Shown: positions 1 through 64,000 of the stretch, piece by piece
Layout: each line of letters begins with the position of its first letter
How positions within the stretch are numbered: the first letter of the stretch is position 1
Assembly: GCF_026151205.1 (NCBI RefSeq)
Contig: NC_087083.1
Location: 5,000,460 to 5,064,459, forward strand
Length of the DNA stretch: 64,000 nucleotides
Direction of reading: 5' to 3'
Origin: Bolinopsis microptera
Lineage: Eukaryota > Ctenophora > Tentaculata > Lobata > Bolinopsidae
Translations under genes and position numbers: made by a program
The notes under the pieces: generated by a model
The model's input: only the letters and a program-made list of their open reading frames with translations
The model's database searches: none
Told to the model about the DNA's origin: nothing

Positions 1-3000
1 AGCCTTCAAGTAGACGTACAGATAGACAATCTCAAAAGACATGCAGCACAACTGGTCTAAATCTTGTAGAGATCAACATCAACGATCCACCTGTTGAGAC
101 TGAAGATCTATTGAAAACTCACAAAGATTTAAATGAAGACGTGGGTACTGAAGAGCCCATCAGCACTCCAATTTCAGAACAGGAGTTGTCTTCAACTAAA
201 CAATTGGAAGCTGATCATGAGCCGTCTGAAAAACCAATCAATGATGCGCTGTTAAATGAAAATGAATTTACAGCTACCTCTCTCATTCCTACACCTCTAA
301 TGAATGTTTCAAGCTCCGGAACTCTAAAATCTGTATCCAGTTCTGGTTCATTGCAAACAATGGAAAACTCAGAATCAGTTCCTCCTGCTGACAAAGCAAA
401 CGACAGTCTCAGGGCAGGTGATGTTCCTGATAAAGACCCTACCACTCCAACGTTATCAACATGCAGCTCTAGTTCTGCCCTCTCAAAAAGTCTCATGGTC
501 AACAGTTCGTCTTCAAACAGCTCTGAACAATCTGCTGCAATGTCTTTTTGTACTATAACTAATGAGCCAATACAACAGCTTGTTGTAGATGTTGTTGATG
601 AGGTGTCAGAAGATTGTGTTAGTGTCCCGTCTCCAGAACGTGGTGGTTGGTCTGAAGACGAGATTGACGAGATTGATGTCGACAAAGCAAGCAGTGACCA
701 AGATAGTAGGTCATCATTTGAAGTCACAGAACACAAGAGATGTTTGAGTATCGGCAGTACAGCTAGCTCTTCAATTCTTATGTTGCAGTCACCCTATGAT
801 ACCACAGATGGAGACAAAAGTGATAAGAGTGATATCAAGAGTGATAAAAGTGATGAGAAATCAGATGAAGATTCAATGAAAACCCCAACTGACCTACCTG
901 CTCCTCCGACACCTACATTGGAACTTGCACATCAAACAATCGTGGAGGAAGTACCAGCTAGCAGTGTTCCTGCACGAATCATAACTTCTCCAACCCACAG
1001 TGATCAGAGTGATCTCATGGTTATTTCAGAACCAGACACTGCTTCAAACAACGAGCTTATGAAACTCAAGGAAATACTTCATGCAAGGGAACAGAGGCTG
1101 TTCAGGATGAATCATGAGTATGTTCAAGTTCAGGATGAGCTGCAAAGTGAACGACAAAGAAGTCATAATCTTGAGCAGAATCTTAATCTTTTGAGTCAGA
1201 AGCATACTGTTTCTGTGGAGAGGCTTGAGGATGAACTGGCTGCTATGGATGATCTTAAGAATCATCTGGAGGAAGAGATACAATCTATGAGAAATCTTGG
1301 CGATATAAATGAGCTGAAATGTGAACTAGATGAAAAGGATCAGCTCATAGAGGAGTTAACCATGGAGGGAGAAAAGTTGGCCCAATCAAGCTTTAACAGC
1401 AGCAATAATGTTAAAAAACTTCGACAAAAAGAAAAAGAGGACGAAAAAATCATCAAGGATCAGTCAGAGAAAATAGAGTCCCTCTCAAGAGAGATTGAGC
1501 AATTGAAAGGGAAGATGAAAGACCAGCAGGCAACCGTTCATGAAAATGAACAAAACATATCAGAACTGAACTCTATTATAAGCTCCCAAAGTGAAGAGCT
1601 CTCAAACGCCAGAACAAAACTAGAAAACTGCGAGTCAGAAAATCTTGCCTTGAAAACCAAAGTGGACGGTTTCCAACTAGAAATAAATTCTCTTCGAGAT
1701 AGAAACGCTCAAGCTGAATCACGGGCCAACCAAGAAACCCTCAGTGCAAACATAAAAGCAAAAGAACAAGCCCAAGCAGCGGTGGAACAGCTGCAAGCCA
1801 GCACTGACTTGACCATCAAACAGCTAAACTCCCAAATCGAGGAGCAGCAGGAGGTGATTGGTCGGTTGGAACAGCAAGCTGTCTGGCGAGAACAACGTCA
1901 AAGGGACCAGATTCAGGAGCTGCACCTACGCGTTGAGGATGCAGATGGGCGCAACCAGGATATTTCAACTTCGATCACTGCGTCCACACAGCCACTTCTC
2001 AGGCAGATTCAGCTGTTTAAGGAATCTCTTGCTAATCAGCAGGCTAATTGGGAGAGAATTGAGAATGAGTTGAAGGATAAGCTGGATCAGGCAAGGTCGG
2101 AGTTATCTGGTTCAGGTGAGCTTCAGTTTTATTCCATTCTTATCTGAAATTAATCTACAATAATTTGAAATGAAAATTACTAAGTCAGGCTTATTTATTA
2201 GTTATGATTTTTTGTTTGTTTTAAGGTCCATAGTTTTAAATGAGAATGAACCTTAAAATTAATTAGTATTCGACGAATTCTAGAAGGCTAGTTGTATCTT
2301 TGTAATTTTCACAGTCACTGAAACCCTGAACTATTTTCAGAGATGGAGAAACGGGATTTGTCAGACCGACTGCAAGTAACAAAGAACAAAGTTTCCACCC
2401 TACAAACCCAAGTTGACAACACCCGGGCTGAGCGCAACGAACTAGAAGTAACCCTCGAGGTCGTCCAAAACAAACTCTCAATCCTGGAGGAAGAGCGCAA
2501 GAAAGACACCAACAAATCCGACAGTATAAAATCACAATTTGTGCAATCTCTAGAAGAGAGCCAGAAGGAGTGTGATCATCTCCGTGAGGAGTTACTCCGC
2601 ATGCAATCATACGTTCGGGATCTGGAATCCAATAAATCAGTGATGAGTGAGGTGGAAGATATTGCCAGCAGGAGTAGTACTCCCCCTATAGAGTTCACGT
2701 CTCAGACTAATATCCTGGAGAGATCCTTATTTGGAAGTAGCACTCCAATGTCGCCGACTCAGTCTATACCTTCGCATTCTTCGTATCTCATGGAGAAGAT
2801 GGCTTCTCAGCTCAAACAGTCACAGGTAAGGGGTTTATGTTTTGATTGTAGCGTTCATTTTGATTATTTTGGGGGGATTATTTTTTGTCTACTGATCGAA
2901 ACAAACATGGTTCATTTCCTCGCCAGTATCCAGATATATAAGTTACCTGATAATTAAACCATCTTGAATTTAAGACGAGCCATAATATTGTAATAGTGGT

Positions 3001-6000
3001 TGTCATAGAATAGAGATAATATATAAGCGTTTTATCGAGTTAGGCGATGGTCAGGGGGGCGGGGGAACCCCCCCCCCCCATGGTGAGATTTTAAGCTGTA
3101 AACTGATTCACTGTTGGCACATGTCCATTTCTAATACAATTAACGTTGATAAAAATAACCTCATGTGTTTGAGCCGATTGGCTCGGTCACAACACGTACT
3201 CAAATTACATGTGCTTTAGATTTTAACTTACAATTCACTTTAACATGTCAGTTCATCCTAAACAATGGTTTACATTTTTTACGTCGAATTTAACTAAGAT
3301 CACGCACAAGATGTCATCCTGACATTCCCTTCAAATTGAACTAATATCATACCACTAACAAGATATTATCCCTCTCAGAGTGAACTAACAAGATATTACC
3401 CCTCTCAGAATGAACTAATATCATACCACTAACAAGATATTACCCCTCTCAGAGTGAACTAACAAGATATTATCCCTCTCAGAGTGAACTAATATCATAC
3501 CACTAACAAGATATTATCCCTCTCAGAGTGAACTAATATCATACCACTAACAAGATATTACCCCTCTCAGAGTGAACTAATATCATACCACTAACAAGAT
3601 ATTACCCCTCTCAGAATGAACTAATATCATAGGGGGGGGGGGGGGGGGCCAATGGCATAAATGGAGAAAATGGAGAATTACTCATAGGTTTTTCCATTTT
3701 CTCCATAGAAATAGTCTCCATTTTATGCCATTTTATGCCATTTTATGCCATTGAAAACCTGAAAAATTTAGAATTTCGAGAAAAATTATTTTAAAAAAAG
3801 ATATTTTCGGCCAATAATGAACAGGGTATCATGAAACATGGAGAAAAGTGGTTTTCAGAAAAACTTTGAAAAATTTTGACTTAGAAAATTTTCGGTCCAA
3901 GTCATTTTCGATACGTACCTCCCGTATCGAGAGCTCCCGATTCCGAGCTCTTGTTGCAAAGGGGAGGCCTGCCTTCCGAGATCGCATTATCTCGAGTCCA
4001 AAATTGTGTATCGAGGGGAAGGTGTGGACTTCGAAAAAAATATTTTCGGCAAATAATGAACAGAGTAGCATGAAACGTGGAGAAAAGCGGTTTTCAGAAA
4101 AATTTTAACCGAAAAAATATTTTCGGCTTATAATGAACAAGGTAGCATAAAACGTGGAGAAAAGTGTTTTTCAGAAAAACTTTGAAAAATGTTGACTTAG
4201 AAATTTACCCCTCGGTACACAATTTTGGACTCGAGGCTTCCTCCTGGTAATACGTTCTCGGAAGGCAGACCTCACCTTTGCAACACGAGCTCGGAATCGG
4301 GAGCTCTCGATACGAGAGGTACGTATCGAGAATGACTCGGGCCGGAAATTTTCTAAGTCAAAATTTTTCAAGGTTTTTCTAAAAACCACTTTTCTCCACG
4401 TTTCATGCTACCCTCTTCATTATTAGCCGGAAATATTTTTTTAGTTTTTCGGTTTATCGAAGTCTGCACCTACCCCTCGAGGCTTCCCCTGGTAATGCGA
4501 TCTCGGAAGGCAGGCCTCCCCTTTGCAGTGCGAGCTTGTTTCGACTTTCGAGGATGTAGGTCTCACTTCTCAGTGCCTATTACTCTCCCCTATTACTCAC
4601 TCCTGCTGTAGCCTGTAGAAATAACTTGACACTAGGCTTGAGTAATTATGAGTTTGCCTGAAGTGTGCCTCTACTAACCTAGTGTAAGCATCTAGTAGCC
4701 TACTATGAGCTTTCATAAGCTTGTTACGCCCCTAGTTAACGTAAATAAACATGTTAGGATGTCCAGTTTAGGTGTTAAATGGTGTTAAAGATGAAATTTC
4801 GAAGACAAAATTCATGGCATAAAATGGAGAAAATGGAGAATTACTCATGGGTTTTTCCATTTTCTCCATGGAAAAAGTCTCCATTTTATGCCATTTTATG
4901 CCATTTTATGCCATTGGCCCCCCCCCCCCAATATCATACCACTAACAAGATATTACTCCTCTCAGAGTGAACTAACAAGATATTACCCCTCTCAGAGTGA
5001 ACTAACAAGATATTACCCCTCTCAGAGTGAACTAATATCATACCACTAACAAGATATTACCCCTCTCAGAGTGAACTAATATCATACCACTAACAAGATA
5101 TTACCCCTCTCAGAGTGAACTAACAAGATATTATCCCTCTCAGAGTGAACTAATATCATACCACTAACAAGATATTATCCCTCTCAGAGTGAACTAATAT
5201 CATACCACTAACAAGATATTACCCCTCTCAGAGTGAACTAATATCATACCACTAACAAGATATTACCCCTCTCAGAGTGAACTAACAAGATATTACCCCT
5301 CTCAGAGTGAACTAATATCATACCACTAACAAGATATTACCCCTCTCAGAGTGAACTAACAAGATATTACCCCTCTCATAGTGAACTAACAAGATATTAC
5401 CCCTCTCAGAGTGAACTAACAAGATATTACCCCTCTCAGAGTGAACTAATATCATACCACTAACAAGATATTACCCCTCTCAGAGTGAACTAACAAGATA
5501 TTACCCCTCTCATAGTGAACTAACAAGATATTACCCCTCTCAGAGTGAACTAACAAGATATTACCCCTCTCAGAGTGAACTAATATCATACCACTAACAA
5601 GATATTACCCCTCTCAGAGTGAACTAACAAGATATTACCCCTCTCAGAGTGAACTAACAAGATATTACCCCTCTCAGAGTGAACTAATATCATACCACTA
5701 ACAAGATATTACCCCTCTCAGAGTGAACTAATATCATACCACTAACAAGATATAACCCCTCTCAGAGTGAACTAACAAGATATTATCCCTCTCAGAGTGA
5801 ACTAATATCATACCACTAACAAGATATTATCCCTCTCAGAGTGAACTAATATCATACCACTAACAAGATATTACCCCTCTCAGAGTGAACTAATATCATA
5901 CCACTAACAAGATATTACCCCTCTCAGAGTGAACTAACAAGATATTACCCCTCTCAGAGTGAACTAATATCATACCACTAACAAGATATTACCCCTCTCA

Positions 6001-9000
6001 GAGTGAACTAACAAGATATTACCCCTCTCATAGTGAACTAACAAGATATTACCCCTCTCAGAGTGAACTAACAAGATATTACCCCTCTCAGAGTGAACTA
6101 ATATCATACCACTAACAAGATATTACCCCTCTCAGAGTGAACTAATATCATACCACTAACAAGATATTACCCCTCTCAGAGTGAACTAACAAGATATTAC
6201 CCCTCTCAGAGTGAATTAACAAGATATTACCCCTCTCATAGTGAACTAACAAGATATTACCCCTCTCAGAGTGAACTAACAAGATATTACCCCTCTCAGA
6301 GTGAATTAACAAGATATTACCCCTCTCATAGTGAACTAACAAGATATTACCCCTCTCAGAGTGAACTAACAAGATATTACCCCTCTCAGAGTGAACTAAT
6401 ATCGTATCAAGAGCAGATCAGGAGTTTGTCACTAAGCAAAGCGTCCTTGAGCGCGGAAATTACTAACGTCTCCAAGAAGTGCGGTGAACTGGAACAGAAG
6501 ATCGTGGACCTGCCTTTGATTAAGAAGGAGAATAAGGTGGGTATTTATTATATTATTTATTTAATTGTTTGTTAAATTGTTTGTCAAATAATTTTTTTAG
6601 AAACACACCATACAAACTGTACATAAAAATTAAGGTAACGGTACTGAAGATATTATGACACTATTCCTCCCGTTGTTATAAAGACTTTGTTTTGTTGTTA
6701 AACAATTCCCTTCCACAAATATAAATTTTTTAGTAAAAAACACGCAGAGTCACTCTAAGTCTAAAAGAAAATGAACCCTTCGCACGACTTTGGATCGGAT
6801 TAAATTTTGGCTCAAGAATTGGATCATGAAAAAGTACATTTAAAAAAGTACATTCACATACCCTTATATACCAAACCAATTTGGTGTAAAAATACAACAT
6901 TTACCACATTTTGGTTATATCGTACATTGTGCTAACATTTATACCACTAAGTTTTATTATTACTGTAAATTATATAATTGTGAGATGTACTGAGTAACAC
7001 ACACAACAACAGTAGTGGTTCGATGTGGTGAAAGTTACTGATACCATTATGGCTGAAGTGTATATTATTATACATATTTATTTATTATTATGTATATTTT
7101 ATGTAGGCTATTTGCATACTTTTGTTCGTGTTGGACGGAGAAATGATACGACCTTGTAATCACAAAAAATCGAAAAAGTATCCATTGAAATTTAAAATCA
7201 ATAATGATTCTAAAATGTATAATCATTGCTTACACTGAAACTCATAACATTATAACTGATACGATCTCTCTAAAGTGAACCTCAGTTCCGCTTACAGGCA
7301 GGCTGCAGATGTGGAGAGGGTCATCGCCATTTCTCATTTATTTTTGGAGGTTCAATTTTCGCTATTATATTGAAGGCTGGTAAAATAGCAATAATCATCA
7401 ATTAATTTCGATGATTTGACCATTCACTAAAACTTGTCCATCGATAAATGGTAGTGAAGGCGATTTTTTTGCTATCATAGCCATTTATTTAATTCTTAAA
7501 CTTTTTAGCCATTTCACCAAGCGAAAATTACATTCTCCATTTCTTTTTTTTAAAGTGGCGATGATTGTTCCAGACATATAGCACTAATCACAAAACAGTA
7601 CAGAGAAATCATCATAAATTTAACAATTCTTCGTGAGCATTAATATTCTTATTTAATAAGCACACTTTGCTTACACCCAAAAGATAACACAGTGTGAATA
7701 TACGTGAGCAGTAACTGAGTAACTTGGAATTTTTCATATACACAAACTACAATGAGTCCATGATGCGGTTTTTTCTTCCAAAGGAATCTGTTCCGGTAAT
7801 TATAATCTTTGGAATGATAAACTGCACCGGATTTGATGTTTGAGCAGTTGCGGTGATAATGTTCATTTCCATTCCTTCGCCTGGTATATCTTGTGTGATA
7901 TCTGAAGCTAACCCTAGAACTGCAAGTAGATTACTCAGCCTCAATTGGAGGCTAATGAAGAGTTGTTTTGTTTTGGTAAATAATTGTTTTTTGTCCCCGT
8001 TTATAAGCGGATTTATGACTGAGTTGATGGGTAGTATGATTAACGAGAATATGGGATATGTTGAGGTTGCATCGATCTGTCCAAGGGAATGTAATCCACA
8101 AACAAAAATAAACGGTACCCAGCATATGAAATCTGTTAATATAATCATCGCAATTTTTCTTTGGTCCTTTTTCCTTTCTCGAACCAACTGCATTTGATCG
8201 ATTTCTTCCAGTTCCACAGTTTCAGCCGATGTTTTTGTTTTGACAATGATGAGTCCATAGCAAAAGCAAATTGTTAAGAAGCAGAACAAGTTGACTCCTA
8301 AGCAAAGCCACACAAAGGCTTTTTGTGGATCATTGTTCTGGACGAAGTACTTGAAAAGACAAACTCCGTCTGTACCATAAAAATGGATTTTCTTTCGGTC
8401 AAGAGTCCCTTTGTTGTAATCACTTGTGAACATTTCGTCAATCAGTGAGTTTATGCGTTGCCATGAGGTATCATCTTGTAACCTTAAATTCCCATAGAAA
8501 CTTTTTATAACACCGATGTGAGTTTTTTTATCCACATACGGTAAAAACAATTTTACATTAGGGTTGTATGTCATTCCGTTAACAAACAAATCTTCAAAAG
8601 AGGATAGAAGAGGCGCAATAGCTATCATAAGGCTTGGAACAGTAACAATCATAATCAAACCAGCGATTTTCGATAAAAGGTTTTCTAGCATACTAAACTT
8701 TAAATTAAAAACTTCGAACAAACGGAACATGCTGAATGAAGTCATCGAAAATAGGGATATTTGTGCGCCAAATGTACTTACCACTCCTAGCGATGAACAC
8801 ATGGTGCTTGATAACCAGACATATTGCTGCTTGCAGTATCCTTCTCCATAAATGATGGAATCCATAATTGCAATGCAAAGCAGGTAAATACCTGTGAGAA
8901 GATCTCCGATATTGATGAGCAGCGCAAATGTTGTATTGATCACAGTGTTGTTTACTCCAATGTTTTTGGATAATGATATAAAATTGCTGATCATACGCGT

Positions 9001-12000
9001 AATATTTAGTATGACTGCAACAACCCCAATGATCCAACTGACTACTTTAAATAAAATCCCTGAAATTATTTGCCTACCACAGTCTTCACCACATTCATCC
9101 GAGTAGTCAGAGCATTGAACAATGCCGTTGCACATTTGTGTGCTGGGAATGAAGTCTCTGGTCAAATTACAAGAAAAAACGTTAGAACAGTTTGTTTCAT
9201 CGGAAAGGTCTCCACAATCGTCCACTAGATTACAAACTTTGTCATGAGTTATACAATGTTCGTTTTCACAACGAAATAGTTCCTTTTGTAAATACCTATT
9301 TGTAACACTTATAAAAGCTAAACTGGTCCCATCACGTGTGACAGATATAACATTATCTTTAAAATTTTCACCTCCACAGGCTTTCGTGAGTTTGGCGACT
9401 TTTAATGGACAAACCAGAGAGTGTAGACATCTTTTTTTGCAGGTCATATAAACGTATTGCTCACCATAAAAGCTTTTGCATTCATGTTTTTTCTCTGGTA
9501 GAAAGATTGACAACGCACTTACTCCTAAAATGCCGGTGTCTGGGATTTGGAAGGTTTCATGAGAGCACGATGAGATGTGCTGACCCATACTAAGAGCAAT
9601 TCCAGGGAGACAGTATGACACAAATTTTGTCGGGAAATTCTTAATGTCCTTCCATAGGCGTTTATGATAATACGCTTTACTTATAACATTTTTGGATGGT
9701 CTTGTTTTTTTACAAGCAGCTTCTTCCACTGAGCAGGTGTTTAAGCCATTACACATACTCTCCAGTTTCACAAATCCAGTGGTCTCTGGCCCACACTTGA
9801 ATACATTTTTACAAAAATGACCTTCTGGCAAGTATCGGAACGAAGTGCCAACTATGCAGGTCGGCCAGAGGTTCAGTTCATCTTCACCTCCGGTACAATC
9901 CTGAAATCCATCACTAAGCCACGATATGGGCAGACTCAGAGGCATATCATGACGATATCTGCGGGCACACGTTCTTTCAGTCATTTCATGACATTCCTCC
10001 ATATTTTCATCACTATGATCAACACAATCAAAATTTCCATCACAAATTTGATGTTTATGAACCTTGCATCGGAAAGAAGGTTCTTTGCACAGTACATCGA
10101 AATGGTCATCACACAAAGAGTTTACCAGAGGTAAATCCATACAAATGATTGTAGGAGACAAAGTTGTCATAAATCCGCTTATAGGACATGTCAAGACAGC
10201 TCGCTTTGCGTCCGTGCAATTCATTTGGTCAAAATAATTATTGCATAAAGGGATGACATTATCATCGTAGAACATAATATGTGATATATTTATGACAGAA
10301 TTTATGACAGAATATATGGGGTATTTACCTAAAGCTGCACATCTTGTAAAATTGTGAATTGGTATCGAAAGGAAATCGCTAATATGCTGATATGCTGATA
10401 TGCTGGAAATACATATCTGGGTATCAGATTTCAAATCCAAGTCAAAACAATTCCTCTCGTCTTCCCCACCATCACAATCCCACACTGAATCACAAATTTC
10501 AATCGGTCTCACATATGTTTGTGTTTTTCCTTTTTTGCAAATAATTCCATACAGAAAACCGTTGCAAAATGCTTCGTCGAAACAATCTAGAGAATCGCAG
10601 TGTAGGTCGCACAAAGAAATGATTATTTCAGAAACTTTTGGGCAAAAGGCTTTCATATCACAAGAAACAATTGATTGAAACAGTTTGTCATTTCGCGTTT
10701 TATCGCAAACCCAACTGTAATCCATAATTTCATGCCATTTTTTACCTCTGAAACGTACATTGGATGTATTGCACATAGTTGCATCGTAAATACCATCCAG
10801 GTCCTTCAGTTTATACTTTACTTCTTCATTAATCGAATGCAAAAGAAGCTGGTAGTTGAAATGCTTATCATTTGGGCATATTTTAGAAACATAAACTTGG
10901 TATAAGTTCTCATCCTCGTATAGAGATGGTTTGGAGATAAATGCAAGTACATAAATGACTGTATAGTATGTTTCTGACCATACACATTTCTGAACGTTAA
11001 AAAAATGATTATAAACACATACGATTTGAACTGTTGCACCGTGATGTAATTCCTTGCACTGTCCTGAGATAAAATGTTTGTTCTAAATTTATGTTGGAGA
11101 CTTGGAGAGGAAAGACTAGCTTGAACAATTCACGATAATAATCGAAACCCTAATTCACTGCAAGCCCTGATTTACTGCAAACCCAAATTTGCCGTGGCTG
11201 TTAGCTTTCTTTCAAACTCCACGGTAAATTGGGGCTTTAATGTATCATCATCTACAAAAGTAAGTAATACTGCAACATCCAAACTTCTAAGGCATCAGAG
11301 TCCAAGATCCTAAATATCGTTCACATACTACGTAATCACGTTTTGGAAAATGTTAACCCCCCTCCCCGTAGTCAATTTTACACACAACTAGGCTATTGTG
11401 TCAAAATTACACTAGCGTAATCACTTGGAAACCCCTTTCCCCCTCGGCTAATTACGTAATATGTGAACGACTACTATGCGAGCACGATGCGTCCTAAAAT
11501 TGAATTATGCGAGAAAAATGCTGACGGAAGTTGTCCAATCTTACCTGGTTTAGGGTTGCACGAAAGAATGATATAGGGTAGTAATTCTCCAGAAGTAACT
11601 CTTATGTTGTATGAACAATCATCGAACTTCATCACTTCGTCCTCACAATGGAGATCAGATATAAGAAGGTAGGGTGTGTAGTAACCAATTTCTGCATAAC
11701 TATACAATTTCTCTTCATCCATATAGTCCACCCAGTCTACAGAAGTTTCAAACCCCAGTTCTTGACAGATAAGGTTGGCTGCTTTGTTGGAAAAATTTTC
11801 TGCAACAACTAAACCAGCCTGAGGTTGTAAATTGTCAAGAGCTTTTCAAAGTAAGCATCCAATTTAATGTTATTTGTTTGTTACTAGTTAGAGTTTTGAA
11901 CATGGTTCCTCATTTATATTTAAGTAAGTTCAGCATATCACTTACAATAAAAACTGTAAAAACTTTCATAAAACTAGAAAATTACCCCAAAACTGGCAGA

Positions 12001-14355
12001 AGCAGCTTCAAGAATTCCGGAGGTTGATTTAGCAGGCACGTTTGGTCCAGTCATCAGTCGAAATTGTAGCCTTTCTGTGGGTTTTCAACGTTACGTGTTT
12101 ATTTTAAGGGTCATGTAATTTTGCTCGTAACTTTGAAAGGTATTATAGAATTTCTTTAATCGGTATGAGAAAACTGTGCGGACATAGACGAGCTTTTAAA
12201 GTTTAATGACAAGAAGAGGGTTAATCACGTGTGGTTAATCACGTTTGGTTAATCAGTAATCACGTGTGGGTAATCACGTGTGGTTAATCACGTGTGGTTA
12301 ATCACGTGTGGTTAATCACGTGTGGTTAATCACGTGTGGTTAATCACGTGTGGTTAATTACATGTGGTAAATCACGCGTGGTCAATCACGCGTGGGTAAA
12401 CTTGTGCCACTTAAGATTACCCACTCCCATTGGATTAGGAATTCAAGCTCTAAACATAATCATAAAAATATTAAAATCAGCCTAGAATTCATCTACCAAA
12501 CAAACTAACCTTGGGTGATAGAAACTCCGGTTTGATTTGATGCTGTGACATAGCCGATACAAGAGTAAATCAGTGCTAGTAGCAAACCACCGTGCATAGT
12601 TCAAATTCCTGTAGAATGGGAAAAGCTGGTTTAGGAAGTAAATGTATGTATATTTTCTCAGAGAAAGTTCAATTTGATAAATTAACAGGTCAATAAAGCA
12701 ATAAATTTGGTTCACAGTAAATTTAATTCACAATAAATTTGGTTACAAAAATTTTGGTTGCCATAATTTTAGTCACAAACTTCGCACATTTTTAGTCTAC
12801 AACAGTTTTAGTCACATTTTTCGACTTTTCGAGACTATTTTTCCTTGCATTTATTTGATTTTTTTCATTATTTAGCTATTGTTTCCCGATTTTGTACATA
12901 AAGTCATACTTTCAAGTTTAACGTCAGAATATTAAATGGTGTATCATAACATATAGCAGCGGTTTTAAAGGATAAATTCTAGAAGGGGTCATTTCACATA
13001 ATTACTTCAATGAGTTAAACTAGATGCAGATACTGCCTGATGGGAAAAGGATGTAAGAGAATGTGAAAGCATTAAAGCAGTGGATTACACGTGTAGGATT
13101 TGCTTAAAATTTAATAGAATTAAAGTAAAGAAGATTAAATATGAGCTTGCTTTTACCTTGATTCAACTATAACATGAACGTGCAAAAAATTCAGAATCAA
13201 GTAGAGCAAGGAAACAACGAGTATTATATCTAAGTAAGTAGTAAGTACCGTAGGTGGATTGTGGAGTTTGCAGATTTGCACTGACCGATCCTTCACTACT
13301 ATATAACATGGGTTATATTTGAATACCTTCTAATGATATCCATTGTCCACAGCCCGTTAAATATAGATAACTCTTTGTAGGTGACACTACATGGTCAGGA
13401 TTTTGTAATGAGATTTTGAAGTACAAAACAAACTCTTTAAGAGAGGACAATGTTATGAACGTCAATTCTTACAACTGAATTTAAGTACTGCTCACTAAAA
13501 TAGTAGGAGCTTGTATTTAAGATGAGTTTACTAATGAGGCTATCTCAGTCAATCATCGTAATAACATGATTGTAATATTACACTATAGATATTTAGTATG
13601 GTATGAACGGCACGCTATAAAATACCAATCTTGCCATCTAGTGCATATTTTAAGTAAAAATATTTAAAATAACGTATATTTTTGACGAGATATTAAAGGG
13701 CCACAAAAATTATATCCGTCATTTAAATGAAGAAAAAGCCGTACCTTTAATTTAAGAATTTAGTACCTTACTCCGTTTTACCGCGCCCTGATTTACAGTG
13801 AATCCTATTTACCGCGGCCATTTACTTCCTCAAATTAATGCTGAACATACTTAACATACTTATACTTATTCACATACTTATGTGAACAATCAAAACTCCG
13901 ATTTACTGCGAATTCAGATTAACAGCGGCCTTTCCCCAATACCACACCTTACAATAACACCATAACACTCTACCATAATACCCTATAAAAACACCTTACA
14001 ATATCACCCCAACACCCTACAATAACACCCCAACACCCTACAATAACACCCCAACACCCTACAATAACACCTTACAATAACACTCTACAATAACACCATA
14101 ACACCGTACAATAACACCCCAATATCCTACAATATCACCTTACAATATCACCCTAACACCTTACAATAACACCCTACAATAACACCTTACAATAACACCT
14201 CAATGTCCTAGGAGCTACAAACACGTTACGACACGTTACTACAAATGTACGGCGAGAAAGCAGAAGAAGTCCATGAACTTCAGCTCGATCTTACAGACGT
14301 ACGTGAAGCGTACAAAGCCCAGATCGAGCAACTTCTCGCTAAAGTTATCCGATAG
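1..14355 (+). CDS. TMF1: TMF1 (TATA element modulatory factor / ARA160 golgin), 3' four exons, 5' partial
   Basis: Exons read as <3-2115, 2341-2825, 6390-6536 and 14212-14355 (stop TAG); phases 1, 0, 0 agree at every junction and all introns are GT-AG. The visible product is 962 residues and the frame is still open at the window edge, so the start codon lies upstream. TMF1 is a Golgi-associated coiled-coil protein that binds Rab6 and tethers membranes. An acidic, Ser/Thr-rich N-terminal half is followed by continuous coiled coil from about residue 340 to the end. Diagnostic family matches are STQPLLRQI, the GEKLAQSS/KKLRQKEKE stretch, and the C-terminal LLQMYGEKAEE followed by a DVREAYKAQIEQLL helix (TMF_TATA_bd domain). 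The spacing across the exon 2/3 and 3/4 joins equals that of vertebrate TMF1 as I remember it, which supports both junctions. Intron 2 contains a splice-site minisatellite and intron 3 contains a whole antisense gene. Confidence in the identity is high. Confidence 0.9.
2898..2942 (+). repeat. Fragment of a dispersed repeat (3' part of the CACGTGAC/CCAAT family)
   Basis: The stretch AACATGGTTCA, then CCAGTATCCA, then GATATATAAG closely matches 14591-14640 (AACATGGTTCACC, CCAGTATCCATATC) and, less closely, about 24045-24085. It lacks the E-box part seen in those copies. It lies in TMF1 intron 2. Confidence 0.5.
3338..3631 (+). repeat. Splice-acceptor minisatellite, 5' block
   Basis: About seven tandem units of 30 or 44 bp lie in TMF1 intron 2. 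Each unit carries CTAAC, then about twenty bases later TTACCCCTCTCAG or TTATCCCTCTCAG, then AGTGAACTAA. This is a branch-point-like motif, a pyrimidine tract, an acceptor CAG and a copy of the first exon 3 bases. The block is separated from the main array only by the inserted element that starts at 3632. Confidence 0.9.
3632..4929. mobile_element. Foldback DNA transposon with G-run/C-run termini and 9-bp target duplication
   Basis: The element begins with a run of Gs followed by CCAATGGCATAAATGG and ends with ATGCCATTGG followed by a run of Cs. It is flanked on both sides by AATATCATA (3623-3631 and 4930-4938), a 9-bp duplication of a minisatellite unit. Each end holds a self-complementary module (about 3650-3755 and 4810-4917) ending in tandem CATTTTATGC repeats. 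The interior has two arms of about 250-300 bp in opposite orientation (about 3810-4075 and 4150-4440), so the same conceptual peptide is readable on the plus strand of one arm and the minus strand of the other. No transposase is visible, so it is non-autonomous. A 9-bp duplication would suit a MULE-like or related enzyme, but the family is not identified. Confidence 0.8.
4930..6389 (+). repeat. Splice-acceptor minisatellite, main array ending at TMF1 exon 3
   Basis: About forty more 30- and 44-bp units run without a break to base 6389, where exon 3 begins. The 44-bp unit equals the last 25 bases of the intron (ACTAACAAG through CCCCTCTCAG) plus the first 19 bases of exon 3 with two changes. 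The 30-bp unit lacks 14 bases between two CTAA copies. The last seven units (6180-6389) are all 30 bp, and two of them end CAT instead of CAG. A 90-bp three-unit period, marked by GAATTAAC and CTCAT variants, shows higher-order duplication. Confidence 0.92.
6537..7746. other. TMF1 intron 3, first part; 3' flank of the antisense GPCR gene
   Basis: AT-rich sequence with no credible exon on either strand. It starts at the exon 3 donor (AATAAG followed by GTGGGT) and ends at the stop codon of the antisense receptor gene. I see no TE ends or tandem arrays here. Confidence 0.6.
7747..12597 (-). CDS. SRCR- and LDLa-repeat G-protein-coupled receptor, nested in TMF1 intron 3
   Basis: Exons on the minus strand are 12597-12510, 12074-11986, 11818-11545 and 11063-7747, all GT-AG with matching phases, giving 1255 residues. 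Exon 1 encodes a signal peptide (MHGGLLLALIYSCIGYVTA). Exons 2-3 encode an SRCR-like domain (about residues 28-150; ANLICQELGF, DLHC and a late DDC). The long last exon encodes five LDLa-like cysteine modules near residues 341-356, 483-508, 530-553, 748-776 and 782-812, with ICDGNFDCVDHSDE and VCNLVDDCGDLSDE as the clearest. Seven hydrophobic segments follow from about residue 818, including LLINIGDLLTG (TM2), ICWVPF (TM6) and NPLIN in TM7 in place of NPxxY. The DRY motif is absent; the equivalent stretch reads SMFRLFEV. This fits rhodopsin-class receptors of the GRL101/LGR-like LDLa group. The ligand is unknown. Confidence 0.85.
11145..11260. repeat. Dispersed GATTTACTGC-type repeat, copy 1
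   Basis: It contains CCTGATTTACTGCAAACCC, then TTGCCGTGG, and ends in ACGGTAAATTGGGGCTTT. Related copies lie at about 13785-13940 and 30040-30130. The ends are partly inverted (GATTTACTGC versus GTAAATTGGGGC), suggesting a small hairpin element. This copy lies in the last intron of the GPCR gene. Confidence 0.5.
12215..12400. repeat. 14-bp minisatellite with a CACGTG in each unit
   Basis: About ten copies of TTAATCACGTGTGG lie in intron 1 of the GPCR gene; the last copies degrade to CACGCG. Each intact copy contains a palindromic E-box. Confidence 0.85.
12598..13780. other. Upstream flank of the GPCR gene inside TMF1 intron 3
   Basis: No coding exon or TE ends recognised. The presumed GPCR promoter lies here, but I see no decisive core-promoter motif. 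Confidence 0.5.
13785..13940. repeat. Dispersed GATTTACTGC-type repeat, copy 2
   Basis: It contains CCCTGATTTACAGTGAATCC, TTTACCGCGGCC, and again CCGATTTACTGCGAATTC with AACAGCGGCC. It is related to the copies near 11150 and 30050. Confidence 0.45.
13940..14205. repeat. Minisatellite of ACAATAACACC/CCAACACCCT units, abutting TMF1 exon 4
   Basis: Imperfect 10-22 bp units (CTACAATAACACCCCAACAC and variants) run to within about ten bases of the exon 4 acceptor (AATGTCCTAG, exon from 14212). Confidence 0.8.
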
Positions 14356-14511
14356 TAGTCCAGATTCCAGAAAGAGCTGGAGGGGGGTCTCAGATTTAGT
14401 TTTTATTTGTTTGATTTATTTGATTTTGGTTAGTTTTGTTCTGGTATGTTCTTGATGATTGATATGACAGATAAGGAGGGTGTAGTGTAGTTGGGTACTC
14501 ACGGGAAGATG

Positions 14512-14640
14512 AATCACGTGACTATGGTTAACCAATCAGGTGCCAGCATCGACCATCTGAAGTTAGTGTCACTGTCACGTGTCTCAAAAAAAACATGGTT
14601 CACCTCTCTACCAGTATCCATATCTATTGGAGCTGGTTGA
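14512..14640. repeat. Dispersed CACGTGAC/CCAAT repeat, fullest copy
   Basis: AATCACGTGAC, then TTAACCAATCAGGTGCCAGC, then CTGTCACGTGTC, then a tail AACATGGTTCACC with CCAGTATCCATATC. It shares order and spacing with 23974-24085 and 27843-27915. Two outward E-boxes (CACGTG) flank a CCAAT box. Confidence 0.6.
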
Positions 14641-14859
14641 TTTTTAGATTTATTCCGAATATTGTTTGCAGTTTGCTTTCCCTGATGAAATATTGGCATA
14701 AACAATCTGTTATGACAGTGGAATGTTGTAAAATAGTTTGATGATATGGATTTAACACTCGATTTGTTTCCCAATACAGACAGGCAGCAAGAACAATTGT
14801 TGATAAGCATGTTATTAAATAAGACGTGTTGAATTCGTTAATAAACACTAAAACACCCA

Positions 14860-15762
14860 CTACTGTAACATTGGTTTAATGTTTTAAGATGAGTTAAAAC
14901 CTTTGTAAGATATATTTGTTGATAGGGAAAATCCATTGTAAGTTATGAGCTATTTCATGCTGGGCAGAGTTTTATTTTTGAATATAATTTGCATGATAGC
15001 AATTTTTCTGCTAACTTAATTGTTGATTTGAATTCTTACTTAAAAAGTGACTTCTTCATTATGACTTCGTTTCGGGAGTGATAAGTGATAACACCTGGTA
15101 ACTTGGTAAGAATGGAATAACAGCCCGTACTTTTTGTGAGAGCAATCCATCAGACGTGTAGGAAGGAACCAAGGTCAGTTCTCGCTTAACTGTTAACCGA
15201 TCATACCCGTCAAGCATTCCCCACGTAGACATGTTGTTACAGATGTAGCAAATCGTAGAACTTTCCTCGACGCGCCGATACCAAACGCCTCTTCGCTAAT
15301 GTGTATGCACTGCCATTATTTACGTTGCTGCGCGCGCGCGCCTAACGTAGCATATCATCACCAGTTGCATCTCCATGTCGATGAACCGTGCAACTATTGT
15401 TTTGTGTGCCAATTAAAGATTACGTTTATACAATCAACCAGTCGCATGATCGCTCTTTGCCCGAATAGACGAGCCTAAGTATACAGGCGGTTGGGATCAT
15501 GGAGGCTACCCTATAAATAATTTTGTTAATGTTGAACCGTGGTCCGTGATGGCTACTCCTAATTTCTTATTTCTGATTCAATCAGTGGCTAGCACGAGCG
15601 TCGAACTTTACATTTTCACTTCAGAATGATATAAATAAAACGCATGTTTTACCACAGGGTTATTAAAAATAAATAACGTTAAAACACACCGATTATCTCC
15701 CAAATAAAAGACTTCAAAATCAGCAGCAGGGGGGCGCTGTCTCTAGGAACTAATTAATTTGT
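14860..15762. other. Intergenic region between convergent TMF1 and eEF1G
   Basis: No credible ORF. It includes a CpG-rich patch with GCGCGCGCGCG near 15330-15345. A possible AATAAA for TMF1 lies near 14841. Confidence 0.45.
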
Positions 15763-18700
15763 CTAGAAAATGTGGTCCTTCTCGAATTGTTTGCCCTCCC
15801 AGTCGTCCATGCCTCCGTCGATGAATTTGGTCCAAAGTGCCTTTTCGTCCGGTTTGTTCATGTCCATTTTAGTACAATTGAAGTTTTCGATATCAATTGT
15901 CCAGTTTGTATCTTCCTGTGAATAAATATTTATCAGAATAGTGTTTATATTAGATTCTTGGAGGATTTTATTGATCGATTAATACAAGAATAAAACTGAG
16001 AGACAGTTAATAGTAATATCATCATACATCATCATGCAGAATCTGCTAAGAATCTCCAACGCTAATTATTCGGACTGATCAGTAATTACCCTAATTAAGT
16101 AATTACTCTAACACATTGCCCAGAATATTTAAGGACAACTTTCTGAAGTGCTCCAGGATTTGTCAACAAATTTAAGTGGTAGCGTCTTTCTGATTCAGAT
16201 CCGTTAAAAAAACGACCCACTCACATAGAAAAAGTTGTCTCCCCCTCGTCCAAGCCAGATTCCAGCAAGACGCTGATCTCCTTCGTCTCCAAAAATGTAC
16301 ATGAGACCGAACGCATACTTCTTCATAGTTTCCAGTCTCTGGAACATTCCTGTGGTATGGATGGTTAGTAATAACACCCTACACATTAACACCCTGACCC
16401 TAACCCTAACACCCTACACATTAACACCCTGACGACCCCGACCCTAACCCTAACACCCTACACATTAAAACCTAACACCTTACACATTAAAACCTAACAC
16501 CTTACACATTAACATCCAACTTGAATTTAGTTATAAAATTTGTAGTCATTTGATTATGATATGAGATAATATAGAGGAATTGAAACGCAAGGAATGCAAA
16601 CGATCTCCGAATATTTTCAATTTTCCCGTCAAGCCACTAGACCCACGACTTAGAACAGAATACATGAACCTACATTTTCTCCCCAACCGTAATACTGAAC
16701 TAAACTATAAAATATAATTTTAATCTGGAAAATCATTTGACATTTTCAAGTTATCAATTAAAAAATTAATCATAATTATAACGTACCTTTGACGAGGTTG
16801 TTGGTTTTTGTCGTCTTGACAAGCTCACTCTGGTACTTATACTCGACCTTCCACACTGACCATTCTCCATCGACGAAAGTGTCGTCAAAGTACTTATGGA
16901 TAACCTCGCTAGGATCGTTCCAGTAATGTCTGAGAAAGTGAGATTAGATAAAGGTAATATCTAACAGCTCTCGTTGGGTGGATTGAACATGGTCCTGACG
17001 ATGAATAATCAGAGGTGGAATGTTTCATAACAATAATATTAAATAAATAAAGTCACATTTTATACAGCAATTTATCGGTATTATCATTTGAGTTAGCCAT
17101 ATAAGAAAGTATAGCTGACGCTGTGAAGGCTGCAGCAAATCATATCAGGAGCACCCCTGCAGATTTCGTCGATTTCAGGTGCCGTCGGCACCATAAAAAT
17201 TAAAAGCAAACATAAATTTTTCCCCCTAAAATCGAATGCTTTCTGCGCAAAAAATTGACCTCAACAGAAAAAATTAAACGTGGCTTCAAATCCAAATTTG
17301 AACTAGAGATTTTTCACTTCCTCTCGATAAACTTAATTTTCAACCCAAAATAAAGTTTCAAAGGGGTAAATTACTCAGGTCAGGATTGTAGGCAATGATT
17401 ATGCCAAACCATACATTTTTGTAAATTCATTAAACTTTCAATTTAGCCAAAACACCCTATTTCGCAACATTTTTCCGGGGGGGGGGCTGCGCCCCCCTAG
17501 CCCCCGCCAATGTGGTCCGCCCCTTACCTGGACCCCGCTGGGGGCCGCGCCCCCAGACCCCTGCCACAGCTTGCAGCTTCGCTCGCCGACAGCCCCCCTC
17601 CCCCCCCCAAAGAAAAATCCTGGCTACGTGCCTGAGCAAAATATAGATTAAGGGCTTTTCAGATGATTTGGCTCCTCAACAGATACCGACGTACATAACG
17701 GTCAATATGTAGTTTAGGTTTACCTGGCCCGTAGGTTACGAATGTTATGTGCCCGAGGAGGAAAAAAAAAGCAAACTTAAGAAAATTTCTCGGGAACTTA
17801 AAAGTTCACCTCAAAACGAAATCTGCACCTATGATCAGGAGACTGTACACATATTAGATAACTAACAGTCTCGTGATCTTGAGTGTAGAAAGTAGGAATG
17901 TCAGTGTAGAAAGTAGGAATGTCAGTGTAGAAAGTAGGAATGTTAGTGTAGAAAGTAGGAATGTCAGTGTAGAAAGTAGGAATGTTAGTGTAGAAAGTAG
18001 GAATGTCAGTGTAGAAAGTAGGAATGTCAGTGGTTAGACGTACCTTTTGAAGTCATCCATGTTGAGCTTAGGTGCTGGTAGAGAGGAGAATGGTGCTGAT
18101 CTCTCTTTCTTTGGGGCTGGTGCAGCTTCCTGTAGCACAGATTTACCGTTAAGTTTAGTTTGGTATGAATTGTTAGCAAGGAATTAAAGTTTGGTATGAA
18201 TTGTTAGCAAGGAATTAAAGTTTGGTATGAATTGTTAGCAAGGAATTAAAGTTTGGTTTGAATTGTTTAAAATTTAGGTAATCACTAATCAGCCGTATAT
18301 GAAGAGTATAACAAGCGTTAGAATTTCCGAAGTACGGAAAGAGGGGACGGCTGATAAGAACTTAAATTATTAGCTATTTCAGGTTTAATAATTATAATCA
18401 GCCTTAGGAGGAAGGGGTTCGGAAATGCTAACGCTTGTGTAATTTCTTCACAACATGTATGTGTTAAAACAATTATAGAGTGGAATGTTGGGTCGAAAGT
18501 GGCCAAAATCTTTTGCTACATAAGGTTGTATTGTGCGAATGTAAATTGATATTTAATTGGTGCAGGGAATGCTTCTATATGGGTTTGTAGAAAAAATATT
18601 ATCAAGTTAATAATATTAATTAATTAATAATATTAACAAACCTCTTTCTTGGGAGCTTCTTTCTTTGCTGCTTCCTTCTTAGGGGCGGCGTTCTTCTGCT

Positions 18701-21700
18701 GCTTGGGATTGTTCTGCTGGAACAGCTTAGCTGAAAACATGGTCACGTTTAAAAATGATATTTTACAATCAATTTAAGACCTACAACATAAACGTATGGG
18801 GATACATTTCTCAGCAAGGTAAAACCGAGGAGGATTGTCGAGAGGTTTGTAAGTCCACACGGAATCTTAAGTCAACGCAATGGTTATCGGCTTGTCGCTA
18901 AAGTGAACAAAAATGAAGACATTTTTCTCACTAGATGTGTTTACAAAAACTATAAAGTTGTATTTGACTTATGAATATAATTCAATTAACAAACCATCGA
19001 ATTGTGCGGGCTTGACGCAGAGTGTTGTCTGTCCCAGGACTCGGGTAACCTCGTCTTGGTTCATGATAGTTGTAAACCATCGGGTGACATTCACGTAGCT
19101 GTTCCGTCTGTTTTCGTCCAAAATCTGAGAAAGATTTTATCAAATTTTAAAATTTTTTTCTCCCTAGTTGCTTCCATGATCCACCATTTTTCAACTCCAT
19201 AGATCAGAGACATGATAAAGCAGAATGTAACGTAACTTTATGAGGACGTCACAATAATGCATGTCACAGTCGACCAATCAGAAGCCACCACACAAGATGC
19301 GTGTAAGATGAAGGAACGCGCGCGCCCCTAAAAGTTGCACTCGTCGAGAAAGTTTGTTGGCTTTGTACGCCATTATTGAAATTCGAGAAGACCTTCCGGC
19401 GCGCCTTACTACAAATACAACGACTTTAAAGGAGCTTTTCTCCGTAAAACGTCAGTGGAGATAGGTTGCGAATACTGAATAGCCCCTTTTTGAAAAACAT
19501 CTTGGAGCAATAATTTAAACGCTGTTTTGACCGGCCATTTTATGTGAAAAAGTTGGCATTACAGGCTACAGCCCGCACGGTTTTTTCACACATTCAACAA
19601 TTGATCAACGCATTGGTTTCTCACATTTTTGTGTATGTTTTAATGTGGATTGTGGAAAGCGTTTTATAAATTCTAAGAATCATAAGTATAATCTCAGTTG
19701 CAACATTCATCTAAAAACACTAAAACCACATCGAGAAATTTCACAATGCCTACATTCCTCACACGAAGAACCGGCTACATTACACAGTTACACATGACAT
19801 ACAGACCGAACATTATATCAAGTTAGCGTACATTATGCTGCCAAATCGGACGATTTTTCGTTAAAAATACCAACAATTCAGAAAACCCCCCACCCCCTCC
19901 AGCCTCAGAGTCTTTCGGACCCTTTGTTGTTAGGCTACGGAATGCTCACACGAAATTACACACATACCATTGTGTAGAGGTCCCTCATGTACACCGCAAG
20001 AGAAAGATCAGCGAGTGTAACTGATTCACCGACAAGGTAAGTTCTGTTGAGGAGATGCTGGTCCAGGACGGTCATGAAATTTTTGATGTTCTCGTGGCCT
20101 TTGTTAACAACCTGAAGTAAAGTAAGGTAAAAGTAAGGTAAAAGTAAGGTAAAAGTAAGGTAAAAGTAAGGTAAAAGTAAAGTAAAGTAAAGTAAAGTAA
20201 AGTAAAGTAAAGTAAAGTAAAGTAAAGTAAGGTAAAGTAAGGTAAAGTAAGGTAAAGTTAAGTAAAGTAAGGTAAAGTAAGGTAAAGTAAAGTAAAGTAA
20301 AGAAAAGTAAAGTTAAGTAAAGCAAAGTAAAGATAAGTAAAGTAAATTTAAGTAAATTAAAGTAAATTAAAGTAAACCAAAGCAAACTCAAGAAACCTAA
20401 AGAAAACTAAACCAAAGACCATACTCACGTTTTTGTTGTTGGGCATGAGGCCCCAGCAAGGGTACAGGACTTGACAGGCAGCTGGGAATAGCTTAGTCTC
20501 TGCCATGTTCATGAACTGAGTTATTGTGGCCCGGGTAATCTCGTCGCCTCCCCTCAGGTCACAACCTCCAACTGAAATGGAGTCGATTTAGATTCTAATA
20601 ATTAGCGATCATTTCGGTTAGAAATAATTTCACTTCAAAATACATTGTATTGACATTTCACATGATTATAGGGCCCAAAACTAGTGTCGGTATTTTCAGG
20701 GCTTTACAAATGGAAGTTAACCTGATTTATACATAACTATTTCGAAATCCAAATAAATTGTACATCAATGTTACAATTAATTATACACAAGAAAATTTGT
20801 GTCTTTCTTAAAGTTTGTCTTTCCCAAGACCAAAATATCTACAATAAGGTAAGGGAACTATCAATGAAACTCAACACTACCAGACTGCAGCTGGAGTGAG
20901 AAAAATATATGTAAAACATCTGTAAAATACATTTCGGGTAAACTATAATATGGTATACCTTACGAGACATATTCAAATGGTAAGAAAGTTGGTGGTTTTT
21001 CGAAAAAAAAAAAAAACACCATTATTTTCCCCAAATTATTTTTCACGTATTTTCCTTAATTATGATTTTATCAATTTACCATCAACTTATCAATATAGTA
21101 AGTTATGTATACATACAGGGGGGGGGGGGGGGGAGTGGCCAAAAGTCAGTACCCATACGTTGGTCTTAATAGCTCAGTCACTGAGTGACCAATTGAAATA
21201 ATTCTTTCTGGTATGACTTACTACCACTGGTTCGAGGAATTTGTCAAATCGAAAAAATATTCGTGTTCATTTTTTTCAAATGAAGATTCGTTTTTGCATT
21301 TATTTGATAGTTTGGATATATAATAGTCGGATATATAATAGTCGGATCGAGTCAAACTTTATTGAATCGTGTTTGGCCATTTAAATTACGTTTGTCCTGA
21401 AAATATGAGAGTTCTAGCTTCTCAGATGCCCGAGATATGAAGCATAACGAGTTTTTTCATTACGTGTGATCAGGTTGAGGCTAGATCCGCATCGTGCAAA
21501 GAACCCAATTACGGTGTCGGAATGGGCTAATCATTGATTAGCCCAGAACAAACTAGAACAAACTAGAACATCAACTTTACAACCCGTTGCTGTGTCAAGA
21601 AAGGGCACACAATCGATTTATTAAACTATGGGAAAGAGAAAGAAAAAGCAATAAGAAGCTTACTTTCTACAATAAAGTTAAAGAGGCTTTCAAAGCGGAG

Positions 21701-24700
21701 CCGTACCTCACTCTACCGTCGAGAACTGGAAGCAACTTCGTGGCTAGGATCCGAATGAGTGGACATAAGCTTAACGTAGAAACAGGAAGATATGGGAGAC
21801 GAACTGGTAGTCGTCATTATAGAATCTGTGAATTCTGCAGCGAGAAGCCCGTGATGGAGCTCCTCCTTCCAGGTGTGGACCCGATCATAGAAGATGAAGA
21901 ACACTTCCTTAGAACATGTCCCAGGTACCATTCCAATAGGACTAACATGAAGGAGCCCACAAAGTCCTTGCTATTTCATGACATGAAGAGCCTCTTTCTC
22001 CCGGAACACATAGTGGAATTCACCTATTAGGGTTGAATTCCTGCTAGGGTTTGCGTGCTTTTCTCGCTCTTTTTGGTAGCTTCTATCTTGATCGATTTGC
22101 ACTCGCCTCTGGCTTTAGAGTGACACCACGACATTTTGGTAATGGTTTTCTCTCCCATTTGGATTACGGAATTTGGATTTATTTTAGCAACGCCGATCTA
22201 ACGTTATTATACTGTACTCTATATTTGTAAACCTTGTAAACCTTGTAAACCTTGATTACCCAATCAATTGTGCTAACGTGATAAACGAATTGCTCGATAA
22301 CTTCGTAATTTTAAATCTATTTCGCACCCTCTTTTAAGATTATATTAAATGAACTATTGCAATATGTTACAACGGAGTCTCTAACATGTTCACAAACACG
22401 AGTATAAGCAATTCAATGTTGATTGGGTGTGGCCCCCAAAAATCTTTTCAAATTTTGGTGACGGAATCCTCGAAAAAGTAGGTACAGTATGCCATCTGCA
22501 AAGCAACAACTCTCAAATATAAAACACGGCGGTGGTATAAGACCCAACGTATGGGTACTGACTTTTGGCCCCCCCTGTATGATTCATCGAACAATTTATG
22601 AATTGCTTTAGAAATGATATTTGACACATGATCCCATTAAAAGATGAAAAAGCTTCTCAAATATTGGGTTTCATTTTTGTAAAAAAGGAGATGAAAAAAT
22701 CCCCAAATATCATGATTTAATATGGGGTACGAAATTAGGCGGTTTTCGGAAAAAATTCCTATATTTTTGTTCCCAAATCATTAAGGTCACCGGAATAATG
22801 TCGAACATAAATAATAAATATGTCTCGTAAGGTAATGGAGATGAGTCCTACGAGCAATACTTTCTTTGTTTTACAAAACTAAACTTATCAAAAGTACGCA
22901 AAATTTATTTATACTTCACATGTACTAATTACACCACTACAAATCTATTACAATTATTGAGTTTTATGTAACGTTATAATATGTAAACGTTTTAGGCGGA
23001 TAAAAGCCAGTCCAAACCCAGGCTCCATATCATGAAGGTCTCGTTTTAATTTGTATTGAAAAGCAATAATATAAAACAGACGTCCCAACCAACACCTATT
23101 GCACTTAAGCCACATTCCCCAAATTCCCCACTACCTTAAATCAAATTCCCGACATTCCCCACTACCTTAAACCACATTCCCCAAATTCCCGCTAGGTCTA
23201 CAAATTTAAACGTGTACGTGTGAAGGTACATGTCATCAACTGGTTATCTGATACGAGGGAAACGAGTGTTATCTTAAATATCCGCGTATTTCACGTCCAA
23301 TAGCAGCACTTTCTTGATATCAAAGTTCAAGTGAGTCAAACTCAAATGATTTTGAATTCATGTGCTTCGAATCAGTTTTAGACATCCTTTTCTTGAATCT
23401 ATGATGCGTAAGCTATGGTATAAATTTCAAACGATCAATTGCAATTTGGGATCGTTTCAAAAATATGCATATTCATGTAGAAATATGAATGAAGAAATAT
23501 GAACATACCGAAAGAGGCGATGGCCATGGTATCGTTCAGACATCCTGCAGATGACTCGAATGCTGGAACCTGGAATAAAAAGAATGGTAAGTATTTCTGG
23601 AATTTATCGTATTTCTATCAAGCAAAAGATCGCGAAATTGTTTTGAAGTTAATAAAATGAGTTATTTGATTTGTCCCGACATAATAGTTAACGAATAGCG
23701 TTTCTTCATGAGCTGGGCAAGAAGCCAATAAACTTACAATAAAAGATTGAACAATTTTAATATACAATGGACTGCTTGATGATACGATTATATGCAGGAT
23801 GTTTAAAGGGTAAGAGCTAGTTAGATTTAAAATATTTGAAATTATACTAAAATAGAAAATATTGAAACTTTTGTGCATGATCATGTGTGATGTGAAATTG
23901 AAACTAACAGCTGTGTCCCGTGGGCTGTATCATTATAAATGTGGATTCAGGTGGGGAGGTGAGGCATATTTTTTGTCACGTGACAGCAATTTACCAATCA
24001 GCATCCACTACCGACCAATCAATTACTGCCACGTGCCAAAAAATTAGGCCTTCCCTCCCACCAGAATCGATATCTATAGTTGTCCCAATGAGAAAGAGAG
24101 GAGATCTTGACGGAAAAACTTTATAAGTGACCATTTAGAGTATTTATACAACTAAGACTATTGCTGCTTCAGTCATAGTTGCAGTCTTCAGCTCATAATA
24201 GATTTAACATTCCTTTCGTTTCAGATATTTGTGTGTAAAATGAGATTAAGATGACTGATTAGCGTTATTTGGAGCTTTCTTTAGTATATCCTGCTACTGT
24301 ACGTAATTTAATAAGAATGTAAAGATTACCATGTCATTAAATACAGAGTCAATTTACAAAGACTAAAAACAAACTAAACTAAATGGCTCAGAATTACAAA
24401 TCATGAACTGTTTGCATTTAATCTACGTAAATTACTAACTCCTTTAATTCCAATGTTTTACAAACGCCAGTCCAAAATCCCAATTTTGAGAGGGATAGAA
24501 ATTAGAATGCCCCAGATACTCCATTATTAGAGATGGTGTAACCTTCACAGCACAGTCAGACAAACTGTCACGTGTCGCACAAACTGTCACGTGATAATTG
24601 CACAGGAATAAAAAACCTTAACCTGGTAACCCTGGTGCCTGCAGAAGAGCAATTCTAACGTTAAATGCAAATCCACATTTTTTGTGAGCAAACCCAAGAG

Positions 24701-26490
24701 ATGAGGCGTTGCCGAGTAGCCAAAGTATGGTGGGAATCACCACACATGTGTAGCAGCGACAAGAGGTCCCATGGTCGCTTGATCTAGATTGGGCTCAACT
24801 GTCCGGCAGCCCTTAGTGGGACGGAAAATTAAAAAAAGAAACACCTACCATCAACTTAATTAAATATTTCATTCCGCAGGCCACCGTACGTTACCAGGGG
24901 ACTTCTTTATTGTGAAAGCAGTTCTGTCTTTATGTCTGTACTCATATTTTCTACAATCCAACAGAATGTGAAGGTCAGGGATTGGAAGGAGAGGAAAATT
25001 TCTAAACATTATGTTAAGTAGATAATTCTGAGATCTATCATCTATGCCACAGGAGCTGCACTTATTACTGGGACTTAACTATTACAAGGAAGGAGGGTGC
25101 AGTTCATGGTAAATGTTGGGAATCTCACAGGCAGTGGCGTAACTTAGGGCCCCGCAGACCCCGCTGTGCGGGGGGGGGGGGGGGGGGGGGGGTGCCGTAC
25201 TAGGGGGGCGCAATTTTCCTGAATTTTAGGCCCTTTCACTGAAAAAACGCCTTATTTGTGTATTTTCCTGTCCAATTTACCGTTCGGTGGACGCGAAAAA
25301 ATATTTGGGTTACCTTTTTTGCTTCAGGGGGGGCGCAATTAGCTGTAGGGGGGGGGGGGGGGGGGGGGGGCGAGAAAAAAAGTACCCGACCTTTTTTTTT
25401 TTCTTTTTTTTTTACGGACACAACAAATTTTAGGGGGGGGGGGCACATTTCGTCACTGAGCCGGGGGGCGCCAACAGGCAAAGTTACGCCACTGCTCACA
25501 GGATCTGTAATATCTATTGAACACCAATATATTACTGCTGCAAGGTACCCAACATTTGAAGGGAAATTCGATGATATTACAGGCAATCACTGACAAAGCT
25601 TGGCAGTTATTTTTCTTTAACAGTTATGGATAACATTCGACAAATATATGTTTAACTATCAACCCATGAGATACAGCTAAAACTATTTTAGAGATCATAT
25701 TTGGGTTTTTTGGCTTTATCACAAAAACGTTTAAACATCCGTTTAAAAACTACAAGGGAGGAACAAAGTCACGCCCTAGTTGTGATGTTCAACGATCTAA
25801 TATGTCAAATCCGTTCATGTGGTCAGTGTTTTTCTAGTGCTACTTTCAATTGGTATTTTCAGTTGTATCCCAGATTCGAGCCTTGCTATGAGTTTCGTTA
25901 CCATGAAAGCGGAGGCAAAACAAGAAACTCTTGTCTGTTTGAATGATAAGAAATGATTATGAGCAATGTTGTGTAGGACAGAGTCAAGTTATTAATTCCA
26001 GTTGTCAAATAATCATGAAAGGTGCTTTCAGGGTGCTGATGTTCTTTGTTATTGTGCTATTATATGTTTATAGGTTTTCAAGAAAGTTACAACATCGTCT
26101 TTTATTAAAACTAACCTGTCCGAATGGGAATTTAGCTGTGAAGGCTGGAGATTTGTTGGTAACACCAAACTCGAAGTCAGACGCTAGTTTTACGTCAGAG
26201 CCGCCGTATTGAGCACTGATCTGGATCAGTTGAGCTCTGGAGCTGTTGGGATAGCAGTAGAGTGTCTGAAAACAGAACGAGGGATGAGTTTCATCACAAC
26301 AAAAGTTAAGTTACTGAGGAAAACTAAGAAATCAAGCAATTGAGCTACGCATACGTGACTCAATGAGTCTCAACGATACACTTCAAACTCATCAGAAACT
26401 AGACTAACAGTTTAACACAAGCATGACACCACAAAATCTGCTAAAATCATCTAAAAAACTTACCCCATCGACACCGTTCTTTGCAGGCAT
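15763..26490 (-). CDS. EEF1G: Elongation factor 1-gamma (eEF1B gamma subunit), complete
   Basis: Eleven exons on the minus strand: 26490-26464, 26265-26116, 23569-23509, 20571-20429, 20111-19968, 19124-18995, 18730-18642, 18129-18044, 16929-16787, 16349-16225, 15915-15763 (stop TAG). All junctions are GT-AG, phases agree, and the product is 416 residues (family about 430). The protein scaffolds the eEF1B complex that recycles GDP on eEF1A in cytoplasmic translation. The N-terminal GST-like fold is clear (GTLYCYPNSSRAQLIQISAQ; YLVGESVTLADLSLA; QFDAKLFQQ), followed by a short Lys/Ala/Pro linker (KKEAAKKEAPKKE). The conserved C-terminal EF1G domain follows (LPAPKLNMDDFKRHYWNDP; GEWSVWKVEYKY; GMFQRLE; LAGIWLGRG; WEGKQFEKDHIF). 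The 9-codon first exon starts with ATG directly before KNGVDG, with no other start in frame nearby. The large introns are full of repeats and transposons. Identity is very secure. Confidence 0.96.
16370..16512. repeat. Minisatellite with interstitial CCCTAA-like units
   Basis: Copies of ACACCCTACACATTAACACC are mixed with short CCCTAACCCTAA runs in the eEF1G intron between exons 10 and 9. The CCCTAA runs resemble telomeric sequence but are only two or three units long. Confidence 0.7.
17152..17833. mobile_element. Non-autonomous hAT-like element with 8-bp target duplication
   Basis: The flanks are ATCAGGAG on both sides (17144-17151 and 17834-17841). Terminal inverted repeats read CACCCCTGCAGATTTCGT and, from the other end, CATAGGTGCAGATTTCGT (14 of 18 identical). 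CA-starting ends and an 8-bp duplication are hallmarks of the hAT superfamily. No transposase is present. It lies in the eEF1G intron between exons 9 and 8 and contains an extra G/C-rich insert at about 17455-17640. Confidence 0.75.
17455..17640. mobile_element. G/C-rich fragment of another hAT-like MITE, inside the 17152 element
   Basis: A stretch much richer in G and C than its surroundings, ending in TCCTGGCTACGTGCCTG. That end resembles the terminus typical of CAGGC-starting hAT MITEs. The opposite terminus is not found, so this is probably a truncated insertion. Confidence 0.4.
17880..18031. repeat. 21-bp minisatellite next to eEF1G exon 8 donor
   Basis: About seven copies of GTGTAGAAAGTAGGAATGTC plus one base. 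The array ends 12 bases from the exon 8 splice donor (exon edge 18044). Confidence 0.9.
18150..18270. repeat. 31-bp minisatellite near eEF1G exon 8 acceptor
   Basis: Three and a half copies of a unit containing TTTGGTATGAATTG and TTAGCAAGGAATTAAAG. On the gene strand each unit shows TTGCTAAC, a branch-point-like motif. It begins about 20 bases upstream of the exon 8 acceptor. Confidence 0.85.
18305..18445. mobile_element. Small hairpin MITE-like repeat
   Basis: ACAAGCGTTAGAATTTCCGA near 18309 is matched in inverse by TTCGGAAATGCTAACGCTTG near 18419-18440 with one mismatch. The element is about 130 bp with inverted ends and a short loop. No target duplication was confirmed. Confidence 0.5.
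20114..20395. repeat. GTAAA-type microsatellite forming the 3' end of an eEF1G intron
   Basis: Pure to degenerate AGTAA/GGTAAA repeats. On the gene strand they read as tandem TTTAC ending in CTTCAG at exon 5 (20111). The microsatellite itself therefore supplies the pyrimidine tract of this splice acceptor. Confidence 0.9.
21116..22577. mobile_element. Nested mariner-like element with CAGGGGG ends
   Basis: CAGGGGG(n) then GGCCAAAAGTCAGTACCCAT at the left end is inverted at 22541-22577 (ACGTATGGGTACTGACTTTT then GGCCCCCCCTG), and both ends are flanked by TA. The G-run length differs between the ends. There is no mariner transposase inside; instead the cargo is a piece of a non-LTR retrotransposon. 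Confidence 0.7.
21587..22030 (+). pseudogene. C-terminal fragment of a non-LTR retrotransposon ORF2 (zinc-binding tail)
   Basis: A 147-codon open frame with HKLNVETGRY, then CEFC, then EDEEHFLRTCPRYHSNR. This Cys2/His/Cys arrangement is typical of the extreme C-terminus of animal LINE ORF2 proteins. No reverse-transcriptase core precedes it, so it is a 5'-truncated remnant carried inside the mariner-like element. The nominal start codon is not an ATG, and I regard the fragment as non-functional. Confidence 0.65.
22833..23508. other. Remainder of the eEF1G intron between exons 4 and 3
   Basis: No coding exon. It contains a short decayed repeat of CACATTCCCC/CTACCTTAAA units at about 23100-23190. 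Confidence 0.55.
23974..24085. repeat. Dispersed CACGTGAC/CCAAT repeat, copy in eEF1G intron 2
   Basis: GTCACGTGACAGC, TTTACCAATCAGCATCC, ACCGACCAATCAA, GCCACGTGCC, then a tail CCAGAATCGATATC parallel to the 14512 copy. Confidence 0.6.
24680..24845 (+). repeat. Possible SINE with a box-A-like start and an A-rich end
   Basis: GGCGTTGCCGAGTAGCC resembles the D-arm/box A of tRNA-Leu/Ser. The stretch is more GC-rich than its surroundings and ends in GGAAAATTAAAAAAAG. A convincing box B is not visible, so the call is tentative. Confidence 0.25.
25132..25494. mobile_element. Non-autonomous hAT element with perfect 8-bp target duplication
   Basis: CTCACAGG flanks both sides (25124-25131 and 25495-25502). 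The ends are CAGTGGCGTAACTT and AAAGTTACGCCACTG. The interior holds G runs and CGTTCGGTGGACGCG. CAGTGGCG termini and an 8-bp duplication are classic hAT. A related, end-less copy lies at about 43055-43255. It lies in the eEF1G intron between exons 3 and 2. Confidence 0.9.
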
Positions 26491-27842
26491 GACGTTAAGG
26501 TGTGTAAATTAAAGTAAAGACTGATTCTGTCTAGGCCAGCATGGAAATTTCTTATTTAGCGCTCGATTCAGAGAGGACGTATTAGCTGGTAGCGCGCGCA
26601 ATTTTCATCGATCTCTTTTGATTGTGCGCTCTTGGTTCTGTAAACAACAAAAACCAAAAATGAATAGATTATTTATTAGTATTCAACTCTGTTCCATGGG
26701 TGAATTGTTAAGAGTCCTGTTTAATTATAATAAAATAAGATTATTCTCTGATCGCACCGATACTACGGCGAGTTTTTTTTGTAAAAGTTGATGAGCGAAT
26801 CATCGATTATTTTTTTTTGGCATCGTGAATTTTACACTCATTAGGATTCACTTTTTAACTAAGATTAAGGGAAATGGGGACGTGCACTTATTTCATGGTA
26901 TTTTCAACGAGTGTACCAAATGTAATAATTGGAGAAAGATTAAATGAAGAATTGGCGGCAAGGGTGACGCGCATGTCATTTAAAGAAACGTCGCGCGCGT
27001 ACGTTCCTTCGCGCCAAAATCAACTTTCTACATAGAACTCTTCTTCGCGCCAGCGCTAAAGTCACAGCTAAGCTCATTAGACACCGAACAAGTGGATTAT
27101 TTCAACTTTCAAGTCACAAAAGTTTGATGACGTTAGCAATTTTATCCTCTTATTTAAAAGCTATTTTGACCATGACATATACAAAGTTTAATTTACATAT
27201 CACGCCCCAAATCTTTCCTATCACTAAAACCGTTTTAGTTAATTTTATCACTTCACAGTTTCTCAATTGTAACGTTTACGTTTCTTTGGTAACAGAGGTG
27301 AACACAGCAAATATCCACTCGTCTCCACGCATATTCATAGAACATCATGTAAGAGGTGAAATCAGTTCGATTACTTAACTCAACTGCGCATGATAACATC
27401 GCGTTTTTAACTTTTATCATCATGGTGACTTCACGCGCGCATGCTGTATCAGGTTTAAACAATATTCTTCAAGATGGAGGAGGGACAGTGAATTAAATTA
27501 CAATCGGACATACGAGATAATAGGTTTTTAATCGGTGTTACATTTAAAGAAAATTCCAAGTTTTACATTTTTATTATTCGTCCTTATTCAATGAATATCG
27601 TTAGTTATAGACCCTGTATCACTACAATGAATATTTAACTGCAATATCTGAGCTCAGAGATTTTACTGGTAATCAAATTTTTCAGTTAACGCAAACACAA
27701 ACACACAGATATTTTGTTTCTTATAGTAATGACTGGGATGAAAATTGAATTTCGGAAGGACAAGGAACAAAATATGCGTTGCCTGGATCGGTATATTGGG
27801 TGTATCACCCGTTATATTGGGTGTATCTCCGATTATGGATGC
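26491..27842. other. Region immediately upstream of eEF1G
   Basis: No coding exon. The eEF1G promoter and 5'UTR must lie here; the ATG context is AACGTCATGC. Two CpG-rich patches lie near 26580-26610 and 26960-27060 (GCGCGCG, TTCGCGCCA). No TATA box could be assigned with confidence. Confidence 0.4.
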
Positions 27843-27915
27843 GAACACGTGACGATGATTAACCAATCAGATTCCAGCATTGACCAATGAAAACCGAAAA
27901 ACACGGTCACGTGTT
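27843..27915. repeat. Dispersed CACGTGAC/CCAAT repeat, copy upstream of eEF1G
   Basis: ACACGTGACGATGATTAACC, AATCAGATTCCAGCATTGAC, CAATGAAAACC, GGTCACGTGT. Same order as the copies at 14512 and 23974, but without the 3' tail. Confidence 0.6.
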
Positions 27916-28493
27916 AAAACAGATTGACAGTGTAATGGCATGATCCGTTAAATGAACCTTCAGAAATGGCACATGATTTTATGTTGAGACAAAATTTTTA
28001 ATTGGCCCTGCATAAAATCGTGTTTAAAACGAGAGGTATTTTACTCGGACCAGATACGGCTACAAAAGAGATAATTTTATTTTGAGTAGATTTCTATTAC
28101 AGCGAAGACTTTTCGCTGTGATTTCACTCATGAATGGAAATTAATTTGAATTATTCAAACCATTCATATTTCACCATATTCTTTGAGTCTGGCCTGAAAA
28201 AATAGATGGACCGCTTTAATTTATTGATCATTCGTTTTATTCCATAATGTAATTTTACACGTAAGTTTTGAGTGTAAATATTTGTGTGGCTTAACATATT
28301 AGTATACGTGTATTTTTAAAATATCGAATATTTTACATTACTGCCCATCAAACGTGGAAAGTGTATAATATATATTTCGGGAGGTTGTGATTGTGAGATT
28401 TAGTCAAAGTGTGAAGATGTAAAAATGTGAGTGTGACCAAAAGTGTGACTATACGTGTAAGTGTGACATATTACATGGACTTTGTTCAACCGC

Positions 28494-28697
<204 letters not shown>

Positions 28698-29751
28698 TCC
28701 AGGGGAGTTCAAGTGTAAAGTTCAGAGTGTGACATTACGTCATTCAGCAACTATAACACGTGACAGCGAGTGTCAGTGTAACTATGACGTCACACTCCAC
28801 AATTGTGACACGTGTCACGCGACAAAGTGTTGATATGTGCCATATTACAGCACACACACACACACGTTCTGCACTCTGTAGCGGCTCTATTACATCAGAC
28901 TGTGCGGCTATTATGTAATTTAACAAAAAATTACGTAATGTAACGAAATGTTACGTATCATTAATTAAGCAGCACAGGAACATCGTGCTGAGATAGTTTC
29001 AAATTACGATTCAAAGATGTTCCGGACTTCACTGTGATTATTTTTATATTTCTATTTCTGGCCATAATATAATATGTACTTGGTTAACATTGGATTTACT
29101 AAGAGAACACACTGAAACATACACTACTCTTATCAACAAAATGCTCTTATCAAATAATGGTAACTACTTGCACTGGGCCAAATCAGCAGACCTGTTAAAC
29201 TTTATTAGATTTAAATTATGAATTTAATTTAATTAGTTTAATTTAATTAGGGCGACTACTTACTAGTAGTAAGCAGTGACTGGACACAACTTCTCACAGC
29301 GATTTAATTTTTTTAAAGAGGCAAAAACTTGTTAGAAACAGAAACATTGGTGTCATATAGTTTTAAACTAATTACAACACCACAAATCTATTACATTTAT
29401 TGAGTATTATGTAACGCGATGGAAATATTTTAAGCGGGTAATATCATTACATAACATGAAGACTTTGTTGTAACTTTGTATGAAAAGCATTACGTAATAT
29501 AAATTATTCAAAATACACTTTTCTCCGTTTAAGAGATAAGAACAGCCGTTCTTGGAAAAGGTCATGTAATTTGTAATTTGTAATTTGTAATCACCTTATA
29601 AATACAAGTTACACGATATATAATGTTATTAAATGTGGTAATAAATACGGACGATAAAAATAGTATGATATTATTACACATAATATTACACAGTACGTGA
29701 TATTGTGTTGTTCTCTTATCATTATAGTTTGTGTGCCATCCTCCCACTGGT

Positions 29752-30005
29752 TACAATGTCACACAGCAATGTTACAATGTTACACAGCAATGTTACAGTG
29801 TTACAATGTTACACAGCAATGTTACACAGCAATGTTACAGTGTTACAATGTTACACAGCAATGTTACACAGCGATGTTACAGTGTTGGGAGTGTTACACA
29901 GCAATGTTGCAATGTTACAGTGTTACACATCAATGTTACAGTGTTACACAGTAATGTTATAGTGTTACACAGTAATGTTGCAATGTTACACAGCAATGTT
30001 ACAGT
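29752..30005. repeat. Minisatellite of TGTTACACAGCAA/TGTTACAGTGT units
   Basis: Tandem 10-14 bp units open in three frames, so the overlapping small frames across it are not genes. Confidence 0.9.
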
Positions 30006-30039
30006 AAAAAAATAATTAGCCACGCCCAGATCTAGCTCG

Positions 30040-30130
30040 AACCTAAATTTACAGCAAAAACTCCAATTTACAGCGTCTGTTTTCTGTCCACCAAACACCA
30101 TGGTAAATCAGGGCTTTATTCTACAACAGT
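30040..30130. repeat. Dispersed GATTTACTGC-type repeat, copy 3
   Basis: AATTTACAGCAAAAACTCC, AATTTACAGCGTC and CATGGTAAATCAGGGCTTT match the copy at 11145-11260, including the downstream GCATCAGAGTC. Confidence 0.45.
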
Positions 30131-31015
30131 GCATCAGAGTCAAAACATTATCGAAAGCACACCAATTTTCAATTTAAGAGTGCTTTCAATTGGGACTCAT
30201 ATCTTGAGCCTTATTGGGCGCCCTACATTGTATGTATATAAAACAAGAGAAAAAATTTGATTAAACAGCTTTTTCCCCAGATATACACGACACGAGTCTT
30301 CAAAACACCATGTTTATAATGTAACTAAGTGATTGAGTTAGAGTTACACGAGTTGTGTTAATAACACCAAATTCACATTGTGTCCACCGTTCCGTTAATA
30401 AAGAGTCCATATTGCGGGTTACACACAAAATTGCACCACAGGTATTATAACTGGTAATGAATATTTCCTTATCTCTACATCCGATGCAGATGTTGAGTGT
30501 AACGCATATATATTATGCTGGAATATCATTAATGTAACGTTTATTACTCAGTTCAATATTACGTATAATATATATATTATATATAGTTATATATAACTAT
30601 ATATAATTTATACACATATCGATTATCGCTTATTTCCAGCTTAACGTTTTAGATTTATCCCTCAAGATGCAGTCAAATAAAGTTTGATAAGACTGCAAAT
30701 ATCATACCAGACCGTTGGTAACAATGATAAAAGTAGTAATGAGACAGCCAAAGAATAGAAACATAAGCAGAAACATCAAACCCCTTTGGTGAGTTATTGA
30801 CCCCAATATAATGTTTGTTCACATTGGATTTATTTTATTTCGGTTCACTTCCTTTTTGACCATCACGTCATTTTGTTTCACAATCACAGAGTAGACCACG
30901 GTGAACTATGTTTCCCACATCCAGAAACATCAACCCCTCTTCAGTCTTCACTTTATACAGAATACTGAATACCACGTACCACTGCTATATCTGTTTACTT
31001 AACAATAATTAGAAC
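30130..31015. other. Non-coding AT-rich stretch
   Basis: No coding exon seen. It contains an imperfect AT-rich palindrome of TATATA runs at about 30570-30605. Confidence 0.5.
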
Positions 31016-31024
31016 TGCTCCTAT

Positions 31025-31270
31025 CCAAGGTAAACAAACAGCACTCTAATGATAATAAGGTAAACAAACAGCACTCTAATGATAATAAGGTAAACAAACA
31101 GCACTCTAATGATAATAAGGCAAACAGCACTCTAATGATAATAAGGTAAACAAACAGCACTCTAATGATAATAAGGTAAACAAACAGCACTCTAATGATA
31201 ATAAGGTAAACAAACAGCACTCTAATGATAATAAGGCAAACAGCACTCTAATGATAATAAGGTAAACAAA
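31025..31270. repeat. 26/30-bp minisatellite
   Basis: About eight copies of a unit with GGTAAACAAACAGCACTC followed by TAATGATAATAA. Two copies lack four bases (GGCAAACAGCAC). Confidence 0.92.
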
Positions 31271-34200
31271 CAGAGCACTTTATTGTAACAATGGGAACAA
31301 TGCACTATGTTAACAGGACAGTTGCAGGAAGCAGTCAGCTGAAGTTATGCCAGGTATATTTATGTTATTAGTCATGATTTTTCCAGGCAGGTTTGGGTTA
31401 GAGTCTACACTCTGCATATTTACTTTAAAGATATTGAAACTCGATGATAGCTGAAGATTTATTGAATTTAAACCAATTTAGGGATTTCATAGTTCATATT
31501 TCTTGTTTTTATTGCCAAGCTTCTCATTTGACTAATTCTCAAAAAAGTAGTAAAAACAGTTCCTGGATTAAGCACCTGTGGTTTGAGTTTGTTAAAATGC
31601 CACAAAACTTCATACCATCACCACAACCACAGAACCGTCAACAAATGCATACCAAACATTCCCAGAAATGTTACAAATAGCCCATTTCTTCAGCCCTAAA
31701 AAGGTTCCATGCTGTGTCTCTGTGTGTCTTAATCCTGTCCTCTGATCCCCCATAAATGGACATTCCACACACAATGCGCCACAGAATGGACATTCCACAC
31801 ACAATGCGCCCGGAATTTTGATAAACGTGTATAACATACCGCTCTGTTCTCAGCATTCTGATACAATATCCTTACCAAAAAGGGTAACATTTTTCGTGAA
31901 AACTGGTATGTGATTAGGCTCGCATCACATTCCATAATCTTACACCATTGAGGGGTATTTCGGGAAATCAGTCCGTACTAGATATAATTATATTATGTGT
32001 AAGATATCACATTTGTAGAGGACCCAGAACACCTGGATCAACAAGACTTAATGTGTCACACACACACGCACACTTTCCCAAATACCGATCTGAAATTCCT
32101 CAGAACTCGATCCCACATTTTTGTGTCAGTGTTTGAATTCCAGAGTTGAATTCTACTGAGGCAGGGGAAGAGAGGTGTAAATTCCAGCTTTCCACATCGT
32201 GATGATTATTTTAAGAACATTTCAGTTTTTTCTAAATTAGACTCAGTCATGACAATGCTTTAACGAAGGTAAATTAAATAGATAAATCAAGTATCAAAGT
32301 TTCTACGTCATTCTCAAATTATTAGTTGGAAGTATTTTTTTAAACATCGTGATGAGATATATGAATTATGATACCCAAACTGTTGTAAGATTGCTTGATA
32401 TATTCAGCATCTGTTACAAAGCACATTTGGTAGCACGACTCGTATTATGCAAATATGTGAAATATGTGCGACATATGCGAGAAATATGTGGGATATTTCA
32501 AGAGGCATGGAAAATTTCCCACAAAAATGTCTAGTATGACCAGAAATCGGGCATATATATCCACGGGAGATAGTAAATGTAATCTTCTGTCCGCGGGAAC
32601 GGTTATGAGTTATTCGATTACCGTTTTACAAGGAATATATTGATAATAAGAGCACTAATCGAAGAAAATGTCACGTGATCATATCTACGAGCCTAGTTAC
32701 GTCACCCGGCCCCGGTTACGTCACATTGATACCAAATTTCCGTATTTTTAGCTGGGTTGTAAGCTGAGAGGGTGTGAGACAATGCTCGTTGGGACGGATA
32801 TCCATTTATCTCTCCTGACGTTGACTGCAGAGTACAGATGTCGATAATACTCTTGAAATGCTGATTAATATTTGCAGACAATTTGATGTATTTACACAAC
32901 TCCTCTGAATTGTAATAACAGTTAATGTCGCACATTATCGCACACTATAAACATTATCGCACATTATAAACTTTAACACAACTCCCCCGTACAATGAACC
33001 AAACCCCCATGATGAACACACACACAGACACACTCACAATAACTAGTGTATAATAACACTCTCTCCACCAATGAAATGCTTACTTTGTGCTGTTTTACGA
33101 AGAGAGGGACACCAGGTGGTAAATGTCGCTGGACTGAGCTAGGCCACACACGTACACCTATCACAATATTTACATAATAAAATTGTTAAGATTATTCGAA
33201 TTTTGTTTGATCTAGAGTGAATATCCGAAATGTTTTACAGGCTCTAATGATGTAGTTTTACAAAGAATTCAAGCTTCATACTGTGTGTTTCCCTTCATAT
33301 CCAAATGTAACATACTTACATAACATTATAGTTACTTACACTAAGTTTTTGTGTGGTGGGGTCGTTAGTGTGAGAGGTGTTTTTGCGTGTGATAATGTTT
33401 TATATTCAATAAAACGGTCAATGACATACCAGGTTATTGGTAAAGTTATGTTTAGAGAGTTTACTATTTACACGGCCCTGTGATAATTAGAGCACAAGCG
33501 CCTCGCAATGGACAAATATTTACAAATATAGCACGAATCACTGAGCCGTTACTATTGCTGTAAATATTGATCATATCATTGGCTCCATTTATTACAGGTA
33601 CATCAAGTATAAGTAGTACGTGTTTTTCCTCTCCAATCTCGGCAATGTTTGCAGTCAACTCCATTTGATTATGGAACCTCCATTTACCTCTCTCACAGGA
33701 GCGTAAAATAACACTGTATATTAGCTAGAGGTACGCTAGAGGTATGGTAAACTGTGCAGTAAAATGCATGATCCACCAGGAAATTCAGACGAATAATCTA
33801 GAAAGATCACGCAATAAGATTTACTACACAGCGCCTACATCATTTCCTGAACTAGATATAACACTTAGAATTAGTGTAACTTTACTATAAAGTATGCGTA
33901 GCATTAGACTCTGAAATAGTACGTACATTTTACGTGTAAAGTACGTGCACAATGTACTGTCACGTGTCACAACGTAAATCGCAGGGGAATATATAACATA
34001 TTAAACATACTCATAGCAATGTTGATCAGGACGCCGGCCTAAAAACAAACATTACCAAATACAGTCTCTTTCAACTTCGCAAATTATTATTATTTACACA
34101 GCACTCAGACAGTAAAACTATAAATAGAACGCTATTTAAAATACCACAGAGATTAGGAAGATAAATCATTCTGATTTCCTGGTTTTATTTCCTCAATATG

Positions 34201-36030
34201 TGTATACCAGTGCTACACAGGTATAGTACTCTATTGTTGTGTCACGTTATACATTTAACAGCAAGACTGTTTTAATAATATACTGTTATACACGAATACC
34301 GAGCTCTTTTTTCTGTGTTCATATGCCAGTGTAACTCACTGTCTAGTGTGTCTGTGTGCACTGTACAGCATTTGCTGCACATGCTGCACTGTAGACATTT
34401 CCAGTGTTATAATAAGGGTACACTAGAAGTCTTGCTGCTGTTTAATAATAATAATATATGCAGATTGTAGATCCTTCTGTTATAAGACACGATTTATAGG
34501 ATGCCATCTTAGTGGGTACTGGGTAGTTATCAACACTATAATACCTACACTCGGATATTATCAACTTTCATATCAACTCTTCTTTCAGAGAATGCACTTA
34601 TTACGATCGGATCAACATTGAATAACTGAATCGAGTGCTGAATACATTCACGAAATGCACCATGATTTCTGACGACTGTGAAGGTCCAGGTATATGACAC
34701 AATCAAATACTTCCCAAACATGGCTCATTCAGAGAGAAGGAAAACTTAGCATTGTGCGGAAAATCCGAAATTTGGTCATGATAATCTAGATCTGGTCTCA
34801 ATTCCACTTAAAGTACTTGATTCATTAATTCGAGAGGATTGCACAGGGTAACTACAGTGGGCCAGATGTGACGCAATCAAAGCTAACACTTCAACAGGCA
34901 GTATGTAACAGCCTTATATAAAATCTGTTCAGACGTCTATTCTGGTCCACACTGTAAAACTCAGCACACAATTGTAGACACACTTTTAGTATTTCACCTA
35001 ACTCAACACTAAGTCATTACACTGTGCCCCGCTTACCCACGTTTAACTGTAGTACACTGTGCAATGTAAACTGTGCACTGCTTCCCCACTGTAGCGACCA
35101 CACATAAATAATAGCTGTTATATTACATCGGAGGGGAGTGAGGCCGCCAAATTGTATTGTGTTTCACACATAGCGTGTAACTGTGTAAGTGAGTGTTATA
35201 TGTGGTTCTCATTAGAGGGGATATCGTGTGTGTCCCGGAGTGTAACATTTAATAATGTGGGTGAAGTTTATAGTTTATAATGTAACGTTTTTAGTTTATA
35301 ATGTAACGTGTTTAGTTTATAATATAGTTATGTAATACTATTACATAATGTAATAGCAATGTAACGAAAATTATGTAAAATGTGACATAATTTGTAATGT
35401 AAAAGTTCACGTATATCTCAGCTAAAAGTAACAATATGTGTGACGTTTATCTCAGTGACTGTAACAAACATTATGTATTACGAACACAAATTACACACCG
35501 ATTATGATGATCTCGGACCGAATACCGGTTTAGTTCCATCAATTAAACTTTTAACATGTCACTAGTTTACTGAACCAACTGCCAAAATATTGATTTTAGT
35601 GGACCAAAACTGGTCCGGGAATAGTAGAAGTTTCACTGTGAATGTGTGATGGTATGTATCACATAGTGGTAAAAGTGGTAAATGTGGTTAAGGATCTAGG
35701 AATTATAACAACCAATATCAGCAAATCCTCGCATCCTTCCGGTGTATATAATCAAATTACATTTTACCTTCAATAAGTGTAAAATGATAATAACAGCACA
35801 CAGTGGCTGTGTATAAGTTATTTGTGTTAAAAATTAATCCCATAAATTATGTGTGTGGCAACAAATATCTCAAATATCTTAAATATCTCACCGCATATTA
35901 TAATAAATTATCATATTATTATCTTTGACAGTCCAACTTTGAACATAGCATGTATTATTGGAGAGCATGTTTTCAGTGTTTGAGAGCGAAATGGTCAGAA
36001 TATATATTCAGGAGGGAGCAGTGATGTACA
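31271..36030. other. About 4.8 kb of intergenic sequence without a recognised gene
   Basis: Small frames occur on both strands but none has splice context or family similarity that I recognise. The longest unexplained one is on the minus strand at about 33719-33464 (85 codons, ends TAG). A duplicated motif GAATGGACATTCCACACAC lies at 31770-31810. TTTAGTTTATAATGTAACG repeats lie at about 35270-35325. Confidence 0.4.
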
Positions 36031-37310
36031 AATGTCACGTGATTATGTATTTTGTGTCACGTGATTATGTATTTTGTGTCACGTGATTATTTGAGTTTTG
36101 GATATAAATTTCAAGGTTTTGTCATATCAGACGATATTTTGTTTGTTAAACTTGGTTGGTAATTTTATTTTCAGCTAATTTTCAACTAAGTTATCAACAG
36201 CTAATCGATCAATCACTTACAGCTGGTCCAGGAGTAGCAACATATTGTATCATTGCTCCTATGTTGGCTTCAAATTGGTTACAGTTACTATACACTACTC
36301 TCACTAACTTTGAGTAGTAGACACACACTCTCTCTCTCTCTCTCTCTAATAGACTAGTCTCTACACAGAAAAGTTTAACATTCTACGCGGGAAGAAGAGC
36401 TTGGTAACCTAACCGACTAGAACCAAACCGTCTGCACTTATACAGCATCACATAACTCAAACCTCCACAAACACTAGTGACAGGAACCCATATGTCCATC
36501 TCAACCGTGGACAGAAGTTTAAAACCCTCGCATATTGGACCCACGCAGTGCAAATACCAACCCACTCCCTCCCAATGCAGTACGAAATGTCGTGAACATT
36601 TCATGCCCATATAAGGTAATAAAACTGGGCCACAAGTCCACGACAAACTCTGATTTGATTATAGAAAGGAGAATGGGGTGATATAGTTAAAGGAGCACTT
36701 AGCAAGATTCTGGTATGTGTTGATAAAAACAAGGGGGCCGGGGGGCGAACAAATTTCTCTCTTTTTGTCTTGTTAGACACTGGTTGTGAACAAGAGTTGA
36801 AGTATTTGCTGGCACTAATTATAAGGACATACCTCTCTGCACAATACATTGTGTACACTTGCGGTGACGTAGCTACAATCGTGCAATTAAACATTTAACC
36901 TAATGCAATATATGATATTGAATTGGATTCCTAACCTACACTCGGACTGTTCGTTAGCTACATCCCGCAGATAACACGTGACATGACCACGTGACCGCAA
37001 CACGTGACTACATTACCGTCTCCTATTAGTCAGCACTAATTTATACAAATTCCACGCAGGACAGAGCTGGTGCTCGAATTATTACCAAATAAGGTCATGT
37101 TTTAAAAGAGGAAAGCTGAGCGCGGGCACGTGGGCAGTCATGTGGGCGGTGTCACGTGACAGATGCGCCCACGTGACTCGGTCCTGACAATTTCATTAGT
37201 CTGTTGTGGGGAAGTTCTAGATTTTCTACCTTGCTGCGAACACTACCGGCTCACCCCTTCTTTCTGCTCTCCTGGCGCACTGGTTGGAAGGTGTGTGTCA
37301 CGTGGCACGG
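36030..37310. promoter_or_regulatory. Cluster of CACGTG E-boxes
   Basis: At least ten CACGTG sites, mostly as CACGTGAC/GTCACGTG: three in tandem 22-bp units at 36033-36085, three at 36975-37005, and four at 37126-37300. The spacing is irregular outside the tandem part. CACGTGAC is the preferred site of USF/MITF/TFE-type bHLH proteins. Whether this is a regulatory region is inference. Confidence 0.35.
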
Positions 37311-37915
37311 ATCCCGGCAGGTGATTGGCCAGTGTCCTGTGAGGGTAATTACGCATTTTGGACTGTGGTTTGAGGGGAGAATTAAAAGTTGTTAACAATT
37401 AGAATAGAAGCAGTATGATAAATATATCCTACACACACACACACGCTCACGGTCTCACATCCGCTTAACTTAAAATATCCATACATATCTTAAACATATT
37501 CATACATTTCTAACATTCCTAGAGTGTTCCACAGTAGCTTTATTACATAAATGTATTATGAGTTGACACACTCACGTTCAATAAAAGATTATGTGAAGTT
37601 CTCACTCAAGGATTAGAAATTTCTACAGATAGAGAATGCCAGTTTAAAATGAAAATTGTGTGATAATGTGAACATGTAATTATGCAGGGAACATGTAATT
37701 ATGTAGGGAGTAATTAATAATTATGCATCATGTATAATTAATGACGGAATGTATTTGTAGACCCTGTACTGCAGTGCAGTGTACGTGACTCTTGTGCAAA
37801 GAGTAGATATTAATTAAAGGATATATCATATAAAATGGTACAGTATAGATCGTGAGTCACGACTCTTCTACTGTACCACTCAAGTGTAATGTGGAGGATA
37901 TGAACGACTAGTGCA

Positions 37916-37983
37916 CAATTCGTGCACAGTTCGTGCACAATTCGTGCACAGTTAGTGCACAGTTAGTGCACATTTCGTGCAGG
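37916..37983. repeat. TTCGTGCACA minisatellite
   Basis: Six or seven copies of an 11-bp unit, GTTCGTGCACA with A/T variants; each contains the palindrome GTGCAC. Confidence 0.85.
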
Positions 37984-38369
37984 TAATTCCAGGAACACAG
38001 CCCGCACATCTGGTGTAGTAACTGTTGCTCATTGTGGCTGTGGTCAGTCAGGCTGGGGGTTACACTACGTGTCACTTAAACAAGGAGGAGTAACCAGTGT
38101 AAGGTTATTTCGTCATTAAATTTATTTTTTATTCACATCATTTCCTGGTACGTCATCCGGGTCATGCCATACTTCTGATTAAGGAGCATGATTGGTTCAG
38201 TGCTGAAGATAGCAGTGTGTGTCCTAAAATGATGTAACTGGAACCTGGAAATATCGCACCTAAATTAAATCACACAGGTTATTGTGTGTAACCATGATAA
38301 CTGTAATTGCCATGGTAACGTGAGGGGGACTTTGCTGGGGATGTTGAGATTATTGTGATGTAATGAACA

Positions 38370-38455
38370 GTGGTGACAGTTAACATTACTGTTAACGTTG
38401 CAGTTAACATTACTGTTAACGTTGCAGTTAACATTACAATAACAGTTTACATAAC
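38370..38455. repeat. GTTAACATTACT/GTTAACGTTGCA minisatellite
   Basis: Alternating 12-bp units GTTAACATTACT and GTTAACGTTGCA, about five in all. Confidence 0.8.
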
Positions 38456-38645
38456 ACAGCGTAAACGTTAACATTACACATTACACATTAATCGTTACAT
38501 TTACATGTAATGATTGTGAGAAGTGGGAACATAGCATTCATATTACAATCGACATATATATTATATATATATATATTAAGATGATATATATTATACATAA
38601 ATAATATCATCTTAAATATTTCAGTTAACATGACATAATATTTAC

Positions 38646-40096
38646 GATTGGGCGACTCCTGTCCGAAAGCGACATCTGTCCGAAAGCTGAATTAGGGATT
38701 TCGGACAGATGTCGCTATCGGACAGGAGTCGTTTTTGGCGACATCTGTCCGAATTTCGGATCATATTGTAATTTCGGTTCACATTCGCATTTCACAAGCT
38801 CACAGGTAATCTCGTGACGTTCTAAAGCTGATGTGATCCCTTAAGATCTGATCCATCGATACGTGATTGACTAGCTGAGAACAGGATCGTGCTAGCCGTA
38901 CCCTAACAAGCTGTCGATCACATCACAGGACATGAGTACATATAGGACAGCAGTATGTAGATCACTTATCGCAATCCACAATGGCAACCAATCTTCAGTT
39001 TATCCCTGGACGCAAACAAGGCTCGGAGAACCCTATCCTAAATGGCTTCAGATACGTCTTCGACAAGCGAAGTAACGACACCTACTGGAAATGTTAGGAG
39101 ATAGACACCTGGGCTTCTGGGGGCTACCAACCACAATCCATCCTCATGGACTACGAGCTCGCCATTCACAACGCAGTTGCTTCCGTGTGGCCCTCCACTA
39201 CCAGACGAGGATGTAACTTCCACTACAAGAAAGCCCTCCTGAAGCATGTTAAGCAGACCAACATCTGGGAGGAGTACCTGACTCCAAACTCTCCTGTTCG
39301 GGATTTCTTCGCGATGACTGGAGCTATTGCCTACGTACCGGAGACTGACGTCCCTCGAATCTGGAGACACCTGAAGCCCCTCCTTCCTATAGACATGGCT
39401 GAGTTTGCTTCATACTACGAAAACACTTGGATCGGGACATCAACCACCAATCCTAACTTCGCTCCCCACATGTGGAATCAACACGAAGCTGCACAGATGA
39501 GGATTCCTCGCTCATCCAACATCGCAGAAGGTTGGCATCACGGATACCATTCAATGCTGTCCTGCTCGAAGCCCACAATTTGGAAGTTCCTTGATTGCCT
39601 TAAAGCAGAACAAGCCCTTACAGACGTGAAGAAAACCAAAAGAGACGGGCGGGAACTACCTGAGCCACGTGCACCCAAATGGATCCGTTATGATCGACAA
39701 CTTCAGAGAATTGTAGATGATTACGACAACTACAGCAACCCTATGGATTTCCTTAAAGCTATCGGAAATTTGACTATGCTTTAGATTTGATTCTGTGATA
39801 TTGTATTATATTGAATTAATTTATAACATTTAAATAACATTGAAACTATTGTCCAATTTATCGACATCAAATTAAAATAAACTGTGGTAGTAAACTATGG
39901 CTCAGATCATATCTCAAATTGGACATGTTACGTATACAATTTAGCAAGTAACAGTTTAGATCATGTCTCTAATTGGAAATGTGTCGTATTGAAATCAGGT
40001 CACAATTTCGGACAGATGTCGTTTTTTTCTGGTACCCTGATTCGGACAGATGTCGCTTTCGGACAGATGTCGCTTTCGGACAGGAGTCGTGTTACC
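38646..40096. mobile_element. Mutator-like (MULE) element with 9-bp target duplication
   Basis: AATATTTAC flanks both sides (38637-38645 and 40097-40105). The inverted ends share CGACTCCTGTCCGAAAGCGA. Each end carries several further copies of TTCGGACAGATGTCGC. It encloses a FLYWCH/MULE transposase remnant on the plus strand. A 9-bp duplication is the family norm. The element is 1451 bp, much shorter than an autonomous MULE. Confidence 0.85.
38981..39784 (+). pseudogene. Collapsed FLYWCH + MULE transposase
   Basis: One frame of 268 codons is interrupted by a single TAG at 39095-39097. The part before it is a FLYWCH-type zinc-finger start (GRKQGSENPILNGFRYVFDK, YWKC). The part after it begins inside the MULE catalytic domain (SILMDYELAIHNAV, GCNFHYKKALLKH, NIAEGWHHGYHSML). 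The second half of the FLYWCH finger and the first catalytic aspartate region are missing, so an internal deletion joined the two. The C-terminal frame of 212 codons (39146-39784) is intact. I judge it inactive as a transposase. Confidence 0.75.
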
Positions 40097-40294
40097 AATA
40101 TTTACAGTTGTGGATCGAACTCCCAACAAATTAAGATTCTGGGCGTTAATGAAGTAATGAAGTCCAAGTTTATCATCGTTTAGCTGAAACATGTTATAAC
40201 TGAATGCCGAGATGAATCATTAGAGTGTAGACTGTAGAGTTTGGTTTTAAAACGGTACAACTTCGTCACCAGCCGCAGAAAAACTTCGTCACGT

Positions 40295-40380
40295 ACAGAG
40301 ATCACTTACAGAGACCACGTACAGAGACCACGTACAGAGATCACTAACAGAGACCAGTTACCACGTGCAGAGAATAAACA
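40295..40380. repeat. CACGTACAGAGA tandem repeat
   Basis: Five or six imperfect 13-14 bp units (ACCACGTACAGAG, ATCACTTACAGAG). Confidence 0.7.
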
Positions 40381-41385
40381 CAGGTAATGTTTCGTAACGA
40401 TTGATCACATTTATTTTGAATTTATCATCTGATTTATTCCTCAATTTTGCAATCTGTTATGGATAGTGGAATGCAAAGACTATTTACGATTTGTGTCGCT
40501 AATTAAATTGTCTGATGACCTTTTGAAAAGAGAAACACAAGAGATATAGTCCTTTGTCAAATTGGTAAAAATAACCAAAAAAACCACCTAATATGAGCAA
40601 GCGAGTAACAAATTCAGAAACTTATATTTGGCATCATTGTATATTGTACTCAATCATCATATTGTTATAGCATTTGAAGCGTACGTGCTCTCGTTGAAAC
40701 GATAGAAATTTAAGATAAGAAATCCTGAAAACCCCAAAATCTAAATCATCAAAATTGAAGGAATTGTGCAGGAATTTCGTACAAATTTTCTGACATGAAC
40801 AAACAACCGATTATAATTATATAATTATGCAATTGTATAATTGTATAATTATATAATTATGCAGAAAAAATCTAACACCATAATAAAAGACTTACCCTCG
40901 CCAATTTCAACATATATATCCAACTAATATTTTATATATTTTTAAAAAGTGGTGAGTAATTTCTATACATTTTGTCGAACGTTTGAGCTAAAATTGAGCC
41001 CCAATGAATGAGTCATCATCAAAATCATTCGTACACTCATAAAGAGCTCAAAAATCAAGCTGTATATTGCAAAAAATAGTAAATTAATTTTAAATAGCCT
41101 TTAAAAATCAATTTTAATACACTAAGTAAAGGCCAAATGGAAAGCATCAAGACAAACTGAGCTCAAAAAAGCCACAGTCGACTTGCGAGAGAGGAAACAT
41201 AATTATTGATGGAACTATAAAATAGAGGCGAACATACCAATATACAACATTCAAGTCCAGACCAATTTAACAACTAAAACCCTCTTGAAGAGAAATTGCT
41301 CGTTGTTAAGGGACAAGTACCTTACTTAAAACTGTAACTCAGTAAGGAATGTACCGGGTGAGAGCAGGTAAATACCATCTGGTCC
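40381..41385. other. Intergenic stretch downstream of the ADF-H gene
   Basis: AT-rich, with no recognised exon or TE end. Confidence 0.5.
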
Positions 41386-41391
41386 TTTATT
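41386..41391 (-). terminator. Candidate polyadenylation signal AATAAA for the ADF-H gene
   Basis: AATAAA on the minus strand about 235 bases past the stop codon. It is the nearest canonical hexamer I see downstream of that gene. Confidence 0.4.
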
Positions 41392-41625
41392 GGTGTGCTC
41401 CATGCCTGAAATAAGAGGGTTAAACCTGATAAACTTGATAAACTTGATCACTTATTAGTTATTAATAAAAGTTCAAATAATTTAGATAATGCCAAATAGT
41501 ATTGAACAATATTTTTAAAAACTACTTAAAGAAAGTAGTACTATGTTTACAGTGTGTCAGTTTATCAATTAAGTAATTAAATAAATACTTACATTCAAAG
41601 AGTACTTGAGAGACCAACAATACGA

Positions 41626-42561
41626 TTAACATTCTGCTAGTTTATCCTCAATAGCATCATAATCCTGTGCCTCAAACATGTTGGCAGTTTGGATGTTGGC
41701 AAACGAATTCAACATAGTTTTGAATCCCTCCCTGAAAATAACCGTTTTTAAAAACATTTCCTCATCTCAATAAGGAGCTATCAAATGCAGAAGGAAAACT
41801 CTTGAAATTTGGAGGGGGTTCTTGAAACTTATAAATGACACGAAATGTTTTATTAGCAGGATCTTTCAAATAACATGTCTAATCCGTCTTCAGCTAATGG
41901 AATTTGAAATATTCCAAAAAGATTAAGCACTGATGGTGCACATACCATGCGCTGGAGTACACCATCTTTTGTCTGATCTTGCTGCAGGTGTCAGGAATCC
42001 ACTTGAATACGAGGACTTTGTCGGTGTCAGCGCCACTACGCTTGTTCTTACACACGTAATTCATTACTACAATACAGGGTTTGTTCTGAAACTGGTCCTC
42101 CTGCAAGTTGAAAGATTAAAGCAAAGTAAAATAAAAGTAACTAAAATAAAAGTCAGCTTATCCATCATAGCATCAGTTAAAAAAGTTATTTAAACATTTA
42201 TTGACATGATTCTTGGCAAAAATTAAAATATATGCTAACCTCGCAACACAGTGATCTGAGTAAATCTACTGTAGTTTTACCCTCGGGTAAATCTTTTGCG
42301 TAAACCGTCTTCTCGATCCTGAATTGAAATTCATTAAGATCAAAAAGTGTTTATTGGTGAAAAATGTAATGCAGACAATAATTGTCCTGAAAAGATAAAA
42401 ATCACGAATGAAAACTTTCGCATAATAAGAATGAAAACTTACTCAGCAATGGTCTTGCTCATCTGAAGAGTAATGACAACCATGATAGGGTCTCTTTGTT
42501 TTCTCATGGTTTGGAGCATCTGAGTATCTTCTTCGTTGAGGGAGTAGTCCAACTTAGGCAT
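41626..42561 (-). CDS. ADF/cofilin-family (ADF-H domain) actin-binding protein
   Basis: Four exons on the minus strand, 42561-42443, 42318-42240, 42100-41946 and 41731-41626 (stop TAA), GT-AG throughout with matching phases 2, 0, 2; 152 residues. The protein is a single ADF-H domain. The most conserved part is LVFKWIPDTCSKIRQKMVYSSAW followed by a long helix (KTMLNSFANIQTANMFEAQD), aligning with the cofilin stretch that contains W-x-P and KMxYxSS. The N-terminus (MPKLDYSLNEEDTQML) lacks the regulatory serine near residue 3 of vertebrate cofilins, and the protein ends early without the last cofilin strand. Actin severing or monomer binding in the cytoplasm is expected from the family. Coactosin or GMF would be alternatives, but the W-x-P/KMVYSS pattern favours ADF/cofilin. 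Confidence 0.8.
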
Positions 42562-42934
42562 GGTTGTTTTGGACTTGTGAGTCTAGCTAATTTTTAATTG
42601 TTGTTATTTTTATTTTTAAAGTTTAGGAACAGTTTTTTTCGGTGATTTAAACCATGTTTGCCTGACATGCTTTCATAGTTTGATTCAATAGGTGACACAG
42701 TAATGTAACAGATTAACTACAGTTGGTGGCACTATGGTTTGAAGTGAGTTTGACATGGAAATTGAAGTGAAATTGGCAATCAGTTGATTCTGCTAAAGAA
42801 AGTTAGCTTCCACTCAAAACCTTTATTGATATTCTCTTTTTACAGACTTGTCACGAACTATTCAAGTTGTACAGGAAACAATGAAAGCTAGCTACACAAT
42901 GCACTTAAATGTTCCCCTCCTGGACGGGCAAAGG

Positions 42935-42990
42935 AAGACTTCTCTGAAGACTTCTCTAAAGACTTCTCTAAAGACTTCTCTAAAGACTTC
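42935..42990. repeat. AAGACTTCTCTA tandem repeat
   Basis: Four to five 13-bp units, TAAAGACTTCTC. Confidence 0.8.
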
Positions 42991-43054
42991 TAAAACCTTT
43001 TAAACTATTTTCACAACTACAATTAAATACATTTATTGAGGATACGATGTAACA

Positions 43055-43255
43055 GAGTCAGGGGGCGCACCTTAGGGGGGCGGCATTTTCCTGGATTGTA
43101 GTCTGATTTCACGGAAAAAGCGCCTTATTGGTTACTACCCTGTCGAATTTAGCGTTCGGTGGACGTGAAAAAAATATTTGGGTACCATTGTTGCTTCAGG
43201 GGGCGCAAAAAATACCCGACCTTTTTTTTTTTTTAATTATTTTTTAGGGTGGCAA
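43055..43255. mobile_element. Truncated second copy of the 25132 hAT-like MITE
   Basis: Shared landmarks with 25195-25400 are GGCGGCATTTTCCTGGA, AAGCGCCTTATT, GCGTTCGGTGGACG, AAATATTTGGGT and ATACCCGACCTTTTTTTT. Neither terminal CAGTGGCG repeat is present. Confidence 0.7.
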
Positions 43256-43765
43256 GTCCCCATACATATCATCGTACTCCGATAGTTTCACTGTGTCCTA
43301 GTTTTTGATCAAAATGAACGAATTCATCGAAAACTGGAAAATCTTATGTCGAAAAAACAATGTCGCTCAGTCCCAAATATTCTGGAAAAATTATAAAAGG
43401 GCAATGTACTGATAAGTCTGATAACTACCTCTCCACTCAGACAGAACTCAGAAAGAAACCATCTTGTACTAATCATTCATTTCAGGTGAACATATACAGG
43501 CATTTTCATCATACTTTTGAACAGGAAATCAGTAGTTGTTATGACAATCGATAGTTGTACTCAGTTCCGTTCCAGCCAATTAGACCCGGCTTTAAATGAT
43601 CACCTGAATGGAAAAATAGGTAGAGAAAGTTGTTCCAGCACCGAAGGATAAAAAGAGCAGTACCAAAAGTTTTGACATGGGAGATCTTCATCCAAAAATC
43701 CTGAAGCCCAACTGATAAGAACAAGATAGAATGAATCATGATTGCACAGGTCATGCAAATATCAA

Positions 43766-44220
43766 CGGGGGGATCATACACTTAGTACCGTACGTGACGT
43801 TGGGGGGGTGGGTCATATTTTCTTCCAAAAACACAGTTAGTACATGGTAAATTTCCCAGAAAAACAGTTAGTACATGGTACAAAGGGGGGTCTCCAACCC
43901 CAAAAAACCCATTTTACCTCAAATATCAATTTTGGGAATGGGTTTTTTGGGGTTTGAAGTTTTTTTGAATTTTTTTGAATTTTTTTCCATTTCCCCCCAA
44001 TGTTTCCCCTTTCCCTAATGTTTAATGAGCTGTTTAAAGCAATTTATGGGTGGGTATCTTATTTTATATACTAAGACACAGTTAGTACCGTGATTTCTCA
44101 ACAGTTAGTACCACAAAAGCCGGCAAAAGTCGCGAAGGGGGTGGGTGGGTCTTAATTGACAAAATTCCAAAATTACACTTAGTCGACGTCACGTACAGAA
44201 CTTAGTACCTGATCCCCCCG
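43766..44220. mobile_element. Short inverted-repeat element with CGGGGGGATCA ends
   Basis: The left end CGGGGGGATCA is matched by TGATCCCCCCG on the right, and GTACGTGACGT is matched inside by ACGTCACGTAC. It is flanked by ATATCAA on both sides (43759-43765, 44221-44227); if the border is moved one base, the duplication reads as 8 bp, ATATCAAC. The interior has repeated ACAGTTAGTAC and a GGGTTTTTTGGGGT palindrome. There is no ORF. Superfamily uncertain. Confidence 0.75.
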
Positions 44221-44229
44221 ATATCAACT

Positions 44230-46045
44230 TAAACAAAGCTGGTTTGCCTGCTACAGGATCACACAAAACTCCACCCACCACAGAGGTTTGAAAAAAAACT
44301 TCACCCACCACAGAGTTTAAAAAGCGAGATTTGAAGAATAACTTTTAGAACAGTAGTTCTCACAAAGTTTTTACATGCTGCTCCAATATGGCTGAATGAT
44401 GACCTTGACACTTCCAAAGACTGTTACGTTAAGGTAACACTCACCATCCTCCATCTGACCTCTTCCTATAAGATGGTAACTGTAAAATCTATGACAAAAG
44501 CACTTATAAGTAACCCATTTAAGCAAGGGCTCATCTTGCAGCTGGAAGAGGCAAATGCCCACTAAAAACAACACCTTATTAACGAGATACGTCAGTTTCT
44601 AACGTAGACGGCTGAGTCAAGAGAACTGAAGAGAAGCAAAATAGACCTTCTGACAAATGTCCGAATAAAGAGTATAGTCAGCTACTAAAAGGAAGAAAAT
44701 GCCCACTGTAATATGGACTTTACTTCGAATAAACATACCTAGTTGAACCAAACAATAAATCCGAGTGAGGTAAATACTGATGAAAGGAAGTTCTTCCCTC
44801 CACAACCAGGCAGAAGCACCGACACAAAACTGAATACCCTTTAACATGGCAGCAACATTACTACCGTTGAGGTAAGATTGGCCAGCAACTACCACCCTCT
44901 ATATCCAAATAACCAAGTTTAAGACAACAAAGACCACAGAATCTTCTCTTGTTCGCTGTACAAGCCGTTCCTACATAGCTTAAAAGCCTTGCAAGAACAC
45001 TTCACCAGCAAACAACCATGCTGGTCTATTTTAAGAGGTGGTTATAATGAAGGCGGTATACAACTTGTATCAAATTCCGCCGAATTTGTATTATATAAAC
45101 ATTATAACCTGTGAACCTGGGGTCCTCAGCCAAATAAGTTTTCGCCTAAGATAAAACTTTGGTCAGCGTAATAAGCTCCGATTGAGTTGACACAAAGAAA
45201 AGGGTTGTTTAAAGATGCGAATAAAATAATTTTACAATACAATAGATCGCACGTAATCCGATAAGCAAAATGTTTTACAATACATTTTTTGGAAAATGTT
45301 TTGCAAAGCGTAGACCAATTGTGCATAACTGATAACGTATATTCCAAGTCAGACTTCCAAATTTTGCATTTTGAATTAAAATGAACAGGAATGATACTTG
45401 TATAGATTTTTTGAAGTGGTGCAACTATTATTAAATATCACGCGCCTGGTCTGCAGTTTATTTGTTATTACATATTAACAATTTTAAATGTACAACATAA
45501 AATTACCTCTGGGAAAGATATGTATCATTAATCATGGAATTATTTTGTAAAACGCGCAGTGTTGGTCGGGGTCGCGTATAGTGTTATCAATATAACAAAA
45601 ATAAAAATAAAATGTTGGTAATTATTATTTTTTCTTTTTAAAAAAAAACCATTAGGACTGTGGTTTCAAATTTAAAAAATTTGAGTTATAGACAAAATTC
45701 AATGATGTAAAAATGACATATCTTACTGGGCCGCGCTCAGCCTGTCATTCCGCCTTATCTCTCCCTGCGGTTTCTTTGCGTTCGCGACTATACCCATTTG
45801 TGATTCCACTGTGTGGACGCAGGTATGACAAATCATATATTTTCGTAAAGTACATCCTCTGACTAGGAAATCACAAGTTTAATCAGTTCTGGGGACTGTT
45901 CCTGGACAGAGTTATGACAGTTTAAAGCTTCCGCGCCGCGCAATAGCCCCAAAATGGCTAAAAATGTACACCGTCGTAGAATAACTTTGCGAAGGGAATG
46001 CGCGAGCACGAGAATATGATAGTTAATATTGATTTTCGGCCCCCG
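44230..46045. other. Unassigned stretch
   Basis: Frames of 70-90 codons exist on the minus strand (for example 44895-44617), but I recognise no family and no clear splice context. No TE ends found. Confidence 0.35.
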
Positions 46046-46118
46046 GAACGATAGCTTAGTTGGCTAAGAGGGCGATTGACCGTGCTAGCTGAGGGTTCGA
46101 ATCCCGGTCTGACCTTTA
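46046..46118 (+). pseudogene. tRNA-like sequence (tRNA pseudogene or SINE head)
   Basis: It has a good box A (TAGCTTAGTTGG) and a perfect box B (GGTTCGAATCC) about 45 bases apart, as in a tRNA gene. The acceptor stem pairs in only four of seven positions, the T stem in three of five, and the anticodon stem does not form, so a working tRNA is unlikely. Confidence 0.5.
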
Positions 46119-47690
46119 ATTTAGTTTGAACTGAAATAAGTTGTTTACTATTTTCATCAAAAAGCTTCTCTAGTGTTAAGTTAATATTGATTAGTTTATC
46201 ATATTACAAGTTGTACTATAGGATGAAATGCATAATTAGAAATGGGAAAGCAGCTATACGCAAAGCGTCATTATGCTACAATATTATAGTAATAACATTG
46301 TTTGTCTCAGATTATTTTTAATACAAGAAGCGACCAGCATCGCATCTTCATCGATTAGTTCGGAGTCGTCGCTACATTGATTTTTAATTGATGCTATATA
46401 GCAGATATGAGCAGCTTTAATCAGTCTGATTTGGTAGGTTTTGGGCTGGGCACAGTTTGCTAAGGATTCTGTTTCTATCTGTTGTAAAACTTGATGGTCT
46501 GCTGTGAAAAGAACAAGGCAGAAGGCTCTGGATTGGTCTTTTAAATGCCTTTCTCAACGACAATCCCTCCTTAGCAGTTACTTATATTACAACTTTTTGT
46601 TCGGACTATTGACATGTAGTGTCTGGAGAAGGAGGGCAACAAAGGAGCACTTCTCAGTTGTACAGTGGGCATTTCTAGACGCTGCTATCCATTACCTTCG
46701 ACATCTGAAACAGATTTTAATATAAGCAACCAATTAATAATACGGGTGAGACTTAAGTTTCAGTGAAATTAAATCTGACACTTGTGTGCAGTAATGAGAG
46801 AAAATCCAGTGCATCTCAAACTGCTAAACTTGGCTTACTGTTTGAGAATCGTGACCTGGAATTGTTGAAATTCCAGCCTCCAAGATCAGAGTTGCTTTTA
46901 CGTCCTCTTAAGAGGCTATCGAGATTCCACACTGTGTATGCTCTTTTCTCTGTACTTCCGGGGGTTGTATAAACCTGAGAAATTGAACAGTTCAATACCA
47001 GAGAGAATGCTGAAGACTTTGAAAGTTCTGCCAAAATGTTTATTTTCTATACACAAATCCGAATTTATCTCTTTAGTGGCGATTTTAGACAACATTTACC
47101 TTCTTTCGGACTAAACTTTGAAACTGAATTGAAGTTTAAATGATTGCCTCTAGAATGATATAGACAGCTCAGGAAAAACACCACCAGAAGTTAAGAAATG
47201 GTGGATTTTTAAAGCAATAAGCTTAGATTTTGAACAAAATCATTCGACGCGAAAGCGCGGCTTTACGCGCGCCATTTAGCGCGCGCGAGTTTAATTGTCT
47301 GAAAGGGCTGACATTTCATATTTGACCAACAGAAAGACAATGTGACCGACATGAGATACTAAAACTCTTTCGATAGACTAAAACTCTTCTAGACTGTTCT
47401 TTATGGCGGGAGTTTATGAAATTTCAAGATTAAGGTCAAATCCAGACTATCTTAAGCTTTAGAAAATGTTAATGACGCGTAATGCGTATACAATTTGTAC
47501 GCGTAAAAGGGTGTTGACAACCAATAAATACTGGTGTCGTACACTGTCAGACACCTTACTTCTTGATAATATATGTATAGGTTCAATCTTATCAGCACTG
47601 ATCTGTTGAACATAATCATTCATGACCCGTATCTAGAGACATATCTAGTTACATTTTGATATGGTTGGGATATCAGTTTCACTTTCAATT
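46119..47690. other. Unassigned stretch
   Basis: It contains short open frames (46504-46725 and 46763-46972, plus strand) with somewhat higher GC and a CpG patch at 47245-47290. I recognise no protein family. Confidence 0.35.
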
Positions 47691-47692
47691 TA

Positions 47693-48082
47693 TTAAAACC
47701 CACCTGAGTTGTAGAACAAGAAAGTGTAGAGGAAATCTTTTAGCTTGCTGTTTTTAAATGGAGGATATCTGACGTCGTTAGCGAACTCCATACCAGCGTT
47801 CCGGCAGTGCACAGATTTGTAGTTTGTGAAGCGTCCTGGAGGCCAAGTGTTTAGACTTGATTGTGAGGTGAACAGTGATTGTGTGGATGAAAGGAGATGT
47901 TTGAAATAATATTTCACATTAATTTGTCTATTTCGATTACATTAGTCCAAATACCATGGCAAAGTATGCTGGTTAAATTCTTGGACCGATGCCAGGACTC
48001 ACCGTCTTTATTTTGGAAGGAGACATCCACTCCTCCAGGTTTCTGATGGTGTGGCCTATTTCATGGTCTGTGAAACGAATAT
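47693..48082 (-). pseudogene. ALDH3-type aldehyde dehydrogenase remnant: first and last pieces, catalytic middle absent
   Basis: The segment 48082-48003 (acceptor TTCACAG, donor GTGAG) encodes HEIGHTIRNLEEWMSPSKIK, which resembles the N-terminal helix of class 3 ALDHs. The segment 47835-47693 (acceptor CCTCCAG, stop TAA) encodes GRFTNYKSVHCRNAGMEF followed by NDVRYPPFKNSKL, the C-terminal signature. Only about 170 bases lie between them, and the splice phases (0 out, 1 in) do not match, so they cannot be joined directly. The cofactor-binding domain and catalytic cysteine are missing. Either this is a decayed, internally deleted gene, or the assembly has lost sequence here. Confidence 0.5.
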
Positions 48083-48519
48083 CTGTGAAGTATAGTTCTT
48101 ATTCTGGCTTCCTCATATCCTTAACCACTGCTTCCGCATCTAGTCAGTCCTGAGGATATTACTGGATAATGATCAAGTTTAGGAATAATTATTACTGTTC
48201 TGTAATCTGTTCACTGATCACTATTTTTATGATATAAATTAAAGTTGAATCAAGATCTTAGATGGTTGGTCTATGCATTCCTCTCTTATAATTGTATATT
48301 AATGTTAACTATGATCTCGCATTTATCAATTATCAGTATCACTAAGGTTACTGAAAAGGGGATAAGCACCTCAGGCTATCCCAACAATTGCGGGAGAGTA
48401 TTCAGTACCCCATCATTATATCGCTAATTTCTTCGGTATTGCGTGATTTTCAATCAGGTGCACTGAATAGTGAATATCGACTTTATCTTTTTCAGTTTTT
48501 GAGCAATCATCCTGAAACT

Positions 48520-49195
48520 TTGCTCACGATTCAACAACTTTTGCTTTAGCTCCCGAACCAATCTCAACTGAAAATACATACATTACACAGATCTTAATAA
48601 TTTCGGGTACATAGATTAAATGTTACAGACTTTTCTGATCATAGCGGAAATGTGACACAGATTTGAATAATTTCGGGACAAAAATGAAATGTAACAAACC
48701 TTCTGATCATGGTGGAAAATGGAAATGTGAGAGACACAATAGTATACAGTACGCTGCAAGTTCTGTGAATAGGGATTATATTAGGGTTTCTCACGATTCA
48801 ACAACTTTTGCTTTAGCTCCCGAACCAATCTCAACTGAAAATACATACATTACACAGATCTTAATAATTTCGGTACATAGATTAAATGTTACAGACTTTT
48901 CTGATCATAGCGGAAATGTGACACAGATTTGAATAATTTCGGGACAAAAATGAAATGTAACAAACCTTCTGATCATGGTGGAAAATGGAAATGTGAGAGA
49001 CACGATAGTATACAGTACGCTGCAAGTTCTGTGAATAGGGATTATATTAGGGTTTCTCACGATTCAACAACTTTTGCTTTAGCTCCCGAACCAATCTCAA
49101 CTGAAAATACATACATTACACAGATCTTAATAATTTCGGTACATAGATTAAATGTTACAGACTTTTCTGATCATAGTGGAAATGTCAGAGACACC
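48520..49195. repeat. 266-bp tandem repeat, about 2.5 copies
   Basis: Nearly identical 89-codon frames start at 48663 and 48929, 266 bases apart, and the flanking sequence continues the period at both ends (TTAATAATTTCGG, CTGATCATAGYGGAAATG). The open frames are by-products of the duplication. Confidence 0.92.
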
Positions 49196-49359
49196 TCAGT
49201 TTAGTATAATGTACGATACAAAAATGGTAATTATTTACTACTGCACTGAACCATCAAACAAAATAATGTTAATACAAAAAATTTCAAATCAAATAATGAA
49301 ATCACAGTACGTACCTATGAATAAATTTAATGCTGTGAATCCAAGAATAGAGTGAATAT

Positions 49360-50400
49360 ATTAAATAAGAGCTCCAGCTCTAAATTCTAATCCTCTCATA
49401 TATACAGAAACAGTTTAAGAGAAATTGTACGATTATTTGTATAAGCTATTAGCTAGTACAATTTACGAAGCAGGCATTTACATCTTCAATAAATAAAGCC
49501 CCCCACGGCCAGACCCACTGCTTAAGTATAGATAATTAAGTGGTACCGTTTGCTTATGTTAACTAATCATTTTAAATAACAATTTAACTGATCATATTTA
49601 ACATAATTGCCCGCCGAAAACCACGTGGAGGTGATACCTTTTTCAGCTTTTTATGACCTTAAAACATTGAAAGTGTTCTTATATGTGAAAGATCATTATG
49701 TAAGAGCTATGTTAGCTATATAATAGCTAATAAGGTAAGACTGAATCAAATTAGAGTGTCAATGTTTTAAGATCAAAATTATTTGAATAAATTGACAGAA
49801 TAAATTAGGGTTAAGTCATGTCCCATATACTTGGGCTAACTGTGTGTCATGTTCAATGTTTAAAGTAGTATAAAATTTGAACATAAAGCGGTAAAACAGT
49901 AACTTGAATTGTGATTATCGTAAATTTATCTTATTAACATTATACATATAAAATGACTTGAATCATTTAATTAAAAGTAGTTCAATTTACATTAAATATT
50001 CACGTATGACTTGGTATTACACAAATACTGAAAAACAAAAGTTATGAAATAGTCAACACTAGACTAGTCTGGGGATCTCTATTCTAAATCTAACTAAATT
50101 CATTGACAAGCTGATGACAATCAAAATTTGTGGAATCAACAGTGGATACTATATATTATATAAGCTATACTGGGCTAAATGGGACCTGAAGGGTCTTGAA
50201 TTATCTTGAAACTGACTTTGTACTTATAGATATCACTCCCTTTTATTAGAAACAACTATAGTTGTTAAATACTAGACCCCTTAACCTTAGCCTAGATCCC
50301 CAGACTAATAGAGGAACTTGAAGTTCGCATATACTTACGCTGGTAGCTCTTAAAAATGAATCGAGCTCATAATCCTCGACTAGCCTGATCACAAATCATT
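49360..50400. other. Intergenic AT-rich stretch
   Basis: No recognised exon, RNA gene or transposon terminus. Confidence 0.5.
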
Positions 50401-50402
50401 TA

Positions 50403-50915
50403 CCTTACAAGACATATTTATGGCGGCCTTATTTGCGACGACCGAAATTTTGGCGGTCCGAAAATATGGCGAAATTGAACAAAAACCGTCAAATTTCGGA
50501 CGTCACAGAAAATAAGGGTATTTTTCATCATTTTTTGTGACAGTAAGCAGTAAGGAAATTTCTGAAATTCGGTAAAATCATGTTCAAACTTAGTCTGTAT
50601 TAAGACTGTAAGACTTTCATGTTAGTACAATGTACATACATGTATTTTAATGCAAATTTAAACTGTATTGCTTGACATTCAATTCGTCATTGGTGTGGTG
50701 ATAATTTGTCCCAAGATGCCAGAATTTATTTATTTATTTTACTTGATATTACTTTTTAGAAACAAAATAAAGCAGTGAAGGCACAGTCATTGAAATAAGC
50801 TAAAAGATAATGCGACGGATTCTATTACGACGACCGAAATTTTGGCGGTCCGAAAATATGGAGAAATTTTCGGAAAACCGCCACATTTCGTACGTTATAA
50901 ATATGTCTTGTAAGG
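50403..50915. mobile_element. TA-flanked MITE with CCTTACAAGACATATTTA ends
   Basis: Exact inverted ends CCTTACAAGACATATTTA and TAAATATGTCTTGTAAGG after the spacer, both flanked by TA. Subterminal ACGACCGAAATTTTGGCGGT is present at both ends in direct orientation. It shares its termini with the 20958-22832 element. Non-coding. Confidence 0.85.
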
Positions 50916-51424
50916 TAGAATGAAATGTGCAAATACATTTTTAAACATACAACTAGGAGGCCAACTTATGAGCGACTAAAATCTAAGAGGTATTCAGATA
51001 AATATGTGCACTTCAAGTGATATATAATATATAAAACAACAACAATTTTACTATAATAGTATTATATTATAATATCTGCAGGGCAACCTACACCTTCCCT
51101 GGATTTAATATGATGTCTAGCACCTTATTCCTCAACAGGGCCATTGTATAATCTCCCTGCATTAGAGCTTTGAATAAATTAATTGTAAAAATATGATATA
51201 ATATAACTATGATTTAATATTGAAAAATGTCAATAAAATAAAAAACCAAATAACTGTAATAATTGAACAAGCAAAATGACTTAAGTACTACTTATACTTA
51301 GTCAATAAAAATGTCAATAAAATACAAAACCAAATAACTGTAATAAATTGACAAGCAAAATGACTTAAACACTACTTAATACTAAACACTGACCACTTAA
51401 CTTGAATAATACCTGAAATAATCA

Positions 51425-54400
51425 TTAAAACAGACCTTCGTCAAATTCAGTTAACATATATCCATGCGCGTTTGATTCTAGGTAAAGACTTTGGAGCGTG
51501 TATCTACATGCAAGCATGCGCTTCTGCAAAATTACCAACTGTTCTTGAGAATGGGAATTTATACATGATCCAAGTCTACTAGGATCTATGTCTGATTCTT
51601 CTTCATACAAAGTCAAATCGTTTTGGTCTACTTCTAAACTAAGGGTTTGAATTTTGTCTTGGAGTTCAGTAACAAAGTCATTTAACTTATGGATATGTTG
51701 TCGAACATGCGTAATGTAATTTTTCTGTGCCTCATAATATGGTGCCATATCTTTCAATAGGGCAGGTGGATACTGTTTTTGTATACTGACCAATGACCCG
51801 ACAACCATATCGAATATTATCAAGTCTTTGTCAACGTCGTTGTATATTTTGGCTAGACATCTAACTTGAAAGCTATTTTTCAATCGCTTATAATCCTTAT
51901 GATCTATTGCAGGCAATTTTTCAAGAAGTCTTTTAAAAGTTTGGGGCAACTGGATTTGAGCATCATTGATAGTTTCTATCGAAGTTTCAGATAGAATCTG
52001 GTTGGATATATTGATATTAGTACTCTGATCATGACACACAAGGTGTTTTCCTGAAACTAACTCAACCAAATTTTTGTAAACAAGCCTATCATCTTGACTT
52101 TCAATTTTGAATTTTATGTTGTTGTATATGGCCTCTTTTGTTTCGAGAATTTTTGAGATACTGGAAACTTTGATGTTGTTGATACCAAAGGGAGGAAAAA
52201 ATTTACCTTCACAGACTGAACAATCATCTGCAGCGCATCCACAAGACTTATAACTGAACACAAAAAAATCCTTTTGTGCAGTAGATACATATCTGTCATC
52301 ACCATTGCAGACTAAAAATGGAGAGAGCCTTTGTAAGAGGAAAGGAAAATCTTCGCACTGTTCAATGAACTTTTTAGAATATGAAATTTCTGGGCGCGGA
52401 GAATTTTTCAGAAAATTTGTCATCTTTTTCGAGTACCCACTGCTCATATTACTGAAGTGAGTTCCATGATAGTGCCTAGTTGCCTCTAACCGCCTCATGA
52501 CATGCAATAATAGCTGAGGTTTTGAGTGCTGTTGGTTCGTAAAATTTCTAACAATGTTTTTTAACTGCCGAAACATGTCTTCGTGACGGCCTGCGTTGAA
52601 GCTGATAGAATTTTGAAGCTCAAATGCAATAGGCAGGTAGTAGATTACATTCACACAGTAAGTGGACCTAATGATTGTTTCTTTACTAAATCTTGGAAGA
52701 ACATTTTCAAGACTTTGTAGAAAGTAAAAAAGCAAAAAGGTCAAGTTATGCAGCCTTACAGCTTCGTAAGAATTCCTTTTAGACTCATGCTTATAGCCGT
52801 AAAGTTGAAGTTCGCACAATACCCGATAGTAACCAACAACAGTACATTTCAGACATTTCTCAATTATGGATATAGTGAATAGATGGCCACATTTATGACA
52901 TTGGTCAATCAGTCCAGAGGGGAAATATTTCTCTTCAAGATCTTTACATATATCAACTAAAGCTTTTGCCAATGATTCAGCAGATTGTTTATCTTTAAGC
53001 AAATAAAGCTCATCTCCTGTTTTGTGTACTATAGCATGGATTGCTTTAAGGGTACTATAATCATTATCATTAAGGTGAATAGAGCCAGGAATGTACTCCA
53101 AAGATTTTTTGAGGAGACCTTTCAGATCATGTAAAACCTCTAGTGGAAGTACTGACCACTTGTGTAGGTTAAGGAGGGATAGATCAGTATAAGGATGATT
53201 TGATAACATGGCTGGCATACTTTTAATACCACAAAGAAATTGTACGTGTTTTTCCCTAGCATCCGCTGCATCGACAAAGGGTATTTTTGCCTTTTCGCAA
53301 TACAATCTAGAATTAATTTCCTGAAGATTTACATTAAGGTTATCTCCAGGTTTATCAAAGAAGTTTCCTTTGCTTGCAATTAGACGCTTGTCACTAACTG
53401 ACAAGTGATCATAGGTCAACAAGTCTTTGTATGAAGCGTATTGCGAAATATCCATAGGTAGGGAGCACAGGCGGTATGGTCCGCTCTTATTTTGGCCATT
53501 TTCACTACATCTAACAGGGTTGTCCCCAAAGGAAATTGTGAAAATATCGTTGAAACTTATACCATTTACTGATTTTGGAGTAGATAATGTAAGGATATCA
53601 TTCAGGCGCATTTTATCGAATTTTCGCTCCGCCTCAGTGGTTGATTTCGACAAACCAAGCACATAAATTTGTGGAGTCTCAATTTCTTTTTGCATATCGT
53701 CCTTGTCCATGCCAGGAGGGCACACATATGTTGCGATATTGTAAATTATTTGAAACGTGAATTGAACATGTGATCGATTCGCTATGGTTGCATGGTCATA
53801 CCATATCCCAATCTCTCGGGTTGTTTCGTATTTTCTTACCAATTTTTGCAACTCTCCTTTTTCTAAGTTTTGATGACAGCTGTTTAATATTCCATACTCT
53901 TTAAACATTTTCAATATTGTTGCCTTGGTCAGAGTGCTGTAGTAGGAGGGTTCTTTAGCGCGAAGGTATTTTTCATGTTTATGAAGAGTAAACTCGCGTA
54001 ACTCGTCGAAAGTCACTTTGCGTAATTCTAAGTTGATTTCAATTTTTTCACCAGTTACGTGATGGGTGGCAGTGATTGTTTCTGCCGATTGTGACTGACC
54101 TATCAAAATTATCTTATCTTTGACAAGGCGATTCATCTCAGCTATTGCAGACTTTTTGTTAGGAAACCGTGGAAATTTATATTTGCCAATCAGTTCGAAT
54201 TGCTCTAGTTTGGCGCGTCGCCGGAATCCAATTTCAAAAGCACTGAACAACGTACTAAAACGATCTTGATCCCCATTTTCAAGCTTTTTTATATGATGCA
54301 TCACTATTGTTTGGGCATAGATGCCTGGCCGAGACGTGCCCCCACGAGATCCTATGATCTGATACTTTTCACCTAATGCCTGAAAGAAAGTTTTCTGCTC

Positions 54401-55483
54401 AGTACCAAATTCTTTGATATGTTTTTCATAATCTAACAATAGAAGGTTAAAATCGAGTTCAGGAATGGATGACTGTATGTTCTTCATCTGTACATTAGGA
54501 TGCAATGCAATAATTTCATCAACTGTTTTGTGTACTTTTTTCGGTTTGCAATATAACTTTCGGTCCAAAGATACTATTTGGTTATTGGGAATGGCTGTCG
54601 CAAAGTATAGAAGCGCTGACTGTTCGTTAAGGTTTTTCTGAAAGATTTCTAAGTTTTCGGCTACTTGATCTGGAAGATTTTCAGTGACTAAACTGAACTC
54701 ATCGAATGCGGTATTGTTTAAATTTGATAACAAAGTATGCACTTCTAGTGAGCTTTGACCGGATTTTAATCTAGATTCGTACAATTTAGTTACAATAGAT
54801 TTTAACTCTGTGTCAGTTATAGGATCATCATTTTGAATGCAAATTTTGCAAGCAGCGTCTTTAACAAATTCTTTCATAGAGAGATGCTGTTCGGAAGAGC
54901 TCTCGAGGGTATTTTTTGCGAAGGACCTGAATTCTTCATCAAGGCTACTTAACTTTATTCGCATTCGTGCAAAAAACTTTTTACAAGATGGTCCCTTGTA
55001 GTAGCCTAAGAATTTTGGCATTCTATCTAAAACTGAAGATTTTGTATTTTCAAGATGAGCAGACTCCTTAAACAAATAACCTATAGCACATATGCAGTTA
55101 GGCAATTCGTTTATACTTTCAAGTTTTGTTAGACATTTTTTAAGTAACTCGTTCTCTGTCAGTGGAGCATCAAATATATTTAATCGCTCTCTAACATCAG
55201 AAACCATGGCCGTTACTGGAGTAACGACGGAAGAACTTGAAGGTAGAGAGGATCTTTTGGAATCAGGGGTGAAAATTTTTGGAGTTCTCCCAGGTACAAA
55301 ATCACAATCAACAGCCATCGAAGAACTAGAAGAAGTCTTAGGAGTTTTACATGCGACTGGAGTGTAATTTAAATTACGAATGTTGATTGTACCTTTAACT
55401 TTTCTTACCTTAGGAGTTGTTTGAACATCCAAATTGGATTCACTGATCCTACGTTTGTTTTCGTTGATTGGAGTTGTATCCAT
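51425..55483 (-). CDS. 1352-residue intronless ORF, probably a DDE-type transposase or its derivative
   Basis: A single long frame with ATG at 55483-55481. Residues 1-100 are Ser/Thr/Pro-rich and basic (ETTP/KTPKTSSSSS style). A central region contains IWYDHATIANRSHVQFTF (Asp563), then SVLPLEVLHDLKG (Asp786), a zinc-ribbon-like CHKC...CLKC (862-880) and NAGRHEDMFRQLK (Glu968). The order D, D, C-x2-C pair, E resembles a large group of uncharacterised cnidarian-type proteins I remember with DHS/LHDLKG/EE-F motifs, which look like DDE transposases. A further Cys cluster, SCGCAADDCSVC, lies near residue 1130. No introns, no flanking inverted repeats found, and no stops, so it is either a young TE or a domesticated gene. 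The catalytic assignment is inference. Confidence 0.55.
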   Translation of the reverse strand: MDTTPINENKRRISESNLDVQTTPKVRKVKGTINIRNLNYTPVACKTPKTSSSSSMAVDCDFVPGRTPKIFTPDSKRSSLPSSSSVVTPVTAMVSDVRERLNIFDAPLTENELLKKCLTKLESINELPNCICAIGYLFKESAHLENTKSSVLDRMPKFLGYYKGPSCKKFFARMRIKLSSLDEEFRSFAKNTLESSSEQHLSMKEFVKDAACKICIQNDDPITDTELKSIVTKLYESRLKSGQSSLEVHTLLSNLNNTAFDEFSLVTENLPDQVAENLEIFQKNLNEQSALLYFATAIPNNQIVSLDRKLYCKPKKVHKTVDEIIALHPNVQMKNIQSSIPELDFNLLLLDYEKHIKEFGTEQKTFFQALGEKYQIIGSRGGTSRPGIYAQTIVMHHIKKLENGDQDRFSTLFSAFEIGFRRRAKLEQFELIGKYKFPRFPNKKSAIAEMNRLVKDKIILIGQSQSAETITATHHVTGEKIEINLELRKVTFDELREFTLHKHEKYLRAKEPSYYSTLTKATILKMFKEYGILNSCHQNLEKGELQKLVRKYETTREIGIWYDHATIANRSHVQFTFQIIYNIATYVCPPGMDKDDMQKEIETPQIYVLGLSKSTTEAERKFDKMRLNDILTLSTPKSVNGISFNDIFTISFGDNPVRCSENGQNKSGPYRLCSLPMDISQYASYKDLLTYDHLSVSDKRLIASKGNFFDKPGDNLNVNLQEINSRLYCEKAKIPFVDAADAREKHVQFLCGIKSMPAMLSNHPYTDLSLLNLHKWSVLPLEVLHDLKGLLKKSLEYIPGSIHLNDNDYSTLKAIHAIVHKTGDELYLLKDKQSAESLAKALVDICKDLEEKYFPSGLIDQCHKCGHLFTISIIEKCLKCTVVGYYRVLCELQLYGYKHESKRNSYEAVRLHNLTFLLFYFLQSLENVLPRFSKETIIRSTYCVNVIYYLPIAFELQNSISFNAGRHEDMFRQLKNIVRNFTNQQHSKPQLLLHVMRRLEATRHYHGTHFSNMSSGYSKKMTNFLKNSPRPEISYSKKFIEQCEDFPFLLQRLSPFLVCNGDDRYVSTAQKDFFVFSYKSCGCAADDCSVCEGKFFPPFGINNIKVSSISKILETKEAIYNNIKFKIESQDDRLVYKNLVELVSGKHLVCHDQSTNINISNQILSETSIETINDAQIQLPQTFKRLLEKLPAIDHKDYKRLKNSFQVRCLAKIYNDVDKDLIIFDMVVGSLVSIQKQYPPALLKDMAPYYEAQKNYITHVRQHIHKLNDFVTELQDKIQTLSLEVDQNDLTLYEEESDIDPSRLGSCINSHSQEQLVILQKRMLACRYTLQSLYLESNAHGYMLTEFDEGLF

Positions 55484-55794
55484 GACTATGTTAAAAACGA
55501 AATTTGACGAAACCTGATCGATTTAAAAGCATTTAAATATAAAGTAAACAATAACATCAACGATTAATACATTGCTACTTATTTCGTTATTTCAGCCTTG
55601 GAACAATTTTTATAAGTAGTAGAATTGTAAATTGCAATCGATCGAGAGACAGTTCATGATGAGCAAACGAAATATTTAGCAAAGACAGCTTCATAATTGA
55701 TTTTTTACACCTGAAAATAAATTGCTTGCGGAGTGTCTATATGAGAATTTCGCACTCTGTGTCGAATTCGCTCAATTTGATATTGCGCGCTGAT

Positions 55795-55850
55795 ATATGA
55801 TAATCGAAATCGCTAATATCGCCAGCACAGGCCTGAGGCCCTGTGCAAAA
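55795..55850. repeat. Hairpin GCACAGG/CCTGTGC
   Basis: GCACAGGCCTGAGGCCCTGTGC folds as a 7-bp stem with a short loop, about 340 bases upstream of the 1352-residue ORF. Significance unknown. Confidence 0.4.
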
Positions 55851-55937
55851 TAAAATTTAAAATCATTTTTAATCATTTTTATGTAAACTTTTTCAAATAA
55901 ACTTCACCACAAATTTACTCAGCACCCAAATTCATTT

Positions 55938-57283
55938 TATAGTTACCAGTTCACTTGTAGCGCGATGCACTGCTGGGTCGCGCCGCGCATCAATGATCAA
56001 ATAATTCTTCTCGCAACCACTTCGGTAGATCGGCGAAATGCACCACTGTGCCTCACCGAGCTGCGAAGGATTGACATCGTGAATCAACCAGTTCACCATT
56101 ACAAGGTACGAACATGATCATTAAACTTTAAATGATTAACTTAAACTGTACAATAGAGCTTTATAGTTTATAACTGATCAGCTGCATGATTTAATATATT
56201 AGTTTGAGTATTTATAGTCTATAAAATGATACGAATGATATTATTGTTAACATTATATCTATTTACTATATTATAACATAGTTATCAATTATTAACAATT
56301 ATAATCTGTCAATAGCAAAAATAAAGAACCGTCAATTACAAATTACTTATTATTCATATTAGAAACTAGTGGCTCTATTGATCAAAATTCTAACCGTTCA
56401 TAAAATGACCGCAAATATATTTGAATAACATAATTTCCATTGCCAAATTTGCAGAACTAAAATTTTAGAAATGTTGCGATTGTTGAGATATAATTTTCAA
56501 TTACAAATTAGTCGCTAGTGTTGCATTGCTAATTACGCGCGGCGCAAGTGACCGTCCGTTTAACACACTCGCTGCTAATAATGTATGCGTCTAAAGCATA
56601 GTTAATGGAAGGCGCGCCGGTGTAATTTTTGCGCGCGAATATTGGATTTAAGCGCAAAGAAACCGCAGGGCTATTTATGAACATAATAGCCTGAGGTCCC
56701 CAGGTAAGACATATCAAACTCGTGGTTATATAAAAAGGTGAAAATTAAAGTAAAACTGTATGTAAAAACAAAAAATGTATTAGTTGTAAATATATTAGCC
56801 ATTGCACAGAAGGAGCTCAAACCAGGTTTTTGGAGGACTTCGCCGCTTCGACGCGCCGCGCGAACTAGCATTCTTGCTTTCTAGCATTCTTGCATTCTCG
56901 TCGATCGTTGCTCTGCTTCGTTTGACGTTTTACTAACCATGTGCTTTCGTGCCACTGCGGGCGCGCTTGTTTTACAAGTCAGGCGGGCGCGCGCTTCTAC
57001 AAGCCACAAGCGCAAGGGCTCTGGATAAAGCAACGTTTGCAGTTTGACGTTGTGTGCCCGCCGCGCACAAGTGCGCGGCAGTAATATCATGGCTATTGGC
57101 TTTCGCAACGGTAAAACGAAAATCTTGACGTGAGACAAATATTGAATTACATGACTATGTTGATTCACGATGTCAATCCTTCGCAGCTCGGCGAGGCCCA
57201 GTGCAATGCATTTTGCCGATCTACTGAGAAGAATTATTTGATGCGCGTTTCGGCCCAGTATTCAGTATTGCATCGCACTACAA
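55938..57283. mobile_element. Inverted-repeat element with about 130-bp arms (TAGCGCGATGCACT type)
   Basis: The left arm at 55938-56098 contains TTCACTTGTAGCGCGATGCA, GTAGATCGGCGAAATGCA and GAAGGATTGACATCGTGAAT. The right arm at 57163-57283 is its inverse (ATTCACGATGTCAATCCTTC, TGCATCGCACTACAAGTGAA). The interior is partly GC-rich with many GCGCGC runs (56520-57110) and has no recognised ORF. No clear target duplication was found. Confidence 0.65.
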
Positions 57284-57599
57284 GTGAATTTGGAGTATGA
57301 ATATCCATAAATGTTGTTATAAAAATTACGCCTTGAATATTTTATTGTTTGAGTAACCTTTGCGCAGGATTCATATATGTTTTAACATTCGACAGTGTCC
57401 CTTGAATTAGTTAGTGCAGCTGATTGTTGCCTCACGTTGTCAGTTGTAAGCTCGCCGCGCTCGAGTTCGCGGCTGTATCGTGGCTTCCGCCCGGATACTT
57501 TCACTAAGTGAAATATGAAAATGGGGTGTCACGACGTGATCAGTGATACAAGCTGAAAATTGGTAAAGTTGATTGGTAAATTGTTTTCATGTTCCTGAA

Positions 57600-57729
57600 A
57601 AAGTTTGTAGCGCGATGCACTACTGGGTCGCGCGCGCATCAAATAATGCTTCTCGCAACCACAGAGGTAGATCGGCGAAATGCACCACTGTGCCTCACCG
57701 AGCTGCGAAGGATTGACATCGTGAATCAA
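57600..57729. repeat. Third, solitary copy of the 130-bp arm
   Basis: TTTGTAGCGCGATGCACT through GAAGGATTGACATCGTGAAT in the same orientation as the 55938 arm. It is about 320 bases beyond the right arm and ends at once in AT-rich sequence. Confidence 0.75.
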
Positions 57730-58220
57730 ATTCTTAATATTATATTATTATATATATCCTTAGCAGTATCCACATTTATAATGGACCAAGTGCAATATCC
57801 ACATCAAACCACGTTTTTAAATTCATGGGTGGTGGCAGTGGTGAGGCCTGTCGTTTCTGTAACAGCTTCATTGATTCTCCCGTACACCAGCTCCTATTGT
57901 GTCTGGAGGTGCAAGACACCAGTTACCTGCAACTGAAAGAAGAGCTGGGTGGGCAGACTCACATTTCTATCTAGATGAAGTGTTAACAAAAAGCAGCACA
58001 CAAAAAGCATTCATTAGGAGGGTCGAATTTCTTTGGGGACAAAATGATGCTCTCCAGGATTTATCCGACTAGAAAGATCATGAAATAAAGACTCTGCAAA
58101 CATCTCAGAGAAATATTACCACCATAAAGAACAAAGAGGGAGTATCCTGGACCCCGAAATCCACCACTTTTCTGTACTTTCAGAGGTACCTGTTAGATGG
58201 CCTCTAGTTGAACAATAAAA
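57730..58220. other. Target region of the downstream retrotransposon
   Basis: A short plus-strand frame crosses the arm and its flank (57589-57936), and other small frames occur. None is recognised. Confidence 0.35.
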
Positions 58221-58221
58221 C

Positions 58222-60052
58222 CCGTATTTGTCGTATGTACATCCTAAATTATTAAAAGAACTTGAACATAATTCAAGTTTTGTTTCTGCTGTGACTAAAT
58301 TATTTCAAACATGTGCTTCAAGTGGAAAAATTCCAGAACAGTGGAAGACAGCAAATGTTACATCTCTTTATAAAAAGGGTAGTCGGAAAGATGCCCTAAA
58401 TTACAGGCCAGTGTCACTTACATGCATTTTATGTAAATTATATGAAAAATTAGTAAGGAGGCATATTATGAGTTTTGTTAGTAAGAAAATAAATCCAAAC
58501 CAGCATGGATTTGTAGAAGGTAAATCTTGTTTATCTAATCTATTAGAGAGTGTAGAATGTATCATCGAACTATTAGAAGATGGTGCACCCGTAGATGTGT
58601 TTTACTTAGATTTTTGTAAAGCATTTGATAGTGTTCCACATCATAGACTACTTACAAAAATGAGAAATTTGGGTATAAGTGGTAACACTTTAGATATTGT
58701 GAAAGACTTTTTATCTGGAAGAAGATTTAAGACATTTGTTGGTGGAGCATATTCCTACCTTCGTGATGTTTTATCAGGCGTCCCACAAGGGTCTGTTTTA
58801 GGTCCTTTATTGTTTGTCATTTTTATCAATGACTTGCCTGATTGTATTAATGGTATATCAAAACTGTTTGCAGATGATCTTAAAGTTATTATGGATGCCA
58901 ATGACACTGAAAGCACTTTCAATATGTTAGAAAGCTTGCAAAACTGGCAAAATGTGTGGCTGTTAAAGTTTAATCCTAGCAAATGCAAAATAATGCATGT
59001 TCCATTTAATGAAAATCCCCTTCAAGAATATGTATTTAGTGGTGTTACACTTGAATGTATTGAAGCAGAGAAAGATCTTGGAGTTTTAACTTCTTCAGAT
59101 TTGAAATGGTCGAAACATATTAAAAGTTGTATTAGTAAAGCAAACAGTATGATTGCATGGGTTACAAGGAATCTCATTATAAGAGAAATTAATGTTATGA
59201 GAAATGTTTATAAAACTATAATAAGACCCCACTTGGAGTATTGTGCTCAGTTGTGGTCTCCACCTGCCTGCCATGGGAATTGGGCTACTATCATTGAACT
59301 GGAAAATGTCCAGAGAAGGTTCACACGCCTTATTGATGATATTGGAACACTTCCTTACAGTGAAAGGTTGGATGCCTTACAGATTACAACACTCGCAGAG
59401 AGACGGGTTAGAGGAGATTTGATTGAAGCCTACAAAATTGTAAATGGATTGGTTGAGTATGGAAAAGATATTTTCAATTTAAGTAGATCGGGAGATAAAA
59501 TTGTTAGCACTAAATCTAACAATATTGATAGAAATATTAAAACCTTGTCTAATAATTTTTTATCAGAGCGTGTTATCAGCTTTTGGAATAAATTGCCATC
59601 TTTTGTTAGAAATTCAGTGTCTGTTATTGATTTTAAAATTAATCTAGAAGAATTTAAAAAGACTAATAATTTAGTAGACACAGGCAATTTTTGGGAAGTG
59701 TCAAATATAGTTTTAGCAAAAATAGAGGGTGTAAATTATATCGAAAAGAAGAAGCAACAAGTCCAATATTTATATAAAAATCCTCGTGTTGCCAAGAGAA
59801 AGGGAATAAATATCTCATGAATTTGTTTTTTATTTATTTATTTTTAAATTAACGGTTTTTAACTTTTTAAACTTTTTTATATGTAAATAAATTATGACAA
59901 TTATGTTAGTTATAGAATTTGTTTGTTTTTTAATGACGAAGGCTGTGAAATGTTCACAGTTCTGATAATGAGGAAATCAGAAAGAATGTTTAAAACTAGT
60001 GATGATGTTTATGTCATTATTCTTAATCTAATCTTAATCTAATCTAATCTGT
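58222..60052 (+). mobile_element. 5'-truncated non-LTR retrotransposon with (TAATCT)n 3' end
   Basis: The element starts abruptly at the beginning of the reverse-transcriptase domain and ends in CTTAATCTAATC tandem repeats at about 60025-60050 instead of poly(A). Tandem-repeat tails and 5' truncation are typical of CR1/L2-like elements. The untranslated tail from 59821 contains no further ORF. Confidence 0.8.
58228..59820 (+). CDS. Reverse transcriptase (ORF2 fragment) of a CR1/L2/Jockey-like non-LTR retrotransposon
   Basis: 530 codons without a stop. Reverse-transcriptase landmarks in order: WKTANVTSLYKKGSR, NYRPVSLT, QHGFVEGKSC, YLDFCKAFDSVPH, SGVPQGSVLGPLLFVIFIND, KLFADDLKV (the catalytic FADD box), then EKDLGVLTSSDLKWSKH and the thumb/C-terminal part ending FWEVSNIVLAKIEGVNY. 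The endonuclease domain and ORF1 are missing, and the first codon is not an ATG, so the frame is a truncation product. The RT core itself is uninterrupted, indicating a fairly recent insertion. Confidence 0.9.
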   Translation: MSYVHPKLLKELEHNSSFVSAVTKLFQTCASSGKIPEQWKTANVTSLYKKGSRKDALNYRPVSLTCILCKLYEKLVRRHIMSFVSKKINPNQHGFVEGKSCLSNLLESVECIIELLEDGAPVDVFYLDFCKAFDSVPHHRLLTKMRNLGISGNTLDIVKDFLSGRRFKTFVGGAYSYLRDVLSGVPQGSVLGPLLFVIFINDLPDCINGISKLFADDLKVIMDANDTESTFNMLESLQNWQNVWLLKFNPSKCKIMHVPFNENPLQEYVFSGVTLECIEAEKDLGVLTSSDLKWSKHIKSCISKANSMIAWVTRNLIIREINVMRNVYKTIIRPHLEYCAQLWSPPACHGNWATIIELENVQRRFTRLIDDIGTLPYSERLDALQITTLAERRVRGDLIEAYKIVNGLVEYGKDIFNLSRSGDKIVSTKSNNIDRNIKTLSNNFLSERVISFWNKLPSFVRNSVSVIDFKINLEEFKKTNNLVDTGNFWEVSNIVLAKIEGVNYIEKKKQQVQYLYKNPRVAKRKGINIS

Positions 60053-61395
60053 AAAACAAAATACTTTATTACATAATAGAATAACTTTACCACCAAATTA
60101 AACCAATTCCAAATAAATACCTAATAACTAAACATTATAAATACTTACCGATTGGACGGTAGTGTGCTGCCAATGTTCCACTCCTCCCCAGTCCAATCGG
60201 TTATCCTCCTTTGCTTGTCATTGCTAGAAAAGGTAAACACGGTTAGAAGTATTCTGTCACGAAAGAGAGAGAAAAGTGTGAACAGTAATAACAGTACCAA
60301 TGTGGTAGGAAACCAGGGCTCATGCTGCCGCTGAGCTAAAGCAGTAGAGGGGATGGCGGCTTCTCTAGGATCTAACACGTCCTGAAGCAGACCAACACTA
60401 TGTCCCAACGCACTGGTGTTGGGATGTCTGCCCCCGGTGCCTGTCCGGGTCAATAAAGCAGTCAAGCATCATGTATGTTATGTTGAGCATTCTCAACCAA
60501 CAAATGTGGGAACTCCCACGAAAGACCAAAACAGATCTGAAGAGACACTTAACAACATTGGAAAAATAGACTTCAATTTGTTTATATAATTTATAAAGCG
60601 TATATTATTGCCCACGTTAAGGGGCCTGTTAATAATTTGTTAAATTATTAGCTATTTTAGATTTAATAATAATAAAATTCATGTGAACGGGTTATATTAT
60701 TTCCACATTTTGTTAAATAAATTAACAATCAACATGAGACTAATTCTTTATATATATATATAAAGAATTAGTCTCCCCTAATATATATATTAGGGGTTGT
60801 TTACAACAAATTTTAACCGGTATTCGGTAACCCTCACCCCTTCGTAATCAGTTGTACACATAGCTATTTTTCAAATATTATGCACATACTATCACAATGA
60901 CCCTATATAACAAGAATTTCGTCGCGGTAAGTATCTTTTATAACACATTAGATAGTGACAATACCGAACCTGCTCGATAATGTAAACAAAAGTATACTTG
61001 TAAGCCTCATTTCACCCTCTCAAAAGGTGGTTAGCCTCATTCTCATCTCGAATATTTAAAGCTTAGATCTCGATCAAGTATAATCACTATGGATTATACT
61101 TGCAACTTGGATATCTTGGACGTAACATGAGAAAGTTCTTTTTTGAAAGTGATGTGGCTAATTCGTTAGCCTAATGACCAGGGTCTGCTATGCGTGTAAT
61201 TAATTAACACATAACTGGCATCAAGCGCGAAAATTTACCCCTTCTATATATATAATTATAGGGGAGTGGTCTATAGTGAAACAAATTTTTTTAGTGAAAC
61301 AAATTAAAAATTTTATCCTTTATTTTACAATCATAATATAATAATATTTATAAGCCTCCGTTTTGAAAGTTTTAAATTTTAATATTATATTCCCA
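60053..61395. other. Spacer between two retrotransposons
   Basis: It contains two perfect AT-rich palindromes: CTAATTCTTTATATATA with its inverse at about 60739-60774, and CCCCTAATATAT/ATATTAGGGG at about 60776-60798. A minus-strand frame of 106 codons (60465-60145) is of unknown meaning; its sequence is more GC-rich than the surroundings, so it could be part of a TE. Confidence 0.4.
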
Positions 61396-61417
61396 TTTCT
61401 ATTTAAAATTCAATTTA

Positions 61418-61806
61418 ATGTATAGTGAGGTTGAAAACTATAGACCAATATCCCTTACTTGTTTAGTCATGAAAGTTTTTGAGCGCATTGTTAAACGTAA
61501 ACTGCTTTCTTTGACAAGTACCCTTCTTGATCCCAGGCAGCATGGTTTTCTAGAGCACAAGTCATGCACAACCAATATGGTTGACTTTTGTGATAGCCTG
61601 GCATTGTCTCTTAACGAAAACATTATCAATCATGTTGTGTATTTTGATTTTGCTAAGGCATTTGATTCTGTAAATCATGATATCCTTCTTCATAAGCTAA
61701 AGACCTTATATAACATTGATGGTACACTTCTCAAATTTCTTACCAATTACCTTCAAGGCCGTTACCAAAGAGTGGTTATTGGTAATGAGATGTCATCTAC
61801 CCGGAA
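61418..61806 (+). pseudogene. RT N-terminal fragment
   Basis: ENYRPISLTCLVMKVFERI, RQHGFLEHKSCTTN, VYFDFAKAFDSVNHDILL and FLTNYLQGRYQRVVI correspond to the finger/palm start of a LINE reverse transcriptase. The frame stops before the PQG and FADD boxes. Confidence 0.85.
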
Positions 61807-61975
61807 ATGATGTTCATTTTTGGTATGTTTCGGACGAAGTATTAGGAAAGATTGAGGGATTAAATTATGCTACTAATAAAGAGAAGCACAATGAATATCT
61901 TGTGTGTCATCCTCATGTTGCTAAGAAACGCTTTATTAACTTACATAGTAGTGGAAAGTATGTAAATTAGATTCA
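61807..61975 (+). pseudogene. Foreign 3'-terminal ORF2 segment joined into the RT
   Basis: In a different frame it reads FWYVSDEVLGKIEGLNY, then ATNKEKHNEYL, then HPHVAKKRFINL. This parallels the last 45 residues of the ORF at 58228-59820 (FWEVSNIVLAKIEGVNY, NPRVAKRKGINI). It is therefore the end of a relative of that element, not a continuation of the RT before it. Confidence 0.75.
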
Positions 61976-61986
61976 TTTTATCTTGG

Positions 61987-62736
61987 TTGTTTAGGCCAAT
62001 AGATTTAATCGCATATAATCTTGATGGCTCTCCTCTTGTGTATGTAGAGTTAGAAAAAGATCTTGGAGTCGATGTTACTCCTAAGCTAAGTTGGAATAGT
62101 CAGTGCGACAGAATTTATACTAAGGCCTGCCAACAACTTGGTATGGTCAGAAGAGATGGCCATATTGTCATTGATCAGAAACGTCGCCGGGCGCTTTATC
62201 TCTCCCTGGTTCGTAGCCAATTCGAAAATTGTTCCATAATCTGGCGCCCTTGTAATAAATCACTTAGTGATAAATTAGAAAGTCTCCAAAAGAGAGCTAT
62301 TAAATGGATTCTGTCTGAAGAGGGCCGCAGTTATCCACCTGAGCAATATGTCAAAAAGTGCAAGCTTGTCGACATTCTCCCTTTGGCTCAAAAGTTTGAC
62401 TTGAATGATCTTATTTTTTTCCACAAAGTTCTTAACAATTTAATTCCTGTATCGCTGCCTCACTATCTCTCTTTATATCAGGGCACTTCTCGACTAAGAC
62501 GTTGCCACCTCGACAGTCTGTCTATTGTGTCATCAATTTTACCTAAGTTAAGTCAGAATTCACACACCACATGTACCTCAAATAGCCCACTAGCAAAATC
62601 ATTTTTCTACAGAACCCATATACTGTGGAATGGACTCCCTTTACAGGTAAGACAGATTGTGTCTACTAGTCTTTTCAAAGCTGAGGTCACTAAGCATCTA
62701 TGGAAATGTTTATTGGATAGTGAAACAACAGTCTAG
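61987..62736 (+). pseudogene. RT C-terminal fragment
   Basis: An open frame with VELEKDLGVDVTPKLSWNSQ, LVRSQFENCSIIWRPCN, KLESLQKRAIKW and LPLAQKFDLNDLIFFHKVLN. This is the thumb and C-terminal part of a LINE RT, probably the same element as 61418-61806. It ends with TAG at 62736. Confidence 0.85.
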
Positions 62737-63160
62737 CCTAGTCTCTTTGCTCCCCATATTATTAATATTTTTGTTTTATTAACTTTTGTATCTACCTTCC
62801 TATACTTTCAACATCATATCACACTTCACCCGCACACCTTCTCACACATTAATGACCATTTCAGACCTGTATCTAATGTATCTGGAATTTGACGTATTGA
62901 AATACAAATTTTGACTCTATATCCACAGTTATTCACCATGGATTTGTTTGTTATTAAATAGTTTTTCATAAATTTTTGGATTTAGATTAATTCGATGTAA
63001 TGGGTCCAAGTTACTGCGGACATAGTTCACTATGTGTTTACCGTGTTTGGGTGCCCATCATATTTTACAGATGGGGGCGATATTTTGAACGATTCTATTT
63101 TATATTCATCTATTGCTGTACTCTGTAAAATTTGAAAAGTATTTAATAAAAAAAAAAATA

Positions 63161-64000
63161 AGTCAATATCTGGCCGCTAAAGCCACGCAGTCTTGAAAAC
63201 AGGATTGAATTGTTTATGATTATACGACAAATAGAAATAAATTTAAAACTATCCGTGGTTTTTTAAAATAAATTATAATCTTACCTAAATCCAAAGCTTT
63301 GTAAAATTTATTATTAGATCATAATATATCGTCAATTCTAAATATTTACAATGCAACATTTCATTAATCTACATACAAGCGTACTCCAGCCCCTGCACGC
63401 ATCTATTCTTATGCGGCTCGGCTCAAGCCGCGCACGCACATATTATTTTATACTTTTTGCTTCCTAATAAATATTGTGTCAATGTGTACGTCTAAATGTT
63501 CATGTTTTGTGTAAACCGAATCCAATTGAGATTAGTGACAAGGATAAGGACCCAAGTGCCTGTACGGCTTTTTCGGACCCCTGTGGACCACTACTCTTTA
63601 AATCGCTCTACAACTATTGAACATTTATAACTGTTATATTATATATAATATATAACGTCATTTGACAATTATTATCATTAATCTACAATCTAACTGTCTT
63701 GCTGAGGGGGAGGAGTAAATGTTGGAACCCTGTTCTTGGGTTAATTAAATAACAAATAATACTCAATTATTATAAATACAAATTAGATGAATAAAGAGGT
63801 TATACAAATCTTGTGTCAAAAGTAACCTTGTTACTCTACAATGTACTCTCTTAAATAGTGAATGATTGATATGGTGTGACTCAGTAACTCACACTACTCT
63901 GCTCTGACTAATAGTTAAAACACATTTCAATACTAAACTAAACAATGTCTTTTTTACTATTAGATTAAACTACTATTAAATTAAAACTACTACTCCTGAT
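63161..64000. other. Window end, no feature recognised
   Basis: AT-rich sequence with a small TATATAATATATAA tract near 63635. No exon or TE end seen. Confidence 0.5.

Follow-up and report, generated by a model that had tools for sequence, protein, structure and literature searches.

The human 6-16 minisatellite lies in a gene that we take to be 6-16/G1P3 (IFI6). This repeat was reported in NAR 1995 23:1854, as titled in the references of PMC2572611, a paper on G1P3, and by that title it sits on the donor side of its intron. The VNTR in intron 18 of human ABCA7 consists of a 25-bp unit in about 12–427 copies. Its first unit supplies the GT of the canonical exon 18 donor, and single-unit retention has been seen (available text of PMC5954066). 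At exon-intron boundaries of recent human segmental duplicates, minisatellite length change alters splicing; these repeats have 30-bp units and 4 repeats on average, and the focus of that report, in its available portion, is on new introns arising inside repeats (PMC2812944). PMC7536079 was considered as a precedent and rejected, since in its available text the alternative acceptors are at the fifth and sixth exons and the repeat array is in the second exon. Among the matches listed in literature searches on splice-site minisatellites, tandem-array introns, and ctenophores, no acceptor-side splice minisatellite was found in titles or abstract openings.

The array described here lies in TMF1 of Bolinopsis microptera, within an analyzed stretch of 64,000 nucleotides (the window); positions are those of the window, and the gene and its array read on the forward strand. 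In NAGNAG and other tandem acceptors, a single branch point serves AGs that lie a few bases apart and compete to define the start of one exon. The TMF1 array resembles these in placing several AGs before one exon, with in-frame choices that add residues, but differs in that nearly every unit has a separate set of branch-point-like motif, pyrimidine run, and AG. As in the ABCA7 VNTR, a splice site of the host gene is part of the minisatellite unit, and the array adjoins the exon (6389/6390). Unlike the donor-side ABCA7 and G1P3 repeats, the repeated site is the acceptor that precedes the 5′ end of exon 3; usage was measured for ABCA7, whereas the TMF1 array is known from sequence. Exon bases form part of the TMF1 unit, a feature for which the available text of PMC5954066 holds no statement about the ABCA7 unit. 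In contrast to the intron formation of PMC2812944, one existing acceptor was amplified. Donor-side arrays being already known, the TMF1 array is the acceptor-side counterpart of the ABCA7 repeat, as far as the available portions of these sources describe it.

Assignment of the gene to TMF1 rests on two domains, both over cut-off. The large exon (1..2115, continuing upstream of the window; gene model and P0001) bears TMF_DNA_bd (PF12329, 44.9 bits; cut-off 35), and the last exon (14212..14355, including the stop; gene model) contains the end of the C-terminal TMF_TATA_bd (PF12325, 53.4 bits; cut-off 29.1; profile positions 73–115). The PF12325 match is the single one in the genome, and 14 control genomes gave none above cut-off and three below. 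P0001, the database protein of the locus, is annotated with both domains. Exon 2, in the numbering of the first-pass annotation, spans 2341..2825 by the gene model and ends in phase 0 at ...SQLKQSQ, followed by a GTAAGG donor at 2826; the relatives P0002 and P0003 extend to the same ...SQLKQSQ, after which coding homology is lost. Intron 2 occupies 2826..6389 (sequence, gene model, and P0001). Exon 3, at 6390..6536, is 147 nt long with phase 0 at both ends (model and protein alignments) and has a GTGGGT donor at 6537.

The start of exon 3 at 6390 is supported by P0001, in which exon 2 is joined directly to that position, and by the relative P0124, which aligns ungapped through exons 2-3-4 (84/112 identical) with the same junction point; neither protein placed the start elsewhere. 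Outgroup TMF1 proteins from octocorals, frog, and sponge are likewise ungapped at the exon 3 start, where they carry GEI, GEL, or SEL. The SQLK and ELEQK landmarks, placed 34 residues apart in the first-pass annotation, are separated by 35, and the claimed equality of this spacing with vertebrate TMF1 holds in Xenopus P0006 (35), as it does in P0124 (35). Three further proteins from six candidates of close relatives do not inform on the exon 2-3 junction: P0121 links exons 3 and 4 but starts within exon 3, and P0122 and P0123 start just before the last exon.

The acceptor minisatellite occupies 3337..6389 and was parsed into 48 unit ends, the left bound of the first unit being flank. The 47 intervals between ends comprise 26 of 30 bp, 20 of 44 bp, and one in which a 44-bp unit is broken by an insertion. 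The about fifty units at 3338..6389 proposed earlier are close to this parse, with the exception that 3632–4929 is an inserted element. Most units combine a branch-point-like CTAAC, a pyrimidine run, an AG, and the first 10–19 bases of exon 3, the branch-point role of CTAAC being assigned from the consensus branch point. CTAAC and CTCTCAG had been ascribed to every unit; the former is present in 46/48 (TTAAC in 2/48), and the AG-terminated CTCTCAG ends 43/48 (CTCTCAT in 5/48). Single changes among units comprise this CAG to CAT change at −1, C to T in the pyrimidine run, and the TTAAC motif, and 30/48 units are identical to the real acceptor over −25 to +10. The window holds 43 instances of the pattern CTAAC-N12-CTCTCAG, as compared to zero in 100 dinucleotide shuffles. 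The last unit, which stops at 6389, is, as had been claimed, the acceptor of exon 3 itself, with a predicted branch point CTAAC at 6366..6370 (branch A at −21) and CCTCTCAG as pyrimidine run and AG at 6382..6389. Over a 34-nt core the mean difference between units is 2.3%, which argues against a very recent burst, and higher-order runs shared within the array, the longest of 14 units, point to segmental amplification. The seven units nearest the exon (6180..6389) are all 30 bp and open in the exon 3 frame, each reading SELTRYYPSQ or SELTRYYPSH; such a run has p 0.009 by shuffled unit order, a shuffle that disregards the higher-order repeats. Excess RNA structure was not found at 6092–6406 (z = 0.32 vs 100 shuffles), which gives no support to RNA folding as an explanation of the array. 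Tandem repeats of all kinds are common in the window, with 95 rows, many of which overlap, and a different tandem array stops 12 bases short of the exon 4 acceptor.

Correspondence between unit and junction is nearly complete. The 44-bp unit matches the final 25 bases of intron 2 (25/25) followed by the first 19 of exon 3 (6390..6408; 17/19), in agreement with the composition read initially from the DNA, and both mismatches are silent third-position changes when viewed from the exon (TCA/TCG and TAC/TAT). The 30-bp unit is the 44-bp unit minus exactly 14 nt, as also proposed at the outset, with six equivalent placements of the deletion owing to the CTAA...CTAA repeat. In the genome, the exact unit pattern has 45 matches, all in two TMF1 copies, and all 74 near matches (≤3 mismatches) lie inside the same two copies (reversed control 0 in each search); the unit was not found at unrelated loci. 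An ordinary intronic satellite that spread to or into the exon, which copied the repeat, is very improbable: the richness of the window in tandem repeats, including the array before exon 4, would favor such spread, but the confinement of the unit to TMF1 rules out a dispersed satellite. Capture of the exon from the repeat is likewise ruled out by the homology of the exon start with outgroup TMF1. The unit's exon portion codes for TMF1 sequence conserved in the relative, octocorals, frog, and sponge, so the exon gave rise to the repeat rather than the other way round. Sequence comparison gives good support to tandem amplification of the authentic TMF1 intron 2 3′ splice site, and the original proposal that the junction was duplicated and then amplified is upheld by the unit-junction identity, the ungapped P0124, and the restriction of the unit to TMF1. 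The dozens of equivalent acceptors in that proposal are equivalent in sequence, which by itself does not imply use.

Three features escaped the first-pass annotation: a 1.3-kb inverted-repeat insertion, a second TMF1 copy, and the coding consequence of acceptor choice. The insertion (3632..4929) is not array sequence; it has G-run/C-run ends and internal palindromes, and is flanked by a 9-bp target duplication, AATATCATA, at 3623..3631 and 4930..4938. At least 23 further copies of the element span the whole 1191-base query at 90–95% identity, among the 40 that were scored of 1695 candidates. The second TMF1 copy, about 183–185 kb from the first, carries an array of 26 units; the two arrays lie near 5.004 and 5.189 Mb on contig C12. 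It is a recent partial duplicate, rearranged upstream and ending near window position 11050, with 11/2745 differences in compared exon sequence. The intron 2 flank differs at 3/508 bases, while the arrays measure about 1756 and 976 bp and differ in unit order; the arrays change in length more rapidly than their flanks accumulate mutations (48 vs 26 units), and unit number varies between two copies in one genome. The longest run of 30-bp units in the second copy is three (p 0.085 by shuffled unit order). Collapse or expansion of reads could in principle have made the array or the second copy, as tandem repeats are difficult to assemble and so similar a copy could partly be an unpurged haplotype. 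Such an artefact is highly unlikely given two loci with distinct unit orders, an insertion with target duplication in one that is absent from the other, and the partial, upstream-rearranged structure of the second copy.

Acceptor choice has a marked predicted effect on the protein. Only 6/43 intact acceptors retain the reading frame, giving 0, 1, 3, 4, 6, or 7 extra decapeptides, and all six lie within the last 210 bp of the array, five in the last seven units and the sixth (6179) in the 44-bp unit just before. One possibility, which we regard as unlikely, is a working ladder in which splicing picks among the last intact acceptors and yields TMF1 with one of these numbers of SELTRYYPSQ decapeptides preceding the C-terminal coiled coil. 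The clustering of frame-retaining acceptors in or near the last seven units is consistent with this, as is the single-unit retention reported for the donor-side ABCA7 VNTR (available text of PMC5954066). Against it, the same source portion gives unit retention as unchanged with VNTR size (PMC5954066), CTCTCAT has replaced the AG-terminated end in two of the seven units nearest the exon, and the in-frame run is shorter in the second copy, where 3/23 acceptors retain frame (with the window's last exon as a stand-in). A proline-bearing insert in a coiled coil also seems poorly tolerated. TRYYPS was found in 0/124 fetched database proteins, a weak negative. A search for the decapeptide form gave one match among 118 candidates, itself devoid of decapeptides; candidates were only about 102–324 residues long, so that a full-length isoform could not appear in that search, and this negative is weak as well. 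Both negatives also weigh, weakly, against tolerance of in-frame slips.

The remaining 37/43 intact acceptors do not preserve the reading frame, and this lends some weight to a slightly less likely alternative, namely a brake on TMF1 in which early splicing leads to a stop inside the first 44-bp unit or to a frameshift, and from there to nonsense-mediated decay, with array length setting dosage. Longer ABCA7 VNTR alleles are associated with reduced expression and increased skipping of exon 19 (available text of PMC5954066). However, a costly brake should select against upstream AGs, yet 43/48 are intact, although homogenization could mask selection.

The reading we favor, at a probability of roughly 0.65, is that the junction was amplified and that the last acceptor is mostly used, the others being largely neutral passengers. 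One duplication of the 44-bp junction block would have made two copies, slippage or unequal exchange would then have amplified them, and a 14-bp deletion between two CTAA words would have produced the 30-bp form. The acceptor at 6389 would yield most productive TMF1 mRNA, because only this site and its nearest neighbors are within ordinary exon-definition distance of the 6537 donor. Upstream acceptors would be largely ignored, or their transcripts, with a stop or shifted frame, lost. Slips between the last few units would be tolerated because seven consecutive 30-bp units read in frame as a decapeptide. The array would be mainly a neutral by-product, with growth on the intron side invisible to the protein. 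When equal 3′ splice sites compete, the site closer to the donor tends to be chosen. This preference predicts upstream use, which could not be productive for 37/43 acceptors, and so counts against the favored reading. Retention of the AG in 43/48 units could also speak against it, if it reflects acceptors kept through being used.

It is also conceivable, though improbable, that several of the about forty acceptors are used in vivo, that the in-frame run is selected, and that the 44-bp units upstream of it provide decay-linked dosage control. TMF1 would then exist as a decapeptide length series, with dosage control shifting at every slip of the array. Most work on how a 3′ splice site is chosen, through donor nearness, branch-point scanning, and exon definition, has relied on constructed reporters carrying two or three sites. 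TMF1 offers a natural series of 43 near-identical acceptors before one exon, alongside a second array in this genome that differs in length, and Iso-Seq reads exist for Bolinopsis microptera (PMC10232365, in its available portion). The array in this ctenophore illustrates how a minisatellite can originate from a splice junction.

The forward strand of the window carries TMF1, as indicated by a TMF_DNA_bd domain in the protein (44.9 bits; cut-off 35) and the end of TMF_TATA_bd in the last exon (53.4 bits; cut-off 29.1), the latter matched once in the genome; TMF_TATA_bd controls in 14 genomes gave none above the cut-off and three below it. In the gene model a large exon ending at 2115, exon 2 (2341–2825), exon 3 (6390–6536, 147 nt, donor at 6537) and the last exon (14212–14355), all on the forward strand, splice into a single frame encoding a 962-residue C-terminal part with the terminus ...AKVIR. 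P0001, the database protein model of the locus (1108 residues), has identical junctions. Since annotation of Bolinopsis microptera drew on RNA-seq and Iso-Seq, according to the available text of PMC10232365, the use of 6390 in P0001 would constitute indirect transcript support.

The terminal part of TMF1 intron 2 (2826–6389, forward strand) is a minisatellite (3337–6389, same strand) parsed into 48 unit ends, the boundary of the first unit being set by the left flank. The 47 intervals comprise 26 of 30 bp, 20 of 44 bp and one 44-bp unit split by an insertion. Starting at its exon part, the 44-bp unit consists of AGTGAACTAATATCATACC, which matches the first 19 bases of exon 3 at 17 positions, and ACTAACAAGATATTACCCCTCTCAG, identical to the last 25 bases of the intron (25/25); a 14-base deletion of this unit gives the 30-bp unit exactly. 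CTAAC lies in the expected place at 46 of the 48 unit ends and AG is present at 43, with identity to the real acceptor over −25 to −1 in 34 and over −25 to +10 in 30. The window contains 43 instances of CTAAC-N12-CTCTCAG, versus 0 in 100 shuffles. The first-pass annotation had described about fifty units of CTAAC plus acceptor, a 44-bp unit of 25 intron and about 19 exon bases and a 30-bp unit arising by a 14-base deletion, which the parse bears out apart from the unit ends that lack CTAAC or AG; its array span holds for the repeat but takes in an unmentioned insertion at 3632–4929. This element is an inverted repeat that contains internal palindromes and terminates in long runs of G and C; AATATCATA lies on either side of it as a 9-bp target duplication. 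With its inner 1191 bases as query, 324 matching pieces (several per copy) were obtained and at least 23 other copies spanned the whole query at 90–95% identity, both among 40 scored of 1695 candidates. In five units between 5350 and 6329 the acceptor G at −1 is gone, so that they end in CTCTCAT, and each precedes two intact 30-bp units (5/5); given this shared downstream context, a single lost acceptor was probably itself amplified within the array.

The exon part of the unit, at SELISYQ, aligns ungapped with octocorals (GELVSMQ), frog (GEIAQLQ) and sponge (GEVHTLQ), indicating that it is old coding sequence. P0124, the protein of a relative, is encoded on a JGI contig of 1061 bases, which its shortness suggests to be a spliced transcript, and spans exon 2, exon 3 and the last exon (...SQLKQSQ GEIRGYQEQIRSL...; 84/112 identical, no gap). 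It follows from this ungapped alignment that exon 3 ancestrally starts at 6390 and that the decapeptide SELTRYYPSQ, encoded by a 30-bp unit, is foreign to that position; TRYYPS was present in 0 of the 124 database proteins fetched. An exact 23-mer of the unit had 45 genome matches and a 34-mer with up to three mismatches had 74, all at the same two places on contig C12 and confined to TMF1 in this assembly, while reversed patterns as control gave none. As judged from sequence comparison, outgroup homology, P0124 and the TMF1-only unit fix the direction of origin as junction to array. The earlier proposals that the array grew from the junction and that exon 3 begins at 6390 are thereby upheld, and the suggested check for the unit at unrelated loci returned 74 of 74 near matches in the two TMF1 places. 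Both unit/exon differences (TCA/TCG and TAC/TAT) are silent from the exon side, as would be expected with the exon under coding constraint since duplication.

The second of these places is a partial TMF1 duplicate about 183–185 kb downstream on the same contig, matching the 5′ part of the gene through window position ~11050 (alignments of at least 400 bases); a second last exon was not found in the genome (one PF12325 match). It may be a genuine paralogue or in part a retained haplotype. Between window position 3 and the exon 3 end, the exon sequence of the copies differs at 11 of 2745 bases (four amino-acid changes, no stops). Intron 1 shows 0 differences in 225 bases; in the intron 2 flank there are 3 in 508 aligned bases together with 5 gap columns, and in the first part of intron 3 there are 20 in 1138 together with 89 gap columns. 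In the second array 26 unit ends were parsed, 23 of them with AG, versus 48 in the window; it measures ~976 bp versus ~1756 bp without the insertion, the inverted-repeat element being absent from it. When the units are coded coarsely, both arrays open with seven units in the same order, beyond which they diverge save for shorter common runs; a 14-unit run is repeated inside the window array. Unit-to-unit difference in a 34-nt core is 2.3% in the window array and 2.6% in the second. Such different lengths between near-identical flanks indicate that array length turns over, in blocks of several units, much faster than the flanks mutate. The partial segmental duplicate (C12:5184500–5194400, with locus L014) contains TMF1 5′ exons and a neighbouring antisense GPCR gene, which retains a 1102-residue open frame in the second copy; in the window, an open frame of 1111 residues (7747–11082, reverse strand), in which LDL-receptor class A and rhodopsin-type GPCR domains were recognized, sits antisense in TMF1 intron 3.

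Other features were noted in the window. A different tandem array of ACACCCTACAATA type (within 13944–14211) runs to 14199 and stops 12 bases ahead of the TMF1 last-exon acceptor, placing the branch-point region of that exon in or beside repeat DNA; in P0122, a protein of a relative, the residues preceding the last exon do not read as this repeat. A 30-bp tandem array (31027–31273) has the unit AAGGTAAACAAACAGCACTCTAATGATAAT, holding a donor-like AAG/GTAAAC plus a CTAAT word. Open frames of 1365 residues (51425–55522, reverse strand; no Pfam match at E 0.001) and for a reverse transcriptase (58219–59820, forward strand; PF00078) are also present.

Minisatellites at splice sites have precedents on the donor side. 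A 1995 title names one such minisatellite for multiple splice donor sites, in a gene said to be G1P3. In the available text on the ABCA7 25-bp VNTR, the canonical exon 18 donor is the first GT, and single-unit retention occurs at a frequency unchanged with repeat length (PMC5954066); that VNTR repeats the donor side, whereas the TMF1 array repeats the acceptor side and is an array of complete acceptors. Repeats at exon–intron boundaries of recent duplicates are described, in the part available, as changing splicing (PMC2812944). No array of complete acceptors across an intron–exon junction was found among titles and abstract openings, a coverage that lacks most subscription papers and is no proof of absence.

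Phase is 0 at the end of exon 2 and at the start of exon 3. A 30-bp unit kept in the exon reads in frame as the decapeptide, and a 44-bp unit brings a TAA in the exon 3 frame plus a frame shift. The full reading frame is preserved by 6 of the 43 CTCTCAG acceptors (6179, 6209, 6269, 6299, 6359 and 6389, adding 7, 6, 4, 3, 1 and 0 decapeptides, respectively) and not by the other 37; in the second copy 3 of 23 preserve it, with the window's last exon as stand-in. Beyond the anatomy, origin, restriction to TMF1, rapid length turnover and frame outcomes described here, the working of the array can be proposed from exon lengths. An exon reaching back to the far units would be up to ~3 kb long, past usual exon-definition lengths, while acceptor 6389 with donor 6537 would give a 147-nt exon, and we infer on this basis that acceptor 6389 probably dominates in splicing. 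It counts against this inference that among equal 3′ splice sites the one nearest the donor tends to win, a tendency that would favor upstream array acceptors and leave the mRNA mostly unproductive. In the window array the seven units closest to exon 3 all have the 30-bp length (p = 0.009 under random order in 100,000 shuffles, the units being non-independent through higher-order repeats), and the corresponding run in the second copy is only three units (p = 0.085). That this exon-proximal run of 30-bp units is a selected in-frame buffer is therefore a hypothesis rather than a finding.
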